The position numbers and the translations under genes were made by a program. A model generated the notes under the pieces. The model was not told where the DNA came from and searched no databases. It was given only the letters and a program-made list of their open reading frames with translations. From Bacteroidia bacterium (lineage in GTDB: Bacteria; Bacteroidota; Bacteroidia; Bacteroidales; VadinHA17), in assembly GCA_026391555.1 (NCBI GenBank), contig JAPLEB010000099.1:1-41319 (forward strand): a stretch of DNA of 41,319 bases, written 5' to 3'. Below, piece after piece: positions 1 to 41,319 of the stretch. How positions within the stretch are numbered: the first letter of the stretch is position 1; the number at the start of each line of letters is the position of its first letter.

Positions 1-1568
1 ATCAGACTTCATATTCTTATGTTTATTATTTTCAGGCTGTTAAGGAAGGTAAATATGTAATCGCTCCTGCTACATTTACCCTGAAAAACAAAACCTATGC
101 GTCTGACTCCATGTATATTGAAGTTGTCGGCAACTCTTCCCGGAAACAAAATGTTTCTGCAGAGGGCAATAATACAGCAAATGAGTCAGGTGTTGAGTCT
201 TCAGGGGGAGATATATTTGTTAACCTTTCACTCAACCGTAAAGAAGTCTATCTTGGTGAGCATATTGTGGTAACAGTCAAAATTTATACCAGGGTCAATA
301 TTTCAGGAATTAACGAAATTAAATTCCCGTCATTTAACGGCTTCCTGAAATCGGACCTTGTTACACCGCCTCTCACATCACTGCAACAGGAAAACATTAA
401 TGGTACAGTGTACGGAACAGGTGTGGTTCAACAGTTTCTGCTATATCCACAGATTACCGGTGAAATTAATATCGATCCGGTTCAGTTATCTGTTCTCATT
501 CAACAAAAGTCAGCTCAGTCAGATCCATTTTTTGGAGATTTTTTTACACAATATCAGACAATACCCAGGGCCATTGCAAGCCAGTCAGTAAAAGTAAATG
601 TTAAATCTTTACCGGGGATTCAACCTGATGATTTTTCAGGAATAGTGGGGAAGCTTGATCTTAAAGCTGTATTAAACAAAGATTCTGTAAATGTGAATGA
701 TGCTGTTAACTTTAAAATAGCTCTTTCCGGAAGTGGAAACCTTAAAATTGCAGCAACTCCGGAACTTAAATTATCTCCCGATATTGAAGTTTATGATCCT
801 AAAATATCGGATGATATAAAGAACGGACTTAACGGAACATCAGGACAAAAAAGTTTTGAATATTTGCTGATACCGCGACATTATGGTGATTTTACAATAC
901 CAGCCATAACTTATTCCTATTTTAATACTTCCTCTGGCAAATATGAAAAACTGACAACCAGGGAGTTCCATTTTTATGCACGTAAAGGTAATGAACAAAA
1001 CACGGGAGTCACCGTTTATGGAGGTGTCTCAAAAAAAGATATCAAATACCTGGGAAAAGATATAAGGTTCATTAAATCAGGCTCTGGGAGGCTCACTAAA
1101 TCAGCGAATATCATTTTATCAAAGCGTTCATTTTACAGCGCTTACGCGTTTGCCCTTTTCGCTTTCCTTGTAATATTATTTATCAGAAGAGAACATATCA
1201 GACGCAATTCGGACCTCTCGATTGTCAGGAACAGGAAAGCCGGAAAGGTTGCTGTCAAAAGGCTGGGCACAGCTTCGTTATGTCTTAAGAATGAACAGAT
1301 CGATAAGTTCTATGAGGAGATTCTAAAAGCGATTTGGGGCTATCTGAGCGACAAACTGAATATTCCGGTTTCCGATCTGACGAGGAATAATGCAATCACC
1401 TGCCTGACTGAAAGAGGAATAGATGAAGATAGAATAATAAACCTGAATGAAATTCTTGATGCATGCGAATATTCAAGATTCGCACCATCTGCATCCGGGA
1501 CAGAGGCATCAACTATTTATGAGGGTGCATCACAATTTATTAAATCAGTTGAAAACTCAATAGGCTAA
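1..1568 (+). CDS. batD: BatD-family protein, 5' end outside the window
   Basis: C-terminal ~520 residues of a BatD ('oxygen tolerance') protein. The frame is open from base 3 with no stop before the first internal Met at 111, so the real start lies upstream and the Met at 111 is not the start. Visible are repeated beta-sandwich segments with the VIAPATF-like phrase typical of BatD, then one membrane helix encoded at about 1128-1185 (FALFAFLVILF) followed by a basic stretch and a cytosolic tail of about 120 residues. BatD is thought to sit in the inner membrane with a large periplasmic part and to work with BatA/B/C/E and a MoxR ATPase; its exact biochemical role is unsettled. batE follows 3 bases after the stop, as in Bacteroides aerotolerance operons. 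The family call is firm; function is by analogy. Confidence 0.88.
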   Translation, partial: QTSYSYVYYFQAVKEGKYVIAPATFTLKNKTYASDSMYIEVVGNSSRKQNVSAEGNNTANESGVESSGGDIFVNLSLNRKEVYLGEHIVVTVKIYTRVNISGINEIKFPSFNGFLKSDLVTPPLTSLQQENINGTVYGTGVVQQFLLYPQITGEINIDPVQLSVLIQQKSAQSDPFFGDFFTQYQTIPRAIASQSVKVNVKSLPGIQPDDFSGIVGKLDLKAVLNKDSVNVNDAVNFKIALSGSGNLKIAATPELKLSPDIEVYDPKISDDIKNGLNGTSGQKSFEYLLIPRHYGDFTIPAITYSYFNTSSGKYEKLTTREFHFYARKGNEQNTGVTVYGGVSKKDIKYLGKDIRFIKSGSGRLTKSANIILSKRSFYSAYAFALFAFLVILFIRREHIRRNSDLSIVRNRKAGKVAVKRLGTASLCLKNEQIDKFYEEILKAIWGYLSDKLNIPVSDLTRNNAITCLTERGIDEDRIINLNEILDACEYSRFAPSASGTEASTIYEGASQFIKSVENSIG

Positions 1569-1571
1569 AAA

Positions 1572-2342
1572 ATGAACTCAATAATTCGAAATTTACTTAC
1601 ACTACTTTTTATTTCTCTTTTTGCAAGTGATGCTGTTTCACAGGATACAAATGCAGAAAAATTCGAACAGGGAGTTACTTACTTTACTTCAGGGAGTTAC
1701 AAAGAGGCGCTGCAGGTATGGAACGATATTTATAAAACCGGTTACCGTTCTGCAAACCTTAGCTATAATATCGGAAATGCATATTTTAAACTCAACGATA
1801 TCCCTGATGCAATTCTGTTCTACGAACGTGCATACCTGCTTAATCCGGCAGACGAAAATATTAATTATAACCTTCAGATTACAAGGACTCTCATCGTTGA
1901 CCGGTTTCAGGAGATCCCGGAGCTCTTCTTTGTTAGATGGTATAATTTCATGTCGCTGGTTTTATCTACAAACAGTTGGGGAAAAATAAGTATTTCTTCC
2001 TTTATTCTTTGTCTTTTATTGTTGTCTCTCTATATTTATTCCTCAAGGTACCGTCGTAAGGTTATCGGATTCTGGCTGGCGGTTTTCTTTTTTATTCTCA
2101 CACTTGCGTCTTTTGCTTTCACTGTAAAAAATAAATCAATGGTTTATGACAGTCATAAGGCAATTATTTCCAACCCGTTGGTAAGCGGTAAGAGTTCTCC
2201 TGACAATAGCGGAACTGACCTGTTTGTTCTGCATGAAGGCACTAAGGTATCCATTGAAGATGAAGTCGGAGGGTGGGTTGAAATAAGACTTTCAGATGGC
2301 AATAAGGGATGGGTACCGGTAAATTGTCTTAATATAATATAA
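1572..2342 (+). CDS. batE: BatE-like TPR and SH3-domain membrane protein
   Basis: 256 residues. An N-terminal signal peptide (cleavage near the SQD at about 24) is followed by two to three TPR-like repeats (about 30-105; the SYNIGNAYFKL and NPADENINYNL phrases are classic). Two membrane helices lie at about 140-157 and 165-183, and a C-terminal bacterial SH3 domain at about 205-255 ends in GWVPVNCLNII. This order (signal, TPR, membrane, SH3) is that of BatE. It starts 3 bases after batD and is surely co-transcribed with it. TPR and SH3 domains suggest a protein- or cell-wall-binding role on the periplasmic face, but no enzymatic motif is present. Confidence 0.87.
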   Translation: MNSIIRNLLTLLFISLFASDAVSQDTNAEKFEQGVTYFTSGSYKEALQVWNDIYKTGYRSANLSYNIGNAYFKLNDIPDAILFYERAYLLNPADENINYNLQITRTLIVDRFQEIPELFFVRWYNFMSLVLSTNSWGKISISSFILCLLLLSLYIYSSRYRRKVIGFWLAVFFFILTLASFAFTVKNKSMVYDSHKAIISNPLVSGKSSPDNSGTDLFVLHEGTKVSIEDEVGGWVEIRLSDGNKGWVPVNCLNII

Positions 2343-2408
2343 CCCGTTTGCAACTTATTTGCTATATTTCAGGTCAGATAAATTAGGTATTATTAATTCT
2401 TTCCTGTT

Positions 2409-2807
2409 ATGAAAAATCTATTTATTATTTCGATAATTATTCTGTCTGTTATTGCATGTAATAAGACTGAATTTTCCCCTGAGGGGCCTATCGATATCAG
2501 AGTCAGAAACTTATCAGATGTTACTTTCAATGAAGTAACTGTAAATACTTCAGACACTCTTGGGAATATCGGCTTAGGTAATATTGGTCCCGGAAATGAG
2601 TCTGGATATTTTCGTTTTGAAAAGGCATATCCTAAAGCCGAAATAACAGCTAAAGTTAACGGTCAAATATTCTCAACAGGAACTGTAAATTATAATGGAA
2701 TGACTTATATCGGTCAGGCAAAGATCACTTACGAGGTATGGATTTCTGATTTTAATAATAAAAAACTGGAGATCAGCAAATGCATCCCGGATGCGGGATT
2801 GGATTAA
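2409..2807 (+). CDS. Small hypothetical lipoprotein
   Basis: 132 residues. A short hydrophobic leader ends in the lipobox-like VIAC, with Cys17 as the likely lipidated residue, so the mature protein is probably tethered to a membrane and faces the periplasm or cell surface. The remaining ~115 residues look like a small beta-sandwich (alternating hydrophobic strands; repeated LGNIG-LGNIGPGN turn). No known family recognised. It lies 66 bases after batE on the same strand and converges on ung with only 19 bases between stops. Whether it belongs to the bat transcript cannot be told from sequence. Confidence 0.7.
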   Translation: MKNLFIISIIILSVIACNKTEFSPEGPIDIRVRNLSDVTFNEVTVNTSDTLGNIGLGNIGPGNESGYFRFEKAYPKAEITAKVNGQIFSTGTVNYNGMTYIGQAKITYEVWISDFNNKKLEISKCIPDAGLD

Positions 2808-2826
2808 ATGGATAAGTACATTACAA

Positions 2827-3492
2827 CTATTTCCAGTTTATCGGCTCAATCCCATTTTCTCTCAGATAGTCATTACATCTGCTAAAGTGTTTATTCCCGA
2901 AGAATCCTCTGGAAGCTGAAAGAGGAGAGGGGTGAACAGATTCTAACACCAGATGTTTTGATCTGTCAATTGATTCACCTTTTTTCTGGGCATAAGCTCC
3001 CCAAAGGAAAAAAACAATATTCTGCTTTTCTTTATTGAGTGTACTTATAACACTATCTGTAAACTGCTCCCATCCCTTTTTCTGATGAGATCCCGCCTGG
3101 CGCGCTTGTACTGTAAGAGTTGCGTTCAGAAGTAATACTCCCTGTGCAGCCCATCTTTCAAGGTTTCCTGATTCAGGCCTGCTTAACTCCAAATCCAATT
3201 CAATTTCTTTAAAGATGTTAATAAGGCTTGGGGGAAAATCAACACCCTCCCTGACTGAAAAACATAACCCATGTGCTTGTCCAGGCCCATGATAAGGGTC
3301 TTGTCCGATAATAACAACTTTAACATTTTGGAATGGGCAAAGATTGAATGCATTGAAAATCAGGCTCCCTGGAGGATAAATGGTTTTGGCTTTATATTCA
3401 TCCTTAACAAATTCTGAAAGTTTAATGAAATATTCCTTTTCAAATTCTTCTTTCAACTTTGACTTCCAGCTTGTTTCAATCTTAACATCCAT
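2827..3492 (-). CDS. ung: Uracil-DNA glycosylase, family 1
   Basis: 221 residues, the usual length. It removes uracil from DNA as the first step of base excision repair. The catalytic water-activating loop GQDPYHGPGQAHG is present with Asp65, the uracil-specificity segment LLNATLT at 121-127 carries the Asn, and the DNA-intercalation loop HPSPLSASRGFFG carries His187. All signature residues are intact. The ATG at 3492 gives a full N-terminus. It is monocistronic by appearance: it converges with the lipoprotein gene, and a CYTH-gene stub lies upstream on the other strand. Confidence 0.97.
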   Translation of the reverse strand: MDVKIETSWKSKLKEEFEKEYFIKLSEFVKDEYKAKTIYPPGSLIFNAFNLCPFQNVKVVIIGQDPYHGPGQAHGLCFSVREGVDFPPSLINIFKEIELDLELSRPESGNLERWAAQGVLLLNATLTVQARQAGSHQKKGWEQFTDSVISTLNKEKQNIVFFLWGAYAQKKGESIDRSKHLVLESVHPSPLSASRGFFGNKHFSRCNDYLRENGIEPINWK

Positions 3493-3619
3493 TTTTTATT
3501 GCTGTAGATAACTTTTGATAATCGAAAGTACCGCTAATGTAATAAAAAAGGTTGAAGCTTAGGCTAAGGTTTAGAATTACTTAACCTTAAGATTTTATGT
3601 ATTAACTTTACAAGAAAAA

Positions 3620-3706
3620 ATTGCTATTGAAACAGAACGCAAGTTTCTTGTAAAAGGCGAATTCAGACATCTGGTTGTCAATTATAATGCTTACCTCAAT
3701 AAATAA
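3620..3706 (+). pseudogene. CYTH-domain gene stub
   Basis: A 28-codon reading frame encodes the beginning of a CYTH (triphosphate tunnel / class IV adenylate cyclase-like) protein: IAIETERKFLVKGEFRHL, containing the family-defining ExExK motif (E-T-E-R-K). It stops at TAA 3704-3706, where a normal CYTH protein would run to about 155 residues. The expected start codon is ATT instead of ATG, so it is unlikely to be translated. It fills most of the gap between ung and the ATP-grasp gene. It is best read as the 5' relic of a gene whose remainder was deleted when this neighbourhood was rearranged. The identification rests on a short but characteristic segment. Confidence 0.6.
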
Positions 3707-3709
3707 AAC

Positions 3710-4675
3710 TCACTTGTTCAGATCACCAATAATTCTCTGTAAAACTTCAATAAAAGGGTATCCTGCTTCTTTTGTAGCCGCAACAAAACCTCCATCAGGT
3801 GATATACATGGATTGGCATTAATTTCGATTACAAAAACATTATCAGAACTATCAGTTCTTACATCGACCCTGGCATAGCCCTTTAATCCAAATAAATTCC
3901 AGCAGGCGATTGCAGATTCTTTAAGATCTTTTTCTAACTTTTTGTTCAGACTCTTACCGGGAAACTCCCTGACTGTGTTTACAAATTCAAAGCTATCCAT
4001 TTCCCATTTTGCTTTGAAATCAACTATCTTAGGTTGGTTCTCAGCAAAATTAACAAAGGCTATTTCAGCAGGCGGTAATACCTCTGGACCATTTTCCCCG
4101 GCTAACACGCTGATATTAAATTCTCTGCCATCAATAAAATCTTCAATAAACCAATGAGCATCATCAAGCCCTTTAATCTTTTCATCAAAACCAGGTTTGT
4201 ATTCAAACACCGATTCGCTGGTAATTCCAAGGGAACCATCTTCCCAGATTGGTTTAACAATATATTTTCTTCCGGGTTTAAGCAGATTAATCTGGGATGG
4301 TAAGTAACAGGCTGGATTATTTATACCGGCATTACTCATTGCTTTGCTTGCAAGCGTTTTATTGCTTGTAATAAACATTGCCTCAAGCGGATTGCCTGAA
4401 TATGGAATCGAATACATATTCAGGAGTGCCGGGATAAAATAATTCAGTTCTCCCTTATTATTAATAGATTCGACAAGATTGTAGATAAAATCAGGCTTTT
4501 CAGCAGCAAGCGCTGCTATCTCATCCATAAACCGGTTTGTAATTCCCTTCCTGAAAACGGTTATTCCAAGTTCTATAAGGTGTTGCTCAATATATGCTAC
4601 CTGATCAAGAACATCAAGCTCATCTGCAAAAGCTCCTTCACGTGGTTCGTTATAAATAATACAACATCTTCTCAT
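3710..4675 (-). CDS. ATP-grasp ligase, D-Ala-D-Ala-ligase-like (second of pair)
   Basis: 321 residues. ATP-grasp carboxylate-amine ligase fold: N-terminal Rossmann-like domain (1-100), a central ATP-binding segment (YIVKPIWEDGSLGI, about 147-160), and a C-terminal Mg-ATP site with ARVDVRTD and FVIEINANPCISPDGG (about 270-300), in which the Glu and Asn coordinate magnesium. The N-terminus lacks the GGxSxExxVS substrate motif of true D-Ala-D-Ala ligase, so it is probably not a cell-wall Ddl. Such enzymes form an acyl-phosphate and join it to an amine. It is the last gene of the kamA-ligase-ligase set, 60 bases after its paralogue. Substrate unknown; beta-lysine (or its conjugate) is the contextual guess. 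Confidence 0.85.
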   Translation of the reverse strand: MRRCCIIYNEPREGAFADELDVLDQVAYIEQHLIELGITVFRKGITNRFMDEIAALAAEKPDFIYNLVESINNKGELNYFIPALLNMYSIPYSGNPLEAMFITSNKTLASKAMSNAGINNPACYLPSQINLLKPGRKYIVKPIWEDGSLGITSESVFEYKPGFDEKIKGLDDAHWFIEDFIDGREFNISVLAGENGPEVLPPAEIAFVNFAENQPKIVDFKAKWEMDSFEFVNTVREFPGKSLNKKLEKDLKESAIACWNLFGLKGYARVDVRTDSSDNVFVIEINANPCISPDGGFVAATKEAGYPFIEVLQRIIGDLNK

Positions 4676-4735
4676 TATTTTTCAGACTTACGTTAATCCT
4701 ATACCCGGCACTCGGAACCTTGAACTTTGAACTTT

Positions 4736-5704
4736 TCACCCCTTAATCCTCTTGATTGCCGCTTTCATTATCATCTCCATTAAAGCCTGGTATTCAATAC
4801 CATACATTCGAGAAAGTATTGGAAGATCGGAATGAACAGGATTAAGACCTGCAAGTGGATTTGCTTCAATGAAACATATTTTTCCATTTCGATCGGCTTT
4901 CAGGTCAACTCTGCCGGCATCGACAGCTTCAAGAGTTTTCCAGGCACGAAGGGCAACAGATTTGCATTCGTCAACTATTTCAGCATCGAGAGGGGAATAT
5001 TTGCAGTAATCCAGATAATTCTCCTTAACCTCAACAGAATACGGAAGGTTATTTGCACATATTACCTCCATTCCGCCAATTGCCACTGCGTCATCTCCAT
5101 ATCCAACTATTCCGACAGTAAATTCCCTGCCCGGTAAATACTCTTCAACAAGAGCAGGTTGTTTGAACTCTTTAAGTATCCACTCAACCATTATTTTTAG
5201 TTCTTCTGAAGAATTAACGAGGCTTTTTTCCGTAATTCCTTTTCCTGTACCTTCCGATACCGGCTTGACAAAGAGAGGATATTCAAGATTACACTTATCT
5301 AAATCTTTCAGTTCAGTCATAAGACAACCGGGGCTGACAGGAACCCCTGCGGCAGCTACTACAAGCTTTGCAAGATGTTTATTGAGTGATAGTCCCATTA
5401 TTACCGGGCCGCTGAACACATAAGGTATTTTGTATTGGTCAAGAATAGCAGGAACAACTGATTCCCTACCGTCTCCGTACAATCCCTCCGCAATATTAAA
5501 AACAATATCCCAACTTTTGCCTTTGGCAAGAGCCTCAATCAACTGAAAAGCATTCCCGACAGGTTCTGTTTCATACCCCATTATTTTTAAGGAATTTTCC
5601 AATGCGTCGACAGTTTCCTGCTTGTCAAATTCGGCAGTCTCATCCATGGAATATCCGCGGTCGATATACCATGACCGTAGATCAAACGTTAAACCAATTT
5701 TCAT
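4736..5704 (-). CDS. ATP-grasp ligase, D-Ala-D-Ala-ligase-like (first of pair)
   Basis: 322 residues. Same fold as the following ligase but clearly diverged from it. It shows the ATP-binding segment LFVKPVSEGTGKGI (about 144-157), the linker LVEEYLPGREFTVGI, and the C-terminal metal site GRVDLKADRNG...FIEANPLAGL, where Arg, Asp, Glu and Asn match the catalytic and Mg-binding residues of the Ddl family. The N-terminus (KIGLTFDLRSWY) again lacks the Ddl Glu-containing substrate loop, pointing to a different amino or carboxylate partner. It starts 8 bases after the kamA-like stop, so translation is probably coupled. Automated annotation would likely call it D-alanine-D-alanine ligase; that name is probably wrong here. 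Confidence 0.86.
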   Translation of the reverse strand: MKIGLTFDLRSWYIDRGYSMDETAEFDKQETVDALENSLKIMGYETEPVGNAFQLIEALAKGKSWDIVFNIAEGLYGDGRESVVPAILDQYKIPYVFSGPVIMGLSLNKHLAKLVVAAAGVPVSPGCLMTELKDLDKCNLEYPLFVKPVSEGTGKGITEKSLVNSSEELKIMVEWILKEFKQPALVEEYLPGREFTVGIVGYGDDAVAIGGMEVICANNLPYSVEVKENYLDYCKYSPLDAEIVDECKSVALRAWKTLEAVDAGRVDLKADRNGKICFIEANPLAGLNPVHSDLPILSRMYGIEYQALMEMIMKAAIKRIKG

Positions 5705-5712
5705 CTATAGTC

Positions 5713-6954
5713 CTATTTCTCAGGATATTCGCATAACACACCCTTGTAGTTACGCATTACAATATGCTCATTGTTATGTTCTACAACATAATTTGGAAGT
5801 AAAGGAATTTTTCCTCCACCGCCGGGAGCGTCAATAACAAATGTAGGTACAGCATAACCACTTGTGAAGCCTCTGAGCCCTTTCATTATTTCGAGGCCTT
5901 TTTTAACTGTAGTCCTGAAATGCCCCGATCCGGGTATTAGGTCACATTGATAAAGATAATATGGTCTTACCCTTACCTTTAGTAGCCTATGCATCAGTTC
6001 CTTCATAACAGGAACACTATCATTAATACCTTTAAGCAGCACTGTTTGACTTCCGAGAGGGAAGCCTCCATCTGCCAGCTTGTTGCAGGCTTTTGCACAT
6101 TCATCAGTTATTTCATCAGGGTGCGAGAAGTGCAGACTGATGAAGATAGGGTGGTACTTTTTAAGTACATTAATCAAACTATCAGTAACTCGTTGTGGAA
6201 GAACGACAGGAATCCTTGTTCCGATTCGTATAATCTCAACATGTTCTATACTCCTTATGTTAGAAAGAATATAATCGAGTGTCTCATCGCTTAAAGTAAG
6301 CGGATCGCCTCCACTGATAAGGACATCCCGAACTTCTTTATGAGTAGAGATATAATTAAATGCTTTCTCATAATCCTGCCTCCCCAGCTTGTCAAGTTTA
6401 CCTACAGAATGAGATCTGGTACAATACCTGCAATAGTTTGAACAAATCTGCGTAACAGTAAACAGAACCCTGTCGGGGTATCTGTGTACAATCCCTTTAA
6501 TAGGAGAAAATGATTTCTCGTGCAATGGATCTTCCTGTTCTGTAGAATGTTGCAGTAATTCTTCAATAACTGGAATTACATTCCGTCTCAAAGGATCTGA
6601 GAACTTACTTTTGTAGATCAATGAAGCGAAATAGGGAGTAATCCTCAGAGGAAGCCGGCCTTTTAGATTATTAATAGCCAGAACCTCCTTGTCAGAAAGT
6701 TTCATGATTTTCTTTAGGTCATCGATGCTGTTGATAGCATTCCGAAGTTGCCATTTCCAATCATTCCAGGAATCGATAGTTGTTAGGGGGAAGTAGCGGT
6801 GCATGAACTCCGAACTTCGGTTGCTAACTAACTTAATTGGGATTTCGTTTTGCGAAAAAATCGTGGTTTTCGCGCCAGGCTCTTCATCAGAAGAGCAACC
6901 CACGAGGCGACTCTCTCCATGGACAGTCGTAGCCTCATTATTGTTAGTGTTCAT
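5713..6954 (-). CDS. kamA: KamA-family radical SAM aminomutase, probably lysine 2,3-aminomutase
   Basis: 413 residues. A radical-SAM, PLP-dependent aminomutase. The [4Fe-4S]/SAM motif is C171-x3-C175-x2-C178 (CSNYCRYC). The PLP lysine is K382 in APGGGGK. Two aspartates, D338 (CDL) and D375 (IDAPGG), are 37 residues apart, matching Asp293 and Asp330 of clostridial lysine 2,3-aminomutase, which hold the lysine side-chain amine; glutamate aminomutases have Lys and Asn there. Lysine to beta-lysine is therefore the predicted reaction. Compared with clostridial LAM it has ~45 extra N-terminal residues and ends soon after GVLCEYP, lacking the C-terminal zinc-binding cysteines. No ablB-type acetyltransferase lies beside it. 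It leads a three-gene operon with two ligases. Substrate remains a prediction. Confidence 0.88.
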   Translation of the reverse strand: MNTNNNEATTVHGESRLVGCSSDEEPGAKTTIFSQNEIPIKLVSNRSSEFMHRYFPLTTIDSWNDWKWQLRNAINSIDDLKKIMKLSDKEVLAINNLKGRLPLRITPYFASLIYKSKFSDPLRRNVIPVIEELLQHSTEQEDPLHEKSFSPIKGIVHRYPDRVLFTVTQICSNYCRYCTRSHSVGKLDKLGRQDYEKAFNYISTHKEVRDVLISGGDPLTLSDETLDYILSNIRSIEHVEIIRIGTRIPVVLPQRVTDSLINVLKKYHPIFISLHFSHPDEITDECAKACNKLADGGFPLGSQTVLLKGINDSVPVMKELMHRLLKVRVRPYYLYQCDLIPGSGHFRTTVKKGLEIMKGLRGFTSGYAVPTFVIDAPGGGGKIPLLPNYVVEHNNEHIVMRNYKGVLCEYPEK

Positions 6955-7081
6955 AGCAAATGATGAAATTTTTCACCTTTTCTTTTTAAGTTTGTTTGTT
7001 TGTTTTAAATTAATACTGCTTAACTACATAAAATTGGGACGAAATTAAATAATCTATAAATACAATGTATCATTCGACCAC

Positions 7082-7089
7082 CAAAAATA
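7082..7089 (-). promoter_or_regulatory. Possible -7 box for the kamA-ligase operon
   Basis: Read on the minus strand, TATTTTTG fits the Bacteroidota -7 consensus TAnnTTTG and lies about 128 bases before the kamA start. A matching -33 element at the preferred spacing is not convincing. The 265-base gap (6955-7219) is very AT-rich and otherwise empty. Confidence 0.3.
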
Positions 7090-7219
7090 TTAACACAATT
7101 GGTATTTTATTAACAATCGATATTTTCTGTTCATCTTAAATATATGTTATAATGTTGTATATTAATATATTATGTTGTATTTGAACTATTGAGGGATTAA
7201 GCAATTAATTGGTATTTTT

Positions 7220-7651
7220 TTAATGATCATCAGTTGATCCACCAGAATTTTTTCGTAATTTTTTATCAAAACCCCTTTTCCTTTTTTCCTCTAACCTTTT
7301 AATCTTTGATGTCAGCGTTGGCCTTGTATATCTTCTTTTTACAGGCAAGGTAAGCACTTTAGAAACCAGATCATAAAACTTCGCCATTACGACCTTTTTA
7401 TTCAATAATTGGGTACGCTCAGACTGGGAAACAAGGATCAATTCACCTTCATTATTAATCTTGTTCTTAAGCTTTCTGAAGATTATCTCTTTTTCTGTTT
7501 CAGAAAATAGCGAAGTTAAAAGCACACTAATTCGTAATTCAACTTTGGTATTTACTTTATTAACATTCTGACCACCCGGGCCACTGCTTCTCGATGTCGA
7601 AAAAATGAATTCACTTTCAAAATTCCGATCTTTTAACTCTTCAGGACTCAT
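7220..7651 (-). CDS. arfB: Alternative ribosome-rescue factor ArfB (GGQ peptidyl-tRNA hydrolase)
   Basis: 143 residues, normal for ArfB/YaeJ. It hydrolyses peptidyl-tRNA on ribosomes stalled at mRNA ends. The catalytic GGQ (residues 26-28, in SSGPGGQNVNKV) is intact. The C-terminal tail is strongly basic (KRRYTRPTLTSKIKRLEEK and beyond), as needed to sense the empty mRNA channel. Lack of a codon-recognition domain separates it from RF1/RF2. It begins 18 bases after the stop of the EamA transporter gene and is probably co-transcribed with it. Confidence 0.95.
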   Translation of the reverse strand: MSPEELKDRNFESEFIFSTSRSSGPGGQNVNKVNTKVELRISVLLTSLFSETEKEIIFRKLKNKINNEGELILVSQSERTQLLNKKVVMAKFYDLVSKVLTLPVKRRYTRPTLTSKIKRLEEKRKRGFDKKLRKNSGGSTDDH

Positions 7652-7669
7652 AAATGATTTTCATTTTAT

Positions 7670-8572
7670 TTAAAGAAAAAACAGGGCTACACCTGCAACA
7701 CTGACGAAGGCTCCTAACATTTCAGGAAGAGTTACCTTCTGCTTAAACAGTACAACAGCAGGAATGATGATGAATACAGGTACCAGGGCCATAATAGTCG
7801 ATGCTATGCCGGCTTCGGTATATTTAACTGCTATTAATGAAAACGAGACACCTAAGAACGGACCAAAAAATGCACCAAGGCTTGTTAACATCATTCCTTC
7901 TTTATTCCTTGTTGCACTTACTACATTCCCCCACCGTAAAAGGAGAGTTACCAGTACGGTATAGCCAAGGATGCCTGCAATAATTCTGATTTGTGTTGCG
8001 GCAAACGGATCATAATCTTTGAGTCCAAATTTACTTAACACAAGTCCTAATGCTTGCCCGACAGCACCTCCGAAAGCATATAATATACCTTTAGGGGCAA
8101 GTTTTAAGGATAGTTTTTCACCTTTACCATTTCTGCTGAAGATTGCCATTGCTATTCCTGAGAAGGTCAACGTCATACCAAGATAATGAAAAAGAGTAAG
8201 ACGTTCACCGAGGATAATAAAACTAAAGAGAGCGGTAATAGGAGGGACCAGTGTCATTATCAGCATTGAAAACCTGGAACCAATCATTGTATACGATTTG
8301 AAAAGGAAAAGGTCACCAAATACAAATCCTACCAATCCCGACAATGACAGCCATATCCAGTTCTCATAGCTGGCATCAAGCGGGAGAATCAGGCCTCTTT
8401 TTATGAAGGTAAAAACAGAGAGAAATGCCAGTCCTATAACGAGCCTGAGAATATTTACAGCCACTGAACCTATCTTATGGCTCGCCGACTCGAAGGAGAA
8501 TGATGTTACTGTCCAGAACAAAGCTGTCAGCAGAGCAGCAAATTCCCCAAGGTGATTATTAAAAAAATCCAT
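7670..8572 (-). CDS. EamA/DMT-family membrane transporter
   Basis: 300 residues with about ten hydrophobic helices and the internal duplication of two EamA domains (about 1-140 and 155-300). The ERLTLFHYLGMTLTFSG and TLPEMLGAFVSVAGV segments are the repeated end-of-domain signatures. These inner-membrane transporters export or import metabolites such as amino acids or nucleosides; the substrate cannot be read from sequence. Its start lies just 24 bases after a strong terminator-like hairpin, leaving no space for an ordinary promoter, so expression may depend on read-through or on a promoter inside the rhamnosidase gene. Confidence 0.88.
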   Translation of the reverse strand: MDFFNNHLGEFAALLTALFWTVTSFSFESASHKIGSVAVNILRLVIGLAFLSVFTFIKRGLILPLDASYENWIWLSLSGLVGFVFGDLFLFKSYTMIGSRFSMLIMTLVPPITALFSFIILGERLTLFHYLGMTLTFSGIAMAIFSRNGKGEKLSLKLAPKGILYAFGGAVGQALGLVLSKFGLKDYDPFAATQIRIIAGILGYTVLVTLLLRWGNVVSATRNKEGMMLTSLGAFFGPFLGVSFSLIAVKYTEAGIASTIMALVPVFIIIPAVVLFKQKVTLPEMLGAFVSVAGVALFFL

Positions 8573-8590
8573 TATCAGAATACTGTTAAA

Positions 8591-8619
8591 TAAAAACTGG
8601 CCTGAAATTTTCAGGCCAG
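8591..8619 (-). terminator. Rho-independent terminator after the rhamnosidase gene
   Basis: A perfect 11-base inverted repeat (CTGGCCTGAAA / TTTCAGGCCAG, one central base; 8597-8619) is followed on the minus strand by TTTTTA. It lies 29 bases beyond the rhamnosidase stop and 24 bases before the transporter start, so it could also act as an attenuator for the transporter-arfB transcript. On the plus strand no T-run follows. Confidence 0.75.
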
Positions 8620-8647
8620 CAAAAATAATATTTATTCTAATTATTTT

Positions 8648-11380
8648 TTACTCTTCCGAATATTCAAAAACATAGTCACCAGATACTGCTTCAAGCAATA
8701 TTTTATTATTATCTTCTCTGACATTAGAAAAATACTGATTTTCAGAAATGATGCCGCCTTTTTCAGTTGCTTTTGAGAGTGAGCTTACAGGGAGAATAAT
8801 TGTTGCTATTGTATTTGCAGGGATATTAATTGTTACAATTATTTTCGTCCCTTTTCTTTCCCACCCTGATGCAACTGTCCCGTATGAGCTTTCAAAAGTA
8901 GCTTTTGAATATGCTAGTTTTTTTGAAGGATGCGGTTGAAGAATAAGATGTTTATATCCAGGGTTCATGGTTTCGATACCTGCCGATACCCTGTACATCC
9001 AATCGCCTATAGCGCCATAGGCATAATGGTTAAACGAATTCATACCCGGGTCCTGGAAAGTGCTGTCTGTTTTCTGGCCATCCCAGCGTTCCCAAATTGT
9101 TGTGGCTCCCATCTTAACCGGATAGAGCCAGGAAGGATATGATTCCTGAAGCAGCAGGTCATAAGCAACGTCAGTGTAGCCATTATCCGACAAAACATGA
9201 CACAGGTAAGGTGTCCCGAGAAAACCGGTAGAAAGGTGGTTTTTTCTGCTCTTGATGTCTTCCACCAGAAAACTCGCTGATTTTTCACGAAGATTCTCAG
9301 GCAACAGATCAAACATCAATGCAAGGACGTATGATGTCTGTGAATTGGTTCCCACCCTTCCTGCATTCGTAACGTATTCATTAATAAAAACTTCTTTAAT
9401 CTTTTTAAAAAGTTCGGAATAGAACTTTTCATCTTCTGTTTTGCCAAGTTCTTTTGCAGTAGCAGCTAAAATACTTGTTGAATAGGCATAAAATGCTGTA
9501 GCAATAAAATCGTGTTCGGTGTAGCCATCCGGCTGGGTATGGTTATTAACCGGCGGATGATAAAACAACCAGTCACCATATTTGCTTCCGCCTTTCCAGA
9601 TTAAACTTTCACCAGCTTTCTTCCTTATATATTCCAGCCAGGCTTTCATACTTGGATACTGGTTCTCAAGAATTCTTTTATCACCATATACCATATACAT
9701 TGTCCATGGTGCTATAACTGAAACATCTCCCCATCCGGCTGATGTCTCTGTTGTTGCCGATCCCTGCTTACTAAGAATATCAGGAATAACGTTAGGAACT
9801 TCACCTCCGGGTTTCTGATCTGCTGCAATGTCTTTTAACCACTTGGTAAAGAAGGATGATACATCGAGGTTATAAGCGGCTGTCCTGCAAAATGCCTGTG
9901 CATCGCCAGTCCATCCAAGACGTTCGTCACGTTGCGGACAATCGGTAGGAACATCAACAAAGTTTCCTTTTTGTCCCCACTGTATATTATGCTGTAACTG
10001 ATTGAGAAGAGGACTTGAGGATTCGTAACTACCTGTTACTGCCATATCGGAATGGACAACAACTCCAGTCAGGTTATCTGTTGTCAGGTCCCCTGGGAAT
10101 CCTGTAACTTCAACAAATCTGAATCCCATAAACGTAAACCTGGGTTCATAGACCTCTTCTCCTGTACCTGCAAGTGTATATGTAAGCTGACATTTTGCTG
10201 CACGAAGATTTGTTGTATAGAACTCACCAAACTTATCCATAACTTCAGCATGACGCAAAGTGATGACAGTTCCTTTGTTCCCGGTAACTTTTAATCTTAG
10301 CCATCCAACCATGTTCTGCCCCATATCCACTATCAATTTACCTTTTGGAGTCCGGAATATTTTTACAGGTTTGATTTCCTGAATTTTTCTTACTGGCGCC
10401 CCCTCAGAAGCTATCAGATTGTTGTTATAATTCCCAACACTTACTTTTGTCCATTTACTGTCATCATATCCTGAAAGATTCCAACCTGTAAGCTTTTTTG
10501 TAGCATCATAAGTTTCCCCGTTATAAATATCATTCATCCTGATGGCTCCGTTATTTGAGGCTTTCCAGGTATCATCAGTAATAATTAGTGATTCGGAACC
10601 ATCAGTATAGGTTATCTTAAGCTGCATCAGAAGGCCAAGCCTTTTTCCATAGACAGCCCAGTTATTGCCCCAGGCCAGTGTTCCACGGTACCATCCGTCA
10701 CCCAGAGCAGCACCAACTGCATTATTGCCTTTTAAAATCTGACTTGTAACATCATAAACCTGGTATTGGATTCTTTTGCCGTAAGATGTCCATCCCGGAG
10801 TAAGAACCTGATCTCCAACTTTTTTACCATTTAAATGAAGTTCATAAAAACCATGTGCGGTAACATAAACCCTTGCACTTGCTACTTGTTTTACAACCTG
10901 AAATTCTTTTCTGAAATGGGGAGCAGGGGAATACCTTTGAGTATCTCCATCCATCTCAATCCATTTTGCACTCCAGTCGGTTTGAGACAGTAATCCCATT
11001 TCCCAGAAAGCTGTTTCGCTCCATTTTGAGTCCTTCCCTTTATTGTCGGTAACTTTTACCTGCCAGTAATATCTCTGGCCCGATTTCAGATCTTTACCTT
11101 TATATACCTGCAGTACAGATTCTGCAGATTCTGTCTTTCCCGATTCCCACACAATTTTACCGGATGAAAATTTTTCATCTGTTGAAACTCTTATTGAATA
11201 AGCAGTTTGCATGATGTTAAATCCGGTTCCGGTAATTTTCCAGGAGAACCTTGGTTTTAAAACGTCAACTCCAATCGGATTATTCTTATGCTCAACAGTA
11301 AGGCTTTTTACTGACAAATCCTGGGCAAAAGTTATTCCGGCCAGATAAAATAGAATAATAGATAGTTCAATTGATTTCAT
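8648..11380 (-). CDS. Secreted alpha-L-rhamnosidase, GH78
   Basis: 910 residues. Signal peptide 1-19 (cleavage after ITFAQ), then beta-sandwich modules of the Bac_rhamnosid N-terminal type (about 25-450), the (alpha/alpha)6 catalytic barrel (about 450-810) and a C-terminal beta-domain. It removes terminal alpha-L-rhamnose from plant or algal glycans by an inverting mechanism. The family acid motif DERLGWTGD has E486, and the general-base motif IWERWDG has E764; both are intact. The GH78 family is normally periplasmic or outer-membrane in Bacteroidota. It faces a sulfatase relic, and rhamnose transporter and isomerase genes follow on the other strand, supporting a rhamnose-utilisation locus. 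No SusCD pair is visible here. Confidence 0.95.
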   Translation of the reverse strand: MKSIELSIILFYLAGITFAQDLSVKSLTVEHKNNPIGVDVLKPRFSWKITGTGFNIMQTAYSIRVSTDEKFSSGKIVWESGKTESAESVLQVYKGKDLKSGQRYYWQVKVTDNKGKDSKWSETAFWEMGLLSQTDWSAKWIEMDGDTQRYSPAPHFRKEFQVVKQVASARVYVTAHGFYELHLNGKKVGDQVLTPGWTSYGKRIQYQVYDVTSQILKGNNAVGAALGDGWYRGTLAWGNNWAVYGKRLGLLMQLKITYTDGSESLIITDDTWKASNNGAIRMNDIYNGETYDATKKLTGWNLSGYDDSKWTKVSVGNYNNNLIASEGAPVRKIQEIKPVKIFRTPKGKLIVDMGQNMVGWLRLKVTGNKGTVITLRHAEVMDKFGEFYTTNLRAAKCQLTYTLAGTGEEVYEPRFTFMGFRFVEVTGFPGDLTTDNLTGVVVHSDMAVTGSYESSSPLLNQLQHNIQWGQKGNFVDVPTDCPQRDERLGWTGDAQAFCRTAAYNLDVSSFFTKWLKDIAADQKPGGEVPNVIPDILSKQGSATTETSAGWGDVSVIAPWTMYMVYGDKRILENQYPSMKAWLEYIRKKAGESLIWKGGSKYGDWLFYHPPVNNHTQPDGYTEHDFIATAFYAYSTSILAATAKELGKTEDEKFYSELFKKIKEVFINEYVTNAGRVGTNSQTSYVLALMFDLLPENLREKSASFLVEDIKSRKNHLSTGFLGTPYLCHVLSDNGYTDVAYDLLLQESYPSWLYPVKMGATTIWERWDGQKTDSTFQDPGMNSFNHYAYGAIGDWMYRVSAGIETMNPGYKHLILQPHPSKKLAYSKATFESSYGTVASGWERKGTKIIVTINIPANTIATIILPVSSLSKATEKGGIISENQYFSNVREDNNKILLEAVSGDYVFEYSEE

Positions 11381-11558
11381 AGGTTATATTGATTTATATT
11401 TCTTGTGAAGATAGAAAAATCTGGTTTTATTTATAATTGAATGTGTGTATAAAATGATGACAAAAACCAATAATCGTTCTTGAAAGATGAAACAAAAAAG
11501 AATTCGTACATTAGGTTTCCATTACAGTTAAGATTGCCTGTAATTTAACATACTAAAT

Positions 11559-12267
11559 ATGAGCTATTTAAAACAAAGTCTTGGGATAATATTTCCGGTT
11601 CTCAATATTGCCTTGCCGCTTCTTCCTGCATCTGCAATTAACCCGCAGTCGGGAAAAGCCGATAAGACAAGACCCAATATAATATTCATTCTTACCGATG
11701 ACCATCGTCCCGGAGCAATGGGGTATGCCGGCAATACCATCATTCAAACTCCTGAAATGGATAAACTTGCCAGGGAGGGTGTCTATTTCAGAAATGCGTT
11801 TTGTACAACTCCTATTTCTTCTGCGAGCAGGGCAAGTATTCTGACCGGGTTATACGAAAGATCACATAAATATACTTTTCAAACCGGACCTGTGAGAGAG
11901 GAGTATATGAGGAATTCTTATCCAAGGCTTCTTAAAGAATCCGGTTACTATACAGGTTTCTATGGTAAACTCGGAATAAAATATGACAAGAAGGAACTGC
12001 TCTTCAATGTTTTCGAAGATTATGACCGATCAGGTAAATACACTGACCGGCGCGGGTACTTTTATAAAACAATCGGAAAGGATACTGTTCATCTTACAAG
12101 ATATACAGGAGAAAAAGCAGTCAGTTTTATAAGAAATGCACCTGCTGATAAACCGTTCTGTCTTTCAATAAGCTTCAGTGCTCCCTCATGACTGGGGGAA
12201 ATTTAAAGGTGAGGATGGTTTGATGCATTACCTGTATGATGCTCCTGAAGAATTATTGCTTTTTTGA
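11559..12267 (+). pseudogene. Truncated, frameshifted type-I sulfatase
   Basis: A 210-residue frame carries a secretion-like leader, the [13 protein letters not shown] metal-binding N-terminus and the formylglycine motif S87-S-A-S-R91 (a serine-type site that needs a radical-SAM maturase). It ends abruptly after SFSAPS at 12191, where normal sulfatases read SAPH and run on to ~480-550 residues. One extra C near 12183-12185 explains the break: skipping it restores SAPHDWGKF and an open frame of ~25 more codons to TGA 12265-12267. Even then two thirds of the enzyme, including C-terminal metal and substrate residues, is missing. It is therefore a relic from at least one deletion plus a frameshift. 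It would have desulfated a glycan, plausibly rhamnose-rich. Confidence 0.85.
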
Positions 12268-12348
12268 GTCGCTTCTTGAATAAAAGAATTATTTTTATTT
12301 TTTCAATATTATGTGATATAAAGAACTAACTAACCTTAAATTCAACTG

Positions 12349-13377
12349 ATGAATCCACTTGCAGGTATTTTGTTAATAGCTTTGGGAAGTATTGGCGCCG
12401 CCAGTTTTTATGTTCCATTTAAAAAAGTCAAAATATGGGCATGGGAGTCATATTGGTTAAGTCAGGGTGTAGCTGCCTGGCTTATTGCTCCGATATTGTT
12501 TGCAATTATTTTTGTTCCAAAGGGAGAACTTATACCTATTATTAATGAAGCACCATCATCAGCTAAATTGATGGCAATGATGTTTGGTGCATTATGGGGC
12601 TTTGGAGGATTGACTTTTGGCCTGAGTATTCGTTATCTCGGAGTTGCATTAGGGCAAAGTATTGCACTTGGTCTCTGTGCAGCATTTGGAACGTTGATTC
12701 CTCCTATAATCGCTGGTGAAAACCTGTTTTCTTCAACAGCAGGCATCTTAACCATTGCCGGAGTGTCTATTACGGTAGCCGGAATTGCAATAATCGGTTA
12801 TGCCGGATCGCTCAAAAGCAGAGAGATGACAGAAGAAGAGAAGAAAGCTGCTGTTAAAGAATTTGCTCTCAAAAAGGGAATTTTTATTGCAATCTTTGCC
12901 GGTGTAATGAGCGCCTGTTTCAATTTCGGATTTGAGGCGGCTAAACCTATTGAAAATGTTGCACTTGCTCATGGAACCAATCCTCTTTTCCAAAAAAATC
13001 CGTCGTTGATATTTATCCTGTTGGGTGGGTTTATTACAAACCTGGTCTATTGCGGTTATCTGAATATTAAAAATAAGACGTACAAAGATTATATTTCAGT
13101 TTCAGGCAGTGTTCTGCTAAATAATCTGTTTTTTACATTCCTGGCAGGATTCTTATGGTTCCTCCAGTTTCATTTTTTTGGAATGGGCTCCAGCAAACTT
13201 CCGGAAGGCATGGCCGTCTTCGGCTGGAGCATTCTGATGGCACTGAATATAGCGATAAGCAATATCTGGGGTATATTCCTTAATGAATGGAAAGGGGCAA
13301 AGAGAAAAACCATTATTGTGCTGATCATCGGAATAATTATTCTTATACTTTCTACATTTGTGGTTAAATTGAGCTGA
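12349..13377 (+). CDS. rhaT: L-rhamnose-proton symporter RhaT
   Basis: 342 residues with about ten hydrophobic helices, matching RhaT length and organisation. Characteristic stretches include the N-terminal PLAGILLIALGSIGAASFYV, a WGFGGLTFGLSIRYLGVALG helix pair, and a charged cytosolic loop (TEEEKKAAVKEFALKKG) in the middle. It imports L-rhamnose (and related 6-deoxysugars) using the proton gradient at the inner membrane. rhaA follows after 71 bases on the same strand, and a rhamnosidase that would release the sugar lies nearby. Upstream bases (about 12280-12310) hold a weak hairpin with T-rich tail, not strong enough to list. Confidence 0.93.
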   Translation: MNPLAGILLIALGSIGAASFYVPFKKVKIWAWESYWLSQGVAAWLIAPILFAIIFVPKGELIPIINEAPSSAKLMAMMFGALWGFGGLTFGLSIRYLGVALGQSIALGLCAAFGTLIPPIIAGENLFSSTAGILTIAGVSITVAGIAIIGYAGSLKSREMTEEEKKAAVKEFALKKGIFIAIFAGVMSACFNFGFEAAKPIENVALAHGTNPLFQKNPSLIFILLGGFITNLVYCGYLNIKNKTYKDYISVSGSVLLNNLFFTFLAGFLWFLQFHFFGMGSSKLPEGMAVFGWSILMALNIAISNIWGIFLNEWKGAKRKTIIVLIIGIIILILSTFVVKLS

Positions 13378-13448
13378 TTACCAGTGCAAAGCATAAGTCG
13401 AAAATTTAAAGCTGAAATCAGAATTGAAAACATAAATTAATATTGAGT

Positions 13449-14714
13449 ATGAAAAAGAAATTTATTGAAAAGTCATATCAGCTTGCAAAAGAGCAATATG
13501 CGGCATTAGGAGTTGATACCGACAAGGTACTTTCTGAAATGGATAGTATAAATATCAGCTTACATTGCTGGCAGACCGATGATGTTGGTGGTTTTGAAAA
13601 AGAAGGATCTGTACTTGGTGGTGGTGGTATCCAGGCCACAGGTAACTTTCCTGGTAAAGCAAAAACTATCGAACAGATGAGAGCAGATCTCGATAAAGTG
13701 ATGTCGCTTCTTCCCGGAAAACAAAGATTAAATCTACATGCCATCTATGGTGAGTTTGGAGGTAAACCGGTTGATCGCGATCAGATCGAAGCAAAACATT
13801 TTCAGGGTTGGATTAACTGGGCTAAGAAGAGAAAAATAGGCCTTGATTTTAATTGTACCTGTTTTTCCCATCCTTATGCTGATGACGGCTTCACCCTCTC
13901 AAGTAAAAATGAAAAAATCAGAAAATTCTGGGTTGAACATACTAAACGATGCAGGGCTATCGGTGCTGAAATGGGAAAGCAACTTGGTACTCCGACTGTA
14001 CTTAATATATGGATTCCTGATGGTTCGAAAGATACACCTGTTGATAGGAATACCCTTCGTAAAAAGCTGAAAAAATCATTGGATGAGATATTTGCAGTAA
14101 AATATCCTAAAAAATATCTTAAAGATTCTATTGAAAGTAAGTTATTCGGAATAGGATCCGAGTCGATGGTGGTAGGATCTCATGATTTCTACATGGGTTA
14201 TGCAATACAAAACAATACAATGATAACCCTCGACAATGGCCATTTCCACCCGACTGAACAGGTAGGAGATAAAATTTCTTCAATCCTCCATTTTGTTGAT
14301 GAGATTCTGTTGCATCTTACACGAGGTGTTCGTTGGGATAGTGATCATGTACTTACATTTAACGATGAGTTACTGCTTATTACACAAGAAATAGTACGTT
14401 CCAAGGCTATTGGCAGGGTTAATGTAGGTCTCGATTTCTTTGACGCAAGTCTTAACCGTATCGGAGCCTATGTTATTGGGACACGCTCTGCTCAGATAGC
14501 CTTTTTGTATGCGTTTCTGGAACCATTTAAAACACTGGTTAAATTTGAAGAGCAAGGTAAAAACTTTGAAAGACTGGCTCTTCTTGAGTTACTCAAATCT
14601 AAACCTTTCGGAGCTGTCTACGATTACTATTGTCTGATAAACAAAGTTCCGGTTGGGCAGGATTATATTGAAGATATTATGAAGTACGAGAAAGATGTGC
14701 TTCTAAAAAGATAG
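13449..14714 (+). CDS. rhaA: L-rhamnose isomerase
   Basis: 421 residues from the ATG at 13449; a TTG six bases upstream is in frame but less likely. It converts L-rhamnose to L-rhamnulose in the cytosol, the first catabolic step. Family signatures are clear: SLHCWQTDDVGGFE near the N-terminus, RLNLHAIYGEFGG, the FNCTCFSHPYADDGFTLSS loop, and the metal and substrate residues in TLDNGHFHPTEQ and RWDSDHVL. Length matches E. coli and Bacteroides RhaA. The usual partners (rhamnulokinase, rhamnulose-1-phosphate aldolase, RhaR regulator) are absent from the window; directly downstream lies only a propeller-gene relic, so the pathway must be completed elsewhere. Confidence 0.95.
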   Translation: MKKKFIEKSYQLAKEQYAALGVDTDKVLSEMDSINISLHCWQTDDVGGFEKEGSVLGGGGIQATGNFPGKAKTIEQMRADLDKVMSLLPGKQRLNLHAIYGEFGGKPVDRDQIEAKHFQGWINWAKKRKIGLDFNCTCFSHPYADDGFTLSSKNEKIRKFWVEHTKRCRAIGAEMGKQLGTPTVLNIWIPDGSKDTPVDRNTLRKKLKKSLDEIFAVKYPKKYLKDSIESKLFGIGSESMVVGSHDFYMGYAIQNNTMITLDNGHFHPTEQVGDKISSILHFVDEILLHLTRGVRWDSDHVLTFNDELLLITQEIVRSKAIGRVNVGLDFFDASLNRIGAYVIGTRSAQIAFLYAFLEPFKTLVKFEEQGKNFERLALLELLKSKPFGAVYDYYCLINKVPVGQDYIEDIMKYEKDVLLKR

Positions 14715-14738
14715 AAATCCGTTAGTAAAACTTATGTA

Positions 14739-14914
14739 GTGAAGGCCTCAGGATTGTTTCAGGTTTTGGACAACGCAAGGCTTCCGGAATCATTTGATCT
14801 GAATAAGATGATCAATATCAGATGGAAAGTCGCTGTACCAGAACTCCTGGAATTACTGATGGCATGATTATTTTCCGAACTCAAAAATATCTTGTTGCTG
14901 TAGGAAAAAACTAA
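14739..14914 (+). pseudogene. Gutted PQQ-fold beta-propeller gene (5' and 3' ends fused)
   Basis: Two short frames overlap here. The first (to TGA 14867) reads ...DNARLPESFDLNKMINIRWK-VAVP, which resembles the opening of PQQ-propeller proteins (compare EWDGVAGKNIHWKIQIP in the anchored propeller at 24876-26570). The second, ending at TAA 14914, reads RTPGITDGMIIFRTQKYLVAV, which resembles the closing blade of the same family (compare CTPAFSDKKIYIRGKKNLYC). The ~1 kb middle is missing and the frame changes at the junction (about 14845-14850). It is best explained by an internal deletion that left both ends. No start codon better than GTG 14739 is present. Fills the gap between rhaA and the convergent permease gene. 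Confidence 0.6.
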
Positions 14915-14916
14915 TC

Positions 14917-17900
14917 TTATTCTTTTTTCAGACTTGAAGTCAATGAATCGTTTGTGACTGCCCTGACAGACAAAACCAGGGCAACTAAACCTGTAATGAT
15001 TATTGCAAGCACCATCAGTAGTAGAAACAGCCAGGGTACGTCAGGGCTGTTCGTTAACGAGGGCAATGTAGCTACAATAGCAGAGACAACACCTGAAGAA
15101 ACTCCTGCAAAAAGTATCAGCATCTGTTCTGACAGAATCATTCTCCTGATTTTTTTTACCGGGAAACCTGTTGCCAGCATGAGTGCAAATTCCCGTTTAC
15201 GGTGGTTGTAGTTCCTTAAAAGAACAAATCCCAGTCCTGCAATTCCGGTTATCATGCCTAAAGTGCCAAATACCCCAAATACAGACAGATAAGTATTTGT
15301 AACTTCATAAAAGGATGCCAGGCGTTCAGTCGCCAGTTTAATATTGATACCATAGTTCTCAAGCCTTTCAGTCAAAGTGCTTTTGTATAAATCAATTAGC
15401 TTAGGATCACCATCAACAAGTAAAACTGAGCTCCCGGAGACAGAAGGATAATACTTTAAAAAATTATTCATTCCTATCAGCACATATCCCTGAAAAACAG
15501 ATGATTTTAATCCGGAAGCAATTATGATATTCAAAGGTTGTCCATTCTCTGCTCTAAGGATTAAAGTATCACCGGTTTTGATCTTCAACCCCCATTGAAG
15601 AACAGTTTGATCTGCAATTCCATAGATAGTATTGCTTTCGGAGGTCTCATATAAAAACTGCCAGGGATTTTCCATATTCCCTTCAGACAATACTTTAGAA
15701 AAGGAGAATGATCCTTTGGAGATAAAATCATCAGGATCAATTCCTAAAAGGGGAGGAGCTGTTACATGGTTAAGATTGAGACAACTGGCATCATCACCCG
15801 AAGACCTTTTTGCCTGAACAAAACTCATCTTCATAAGTTGCTGGTTATCAAGACCTAATGTTTTTCTGCCTGATGTTGTATTCATATCCTCTTTAACAGG
15901 GATAGTGTTTTCACACCATAGCAAATATCCGCCGGTGCCCCCGGATCGCTTTAAATGCTCACCATAAAAATTCATTTTGTTTGCACCGGTAATGAAAACT
16001 GCAAAAATTCCGGCGGCTATAAACAGTATAGGAGTGACTGCATGTGAAGGATAAAAAGAGTAGTAATTGCGCGATATGCCTTTTCTTGGTTTTCTGTTAT
16101 CAATACGAACTTTCCAACCAATATAATACTGCCTCCAGAAAAGCACCTGGGTGATTAACAGAACCGTTCCTGCAGCAAAAGAGAGAGAGAGTTCCTGATC
16201 CTTGTAAAAAACAGAAAATGCAAATAATGCAGTGGCAATAAAAGATGAAGTCAATAAAAATATAAAGTTTCTAATGGACGAATGGCTTACAAAATTCTCT
16301 TTTTCCTTTCGATTCAGCATCTTAAGGTAGCGTTTTATTTTCACCATCAGAAAGACCATTGTGATCAGGATTGTTGTTAAAAATCCTATCAACATTGGTA
16401 TATAATTAAAAAACGTATCAAGGGTATCCGTTTGCACAGCTCCTATCCAGACAGAATTCAGAGCTTTGGTAATGAGTATATTAACTAAAGAACCGGCAAT
16501 TGCACCGATAAGACACCCGACTAAAGCTATTAATCCCGATTCGAGAAATAATATTCGTTCAATCCATTTGTTTCTAAAACCAAGAGCAAATAATGTATTT
16601 ATCTGACCCCTTTTCGAATCAAAATATGCTGAAACGGTGAGGGATAATAAAACTACAGAAGCTAAAATGAGGAAAAAACCAAGGCTTAAGAAGAGAGTGC
16701 TGAAATCAACACTCTCATTTGCGGATTTAACAGATTCGCCCGATAAATCAGTAACACTGAAACCTGTTTTATAAGGATCAAGCGATCCGCTTAGTTTTTC
16801 TTCTATCTCTTTTCCCGATATTCCAGCCGGAAAACGAAGTGCTGTTGCAGGTCCGAAATTATTTCCCCACAACTCTTTTCCCTTCTCATAATTGATAAAT
16901 GCCTTCGGAGTACCTCTGAATCTATTCCAGTAATCTTCATCTTTGCGGCGAATATCATCCATCTTAATAGGTACTCCGGCATCCCAGTTTGAACAAGATT
17001 CGCTTCCGGAAATACCAGGAAATTCAGGCATCAGAAGTGAGTCTGACCAGATACCTTGCATATCAACTAACTGCTTAACAATAAGCTTGGTGCTTCTTTC
17101 AATTAGATTATTCATAGAATCAGGCGAATACCAAAACATTTCAATAGTATCTCCCTCATTAACAACCAGATCATCAGCCAGCCATCTGTTAATTATTATA
17201 CCATCGCCCTTAGTAATTTCAGGGTAAATAGAAGAAGATAATGCCGTCACAAATGAATATGGAGTTGATCTGGTACCCGATATTAATCTGTTTCCAAGGT
17301 ATGTAATAACCGGAGCAGAAGAGGGCAGAACATTTTCAATTTCTTTGATGACTTCTTCGTCAATAAAAACTCTGCTTGATATTAGTTCAAGTCCTTTGGT
17401 GTTATTTACTTTCCTTAGGCTGAGTCCGATATCGGATGGTCTTAAAACCTGCTTCAGGCTATTATAAACTTCATTTAATGAATAACGATTTTTATTTTCA
17501 ATAAGTAATCTGTTAATTTTTAATGCGTTGCCAGTATTATCAGTAATATCAGAAAGATTTATGAAGATATTCATTGGCATTATCTGGCTGATTGACAGCG
17601 AGAAGTTGCCGGTGTTAATAGGTTCAAGAATACGTCCGACTTTCATCACAATTGACCCTCCAGTTTCTTTTTCCGAAGCAAAAGGTGCATCGGCAGGGAT
17701 GTCACTAATCTCATTGAAGCGTATTATCAGTTCGTCACCTGTATTCACTCCAAGATAATCAGCAAGTCTCTTATTAACAGCAACTTCACCAGGTTTGATG
17801 CTTAAAGAATCGTTTCCATGGAACTTAAAAAAGTCACTTTTTACAGCATAGATATGAGTATTTAATGCGCCTTTCTGTGAAGTCAGACTCTGACAATAAC

Positions 17901-18180
17901 CACTTATCTCAAGTATCCCTGTACAATTGATCCTGGTGTTATCCTTCATTCTTTCAGCAAGCGATGCATCAACGTACCTGACACCTGAACTGATCATAAA
18001 ACCAGTATTTCCAAGACGTTCAGAAGCTGTTTTTTTCAGACTTGTCCTTACTGATCTTCCTGTCATAAGCGACCCGGTTATAACAGCTGACAATAATGCA
18101 ATAATAAGGATCTGATAAAGAACCGGCTTTTTGTAAAACTTTATTGACCGGCTTACTATTTTGAGGATACCTGGTACCAT
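14917..18180 (-). CDS. ABC transporter permease, MacB/FtsX type, duplicated
   Basis: 1087 residues. One N-terminal helix (about 18-40), a large extracytoplasmic domain, a block of about six helices in the middle (from the FSTLFLSLGFFLILASVVLL segment on), a second extracytoplasmic domain (about 720-950) and three C-terminal helices. This is a doubled FtsX-type permease on one chain, so a single polypeptide may replace the usual dimer of four-helix units. Such systems act as mechanotransmission or lipoprotein/efflux machines rather than simple channels. The matching ATPase gene ends 21 bases upstream. The substrate is unknown; position behind the redox operon and glycosyltransferase suggests envelope work. 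Confidence 0.87.
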   Translation of the reverse strand: MVPGILKIVSRSIKFYKKPVLYQILIIALLSAVITGSLMTGRSVRTSLKKTASERLGNTGFMISSGVRYVDASLAERMKDNTRINCTGILEISGYCQSLTSQKGALNTHIYAVKSDFFKFHGNDSLSIKPGEVAVNKRLADYLGVNTGDELIIRFNEISDIPADAPFASEKETGGSIVMKVGRILEPINTGNFSLSISQIMPMNIFINLSDITDNTGNALKINRLLIENKNRYSLNEVYNSLKQVLRPSDIGLSLRKVNNTKGLELISSRVFIDEEVIKEIENVLPSSAPVITYLGNRLISGTRSTPYSFVTALSSSIYPEITKGDGIIINRWLADDLVVNEGDTIEMFWYSPDSMNNLIERSTKLIVKQLVDMQGIWSDSLLMPEFPGISGSESCSNWDAGVPIKMDDIRRKDEDYWNRFRGTPKAFINYEKGKELWGNNFGPATALRFPAGISGKEIEEKLSGSLDPYKTGFSVTDLSGESVKSANESVDFSTLFLSLGFFLILASVVLLSLTVSAYFDSKRGQINTLFALGFRNKWIERILFLESGLIALVGCLIGAIAGSLVNILITKALNSVWIGAVQTDTLDTFFNYIPMLIGFLTTILITMVFLMVKIKRYLKMLNRKEKENFVSHSSIRNFIFLLTSSFIATALFAFSVFYKDQELSLSFAAGTVLLITQVLFWRQYYIGWKVRIDNRKPRKGISRNYYSFYPSHAVTPILFIAAGIFAVFITGANKMNFYGEHLKRSGGTGGYLLWCENTIPVKEDMNTTSGRKTLGLDNQQLMKMSFVQAKRSSGDDASCLNLNHVTAPPLLGIDPDDFISKGSFSFSKVLSEGNMENPWQFLYETSESNTIYGIADQTVLQWGLKIKTGDTLILRAENGQPLNIIIASGLKSSVFQGYVLIGMNNFLKYYPSVSGSSVLLVDGDPKLIDLYKSTLTERLENYGINIKLATERLASFYEVTNTYLSVFGVFGTLGMITGIAGLGFVLLRNYNHRKREFALMLATGFPVKKIRRMILSEQMLILFAGVSSGVVSAIVATLPSLTNSPDVPWLFLLLMVLAIIITGLVALVLSVRAVTNDSLTSSLKKE

Positions 18181-18201
18181 AATTAGCTTTTTGCTTCTGG
18201 T

Positions 18202-18867
18202 TCAGACAATTAATTTTCCTTCCTTGAGCCTTAATCGTCGCGACATTTTTTTTGCCAGATCAACCGAATGAGTGGCAAGAATTAGCGTTATGCCATATTC
18301 TCTGTTCATTTCAAGAAGAAGCTCCCCGAGAATATCAGCATTCTTTGCGTCCAGTGAACCTGTGGGTTCATCGGCAAGCAGTATTGAAGGATTATTGGCT
18401 AATGCTCTCACCAGTGCCACACGCTGTGCTTCTCCTCCTGATATTTGGAATGGATATTTGCCGGCCAAATCAGAAATACCGGTCTTTTCCATAAGTTTGT
18501 TTATGTGCTGCTCTCTCTTTGCAAGTTCATCGCTTGAATATCTTGCAGCAAGCAAAGGAAGAAGTATGTTCTCCGATACAGTCAGATATGGTAGTAATAA
18601 ATGATCCTGGAAAACAAACCCGATATTCCTGTTTCTGTAAACAGCCGACTCATCGTCATTAAATTTAGCAATTGAAGCACCCTTGAAAGTGATCTCCCCG
18701 TTATCTGGTTTATCGAGCAGACCGATAATATTCATCAGTGTTGTTTTGCCTGAACCAGAAGGTCCCATTATTGCAATTAAATCAGCCTCATTAACATCAA
18801 AACTGAGATTATCAAGCACTAAACCTCTCTGAGTGAATGATTTTGATATGTTTCTAATTGCAAGCAT
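18202..18867 (-). CDS. ABC transporter ATPase, LolD/MacB type
   Basis: 221 residues, a single nucleotide-binding domain. Walker A GPSGSGKTT (35-43), Q-loop QDHLLLP (about 87-93), signature ISGGEAQRV (142-150), Walker B ILLADEPTGSLD (162-173) and switch His in LATHS are all intact. The DEPTGSLDA form is typical of the MacB/LolD/FtsE clade. It energises the duplicated permease encoded just downstream. The start is 86 bases after the GT4 stop, in a gap with a degenerate intergenic repeat, so it may form a separate transcription unit from the redox operon. Confidence 0.94.
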   Translation of the reverse strand: MLAIRNISKSFTQRGLVLDNLSFDVNEADLIAIMGPSGSGKTTLMNIIGLLDKPDNGEITFKGASIAKFNDDESAVYRNRNIGFVFQDHLLLPYLTVSENILLPLLAARYSSDELAKREQHINKLMEKTGISDLAGKYPFQISGGEAQRVALVRALANNPSILLADEPTGSLDAKNADILGELLLEMNREYGITLILATHSVDLAKKMSRRLRLKEGKLIV

Positions 18868-18913
18868 ATTAGTATTTCTAATGTATATTCAAGATTTTCT
18901 TTGTGATTTTTTT

Positions 18914-18940
18914 TGCCACGAGACACAAAGAATTCACAAG
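18914..18940. repeat. Degenerate short intergenic repeat
   Basis: The stretch TGCCACGAGACACAAAG followed by AATTCACAAG resembles a short sequence (CCACGAAGACACAAAG-like) that recurs between genes in many Bacteroidota genomes. Only this copy is in the window, so the repeat status rests on general recollection, not on comparison here. Confidence 0.3.
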
Positions 18941-18953
18941 GGAATACATTTAA

Positions 18954-20249
18954 TCATTTTGAAATGACTCCATTATAAACTTCTGATAAACCTTCAGACA
19001 TTTTATCGAGTGAAAGTTCTTCTGTTACTTTTTTTCGTCCATTCTTCCCAAATTGTTCACGTAGGTTATTATCCTTAAATAATTTCAACAGGTTAGCTGA
19101 TAATTCTGAAACGGTATCAGGTGAATAGGTAATTCCTCCTTCTGTCTTTTCAATTAATTCAGGAAATGCGCCTGTTGCAGGCTGAACAACAGGAATACCT
19201 GCTGTATTGGCTTCAAGAATATAGAGACCGTAACCATCATGTTTTCTGACAGGGACACTCATTATATCGATATTGCTGAAAAATTCCTGTTTACTGTTAC
19301 CCTGGAATTCAGGATAAATTCTAATAAAGGTTTTAAGTCCATGTGCTTTTATTTTCTTTATCTGGTCAGCTATGAAGGGTTTATCATCATCGGTATATCC
19401 CCCTGATACATGAAGTGTTAGCCCGGGTAAACTGTTTCCTGATCTGAGTTCAATTAATGCGTCAACAAGTTTGTCAAATCCATTCTGAGAGCTGATCCGG
19501 CAATAATACCCGACTGCCGGGTAATTATTTCTTTTTTGGACAATGTTTAAGTTTCCGGAATCAATTCCAAGGGGAATAACATGAAAGTTTTTACCGGAAA
19601 TTCCGGTTTTCGATATAAACAATTCCTTATAATAGTTGCTGGGTGTTACAAAGGCATCAACATTTACTGCCTCTTTTGATATTAATTTCCAGGCTTTTGA
19701 CTGATAAGGCTCAGCCATCTCATCAATCCAGTCATCCTCATTGAGTAGGGAGCAGACAATTTTTACATCCATTCTTTTTTTGAGTTGATGGGCCAGCCCT
19801 ATAATGAGTGCATTTGACAAATGGATAATATCAGGTTTCCCATCCTTAGTAAGGTACTTAATGAGCCGTTGTAATTCTTTTTCAGGAAAGACATTTTCTC
19901 CTCTTATCATGTTTAATGTCAGGTCTTCAAGCCCTTCGGTACGTGTCGTTCCAGCCCGGCGCGCAGCCATTTTCAGCAAGAGAGCAGAGTCAAAAAATTT
20001 ATCAAAGAATACGGGCATATTCCTGAATAATGGAACTTTCTCTCTCAGGTACATCGATATAGCACCAAAGAAAACATTTTTGCCAAGGCCGGTTTCAATA
20101 TTAGTCTTGTCCGGTGGCAGATATAATGGTATAGCAGTGGCAGTAATCCCGCGAACCTTGCGGATTGCTCTAAGGTAAATCATGTCGCGATAACAATTAC
20201 CACAATAAAATGATCCCCCGGAACCTGTTATCAAATATACAATTTTCAT
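18954..20249 (-). CDS. GT4-family glycosyltransferase
   Basis: 431 residues. GT-B fold with an N-terminal acceptor domain that starts KIVYLITGSGGSFYCGNC and a C-terminal donor domain holding YYCRISSQNGFDKLVDAL and the GT4 nucleotide-sugar motif EANTAGIPVVQPATGAFPELI (read as E-x7-E spaced Glu residues). It transfers a sugar from a nucleotide donor; acceptor unknown. Its ATG overlaps the stop of the upstream propeller gene by 4 bases, so it is translationally coupled to a redox operon, an odd place for a glycosyltransferase. It could glycosylate one of the exported proteins or an envelope glycan, but nothing in the sequence proves this. Confidence 0.9.
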   Translation of the reverse strand: MKIVYLITGSGGSFYCGNCYRDMIYLRAIRKVRGITATAIPLYLPPDKTNIETGLGKNVFFGAISMYLREKVPLFRNMPVFFDKFFDSALLLKMAARRAGTTRTEGLEDLTLNMIRGENVFPEKELQRLIKYLTKDGKPDIIHLSNALIIGLAHQLKKRMDVKIVCSLLNEDDWIDEMAEPYQSKAWKLISKEAVNVDAFVTPSNYYKELFISKTGISGKNFHVIPLGIDSGNLNIVQKRNNYPAVGYYCRISSQNGFDKLVDALIELRSGNSLPGLTLHVSGGYTDDDKPFIADQIKKIKAHGLKTFIRIYPEFQGNSKQEFFSNIDIMSVPVRKHDGYGLYILEANTAGIPVVQPATGAFPELIEKTEGGITYSPDTVSELSANLLKLFKDNNLREQFGKNGRKKVTEELSLDKMSEGLSEVYNGVISK

Positions 20250-21376
20250 TTTTTCAAAACTGTTTTTTCTGCGAATGAAAACAACCTTCCATCTTCAGTC
20301 AGGATGTAAAACTTTCCTTTTATTATCGCAGGAGAGCTACTAATAGGTGTTCCAGCATTGAAACTCCAAAGTTTTTTTCCATCAGCCAATCCGAGAATAT
20401 AAATATGGCCATCCATACCGGTAAAAAGGATTTTTGTGGATGTTATTACGGCAGAACCTGTTATGGGACCATTGGTTCTGTATTTCCATAATAATTTTCC
20501 ATCAGAAGCATTGTAACAATAAAGGTATTTATCTTCACTTCCAACTACAACTGAATTATTCCCAATTGCCGGAACATCCATAATTGCACCGGAATCTTCA
20601 CCAGGCGAAATTCTCCAGACTATTTTTTTGGATATTAAGTTTAAACAATAAATGGTGCCGTCATAATCTCCGAAATATGCCAAATCGTGTGAAAGGGCAG
20701 GAGAAGCGGCGATATAAACACCTATGTTGATTGTATCTTTTTGTTTCCCTGTCAATGGCTCAACTATCCTTATCAGACCATCGCATCCGCCGAATATTAT
20801 CTTTCCGTTAAGAATAGCTGGCGTTCCGTTTATGTAATTTTCAGTCTCAACTTTCCAGAGAGATTTCCCGGTTTCAGGATCAACGCAATGGAGGAAATAA
20901 TCATAACTTCCTACTACGATTCCTGATTTATTGCCTGCCATCCAAAAATTTGCCGATCCTGCAATCTGGTTATCTGTAGTATATGACCAAAGTAACTTAC
21001 CGGTAACCTTTTCAACAGCTCTAAGCACACCATCGGTTGAGCCAAAAATTATTTTTTTACCAAAAACAATAGGAGCGGCATCAATCGCGCTACCGGCTTC
21101 ATACCGCCATTTAATCTTTCCCTCAGCACCCACTGCAATCAAAGTACCCTTATCGTTTCCAAAAAATACAGTTCCTTCGCTGATAACCGGTGACGATTTT
21201 GTTTTGGCACTTGTTGAGATGCTCCATAAAAGTTGCGGAGCAACAGGAAGTTCAAATTCAGATTTACCTGAAAGATCAGTGTTCCCCCTGAATAAAGGCC
21301 ATTCATCGTCTCCTGACTGTGCTTCTATATAGGAAAAGTATAATAAGAAAAGGGTGATTAGTAAAGAGTGTCTCAT
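20246..21376 (-). CDS. Secreted PQQ-fold beta-propeller protein
   Basis: 376 residues. Signal peptide about 1-19 (FLLYFSYIEAQ), then WPLFRGN and about seven to eight repeats of roughly 40 residues with the tryptophan-docking pattern (GKLLWSY, GKSLWKV, GKLLWKY, GKKLWSF). This is the PQQ-like/BamB-type propeller. No cytochrome-c motif, adjacent-Cys ring or other catalytic features of true quinoprotein dehydrogenases are seen, so PQQ binding is not implied. The gene sits 10 bases after the HydA-like gene and overlaps the GT4 gene by 4, firmly inside the operon. Likely periplasmic; role in the redox system unknown. Confidence 0.88.
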   Translation of the reverse strand: MRHSLLITLFLLYFSYIEAQSGDDEWPLFRGNTDLSGKSEFELPVAPQLLWSISTSAKTKSSPVISEGTVFFGNDKGTLIAVGAEGKIKWRYEAGSAIDAAPIVFGKKIIFGSTDGVLRAVEKVTGKLLWSYTTDNQIAGSANFWMAGNKSGIVVGSYDYFLHCVDPETGKSLWKVETENYINGTPAILNGKIIFGGCDGLIRIVEPLTGKQKDTINIGVYIAASPALSHDLAYFGDYDGTIYCLNLISKKIVWRISPGEDSGAIMDVPAIGNNSVVVGSEDKYLYCYNASDGKLLWKYRTNGPITGSAVITSTKILFTGMDGHIYILGLADGKKLWSFNAGTPISSSPAIIKGKFYILTEDGRLFSFAEKTVLKK

Positions 21377-21386
21377 TAAATATTAA

Positions 21387-22478
21387 TTACTTCATTTGAC
21401 TTAATGCACCTGTCGGACAAATCGCAATAACTTCTTTGCTTCTGTTTTTCAATATGTTATCGAATTCTTCAGTAAGCGGTTCTGATATTATGCTCACGAA
21501 TCCTCTATGCATAAAGCAGAGAGCAGGTTCTTCCTTCAATTCTTCGCATAACCTGACACAAAGACCACATTTTATACATTTTGTATTTTCAAATATCAGG
21601 CCGGTGTTATGATTTATCTTTTTTGTAATAGGAGAATTAACGAGTTTTCCTCTTGGGTCTTTAATGGAAAATTCTTCTGCAAGGTCCCTTAACCTGCAAT
21701 CGTCAGCAGCACGGCAATCGCAATGCATGCAACTTTCTGCCTCGCCAACAGCAGAATTTTTATTAAGTATCTCCCTGGATCGAAGCACTTTACCTTTACA
21801 TTCTTTTAACCATTCCTGTAATTCTGTTTCTTCCAGTCTGCCAATGTGAGATGTGAACCGTTTAGGTAATTTCCCTTTTTTAGGTCCATTCTCTATAACT
21901 ATGTCATTATTATGATGTTGTTCGGCCATATCCTGAAACAGGTTATCCGGAATAATCCTTTGTGAAATAAACAATTGTAAATTCCGGATTGAAACAGGCA
22001 TATCAACTTTCTTTCTACGGCATGCATTCTCGCAATAGCCGGGGCATTTGGTACACATGATCCCGGCTGAATTAAGCTCTGACATGGAGAGTTTAATCGC
22101 AGCCTCAAAATCCTGTGCAGCTAAAAGTCTGTTCATCAAAGGGATATTGTAACCGGCAGGACAAACAATTTTGCATGGAGCTTCACATTCGGCCCGATGT
22201 TCTGCCAACAGAAGTTCAATGGCTTTTCTTCTCAGCGAAGTCACCTCTTCTCCGGAAATATCGATGTCCATACCTTCCTGAACCAAAGCTGAACATGATG
22301 GTATAAAACCATTTGTGCTGTTGTCTTTTACTATGCATACCATACATGAAGAATAATGAGGTAAACCATCCTTATGGCAAAGTGTAGGAATATTGAATCC
22401 TGCACTTTTGGCAACATCCAGAATGGTTAATCCTTCCGGAGCTTCAAAATAGATATTATTAATTTTTATCTTAACCAT
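21387..22478 (-). CDS. HydA/NuoG-like Fe-S electron-transfer subunit without catalytic domain
   Basis: 363 residues. An N-terminal [2Fe-2S] ferredoxin domain (C34, C45, C48, C62) is followed by a GltD-like cysteine-rich helical domain (C98, C102, C106, C142, C145, C149, C153), a further Cys group (C250, C253, C255, C261) and a C-terminal 4Fe-4S segment (C301, C304, C307, C311 and C354 in ICPTGAL). This corresponds to the N-terminal wiring of HydA, NuoG or NAD-linked formate dehydrogenase, but it stops before any H-cluster or molybdopterin domain. It should therefore relay electrons rather than carry out chemistry. The start overlaps the NuoEF-fusion gene by 8 bases, implying a stoichiometric complex with it. 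Confidence 0.85.
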   Translation of the reverse strand: MVKIKINNIYFEAPEGLTILDVAKSAGFNIPTLCHKDGLPHYSSCMVCIVKDNSTNGFIPSCSALVQEGMDIDISGEEVTSLRRKAIELLLAEHRAECEAPCKIVCPAGYNIPLMNRLLAAQDFEAAIKLSMSELNSAGIMCTKCPGYCENACRRKKVDMPVSIRNLQLFISQRIIPDNLFQDMAEQHHNNDIVIENGPKKGKLPKRFTSHIGRLEETELQEWLKECKGKVLRSREILNKNSAVGEAESCMHCDCRAADDCRLRDLAEEFSIKDPRGKLVNSPITKKINHNTGLIFENTKCIKCGLCVRLCEELKEEPALCFMHRGFVSIISEPLTEEFDNILKNRSKEVIAICPTGALSQMK

Positions 22479-24879
22479 TGATATTTATTATTTCAATAGC
22501 ATTCTCAGGACAAACAATTCTACAGTTGTCACATTTTGTACATAACTGATTATCAATTTCATGCTTTTCATAAGGGTTGAATGGAATAGCATTTACCGGA
22601 CATTCCTGTGAGCATTTGGTACAACCATTGCAATCATCAGTAACAACATATCTGATGAGATTTCTGCATTTTTTTGCAGGACAGAATCCCCGGGTATGAG
22701 CTTCATACTCATCCCTGAAATATCTAAGTCCAGTGAGCACAGGATTTGGAGAGGTTTTCCCAAGTCCGCATAAACTGCCGTCCTTTACAGATTTACAAAG
22801 ATTCTCTAGTTCATCTATATCAGAAAGAGCCGCTTTGCCTTCACTCAAACTGGTAATTATATTCAGCATCTGTGTAGTTCCAATTCTGCAAAATGTACAT
22901 TTTCCACATGACTGTTTATGAGTGAATGTAAGAAAATATTTTGCCATATCAACCATGCAGTCTGTATCGTCGAGTATAACCATTCCTCCCGATCCCATCA
23001 TTGCTCCCATTCTTGTAAGTTCTTCATAATCAATGGGTGTGTCAGCTTCACTTGCAGGAATACATCCACCTGAAGGTCCGCCAATCTGGACCGCTTTAAA
23101 CTTTCTGCCTTCAGCAACCCCATCACCAATCTTTTCAACTATCTCTCTTATTGTTATCCCCATAGGAACTTCAATAAGACCTCCTTTTGATATCTTACCG
23201 GCAAGAGCAAATACCTTCGTTCCCTTGCTCTTTTCAGTCCCTATCGATCTGAAAGTTTCAGCTCCGTTAGTAATGATCCATGGAACCAGTGAAAGAGTTT
23301 CAACATTATTAACTAGTGTAGGCTGGCCTCTGAAACCTTTCACAGCAGGGTAGGGTGGCCTTAAATGTGGAGTTCCGCGCTTACCTTCCAGTGAATATAT
23401 TAATGCAGTCTCTTCACCACAGACAAAGGCTCCGGCACCTTCAAAAATCTTTATATTAAATGAGAATCCGGAACCAGAAACACTTTCTCCCAAAATACCT
23501 TTTTCATAGCACTGTTTCAGAGCATTTCTGACCCTTGTAACCGCAAGCGGGTACTCTGCCCTGATATAAAAAATGCCTTCTTTAGAACCTGTTGCATAGC
23601 CAGCAATAATCATGCCTTCGACAACCCTGTACGGAAATGATTCCAGCAACATCCTGTCCATAAACGCACCCGGATCTCCTTCATCACCGTTGCAGACAAC
23701 ATATTTTAAATCACTGCTTGTCACCATAGAGATTCTCCATTTTTTGCCTGTCGGGAATCCTGCTCCACCTCTTCCTCGTAATCCACTTTCTGTTATAATA
23801 TCAACTATAGCATTCTGATCCAGTCTATTAAAACAGTGATTAAGCGCTTCAAAACCACCTGACAAACAATATTCTTCATAAGAATCCGGTGAAAGAACTC
23901 CACTGTTTTTTGTAGCAAGATGTACCTGATAATTCAGAAAGTTATTGAGATATTTTTCTCTCAACTCGCCCGGAATATTGATCTGGCTTGTTAGCTTATC
24001 ATCAGAAATAAAAGTATCAACCAGGTCATATATATTATGCTTTATTCTTTTGTTTATAGTTCTGGGCCTGATATGTTTAAGTAGTATCTCCTCAACCTGA
24101 TGTTTACTTACATTAGTATACCTTGAATTGATATTTTCTCTTGTAACAATTTCAAGTAAAGGTGTTTGGTTGCACACACCTACACAACCCACCGGCTTCA
24201 ATCGTATGTTGAGATCATACTTTTCTTTTATATCAACTATTTCAGAAAGAATCTCTTTGCTTCCGCCCGCGGCACAACAGGAACCTAAGCCAATCCTGAT
24301 TTCAGCATCAATATCTTTCGAATTATCATCACCATGCAGGCTATCGCTTTTATGACCGGAATTTAGAAAATCGCTTATGATCTCCTCTGTCTGTGTAGGC
24401 TTTACATGACCATAAGTTTTGCCATCGATCTGAACCACAGGTGCCAAAGTGCAACATCCCAGGCAAGCTACCTCTTCAATTGAAAATAGATTGTCAGCAG
24501 AAGTATTCCTTGTATCATCTATTTTAAGCACCCTTTTAAATGCATCGGAAATCAAAGGAGCTCCTTTAACATGGCAGGCGGTTCCTGCACAAATTTTTAT
24601 TGTGTGTTTGCCGGCAGGAATATGCCGAAACTGCGAATAAAATGTTGAGACACCCGATATCTGTTCAGGAGTGATCTCAGTAATTTTACAAATATGTTTA
24701 AGCGCTTCGGAAGGAAGATAATTCAGCTTTTTCTGAACCTCCTGTAGGATCAGAATCACTTTTTCAGGCCCTCTGCCGGTCATTTCAACTACTTCTTCAA
24801 CTACTGCAGTAATTTCATCAACATCAGTTTGTTGGCAGTTGCACCCTTCGGTCATAATATTTATCTCCGCATCTTTCAA
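22471..24879 (-). CDS. Fused NuoE/NuoF (HydC/HydB-like) NADH flavo-iron-sulfur protein
   Basis: 802 residues. Domains in order: NuoE/HydC-like thioredoxin-fold [2Fe-2S] (about 20-175; C97, C102, C139, C143); a second thioredoxin-like [2Fe-2S] (about 195-270; C201/C202, C232, C236); NuoF flavin domain with GRGGAGFPTGKKW (369-381) for FMN and GAGAFVCGEETAL (481-493) for NADH; SLBB; the N3-type [4Fe-4S] (C658, C661, C664, C704); the C733/C738 pair typical of HydB; and two C-terminal [4Fe-4S] clusters (C750-C760, C780-C790). This is HydB with HydC fused in front, the diaphorase core of bifurcating HydABC-type complexes. It oxidises or reduces NAD(P)H in the cytosol. Overlaps with both neighbouring genes (4 and 8 bases) show tight coupling. 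Confidence 0.92.
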   Translation of the reverse strand: MKDAEINIMTEGCNCQQTDVDEITAVVEEVVEMTGRGPEKVILILQEVQKKLNYLPSEALKHICKITEITPEQISGVSTFYSQFRHIPAGKHTIKICAGTACHVKGAPLISDAFKRVLKIDDTRNTSADNLFSIEEVACLGCCTLAPVVQIDGKTYGHVKPTQTEEIISDFLNSGHKSDSLHGDDNSKDIDAEIRIGLGSCCAAGGSKEILSEIVDIKEKYDLNIRLKPVGCVGVCNQTPLLEIVTRENINSRYTNVSKHQVEEILLKHIRPRTINKRIKHNIYDLVDTFISDDKLTSQINIPGELREKYLNNFLNYQVHLATKNSGVLSPDSYEEYCLSGGFEALNHCFNRLDQNAIVDIITESGLRGRGGAGFPTGKKWRISMVTSSDLKYVVCNGDEGDPGAFMDRMLLESFPYRVVEGMIIAGYATGSKEGIFYIRAEYPLAVTRVRNALKQCYEKGILGESVSGSGFSFNIKIFEGAGAFVCGEETALIYSLEGKRGTPHLRPPYPAVKGFRGQPTLVNNVETLSLVPWIITNGAETFRSIGTEKSKGTKVFALAGKISKGGLIEVPMGITIREIVEKIGDGVAEGRKFKAVQIGGPSGGCIPASEADTPIDYEELTRMGAMMGSGGMVILDDTDCMVDMAKYFLTFTHKQSCGKCTFCRIGTTQMLNIITSLSEGKAALSDIDELENLCKSVKDGSLCGLGKTSPNPVLTGLRYFRDEYEAHTRGFCPAKKCRNLIRYVVTDDCNGCTKCSQECPVNAIPFNPYEKHEIDNQLCTKCDNCRIVCPENAIEIINING

Positions 24880-26570
24880 TTATTCGAAATGCAATAAAGG
24901 TTTTTCTTTCCTCTAATATAAATTTTCTTATCAGAAAATGCAGGTGTACAATCGGTCCTTTCCCCCAAAGCTGCTTCCGCCACAAGCTGAAATTCTGATT
25001 TGGCTTTCACAATGTGCATAACACCACTTCTGTCAAGAAGATAAACCATATCATCAGCTATAATAGGTGAAGAATAAAACTGATCCATAAAATAATGTGT
25101 CCAAAGAGTATCACCTTTTCCTGAATTGTAGCAGGCAACATCACCATTCCCTGTAGAAATGAATAAAAAATCATCAGTAGCGACAGGGCTGGAAACATCC
25201 GGAGTATAGGTGTTATCTTCCCATATTATTGATGCTCCTGTACCAGGTTTGACCGCAGCAAGTTTAGCATAATCAGTTACTGCAAAAGCCATAGTGCTGT
25301 TTACTGCTACCGATGGAGCAACATCGCCGGTAAGGCATTCTATTGCCCATAATTCCTTGCCAGTTGACGGATCATAACTGCTGACCATTGGATTTCCATT
25401 AAGAATCACCTGTGGTTTGCCTTCGAAATATGCCAGTACAGGGGATGACCAGACAGCACGTCCCTGCCGCAGGGTTTCCCACTTCTGTTCACCTGTTTCA
25501 ATATCAAACCCTATTAACGATATCTTTACTTCACTATCGTATTGAACGAGCAGCAGATTTTGATAAATTATCAGGGAAGAGGAATATCCATAAATACTTT
25601 CGGGAACGCCTATGTTTTTTGCCCATTTCTGCTTTCCATCCATGTCGAAGCAAATAAGGGTGCCATTTGCAAAAATTGCACATACTTCTTTGCCATTTGT
25701 AGCCACAGTTGATACTGCAAGGCCGGCTTCCTGATCCATTTTTGGTAACACTGTTGGTTCTCCGGGAATATTTGATGCAGAGCCAATCCACAGAATATCA
25801 CCAGTTTTTTTATTAATACAATAAACTTCACACTCCATATCCTGAGCTCCGGTAATAAAAATCTTATCGCCCCATATAACCGGAGAACTCTTTCCTTGTT
25901 TGGGTATCTGAATTTTCCAGTGTATGTTTTTTCCGGCAACACCATCCCATTCGGTTGGATAACCGCTTCCTCCGGCTACTCCACGACTATCCTGGCCACG
26001 AAAAAACGGGAAATTTGTTTTATCAGGTTTTGGGGCAGTTTTGTTACCTTTTTCTTCTGTATTGGCAGAGGTACCTGATTTCCCCGAGAGATCAGGAAGG
26101 TCGGTACGGAGAATAAATGAAGCTATTATAGCTGTTAAGGAAATAACAGAAGCAGTTGTTATAAGATATTTTCTGCTCTTTTTTTGTTGAAGAGAAGGAT
26201 TATATTTTGTTCCGGGGAGGATAGGGTTCAGTTTTTCATGGTTTGAAATGAGTCTCTGACAAAAAATGAAGACGATAGCGCCAGCCAGCAGAAGGTATGA
26301 GCCTGTTTCAGCCTGCCATCTTGAAGAAAAGTAAGCTTTCCTGGCCATTAGATCCAATGCTCTTACCTGCTCAGCTTTTGCAGCATCAGCCGGATCCTTA
26401 TCGTACTGATCCTTAACTGAAAGCAATACCGGATTGTCTAAAGGATTAATGGTTTTCAATTGTATCAGGCTGAATATCATTGTCAAAGCAACAACAAGAG
26501 TAAAACCTCCCGCTACCTGGCTGATCCCCTTAAGAATACTGATATCTTTTTCAGTTAAGTTTAGCTTCAT
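24876..26570 (-). CDS. Membrane-anchored PQQ-fold beta-propeller protein
   Basis: 564 residues. Three membrane helices (about 15-37, 90-108, 135-153) precede a linker rich in Lys, Thr and Asn and then a PQQ-like propeller (about 185-564) beginning FPFFRGQDSRG. Blade motifs include GDILWIG, GEQKWET and GKELWAI. The propeller should face the periplasm. No haem-binding motif or adjacent-Cys ring was noted. The gene starts one base after the stop of the NapH-like gene and overlaps the NuoEF-fusion start by four, so an anchored propeller is produced together with both the membrane and the cytosolic redox parts. It may be a docking scaffold between them; this is inference. Confidence 0.88.
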   Translation of the reverse strand: MKLNLTEKDISILKGISQVAGGFTLVVALTMIFSLIQLKTINPLDNPVLLSVKDQYDKDPADAAKAEQVRALDLMARKAYFSSRWQAETGSYLLLAGAIVFIFCQRLISNHEKLNPILPGTKYNPSLQQKKSRKYLITTASVISLTAIIASFILRTDLPDLSGKSGTSANTEEKGNKTAPKPDKTNFPFFRGQDSRGVAGGSGYPTEWDGVAGKNIHWKIQIPKQGKSSPVIWGDKIFITGAQDMECEVYCINKKTGDILWIGSASNIPGEPTVLPKMDQEAGLAVSTVATNGKEVCAIFANGTLICFDMDGKQKWAKNIGVPESIYGYSSSLIIYQNLLLVQYDSEVKISLIGFDIETGEQKWETLRQGRAVWSSPVLAYFEGKPQVILNGNPMVSSYDPSTGKELWAIECLTGDVAPSVAVNSTMAFAVTDYAKLAAVKPGTGASIIWEDNTYTPDVSSPVATDDFLFISTGNGDVACYNSGKGDTLWTHYFMDQFYSSPIIADDMVYLLDRSGVMHIVKAKSEFQLVAEAALGERTDCTPAFSDKKIYIRGKKNLYCISNN

Positions 26571-26571
26571 T

Positions 26572-27837
26572 CTAAGCTTTTATTATAATAGGACAATATT
26601 TAAAACACCTCCCGCAACTATAACACTTTCCCTGATGTGGTTTGTATTCATTTATCTTACTTTTGATTGTAAGAGATATCATTCCGATTACGAAGGAAAT
26701 CCCCAGGAACACACCTGCCCAGGGAGAGGCTTTTCTGAACCGGCTGATGATTATTTCTTCTTCCGTAAATAATTCTGCTTCTGTTTTTCCCGATTCTTTA
26801 AATGCAACCACAGCTTTTGAAACAGATTCAATTCCTGTTTCCTTTTCAATTCTAATCTCTCTTGCCAGGTTGACATTACTGTTTACACCTGCCAGAGCAG
26901 GAGCAAGGTTGTATAAGATATAAGCACCTGCTATCGTGAATAGTGGCATAAGCAGGAAGTATAATATGAACCGCTTTCTCGGTTTTTCAGGTTCTTCCCT
27001 TTTTTGATCTGTCCCGGAAGGAATTATAGCATTATAAGGACAAGCCTCTTCACAAAGTCTGCAATTTGTACATTCTGCGGGAGTTATTGTAAGATGCTTA
27101 CCGGCAAACCTGGAAAAAACATTTAGTAAAACGCCGTAAGGGCAGAGGTATCTGCAATACGGCCTGTTAACAAATATACCCGCTAAGAGCAAAAGGGCAC
27201 CAAAGATTATCATTGTATAAGGTGCATCGAGTCTGAAAATCCCAACGAAAGGATCGTATCGGCAAATTATAAACTGACTGTTTGTAGAGGCAAAAAGTAT
27301 TGCAAGAGCCAAATAAATGAATGGAACTGATGCAAAAATAATCTCTGCTGTTTTTGGAAGTTTGACTGGTTTAAACCCGGTGAGTTCCTGAATAGCTCCA
27401 AGGGGACATACCCCCGCGCAAAATACCCGCCCGTAAGCAAGAGCAAAAAGAAGAGGGATTATAAAGAATAACAGGGCAGAGAGAGGAATTGTATAGCTAT
27501 CGTTGAAAAGCGCCAGCGAAACATTCTGCACCGATCCAACGGAACAGATGCAACCCTGTCTGTAAAATCCAAAATATGCAAGGGAAAACACTGACATCCA
27601 AATCAATCCCTGTCGTGAACGCTTTTTCAATGCCAGCCAGGTGGTTATTGTCAAAGCAACGAGCAAAACAGCAACATCAAAGTATTCCCACATCGGTCCG
27701 CGCTGGTTAGGGAGCTGATTGGCAGGGTAGGTATAACCTGATTCAAATTCAGGTCGGGGAAACCTTTGTTGCGCAAACAGTATTGATTGCCATGCAAATA
27801 GGAATATCAGGATAATATATGGAACAAACTTCTTCAA
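26572..27837 (-). CDS. NapH/NosR-like membrane iron-sulfur protein
   Basis: 421 residues. A leader or helix at 1-22, then about six more helices. Family motifs are present: GCICSVGS (C96, C98), FCAGVCPLGAIQEL (C140, C144), ICRYDPFVGIFR (C192), and YCRYLCPYGVLLN (C228, C232). One ferredoxin-type cluster follows (C256, C259, C262, C266) and another at the C-terminus (C405, C408, C411, C415). NapH and NosR relatives pass electrons between quinol or soluble carriers and periplasmic proteins. The cysteine set suggests up to two cytosolic [4Fe-4S] clusters plus membrane-edge sites. It lies between the exported ferredoxin gene (11 bases) and the anchored propeller gene (1 base), so it is the obvious membrane conduit of this operon. 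Confidence 0.88.
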   Translation of the reverse strand: MKKFVPYIILIFLFAWQSILFAQQRFPRPEFESGYTYPANQLPNQRGPMWEYFDVAVLLVALTITTWLALKKRSRQGLIWMSVFSLAYFGFYRQGCICSVGSVQNVSLALFNDSYTIPLSALLFFIIPLLFALAYGRVFCAGVCPLGAIQELTGFKPVKLPKTAEIIFASVPFIYLALAILFASTNSQFIICRYDPFVGIFRLDAPYTMIIFGALLLLAGIFVNRPYCRYLCPYGVLLNVFSRFAGKHLTITPAECTNCRLCEEACPYNAIIPSGTDQKREEPEKPRKRFILYFLLMPLFTIAGAYILYNLAPALAGVNSNVNLAREIRIEKETGIESVSKAVVAFKESGKTEAELFTEEEIIISRFRKASPWAGVFLGISFVIGMISLTIKSKINEYKPHQGKCYSCGRCFKYCPIIIKA

Positions 27838-27848
27838 CTTTTATCTTT

Positions 27849-28418
27849 TTACTTTTGTCTTTTATCTTTCTGCATATATTCATCCTTTGCAAGAATTCTT
27901 ATAACAGCATCCGATGGGCAGGTGCGGGCAATTGAACATTCATTGCAGTTTACACACCGATCATGTCGGATCTGCATATATAATGAGCCATTTCCAAAAT
28001 CAGCACAACCCTTCACGCATTTTGCACAGCCATCGCAAAGATCCTCAATAATTGTATATTCAAAATATGGCTCTTCTACAAATTTTCTCGTAATGGCTCC
28101 GGTAGGGCATAGCTGGTTTTCGGCTCCTGTGCTGACCGTTTTTACTCCCTGACGGAGGTAACCTCCACACAGGTCACAGTAACCACACATCTGGAAAGCA
28201 TGCACACATTTTGATGCCGAAGGTGTTAAAACACAATTGGTCTTACATTGACCACACTGTGTGCATTTAAACGGATCGATCTGCCAGACATAACCGGATG
28301 CTGAAGTTTTCTTAGCAAGAGCAACCGGAATTAATGCAAAAGGAACAATAATTGCAAGTTTCCCGGCTCTCCTCACAAAATCCCTCCTCGATTGATATTT
28401 ATTCTTTCCTTCGTTCAT
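27849..28418 (-). CDS. Tat-exported polyferredoxin, NapG/NrfC-like
   Basis: 189 residues. A twin-arginine signal (SRRDFVRRAGK, then a hydrophobic stretch to about 35) marks folded export to the periplasm. The mature part has four cysteine groups: C52, C55, C58, C62; C71, C78, C81, C84 with C104 in LCPTGAI; C128, C131, C134, C138; and C155, C158, C161, C167. This fits about four [4Fe-4S] clusters, as in NapG/NrfC/DmsB-type electron-transfer subunits. It should dock on the NapH-like protein encoded next. It starts 11 bases after the small Cys4 protein gene, placing it second in the operon. Confidence 0.88.
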   Translation of the reverse strand: MNEGKNKYQSRRDFVRRAGKLAIIVPFALIPVALAKKTSASGYVWQIDPFKCTQCGQCKTNCVLTPSASKCVHAFQMCGYCDLCGGYLRQGVKTVSTGAENQLCPTGAITRKFVEEPYFEYTIIEDLCDGCAKCVKGCADFGNGSLYMQIRHDRCVNCNECSIARTCPSDAVIRILAKDEYMQKDKRQK

Positions 28419-28429
28419 TCTTCCTGTAT

Positions 28430-28594
28430 TTAGTAATTATTACAGTCTGTTTTTCCCTTGCAAATCCCATTTCCAGGACATTTTGAGCAATCTTTGTCTG
28501 ATTCAATGCGGTTTCCCAAAGCAAGTAAAATCAGAGAAAGTAAGGCAAGAAGACCAAAACGAATCAGTTTCTTAAAAAATTCAACTCTTGTCAT
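28430..28594 (-). CDS. 54-residue membrane protein with four cysteines, first gene of the redox operon
   Basis: A short frame with ATG at 28594 and TAA at 28430. The product has a basic start (TRVEFFKKLIRF), one membrane helix (FGLLALLSLILLALG, about 13-27) and a short tail bearing C36, C39, C45 and C51 (CSKCPGNGIC...TDC), which by the positive-inside rule faces the periplasm. The four Cys could hold an Fe-S or zinc site or form disulfides; there is no CxxCH haem motif. It ends 11 bases before the Tat-ferredoxin start. The size, single helix and Cys spacing next to two Fe-S electron-transfer genes argue that it is a real accessory subunit. No family name known to me. Confidence 0.7.
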   Translation of the reverse strand: MTRVEFFKKLIRFGLLALLSLILLALGNRIESDKDCSKCPGNGICKGKTDCNNY

Positions 28595-28690
28595 TTGCTT
28601 CAGTATTTGGATTGATTGTTATAATCAACTTTAATTAAAACCCTTTGGTCTAGTTTTTATATTTAGCTCGTGGAATAAGCTACAAAATAT

Positions 28691-29905
28691 CTATTTTGCG
28701 GCTATATCATATACCATCAGCGATGTACCATGTCTGACATATAGCTTTTTATCTTTAATAACAAGGTGTGCCCAGTGTGGATTGGCGCCAAAAGGAACTG
28801 GGAATGAACTTAATATATTGAAACCATTAGTTTGTGGTTCTATGAGGGATACCTTGCCAGACTCACTATAAATATATAATAATCCATCGTTCGCGATAAT
28901 ATTAGCAGGAGCCATATCTTTTATTGAATAGAGTTCATTTCCTGTTTGCCAGTCAATACAGAACAGACTGCGATTTCTGTCACCTGTACCATAAATCCGA
29001 TCGTTAAAAACAACAACACCTCCCATTCTGGGGTCAAGGGATTTGTTACGCCACAATTCAGCGACGGAGCTACCGTCGGCAGAAAGTTTTAACATAACAC
29101 CACCCTGACCATAACCGCTTGTACAATAAAGATTGCCATCTGCAAAAACAGGAACATTCGGATGAACAGACCATTCATTGGGCTGTGGATGTTTCCATAG
29201 GAATTTTCCTGTCGAAGCATCAATACCCTGGATTGAATTTTCCATCATCGTTACTATGATTTTACGATTTGGCAATGTAATAAGTAAGGGTGAACAATAA
29301 GCTGATTTTTCACCATTACCCTTGCTTTTCCATATAAGTTTCCCAGTACTAAGTTTTAATGCTATAACATTTGCGTCGACCCCTCCGGGGCTACAGAATA
29401 GTGTATTTCCATCAAATAGTAAATTTTCTGTTACACCCCATTTAATATTCCTGCCATCGTACTGCTTTTGCAGGTCTATTGTCCAGATATTCTTGCCGTT
29501 AGAAATATTCATGCATACCAGTTTCCCGAACGAGCTCATTAAGAAAAGTTTATCATTGACAATTAATGGGGTTGATCTTACACCATTCCAGTTTTCGGTC
29601 CATTCCTTTCCATAATCCTTCTTCCAGAGAAGTTTCCCGTAATTGTTAAATGCAAAAACATAACCTGTCTCATTTATCATACCTGTAGTTAAAATTACCG
29701 AACCTGTTGTAGCAACAGAGGTATGGCCTTCACCCAGCTCATCAAAATGCCAAATTAGTTTTGGGCCTGCATCGGGCCATTTTTTGAGCAAGCCGGTTTC
29801 ATTATAAATCCCATTACGGCTTGGTCCTCGCCATTGTGCTATCTTCTGAGCATTTGCACTAATGCAAATCATTGATAATATGAGTGGTAAGAAGATTTTG
29901 TTCAT
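28691..29905 (-). CDS. Secreted PQQ-fold beta-propeller protein
   Basis: 404 residues. Signal peptide 1-19 (cleavage after ISANA), then the opening QWRGPSRNGIYNETGLLKKW, which is shared almost word for word with the propeller encoded at 32540-33796, marking the two as paralogues. Blade motifs GKLLWKK, GKNIWTI, GKLIWKS and GKFLWKH follow, and the protein ends with a VRHGTSLMVYDIA strand that matches the other's VRHGDYLAVYSLK. Periplasmic or cell-surface; no catalytic motif. It lies 96 bases upstream of the redox operon's first gene on the same strand and has a good promoter candidate of its own. Confidence 0.88.
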   Translation of the reverse strand: MNKIFLPLILSMICISANAQKIAQWRGPSRNGIYNETGLLKKWPDAGPKLIWHFDELGEGHTSVATTGSVILTTGMINETGYVFAFNNYGKLLWKKDYGKEWTENWNGVRSTPLIVNDKLFLMSSFGKLVCMNISNGKNIWTIDLQKQYDGRNIKWGVTENLLFDGNTLFCSPGGVDANVIALKLSTGKLIWKSKGNGEKSAYCSPLLITLPNRKIIVTMMENSIQGIDASTGKFLWKHPQPNEWSVHPNVPVFADGNLYCTSGYGQGGVMLKLSADGSSVAELWRNKSLDPRMGGVVVFNDRIYGTGDRNRSLFCIDWQTGNELYSIKDMAPANIIANDGLLYIYSESGKVSLIEPQTNGFNILSSFPVPFGANPHWAHLVIKDKKLYVRHGTSLMVYDIAAK

Positions 29906-29936
29906 AATATAATGTTTTATTAGTTTATAATCTTTT

Positions 29937-29964
29937 CAAAGATAATTAACAAGGTTTTTATCAA
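29937..29964 (-). promoter_or_regulatory. Bacteroidota-type promoter for the 28691-29905 propeller gene
   Basis: On the minus strand TATCTTTG (29944-29937) matches TAnnTTTG, and ATTG-type bases (about 29964-29962) lie 17 bases further upstream, near the expected -33 position. The box is 31 bases before the ATG, giving a leader of roughly 24 bases. Confidence 0.5.
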
Positions 29965-30055
29965 TAGAAGATATCTCCTTTCTTTTTTTATTAAGATCAG
30001 TTTTGTGATAAAACAAGCCTTTCATCATTCCTGACTTAATCTTCAATGCTACATT

Positions 30056-30979
30056 TTATTTCCGTTTAAATATATAAAGTTTAGAGTCAGCAGGATTGGC
30101 TGCATAAATAGTTTTTCCATCTACAGAAGCCAGATCCAAAGGTACTGAAGCCATGAACTTGTTTTTCGAGGAAACATATTCAATAAATTCTCCGGTTTTA
30201 CTGAGTATCTTTATCCTGTTAATCCCTTTCTCGGCGGTAGCGAATCCATTCGGAATAACAATGAAATGAGCAGGATTGCAGCACCCGCAGAATGCTCCCG
30301 GAGCTGTGCCTGGTTCTCCAAAACAACTTTTTAATACGCCTTCAAAAGTTCTTGACTCAACTCTTCTATGACCGGTATTTGCTATAAATATAGTATTGTC
30401 AGAATCCAGCGCAACGTCGAAGTAGGGACTGGGGATAATAAATTGTCCGTCATTCTGACCAAGCAGTTTTTTAACTATTCCTTTTTTATCAAGAATAAAT
30501 ACCATTTTGTTCCCGGCATCTGCGAAAGCAACGTATGAACTATTGGCAGAAACAGAAGTAATAATTCCTTTATCTTCAAACGGACCCCATTCATCTTTGA
30601 TTTTTCCTTCTGAACTGATTATCAGTATCAATTCTATTGTAGATGCAAAGATTGTATCACCATAATTTGTAAGTGAAGTAATTGGATAGGGAGTTTTAAG
30701 GTTCCATTTTAATTTTAGATCCTTATCATAGCGCGATACGAATGAATCTCCACCGATGTAAATATCACTGTCAGATGAAACGGTTACAGCTTTAAGTGAT
30801 CCATTATTAACTGCTAATTCACCGGAAATCTTCCAGGCATTGGGCAGGGAGTCATTATTACCGGTGGTTTTAACTTCATTTTTTTCATAACCTCCAGACC
30901 TTAAAGAATCAATAATCATATATCCAATAAAGACGACTATGATTAAAACTGAAAATAATGTTAAAAGCTTCTTATTCAT
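30056..30979 (-). CDS. Membrane-anchored NHL-like beta-propeller with CxCC motif
   Basis: 307 residues from the ATG at 30979; a TTG 18 bases upstream is in frame but overlaps the preceding gene and is less likely. An N-terminal helix (LFSVLIIVVFIGYMII, about 8-23) anchors a periplasmic propeller of six-bladed NHL type, recognisable by phrases such as DNTIFIANTGHRRV and GFATAEKGINRIKILSKTG. An unusual F-C-G-C-C-N-P-A-H segment (C231, C233, C234, H238), with C219 nearby, could bind a metal or form disulfides. It follows the 486-residue propeller gene by 4 bases, so the two are co-transcribed. Function unknown; a sensor or scaffold role is possible. Confidence 0.82.
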   Translation of the reverse strand: MNKKLLTLFSVLIIVVFIGYMIIDSLRSGGYEKNEVKTTGNNDSLPNAWKISGELAVNNGSLKAVTVSSDSDIYIGGDSFVSRYDKDLKLKWNLKTPYPITSLTNYGDTIFASTIELILIISSEGKIKDEWGPFEDKGIITSVSANSSYVAFADAGNKMVFILDKKGIVKKLLGQNDGQFIIPSPYFDVALDSDNTIFIANTGHRRVESRTFEGVLKSCFGEPGTAPGAFCGCCNPAHFIVIPNGFATAEKGINRIKILSKTGEFIEYVSSKNKFMASVPLDLASVDGKTIYAANPADSKLYIFKRK

Positions 30980-30983
30980 ATTG

Positions 30984-32441
30984 TTACTTTTTCCCAATGT
31001 TAAGGCATAATAGATTTCTTGAATCCCTCATAATGAGGTAATTACCGGCAATAGCCATAGGCCCCCAAGCCTCTATTCCATTAAGAACCTTATGACTTGT
31101 CAACAGAATAACACTGTTCTTTTGAATTCCAAAAAGATATAATTTACCATCATCATCGAGAAGGAACATTTTATCTCCGCTAACAATATAGGGTCCCAAT
31201 CCGCGACCAAATCTATTTTCTTTACCACTTGACCAGACAGATGTCAGCAGGTCTGATTTTTTATAACAAACAAGCTGTTTCTTGAGAGGGCCTGCATTCT
31301 CAGGCATCAGGCTCCAGATGTAATCTCCGATAATTACCGGTGTTTGCTGGTCGCTCGAAATTCCATTTGTTGCTTTATGCTTTTCCAGAACAGAAGCCGT
31401 ATATCCTGATCCCTCAGCGTTAATTCTGATTCTTGCACCACCTGCTCCATAACTTCCGAAAACAGCAATTTCATTATTCCCGAGAAAGAGGGGTGAAGCT
31501 GCAACTGTTGCCGGACTCCAGTCAGTTGTCTTCCACATCAGCTTTCCGGTATCATTCCCTTCGGCAGATACACCACATACCCCTCCAACAGCATTATAAA
31601 TATACATTCTTTTTCCATGTATAATCATTGGCATGATTGATCCATGCGACATTCTTAAGGAATCAGGGTTTGGTGTTTCCCAGATAACTTTGCCAGTGGC
31701 ACAATCAACACCGATCATTAAAGCTTTTCCTCCCGGAGCTATAACAGCTACATCTTTATCTATCAATGGGCATTGACCAGTATAAAAATCAGGTGTTATT
31801 CTACCTTTCTCTTTTCCTGGTATCCCAAATTCTTTTTCGAGATCAATTGTCCATAACAGATTACCATTCAGAGGATCGAGGCACATCACATGTGACCGCG
31901 GACCTATTGACACAAGATATTTATCAGTAACAGCAGGGATCGTTCTTGAATATCCATGGTTCCGCTTCAGTTCAACATAATACCAGCGCCTCCATAATTC
32001 TACACCTGACTTAAGAGAGAAACATCTCAGCATGTCAGCTTTTTTTCTTTCGTTATAATCAAGGAGATATACTCTTCCATTATGAACAGCCGGGCCGGCA
32101 TATCCTTCACCAAGGGTGGTTCTCCAGATGACAGCAGGTCCAGAAGTATCCCAGGTCTCAGCAAGGGGAGTTGTGTCTTTACTTATATTTTCAAAATCGA
32201 CTCCTCTGAACCTGGGCCAATCACCGGCAACTAATTCATCAAGTTTAGCAATTGTGTCAAGAAACTCTCCAATTATTACGGTGTCGGATATGGCTTCCAT
32301 TTTTGGCCTGTTATCCATTCCGGGAACTCTCTCAGTAACCTCAAATGTCTGATCTTTGAGTATCCACCATAAAAGAACTATTGCGAAAGCTGCAACAACG
32401 ACCCCGATAATTATTGAATAATTCTTTATTAATGATAACAT
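30984..32441 (-). CDS. Membrane-anchored PQQ-fold beta-propeller protein
   Basis: 485 residues from the ATG at 32441 (a TTG three bases earlier extends the frame by one). GAAAGAG sits just upstream as a possible ribosome site. One N-terminal membrane helix (IIIGVVVAAFAIVLLWWIL, about 11-29) is followed by a ~65-residue spacer and a propeller that begins GDWPRFRG. Blade motifs include GVELWRRW, GNLLWTI and GKVIWET. It is more diverged than the 28691 and 32540 pair. The propeller should face the periplasm. Together with the downstream NHL protein it forms a two-gene unit of anchored propellers. Confidence 0.86.
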   Translation of the reverse strand: MLSLIKNYSIIIGVVVAAFAIVLLWWILKDQTFEVTERVPGMDNRPKMEAISDTVIIGEFLDTIAKLDELVAGDWPRFRGVDFENISKDTTPLAETWDTSGPAVIWRTTLGEGYAGPAVHNGRVYLLDYNERKKADMLRCFSLKSGVELWRRWYYVELKRNHGYSRTIPAVTDKYLVSIGPRSHVMCLDPLNGNLLWTIDLEKEFGIPGKEKGRITPDFYTGQCPLIDKDVAVIAPGGKALMIGVDCATGKVIWETPNPDSLRMSHGSIMPMIIHGKRMYIYNAVGGVCGVSAEGNDTGKLMWKTTDWSPATVAASPLFLGNNEIAVFGSYGAGGARIRINAEGSGYTASVLEKHKATNGISSDQQTPVIIGDYIWSLMPENAGPLKKQLVCYKKSDLLTSVWSSGKENRFGRGLGPYIVSGDKMFLLDDDGKLYLFGIQKNSVILLTSHKVLNGIEAWGPMAIAGNYLIMRDSRNLLCLNIGKK

Positions 32442-32539
32442 CAACTCTTTCAGCTATATGAAATACACTATTTTTATATCTGGCGTCAACGATACTATTT
32501 GATATGCAATTCTTAAAAAATTTGCAAGAGTGTTAAAAT

Positions 32540-33796
32540 TTATTTTAACGAGTAAACAGCAAGATAATCGCCATGCCGAACAATGAGTCTTCCTTTATCA
32601 ATAACAGGATGAGCCCAGTAAGGACCAATTCCTTTTGTAACCATAAATTCGCTTACAACATCAAGTTTTTCGCTTCCTGGTTTAACCAATCCCACATGAC
32701 CTGTTTTTTCCTCATAAAGATAAAGCATTCCGTCGGCGGAGATAATTGACCCTTTGTTGTACCAATCTGTTACCCACATTGTTTTTCCGGTGTTCCAGTC
32801 CACACATATCCATCTGCCTTTGGAATTTGTATCATGAGTCGAGCTATAGATATAGTTGCCAAGGAGTACCATACCTCCTATATGTGGATTTATGTCCGGG
32901 TTCTTCCAGACTAACTCAGGTTCTGTACCGTCAAAATTAATTTTAATCTTTACTGCAGTCTGTCTATAACCATTTGCTGCAAACAGAAATCCATCGCGGT
33001 AAATGGGAGTATTAATATAATTCCTTCCACCGGTCTTCTGTTCAGCATTGATGGCTTCAAAATTGAATTTCCAAAGAAGTTTCCCGTTTTTTGAGTTTAC
33101 GCCGATTATATGTGTAGCAGTATGAGTAACTATTATTTTAATTCCATTGTTTTCAATAAGCAATGGATTAACATAATTTGTTCCTTCATTCAAAGATGGA
33201 CTCTCCCAAACCACTTTACCATTTTCCGCATTAAAAGCGACCATAGCTGCCTTATTACCACCAGGGGTTCCTATTACCTTATTATCAACTACTAAAGGTG
33301 ATTCAGATATACCAAATCGTGGTGTTTCGGCATCATATTTCTGGAAATAATTCACTGACCATATTATTTTTCCGTCTTTTCCAACACAAACCATATCGCC
33401 CTGTCCGCTTACAAGGAAAAGTTTACCATTAGAATAAGTCGGAGTACAACGACTTTCAGTATAGTTGCTTGTTGTGGTAGAATTCCCATATATTACCTCC
33501 CAGTTTTTCTTCCCGTCCTGGCTGAAAGATGTCAAAACATCATTTTCGCCTTTTTTCCCGGTAATATAAATTGCATCAGCAGTAACAGTAGCACTGGAAT
33601 ACCCGGTTCCTATCTCTGTGGCTTCCCAAAGTAAAGAAGGACCTGAAGAAGGCCATACTTTTAACAATGCAGACTCATTATAAATGCCTGACCTGTCAGC
33701 TCCGCGCCAACCATTTTGTGGTTGTGATAAGGAAATGCCTCCTGAAATCAGAATTACTGCTGCCAATAGTTTTGTTCTCTTATCAAATAATTTCAT
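32540..33796 (-). CDS. Secreted PQQ-fold beta-propeller protein
   Basis: 418 residues from the ATG at 33796 (KLFDKRTKLLAAVILISGG), which gives a clean signal peptide. The frame is open upstream through two more ATGs (33805, 33814) and a TTG (33832), which would add a charged tail before the leader. The mature part starts GWRGADRSGIYNESALLKVW and runs through repeated blades (GKKNWEV, GKIIWSV, GKVVWES, GKLLWKF, GKTMWVT). Paralogue of the propeller at 28691-29905. First gene of the minus-strand block; 98 bases separate it from the next propeller gene. Role unknown. Confidence 0.86.
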   Translation of the reverse strand: MKLFDKRTKLLAAVILISGGISLSQPQNGWRGADRSGIYNESALLKVWPSSGPSLLWEATEIGTGYSSATVTADAIYITGKKGENDVLTSFSQDGKKNWEVIYGNSTTTSNYTESRCTPTYSNGKLFLVSGQGDMVCVGKDGKIIWSVNYFQKYDAETPRFGISESPLVVDNKVIGTPGGNKAAMVAFNAENGKVVWESPSLNEGTNYVNPLLIENNGIKIIVTHTATHIIGVNSKNGKLLWKFNFEAINAEQKTGGRNYINTPIYRDGFLFAANGYRQTAVKIKINFDGTEPELVWKNPDINPHIGGMVLLGNYIYSSTHDTNSKGRWICVDWNTGKTMWVTDWYNKGSIISADGMLYLYEEKTGHVGLVKPGSEKLDVVSEFMVTKGIGPYWAHPVIDKGRLIVRHGDYLAVYSLK

Positions 33797-33832
33797 AAAT
33801 ACCATAAATACCATTTTTAAATGAAATCGCAA

Positions 33833-34233
33833 TATAGAAAAACCATTTATAATATCAGAAGTGAGGTAAAATTTTTCGATTTTAAATAAAGAATTTAAGA
33901 ATTTTTAACAATATTAAAATCTTATGTGATATCTCCATCATCCGCGTTCCATTTTGAACCAAAATTAATTTATAAATAGTGCAGGGAGCTTTACGTAAAT
34001 TGTTCCTGTTAACTAAAATCTTCAAAGACATGATTTTTGTCATATTAATAATATTTAATAAATACAACATTTACATACTATTTGTTTACTAAATATATTT
34101 ATTTGCTTATATATTTAATATATTATATCATATTATATATCAAATTGAATTATGATTATTAAAATATTATTAGCTTTGCTACTTGAGTTTTTCAATTTTA
34201 GTAATACACATAATAATTAATAAGAGTAAGAGG
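33833..34233. other. AT-rich divergent intergenic region
   Basis: About 400 bases between divergently transcribed propeller and asnB genes. It is extremely AT-rich, especially 34060-34170, with runs such as ATATATTTAATATATTATAT. No coding frame, RNA gene or repeat was recognised. It presumably holds both promoters; the only consensus-like box for asnB is at 34171-34178. Confidence 0.6.
34171..34178 (+). promoter_or_regulatory. Possible -7 box for asnB
   Basis: TAGCTTTG matches TAnnTTTG, 55 bases before the asnB start. The nearest upstream ATTG is 23 bases away, slightly too far for a good -33 element, so this is only a candidate. Confidence 0.38.
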
Positions 34234-35901
34234 ATGTGTGGAATTGTAGGTGTTTTTGATCTGAAAGTCAACTATATGGAGTTAAGGGCAAGCGTCCTTA
34301 AGATGTCAAAAAAGGTAAGGCATCGCGGACCGGATTGGTCGGGAATATTTTATTGTGATAAGGCAATTCTTGCCCACGAAAGGTTGTCGATTGTTGACCC
34401 TCAATCGGGCAAACAGCCATTATACAGTAAAGATGGTAATCTTATACTGGCAGTAAACGGTGAGATATATAATCACCAGGAGATCCGTAAACGTTATGAA
34501 AATTCGTATGAATTTCTCACCCATTCCGATTGTGAAGTAATCCTTCCACTTTACCGCGATAAAGGGCCATCTTTTATTGAGGAATTAAACGGAATTTTTG
34601 CCTTTGCAATATACGATAAAGAGAAAGATTGCTATTTTATTGCCCGCGATCATATCGGTATAATCCCCCTGTATATCGGATGGGATACATTTGGAAATTT
34701 TTTTGTGGCTTCCGAACTAAAAGCTCTTGAGGGTGTATGCAATAAGATACAGGAGTTTCTACCCGGGCACTATCTCTACAGCAAGGAAGGCGTAATGACT
34801 AAATGGTATAAACGTGACTGGGTGGAGTATGCAGCTGTAGAAAAAAATGAAACAAATATTGAAGATATGAAAGCAGCACTCGAAGCAGCAGTTCATCGTC
34901 AATTAATGTCAGATGTTCCGTATGGAGTGCTTCTTTCAGGTGGTCTCGATTCTTCAATTGTATCCGCAATAGCGAAAAAATTCGCTCCAAAGAGGATTGA
35001 GACACAGGACAAGAGTGAAGCATGGTGGCCTCAATTACACTCTTTCGCAATAGGGTTGGAAGGTTCACCTGACCTGGCAGCGGCTCGAAAAGTAGCTGAA
35101 CATATCGGGACGATTCATCATGAGGTTAACTTCACAGTTCAGGAAGGTATTGATGCAATCAGGGATGTGATATATCATATCGAAACTTATGATGTTACAA
35201 CAATCAGGGCATCTACCCCTATGTACCTGCTTGCCCGGGTAATAAAATCAATGGGAGTGAAGATGGTACTTTCCGGTGAAGGTGCCGATGAAATATTCGG
35301 AGGATATTTATACTTTCATAAAGCTCCTGATCCCAAAGCTTTTCATGAGGAGACTGTAAGAAAGATCAGTAAATTGCATCTATACGACTGCCTTCGGGCA
35401 AATAAATCCCTTGCTGCCTGGGGCGTAGAAGGCCGTGTCCCTTTCCTTGACAAAGAATTTATGGATGTTGCAATGCGCCTTAATCCAAAAGACAAAATGA
35501 TCAATAAGGAAAGGATGGAAAAATGGGTTTTAAGAAAAGCTTTCGAAGATTATCTGCCTTCAAGCGTTGCATGGAGACAGAAAGAACAGTTTTCTGACGG
35601 TGTCGGCTATAGTTGGATTGATTCTCTGAAGGCACTGACATCAAAAGAAGTATCCGATGAACAACTGAAGAATGCAAAATACCGTTTCCCGATTAATCCT
35701 CCACCAACAAAAGAGGAGTACTTCTACCGGTCAATATTCAATGAGCATTTTCCATCTGATTCAGCTGCATCATGTGTTCCATCTGTTCCATCTGTTGCAT
35801 GTAGCACACCTGAAGCCATTGCATGGGATGCATCATTTAAAAACATGATTGATCCTTCCGGACGGGCTGTGAAAAGTGTCCATAACGATTCATATAAATA
35901 A
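34234..35901 (+). CDS. asnB: Asparagine synthetase B (glutamine-hydrolysing)
   Basis: 555 residues from ATG 34234. The start is fixed because Cys2 must be the N-terminal nucleophile (MCGIVGVF) and AAGAGTAAGAGG lies just upstream; the longer frame from 34183 would block it. The N-terminal glutaminase domain (about 1-190) has the RHRGPD and NGEIYNH motifs. The C-terminal synthetase domain has the ATP-pyrophosphatase loop SGGLDSS and the aspartyl-AMP site LSGEGADEIFGGY. It makes asparagine from aspartate, ATP and glutamine in the cytosol. Length is like E. coli AsnB. A short 9-base repeat near 35774-35800 gives VPSVPSV in the C-terminal tail, which is harmless. Converges on mnmA with 48 bases between stops. 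Confidence 0.95.
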   Translation: MCGIVGVFDLKVNYMELRASVLKMSKKVRHRGPDWSGIFYCDKAILAHERLSIVDPQSGKQPLYSKDGNLILAVNGEIYNHQEIRKRYENSYEFLTHSDCEVILPLYRDKGPSFIEELNGIFAFAIYDKEKDCYFIARDHIGIIPLYIGWDTFGNFFVASELKALEGVCNKIQEFLPGHYLYSKEGVMTKWYKRDWVEYAAVEKNETNIEDMKAALEAAVHRQLMSDVPYGVLLSGGLDSSIVSAIAKKFAPKRIETQDKSEAWWPQLHSFAIGLEGSPDLAAARKVAEHIGTIHHEVNFTVQEGIDAIRDVIYHIETYDVTTIRASTPMYLLARVIKSMGVKMVLSGEGADEIFGGYLYFHKAPDPKAFHEETVRKISKLHLYDCLRANKSLAAWGVEGRVPFLDKEFMDVAMRLNPKDKMINKERMEKWVLRKAFEDYLPSSVAWRQKEQFSDGVGYSWIDSLKALTSKEVSDEQLKNAKYRFPINPPPTKEEYFYRSIFNEHFPSDSAASCVPSVPSVACSTPEAIAWDASFKNMIDPSGRAVKSVHNDSYK

Positions 35902-35949
35902 CTATACAAATTAGAACTCAGGGAACAACATACTACGAACTCTGAGCCT

Positions 35950-37176
35950 TCATCCATTTATCACCCCCGATCCAATAACTTCGTCTCCATCATACCACGC
36001 TGCAAACTGACCCGGGGCAATACCTCGCTGAGGCTTATCAAATATGATATACATTCCTTTCTCCCGGCAGTAAAGTCGTGCCTCCTGCAACGGCTGACGA
36101 TATCTTATCCTGACCATATAATCGCGACTTTCCCCTTCTTCTATCTTTATATCTGTTCTGATCCAGTGTGTCTCGTCTTTCTTTATAAACAGTCCTTTGC
36201 GGTTCAGTCCGGGATGCAACTGACCTTCACCGACATAAACGACATTCTTCTCAACATCAATACCTATAACAAACAGGGCCTCTTTATGCCCACCTACATT
36301 CATCCCTTTCCTTTGACCAATGGTAAAGAAATGTGCACCATCATGTGCACCAACAATCTGCCCGTTTGAAGGTTTATATCTAAATGGTTCTGTCAATTCA
36401 GACAGTAACTTTTCCGGCACTTCATTTTCAGGTAAGCCATCTTTTATGTCAGGGAAACAATAAGTTTCAACTTTTTCAACCCCTTCAACCTTTTCAACAA
36501 TTTCTACTATATCTCCCTTTTTAGCTGCCAGCTTCTGCTGCAGGAAAGTCGGCAAATGCACCTTCCCGATAAAACATATCCCCTGCGAATCTTTCCGCTG
36601 TGCCGTGGCAAGTCCCAGTTTGTCAGCTATTTTACGAACTTCAGGTTTTGTCAGATCACCTATTGGAAAGAGTGCAGTAGAAAGTTGTTCCTGACTGACC
36701 TGGCAAAGAAAATAGCTCTGGTCCTTGTTATTATCTTTTCCTGCAAGCAGTCTGTATATTAGTGTATTGTTAACACTTATATGCTCTTTTCTGCAATAGT
36801 GGCCGGTTGCAACGAAATCGCATCCAAGCTTACGTACTTCTTCTGCAAATGAATCAAATTTTATCTCCCTGTTGCATAATACATCGGGATTTGGAGTACG
36901 CCCCTTTTCATATTCAGCAAACATGTAATCGACAACCCTCTGGCGATAAGGACCACTAAGATCGACCTGGTGAAAAGGGATACTCAGCTTTTTCGCAACC
37001 ATCTCGGCAAACATAAGGTCATCTTCCCAATGACAGTCGCTCTGGAGCAATCCTGTTGTATCGTGCCAGTTCTTCATAAACAGGCCGGTAACATCATATC
37101 CCTGTTCCTTCAGTACCCATGCAGCGACACTTGAGTCAACTCCCCCGGATAATCCGATAACTACTTTTTGCTTCAC
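35950..37176 (-). CDS. mnmA: tRNA-specific 2-thiouridylase MnmA, with an insertion
   Basis: 408 residues, about 40 longer than E. coli MnmA. It thiolates U34 of Lys, Glu and Gln tRNAs. PP-loop SGGVDSS (10-16), catalytic Cys101 (PDVLCNREIKF) and partner Cys201 (SQGICFIG) are present, with the C-terminal beta-barrel intact (TIGQRKGM, GIAPGQFAAWY). The extra length lies at about 225-270, just before the barrel, and starts with the low-complexity EIVEKVEGVEKVET, encoded by a GTTGAA-rich repeat (36469-36510). The start is GTG at 37176. A TATCTTTG box (37188-37181) is only four bases upstream, so the mRNA may be nearly leaderless. Confidence 0.95.
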   Translation of the reverse strand: MKQKVVIGLSGGVDSSVAAWVLKEQGYDVTGLFMKNWHDTTGLLQSDCHWEDDLMFAEMVAKKLSIPFHQVDLSGPYRQRVVDYMFAEYEKGRTPNPDVLCNREIKFDSFAEEVRKLGCDFVATGHYCRKEHISVNNTLIYRLLAGKDNNKDQSYFLCQVSQEQLSTALFPIGDLTKPEVRKIADKLGLATAQRKDSQGICFIGKVHLPTFLQQKLAAKKGDIVEIVEKVEGVEKVETYCFPDIKDGLPENEVPEKLLSELTEPFRYKPSNGQIVGAHDGAHFFTIGQRKGMNVGGHKEALFVIGIDVEKNVVYVGEGQLHPGLNRKGLFIKKDETHWIRTDIKIEEGESRDYMVRIRYRQPLQEARLYCREKGMYIIFDKPQRGIAPGQFAAWYDGDEVIGSGVING

Positions 37177-37660
37177 AGTGCAAAGATAATAAAAGTTGTT
37201 TGTCGCTTAGCGACGTCTTGACGCAATGCTGTCTGTCCTGTGTTGCCAGTACTTCTTAATGGGGCGCTGCCTTAGACCCTAATTACTTTGGCTTTGTTTA
37301 TTTTTCTGTTCATTTTTTGCTCGCCCAAAAAACGAACCAAAAAAGGGCGCCGGAAATGACAAATTCACTTCGGCCGTGCGCCTGCTACACAAGCCTTATT
37401 GGCGCTACCGGCCGGGCTGAATTTCACGCCATTTCCGGGTTCCCTTCGCGCCGTCATCTATGAATTTCAGTAACATCATGAATCATTTTTGGATTTCAAA
37501 CGGCCTCAGAGAATTTTGGGAAAAAGCGACTGTTTTGAAGATTGCTGCGAGGGCCTGCTGCAAGCAATACTGTCTGAGCGAGTACAACGAGCGAGTTGTA
37601 TTGCGTGGGCAAACTGAAAAACAGGAGCCCCAAAATTATCTGCAGCCTTGATCTTTTTTG

Positions 37661-37692
37661 GTTACTTTTTTGTATCAAGACAAAAAAGTAAC
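37661..37692. repeat. Perfect 13-base inverted repeat
   Basis: GTTACTTTTTTGT and ACAAAAAAGTAAC flank a six-base loop (ATCAAG). Its A/T-run symmetry means it could terminate transcription in either direction, or act as the fold core of a repeat element. Confidence 0.85.
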
Positions 37693-37699
37693 TGGGGTT

Positions 37700-37718
37700 A
37701 GGGGCAACGCCCCTTTTT
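37700..37718 (+). terminator. Terminator-like hairpin with T-run
   Basis: AGGGGC-AAC-GCCCCT followed by TTTTT: a six-base GC-rich stem with triloop and T-tract, the classic rho-independent form on the plus strand. There is no plus-strand gene close upstream (asnB ends 1.8 kb away), so it may terminate a transcript of the spacer itself or guard the helicase gene. Confidence 0.6.
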
Positions 37719-37838
37719 AAATCAAGACAAGCGCGAAGCGCAAGACAGGCCGAAGGCTAAGACTTCAAGCTAAATAGCATCAAAATTATTTTCCGGGAGC
37801 AAAATACCTTAAGTAAAAAACGGTAACTTTAAGCCACC

Positions 37839-40800
37839 ATGGGAAAGGGCACACTAACCATATACAGCGCTTCAGCAGGATCGGGTAAAACCTACATACT
37901 TACGGGTATTTATCTTACAAACCTGTTTAAATCGAGATATAACTACAGGAGGATACTTGCAGTGACCTTCACCAATAAAGCCACCGCCGAGATGAAATCC
38001 AGGATTCTTGATAATCTCCATAAACTGGCAGTCGGAGAAAACTCAGAATATTTACCCGCATTGATTAAAGCCACAAATAGAACGGAAGAGTGGATCAGGA
38101 ATGAGGCCAAAGAAATATTAGATTCCATCCTGCACGATTTTTCGCGATTTTCTGTATCAACAATTGATAGTTTTTTCCAGAAGATACTTCGAGCCTTTAC
38201 CAGGGAGGTCGGACTTCATCCCGGGTTTAATATTGAACTGGATCATAGTACAATACTCTCTTCTGCAGTTGATGAAATGATTGCATCGGCTGCTTCTGAC
38301 AATCAGCTTAAAAACTGGCTCACTACCTATGCTATGTCTAATATTGATAAAGAGAAGAGCTGGAACCTGAAAGATGGGATCATTAAACTTGCGGAAGAGC
38401 TGTTTAAGGAAAAATTCAAGATTCTCTCCACTGATGAACGATCAAATCTTGAAAACAAAAAATTTCTTCTCGAGTATATTGAAAAGATAAAATCGGTGTC
38501 TTCTTCTTTTGAGAAAAAGTTGCTCGATTATGGGAAGAGAGCTGATGAGATATTTTCAAAATTTGAATTGTCCGATGATATGTTTTACAGAAAGGGAAAG
38601 GGAGTACCCGGATTTATCAGGTTTATGGTTTCAGGAATAGTGAAAGAGCCGAACAGCTGGGTCCGGGAAATTGAAAATGACCCTCCACGGTGGTCTACAG
38701 GTATCACAGCGCCACAGTTGCAGGCTGCAATTAATAGCGGAATGGAAAAGACCCTGAAAGAAGTAATTCATTATTATGATGAGAATATAGTTGAATACAA
38801 TAGTGCAGACGCTATTCTATCATATATTTACGCGCTTGGGATCTTATCGGATGTATTGCATAACGTTCATCTGATAACTACCTCCGAAAACAGTTTTCTT
38901 CTTTCCGATGCAGGTGAACTGCTTAACCTTATTACCCAAGAGGATCAGTCTCCTTTTATATATGAAAAGGTTGGCAACAAGTACGAAAATTTCATGATAG
39001 ATGAGTTTCAGGATACTTCAATCATACAATGGAATAATTTCAGACCACTGATCGAAAACAGCATGGCAGAGGGTTTCGATAACCTCATTGTTGGGGATGT
39101 AAAACAATCAATTTACCGTTGGAGGAACAGCGACTGGAAGATACTTGGTTCAGTTCTCGATAAACTGGTTGATAATGACAGGTTTATAAGTGAACCATTG
39201 ACAACAAACTGGAGAAGCCGTTCAAATATTATCAAATTTAATAACACACTCTTTACAATAATTCCCGGGCAAGTTGATGAAACTCTTGCCGGAGATACAC
39301 TTCCGGTAAGTTTCAGGAAGCTCTATTCTGAAGCTGTGCAGGCCGATCCGGGTAAAAGCGAAGGTGGTTATATTCGGTTAGAGTTCATTGAAAATGAGAA
39401 GGAACGGAAGTGGCAGGAAATTGTACTTGAACGAATTCCCGGTGTCATAGAATCTTTTCAGGACAAAGGTTATAATGCTTCGGATATTGGTATTATTGTG
39501 AGGGATGGAAAGGAGGGGGCACAGATTCTTAAAACAATTATTGACTACAGTAATAACTCTCCTCCTGAAAATAAGCAAGCCTATAATTATAATGTAGTAT
39601 CAAACGATTCTTTGTTGCTTTCAAATTCTCCCGTAATTATCTTCATCATCGCGGTGATCTCTGTGGTTAATGATCCGCAAGATATAATAAGCAGAGCAAT
39701 GATGTTAAGGTTCTTCCTCCTGGCAAAGGGAGATGAAGAAGCTGATAAAGTGGCCCTGGTCAGCGATAAACTTATTGAAGCATCACGGGTTTACTTTCCT
39801 GAAGGATATGAAACTTTTCTTGAGAGAATTAAACAGATGCCCCTCTTTGAAGCAACTGAAAGCATCATCAGATTTTTTGGACTTGGGGAATATTCATGTA
39901 ACGTGGCCTACCTGAATACTTTTCAGGATTATATCGTCAGTTTTACCGGTAATAAAAATGCTGATATTCAATCATTCCTCGATTGGTGGGAGGCAACAGG
40001 TAAAAATAAATCAGTCGTATTGCCCGGGAATCAGGACGCTATGCGAATTCTCACCATCCATAAGTCGAAAGGTCTTGAATTTAAAGTAGTTATTTTACCC
40101 TTTCTCTCATGGAATCTCGATCATATTCCCTCTAATCAGCCAATTCTGTGGGTTAAGCCGACCATACCTCCTTTTAATGAACTTGGAATTGTTCCTGTAA
40201 AATATAATAAAGAGTTATCCGGCACAATTTTCGCTGATGATTATAAAGAAGAAAAATATTCGGTTTACCTCGATAATATAAACCTGCTGTATGTTGCACT
40301 TACCAGGGCAAAAGATGCTATTTATGGATTTTCGGTTGATAATCCCAGGTCAGAAAGTACGATTGCGGGGGTACTAAAGAATGTCATTACATTGAATACC
40401 GGCGTTTCTGAAGCATCCGGATTTGTCCTTAATAGTTTTTACAACAGCCAGGAGAGGGTGTTCGAGTTCGGGGAAATTCCTGAAAACAAAAAGGAAGCAT
40501 CTGATATTATTAATCTTATCTCTTCAAAGTATTCTGTAAGTCAGGAGATGGAATCACTGAAACTGAAGCTTCATGGTGAAAATTATTTTTCATCAGATAA
40601 GGTTGAAGTACGGAAAAAGATCAACTATGGAAAACTTATGCACGAGGTTTTTGAAGGTATTAACACTCCCGCCGATATCTCATTTGCTGTCAGGAAACTG
40701 GTTCTTGAAGGGAAATTGCCGGAGGAGGAATCGGCTGACACTGAAAAAAGAGTTAACTCCCTGATCAGTACACCTCAGGTTGCAGGTTGGTTTCTGCCCG

Positions 40801-41036
40801 GGAACGAAGTGATGACAGAAGCCGGAATATTGTTACCAACAGGTATTACACGCCGGCCTGACAGGGTAATATTTAAAGATGGAAAAACCATAATTATTGA
40901 TTTCAAGTTTGGGGAGGAGAATCCACATTATGCCGAACAGGTTGACAGGTACCGCTGTTTACTGATCGATATGGGTTATCAAAATATCGAAGCCTATATA
41001 TGGTATGTTGATAAGAACAAAATTGTATCTGCTTAA
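37839..41036 (+). CDS. AddA/RecB-like UvrD-family helicase-nuclease
   Basis: 1065 residues. Superfamily-1 helicase: Walker A SASAGSGKT (10-18), motif Ia VTFTNKATAEM, motif II IDEFQDTS (D388-E389), motif III VGDVKQSIYRWR, motif V TIHKSKGLEFK and motif VI LLYVALTRAKD (about 813-823). The C-terminus carries a RecB-type nuclease: RPDRVIFKDGKTIIIDFKFG with D and D-x-K, then Q-x2-RY. This is the architecture of AddA, which with AddB processes double-strand breaks for recombination. AddB is normally adjacent but is not seen on either side here. The ATG at 37839 places Walker A at the usual position. Confidence 0.9.
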   Translation: MGKGTLTIYSASAGSGKTYILTGIYLTNLFKSRYNYRRILAVTFTNKATAEMKSRILDNLHKLAVGENSEYLPALIKATNRTEEWIRNEAKEILDSILHDFSRFSVSTIDSFFQKILRAFTREVGLHPGFNIELDHSTILSSAVDEMIASAASDNQLKNWLTTYAMSNIDKEKSWNLKDGIIKLAEELFKEKFKILSTDERSNLENKKFLLEYIEKIKSVSSSFEKKLLDYGKRADEIFSKFELSDDMFYRKGKGVPGFIRFMVSGIVKEPNSWVREIENDPPRWSTGITAPQLQAAINSGMEKTLKEVIHYYDENIVEYNSADAILSYIYALGILSDVLHNVHLITTSENSFLLSDAGELLNLITQEDQSPFIYEKVGNKYENFMIDEFQDTSIIQWNNFRPLIENSMAEGFDNLIVGDVKQSIYRWRNSDWKILGSVLDKLVDNDRFISEPLTTNWRSRSNIIKFNNTLFTIIPGQVDETLAGDTLPVSFRKLYSEAVQADPGKSEGGYIRLEFIENEKERKWQEIVLERIPGVIESFQDKGYNASDIGIIVRDGKEGAQILKTIIDYSNNSPPENKQAYNYNVVSNDSLLLSNSPVIIFIIAVISVVNDPQDIISRAMMLRFFLLAKGDEEADKVALVSDKLIEASRVYFPEGYETFLERIKQMPLFEATESIIRFFGLGEYSCNVAYLNTFQDYIVSFTGNKNADIQSFLDWWEATGKNKSVVLPGNQDAMRILTIHKSKGLEFKVVILPFLSWNLDHIPSNQPILWVKPTIPPFNELGIVPVKYNKELSGTIFADDYKEEKYSVYLDNINLLYVALTRAKDAIYGFSVDNPRSESTIAGVLKNVITLNTGVSEASGFVLNSFYNSQERVFEFGEIPENKKEASDIINLISSKYSVSQEMESLKLKLHGENYFSSDKVEVRKKINYGKLMHEVFEGINTPADISFAVRKLVLEGKLPEEESADTEKRVNSLISTPQVAGWFLPGNEVMTEAGILLPTGITRRPDRVIFKDGKTIIIDFKFGEENPHYAEQVDRYRCLLIDMGYQNIEAYIWYVDKNKIVSA

Positions 41037-41100
41037 TTTGCAGCAATTTTGCCACCACACAACGACAATGTGTTATTTTGTAGTAAATTTGATATTTTAG

Positions 41101-41229
41101 AAAAAATATGGGAAGGTCAACAGTGGTACCGACCGTCCACGTAAGTATTGTAGCGATTTGAAAGCAAAGCTGAAAAAGGAGGACAGTGAACTGTCCGAAA
41201 AAATCGGACAGTTGAAATATAAAGTATAA
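41101..41229 (+). pseudogene. Internal fragment of a BRO-N-type gene
   Basis: An open stretch bounded by TAG 41098-41100 and TAA 41227-41229 without a usable start. It encodes DRPRKYCSDLKAKLKKE then SELSEKIGQLK, which is the middle of the BRO-N/DinD-like antirepressor family (typically RPRKYWSDLK...LSEKIGQLK). Both ends are missing. It immediately precedes the start of what looks like an intact member of the same family, so it is probably the relic of a tandem duplication or an insertion that disrupted an earlier copy. Confidence 0.6.
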
Positions 41230-41233
41230 AGCT

Positions 41234-41319
41234 ATGACTAAAGAAACAGCCATAAAATTATTTGAAACCAAACAAGTTCGTACCCAATGGTACGAAGAAA
41301 ATGAAAAATGGTTTTTTTC
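41234..41319 (+). CDS. BRO-N (phage antirepressor/DinD-like) protein, N-terminus only
   Basis: 28 codons from ATG 41234 to the window edge, open throughout. The product TKETAIKLFETKQVRTQW and EENEKWFF resembles the first residues of chromosomal BRO-N family proteins (KxFxxKKVRxxWDxExEKWYFS). Such proteins are often found near mobile elements and DNA-damage-inducible genes, and bind DNA. Only ~10% of the protein is visible, so the family call depends on this short but characteristic opening. Confidence 0.55.
   Translation, partial: MTKETAIKLFETKQVRTQWYEENEKWFF

Follow-up and report, generated by a model that had tools for sequence, protein, structure and literature searches.

The closest described relatives of the cytosolic part of this system are the Stn and Nfn-Bfu transhydrogenases (8oh5, 9bov, 9n5u), whose FMN/NADH/Fe-S core is identical in kind and whose BfuA subunit is related. 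The BfuBC ligand set, including the B2 histidine, is also common to the Bfu family as presented by Schut et al. (2022, PMC9304861), where searching the main text by terms found no third-substrate type with NapH-like proteins or propellers. The NapGH, NosR, and MauMN conduits likewise combine a NapH-like membrane protein with an Fe-S protein that is exported, next to periplasmic proteins of repeat fold. The nos clusters also hold an ABC transporter, NosDFY, which serves the NosR/NosZ system. PQQ_2-type propellers occur in PQQ-dependent dehydrogenases and in BamB, a non-redox protein.

In this study, a gene system with features of all these was analyzed in the window, the whole stretch of 41,319 nucleotides. 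Compared with the Stn and Nfn-Bfu enzymes, membrane and periplasmic Fe-S partners were added. Unlike the NapGH, NosR, and MauMN conduits, this one would be fed by a cytosolic bifurcating complex, and its NapH-like protein carried a C-terminal extension with an additional conserved Fe-S motif; no NapA-, NosZ-, or Mau-type subunit was noticed among the recurrent neighbors. The propellers scored under the family cut-offs, BamB included, and had their own set of near-invariant residues. A literature search for this gene assembly found nothing. The sequences pointed to an inner-membrane redox complex that may connect the NADH and ferredoxin pools of the cytosol with membrane-anchored periplasmic propellers, a proposal whose chances were judged about even. 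If the route is true, a Bfu-type enzyme would have a third partner across the membrane, two main electron pools of the cytosol would thereby be connected with the periplasm, and a number of PQQ-like propellers, many of which are unexplained, would gain a role.

The first-pass annotation had proposed a system of eight genes on one strand within 18954..28594. All eight ORFs were found at these positions on the minus strand. The gaps, given as −8 to +11, were computed as +11, +11, +1, −4, −8, +10, and −4 from the 28594 end to the 18954 end, and domain searches of the eight ORFs agreed with the domain content claimed. The unit was conserved, but the interval had been drawn too small, since partners recurred on both sides: the 404-, 486-, and 430-aa propellers and the NHL-like protein upstream, and the LolD-like ATPase and FtsX permease downstream. 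With the extra propellers, the NHL-like protein, and the ABC transporter as members, the system comprises about 14 genes from 33832 to 14917 (Table 1).

Table 1. Genes of the system in the window, from the upstream to the downstream end
Feature	Coordinates	Strand	Basis or remark
PQQ-like propeller, 430 aa	32540..33832	-	Variable-copy secreted family also containing 28691..29905
PQQ_2/BamB-type propeller, N-terminally anchored, 486 aa	30984..32444	-	Candidate terminal/catalytic component
NHL-type propeller, N-terminally anchored, 313 aa	30056..30997	-	Conserved GCCNP and EK motifs
Secreted PQQ-like propeller, 404 aa	28691..29905	-	Domain search
Anchored Cys4 mini-protein, 54 aa, 4 Cys	28430..28594	-	ORF and motif
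Tat-type (RRDF) polyferredoxin, 189 aa	27849..28418	-	16 near-invariant Cys, space for four [4Fe-4S]
NapH/NosR-like multi-pass membrane Fe-S protein, 421 aa	26572..27837	-	Fer4_5/NapH-like; 15 near-invariant Cys
Membrane-anchored PQQ-like propeller, 564 aa	24876..26570	-	N-terminal hydrophobic segments
BfuC-BfuB (HydC-HydB/StnA-StnB) fusion, FMN/NADH and Fe-S, 802 aa	22471..24879	-	2Fe-2S_thioredx, Complex1_51K, NADH_4Fe-4S, Fer4
BfuA-like (StnC-like) Fe-S subunit, 363 aa	21387..22478	-	Fer2_4, Fer4_20, Fer4_Nqo3; nucleotide-binding domain absent in this lineage
Secreted propeller, 376 aa	20246..21376	-	Conserved GGCD motif
GT4-family glycosyltransferase (groups 1/4), 431 aa	18954..20249	-	Domain search
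LolD-like ABC ATPase	18202..18867	-	Domain/family search
FtsX-family ABC permease, 1087 aa	14917..18180	-	Domain/family search

Gene adjacency was scored in 40 NapH loci from the taxonomic order of the host (40 fetched of 46 other genomes scored as carriers) and in 80 loci from a genome collection. The two sets share some assemblies and are not independent, and neighbor pairs were scored only where the contig left room (testable loci). The polyferredoxin was followed by NapH at 37/37 testable loci of the order and 72/73 of the collection; further counts are given in the same sequence. The NHL gene followed the 486-aa type of propeller (30/30; 67/68), which was preceded by a propeller of the 430-aa kind (22/24; 34/41). 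NapH had no next propeller behind it at 4/40 order loci; a stricter overlap rule gave lower adjacency, e.g., 30/39 and 50/65 for NapH and this propeller. The 564-aa propeller was followed by BfuCB (28/34, with 6/34 lacking it; 57/60), and BfuA by the 376-aa type (24/24; 30/38). GT4 followed this propeller at 18/23 and 15/26 loci, the LolD-like ATPase followed GT4 (16/17; 1/3), and the FtsX permease followed the ATPase (18/18; 12/13).

The cytosolic flavo-Fe-S module had been read as an NADH module. This reading held, but NADH is probably not the only partner, the ligand set being that of the electron-bifurcating Bfu/Stn/HydBC core. The closest solved relatives of the 802-aa protein were bifurcating enzymes: NfnB (9n5u, E = 1.5e-208), StnB (8oh5), NiFe-Bfu (7t2r), and HydB. 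Residues C641, H728, C733, and C738 aligned to the B2 ligands C438, H525, C531, and C536 of NiFe-Bfu (7t2r). These four, including the diagnostic histidine H728, were kept in 77/77 BfuCB sequences (740–1100 aa, the window protein among them), as were the BfuC [2Fe-2S] ligands C97, C102, C139, and C143 and eight C-terminal cysteines (B3/B4; two [4Fe-4S] motifs). The position aligned to the fifth ligand, C476, was Ser in the window BfuCB. In Lentisphaerota-type loci, BfuCB was 968–1040 aa long, and the L148 copy ended in a NuoG-type Fe-S region. As judged from its ligands, this module is an NADH/ferredoxin core of the bifurcation type with fused BfuC-BfuB, which contains FMN and would react with NAD(H) and probably also with ferredoxin.

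The next subunit had been described as HydA-N-like. Its Fe-S domains were as stated, but it was placed with the StnC/NfnA-type subunits, without their NADP(H) part: the homologue of locus L084 aligned to StnC 4–287 and then 425–671, skipping the NADP(H) part at 288–424. The flavin Rossmann domain of the transhydrogenases was also absent, as the domain search found no Rossmann domain in the window BfuA; the flavin GxGxxG was seen in 47/73 BfuA homologues with a simple pattern that misses some full-length ones. The Fe-S ligands were kept in 62 or 63 of 63 sequences. Fe_hyd_lg_C (H-cluster) had no match in the window protein, and NCBIfam hydrogenase models matched its N-terminal Fe-S part far under cut-off. 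Extra ORFs lay between BfuCB and BfuA in L086, L087, L091, L097, and L100, unlike each other by eye except for L091 and L097. The extra ORF was placed after BfuA in L102, and the stretch of L101 showed no BfuA. The missing NADP(H)-binding part suggested that BfuA may give its electrons to the NapH/NosR-like protein instead of NADP+.

The NapH-like protein scored 68.2 bits against NCBIfam NapH (cut-off 213.05) and 59.3 bits against full-length NosR (cut-off 1000 bits), and its PDB matches were weak, to ferredoxin-type proteins. Small CxnCxxCxnC proteins preceded the polyferredoxin at 58/117 loci (the sets overlap), and the two were fused in six loci, two of which are probably one contig. The mini-protein pattern, like the anchor calls on the propellers, was a simple rule with no trained predictor. 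This adjacency and fusion are consistent with electron transfer from NapH to the exported polyferredoxin and the Cys4 mini-protein.

The first-pass annotation had placed propellers at the end of the route or as its scaffold. A candidate end point was found; a mere scaffold is unlikely because the 486-aa propeller has enzyme-like near-invariant residues. In its family, 76/473 columns were near-invariant and 32 of these polar (51 loci), compared with 48/585 (14 polar), 25/366 (8 polar), and 16/402 (2 polar) in the sister propellers. Because of this excess of near-invariant polar residues and the 45 genomes it has in common with NapH (47 and 49 carriers among 295), this protein, which lies outside the given interval, is the best candidate terminal component. 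Its conservation suggests that it is the likely electron acceptor, perhaps joined by the NHL-type protein with its vicinal Cys pair. The PDB matches of its profile were weak and mostly to BamB (best 6.4e-06). Those of the NHL-like protein were generic NHL, designed, and WD-type propellers, giving no pointer to function.

The surroundings were surveyed with 471 unassigned ORFs of at least 100 aa from 120 neighborhoods, clustered by similarity; families in at least three loci were named by eye, some by Pfam. A catalytic subunit of known type nearby had been named beforehand as evidence against the system. None of a known respiratory or hydrogenase type was present among these recurrent families, and on this survey a hidden catalytic subunit nearby was rejected. 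Regulators aside, the families included a radical-SAM/isoprenoid set of five genes, encoding an Fe-S protein, a radical SAM protein, a DUF116-polyprenyl synthase (two DDxxD motifs), an alpha/alpha toroid, and a squalene-cyclase-like protein (DGDD motif).

This set raised a different reading, that of an envelope-lipid or glycoconjugate machinery: a (poly)isoprenoid-linked product would be synthesized and exported by the propellers, GT4, and the ABC exporter, with the electron module supplying reductant for one modification or for maturation. In gut Bacteroidaceae and in Lentisphaerota-type loci, this set immediately preceded the system, the synthase being found in 11/120 fetched neighborhoods; GT4 and LolD/FtsX were frequent partners, and the 12 synthase carriers among 295 genomes had the 486-aa type of propeller in 12/12 cases (p = 1.3e-10) and NapH in 10/12 (p = 2.3e-7). 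However, the synthase was found in only 10/47 NapH-system genomes, with no match in the window's genome, and GT4 was missing from its expected place in several lineages (5/23; 11/26 testable loci). The lipid reading is thus unlikely, and since most system genomes lack the synthase, the isoprenoid/radical-SAM operon is an optional partner. Under the redox-complex reading, the LolD/FtsX transporter and GT4 would probably aid assembly or export of components or product, by analogy with NosDFY. A wider view is tentative and somewhat doubtful: a periplasmic redox system with a cytochrome-free operon in many phyla, in which a bifurcating NADH/ferredoxin enzyme lost its NADP site and became connected across the membrane with a new propeller-enzyme class, coupled in some lineages to a dedicated isoprenoid/radical-SAM pathway.

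The direction of electron flow was also considered. Passages of PMC9304861 describe the Bfu core as reversible in characterized relatives, and several of these enzymes bifurcate from a reduced third substrate. The 486-aa type profile also weakly matched quinoprotein dehydrogenases. A propeller enzyme might accordingly oxidize a periplasmic substrate, with electrons bifurcated to NAD+ and ferredoxin. This was held improbable, as the window propellers were far under quinoprotein cut-offs: the best, the 376-aa protein, reached 69 bits against 480, and the 486-aa propeller 24 bits. No pqqC was matched in the 47 system genomes, and control genomes gave no match either. For the redox complex, net flow from NADH and reduced ferredoxin toward periplasmic reduction is most likely.

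The co-occurrence of NapH-like and NADH genes with propellers, a check proposed beforehand, was found in adjacency counts and shared genomes. Adjacency by chance, or in this lineage only, was rejected as extremely improbable despite partial or split loci (L154, G167, L042, L047, L072), because the core order recurred within Bacteroidota, was also seen, complete or partial, under ten further phylum-level labels, and went with near-identical presence patterns.

Among the partial loci, L154 (Thermoguttaceae) had polyferredoxin and NapH with no other system parts in the 20 kb of this locus that were covered. G167 (97% complete) had propellers and the NHL gene with no NapH match, so the propellers may function without the electron module. 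FeFe hydrogenases occurred in 37/47 system genomes and 163/248 others (p = 0.09); replacement of FeFe hydrogenase was unsupported, and this co-existence argues against the system simply serving as a substitute electron sink. The system was also present in strain-titled (non-MAG) records of Draconibacterium sediminis, Gaoshiqia sediminis, Sunxiuqinia elliptica, Marinifilum flexuosum, Marinifilum fragile, Labilibaculum sp. K2S, and Oligosphaera ethanolica, and is therefore testable in culture.

The window corresponded to contig C98 of its host genome (G000; 3.5 Mb, 96% complete). The eight genes of the first-pass annotation were all present in the ORF coordinates with its gaps of -8 to +11 bases, and its domain reading agreed with domain searches of the window proteins. 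Its limits were too narrow, as the conserved unit comprised about 14 genes on the minus strand; the first encodes a propeller and starts at 33832, and the last, which ends at 14917, encodes an FtsX-type ABC permease.

The search with the NapH/NosR-like membrane Fe-S protein (NapH) gave matches in 66/295 genomes of the same order at E <= 1e-20. Carriers were counted in 47/295 (best E 5.8e-66 or better, identity >= 42%, fragments counted). The 19 remaining genomes were excluded (E 1.6e-29 to 7.4e-21, 27–38% identity); among these was G226, whose short match sits at the edge of a contig and could be a genuine fragment. Neighbourhoods were fetched for 40 of the 46 other carriers (order set). The genome set was obtained by a profile scan with 12 aligned polyferredoxins and consisted of the best 80 of 90 loci; the two sets have assemblies in common. 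The propellers mostly stayed beside the Fe-S genes in both sets, for example downstream of NapH, which supports the first-pass proposal of one system. Some of the misses between BfuCB and BfuA were fusions or inserted genes.

Features of the unit in the window, near-invariant columns (identical in at least 97% of 51 loci; 29 loci for the 28691 type) and frequency of the expected next gene, counted only at places with contig room
Feature	Coordinates	Near-invariant columns (polar)	Next gene	Order set	Genome set (best 80 of 90)
Anchored 30984-type propeller	30984-32444	76/473 (32)	NHL	30/30	67/68
NHL-type protein	30056-30997	16/316 (7)	Polyferredoxin	35/35	67/68
28691-type propeller	28691-29905	16/402 (2)			
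Cys4 mini-protein	28430-28594				
Polyferredoxin	27849-28418		NapH	37/37	72/73
NapH	26572-27837		Propeller	36/40	64/67
24876-type propeller	24876-26570	48/585 (14)	BfuCB	28/34	57/60
BfuCB	22471-24879		BfuA	27/30	41/53
BfuA	21387-22478		Secreted propeller	24/24	30/38
Secreted 20246-type propeller	20246-21376	25/366 (8)	GT4	18/23	15/26
GT4			ATPase	16/17	1/3
ATPase			Permease	18/18	12/13

The cytosolic core is a member of the Bfu kind. The 802-aa protein was a fusion of BfuC and BfuB (the HydC/HydB and StnA/StnB subunits), and its top solved relatives were bifurcating enzymes. According to passages of Schut et al. (PMC9304861), the B2 cluster ligands of NiFe-Bfu are C438, C476, H525, C531, and C536; the histidine is missing in only 8/1558 BfuB sequences and is not present in non-bifurcating relatives. 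The alignment placed C641, S679, H728, C733, and C738 of the window protein at these positions. Conservation was investigated in 77 sequences of 740–1100 aa, window included and shorter pieces excluded. All 77 had C641, H728, C733, and C738, together with the four BfuC ligands (C97, C102, C139, and C143) and the eight ferredoxin cysteines of the C-terminal region. Weaker positions were one B1 cysteine (73/77) and two N-terminal cysteines (71/77). The host was rich in related NADH modules, as it encoded four further NuoF-type proteins (contigs C50, C118, C49, and C159; loci L001 and L003-L005) and had five FeFe-hydrogenase matches.

StnC is described in PMC10482914 with a GltD-like NADPH-binding domain. 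Among 73 BfuA homologues, 56 had at least 480 aa, 14 had 320–369 aa, like the 363 aa of the window protein, and 3 were fragment-like. The long homologue L084 aligned only with StnC residues 4-287 and 425-671; therefore, unlike StnC, it lacks the intervening stretch, which lies inside this domain. The flavin Rossmann domain was also gone in the window BfuA and the short forms, gut lineages among them. The Fe-S ligands were retained, eleven in 63/63 and eight in 62/63 sequences of 300–580 aa, while C142, C311, and C321 of the window BfuA were cysteine in only 7–15/63. Electrons would exit BfuA via Fe-S contacts to the membrane protein; we infer this path and its direction.

NapH had 15 and the polyferredoxin 16 near-invariant cysteines in 51 loci. 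An RR motif near the polyferredoxin N-terminus was invariant in the 12 aligned sequences. The Cys4 mini-protein of the first-pass annotation proved real: in 117 loci, with overlap between sets, a small CxnCxxCxnC protein preceded the polyferredoxin in 58 and was fused to it in 6, and the pattern search before the polyferredoxin gave no match in the other 53.

An N-terminal hydrophobic stretch was found by a simple rule in 91/103 homologues of the 30984-type propeller and 93/103 of the NHL type. The conserved stretches of the former (RNHGxSR, GQC, MSHxS, QQTP, GLGP, and WxP) seem to lie at the starts of new blades, positions that would face the central channel in this fold. GCCNP and EK were conserved in the NHL-type protein. 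The 30984-type propeller may have a catalytic role. It occurred in 49/295 genomes (E 6.3e-69 or better), and together with NapH in 45/295 (p = 7e-46, uncorrected for kinship). The NapH carriers without a propeller match were G256 and G263 (78–79% complete). Among the propeller genomes outside the NapH carriers, G136 and G164 had the propeller at a contig end, and in G270 the next gene was unrelated and a contig end was close by; in G167 (97% complete), propellers and the NHL gene were followed by unrelated genes.

Record titles in the genome set (best 80 of 90), MAGs for the most part, covered Bacteroidota, Verrucomicrobiota, Lentisphaerota, Planctomycetota, Armatimonadota, Aminicenantes, Spirochaetales, Hydrogenedentes, Sumerlaeota, Poribacteria, and Chitinispirillia. 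This spread is a lower bound, since only the best 80 of 90 loci were included. Most system parts were visible in L127 (Spirochaetales) and L120 (Aminicenantes). Within the stretch examined, L125, L131, L144, and L145 had only part of the system, and L154 had polyferredoxin and NapH alone. In a tree of 55 BfuCB proteins, which was flagged for long branches and compositional unevenness, Bacteroidota lay on one side of a branch (support 90/96), as did Verrucomicrobiota, Planctomycetota, and Lentisphaerota each; Armatimonadota lay on two.

The nos clusters contain NosR, the ABC proteins NosFY, and the propeller NosZ, and may be a parallel to this system. The assembly was not found in the literature searched, including main-text passages of Schut et al. 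A clade of that study may already contain these proteins, unnamed.

A five-gene set (Fe-S protein, radical SAM, DUF116-polyprenyl synthase, toroid protein, and squalene-cyclase-like protein) lay upstream of the system, often overlapping, in gut Bacteroidaceae and Lentisphaerota-type loci, and is an optional partner. This conserved isoprenoid operon was seen at L126:1640-7555, its squalene-cyclase-like protein carrying a DGDD motif, and similarly in L108, L116, L129, L142, L155, L172-L176, and L178-L180. Strong synthase matches covering both parts occurred in 12/295 genomes (E 1.7e-75 or better; one match in two pieces, three weaker synthase-domain-only matches excluded); a search of the window's own genome gave none. 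The 30984-type propeller was present in 12/12 (p = 1.3e-10) and NapH in 10/12 (p = 2.3e-7) of these carriers. The set adjoined propellers in L172, L179, L180, and L184 and lay on a separate contig in L173, L174, L176, and L178. A CobW-like GTPase adjoined the operon at L172:13554-14777 (by eye) and L155:711-1868 (Pfam), which perhaps hints at a metal cofactor. L173:1-4331, from a same-genus genome, carried a second ABC transporter-like pair upstream of the isoprenoid operon, together with two distant relatives (26%) of the 30984-type propeller. Inspection by eye identified LytTR-like response regulators near the electron-transfer system or its propeller paralogues in L048, L076, L078, L084, L116, L126, L142, L173, and L182; several of them had a sensor-kinase-like gene beside them.
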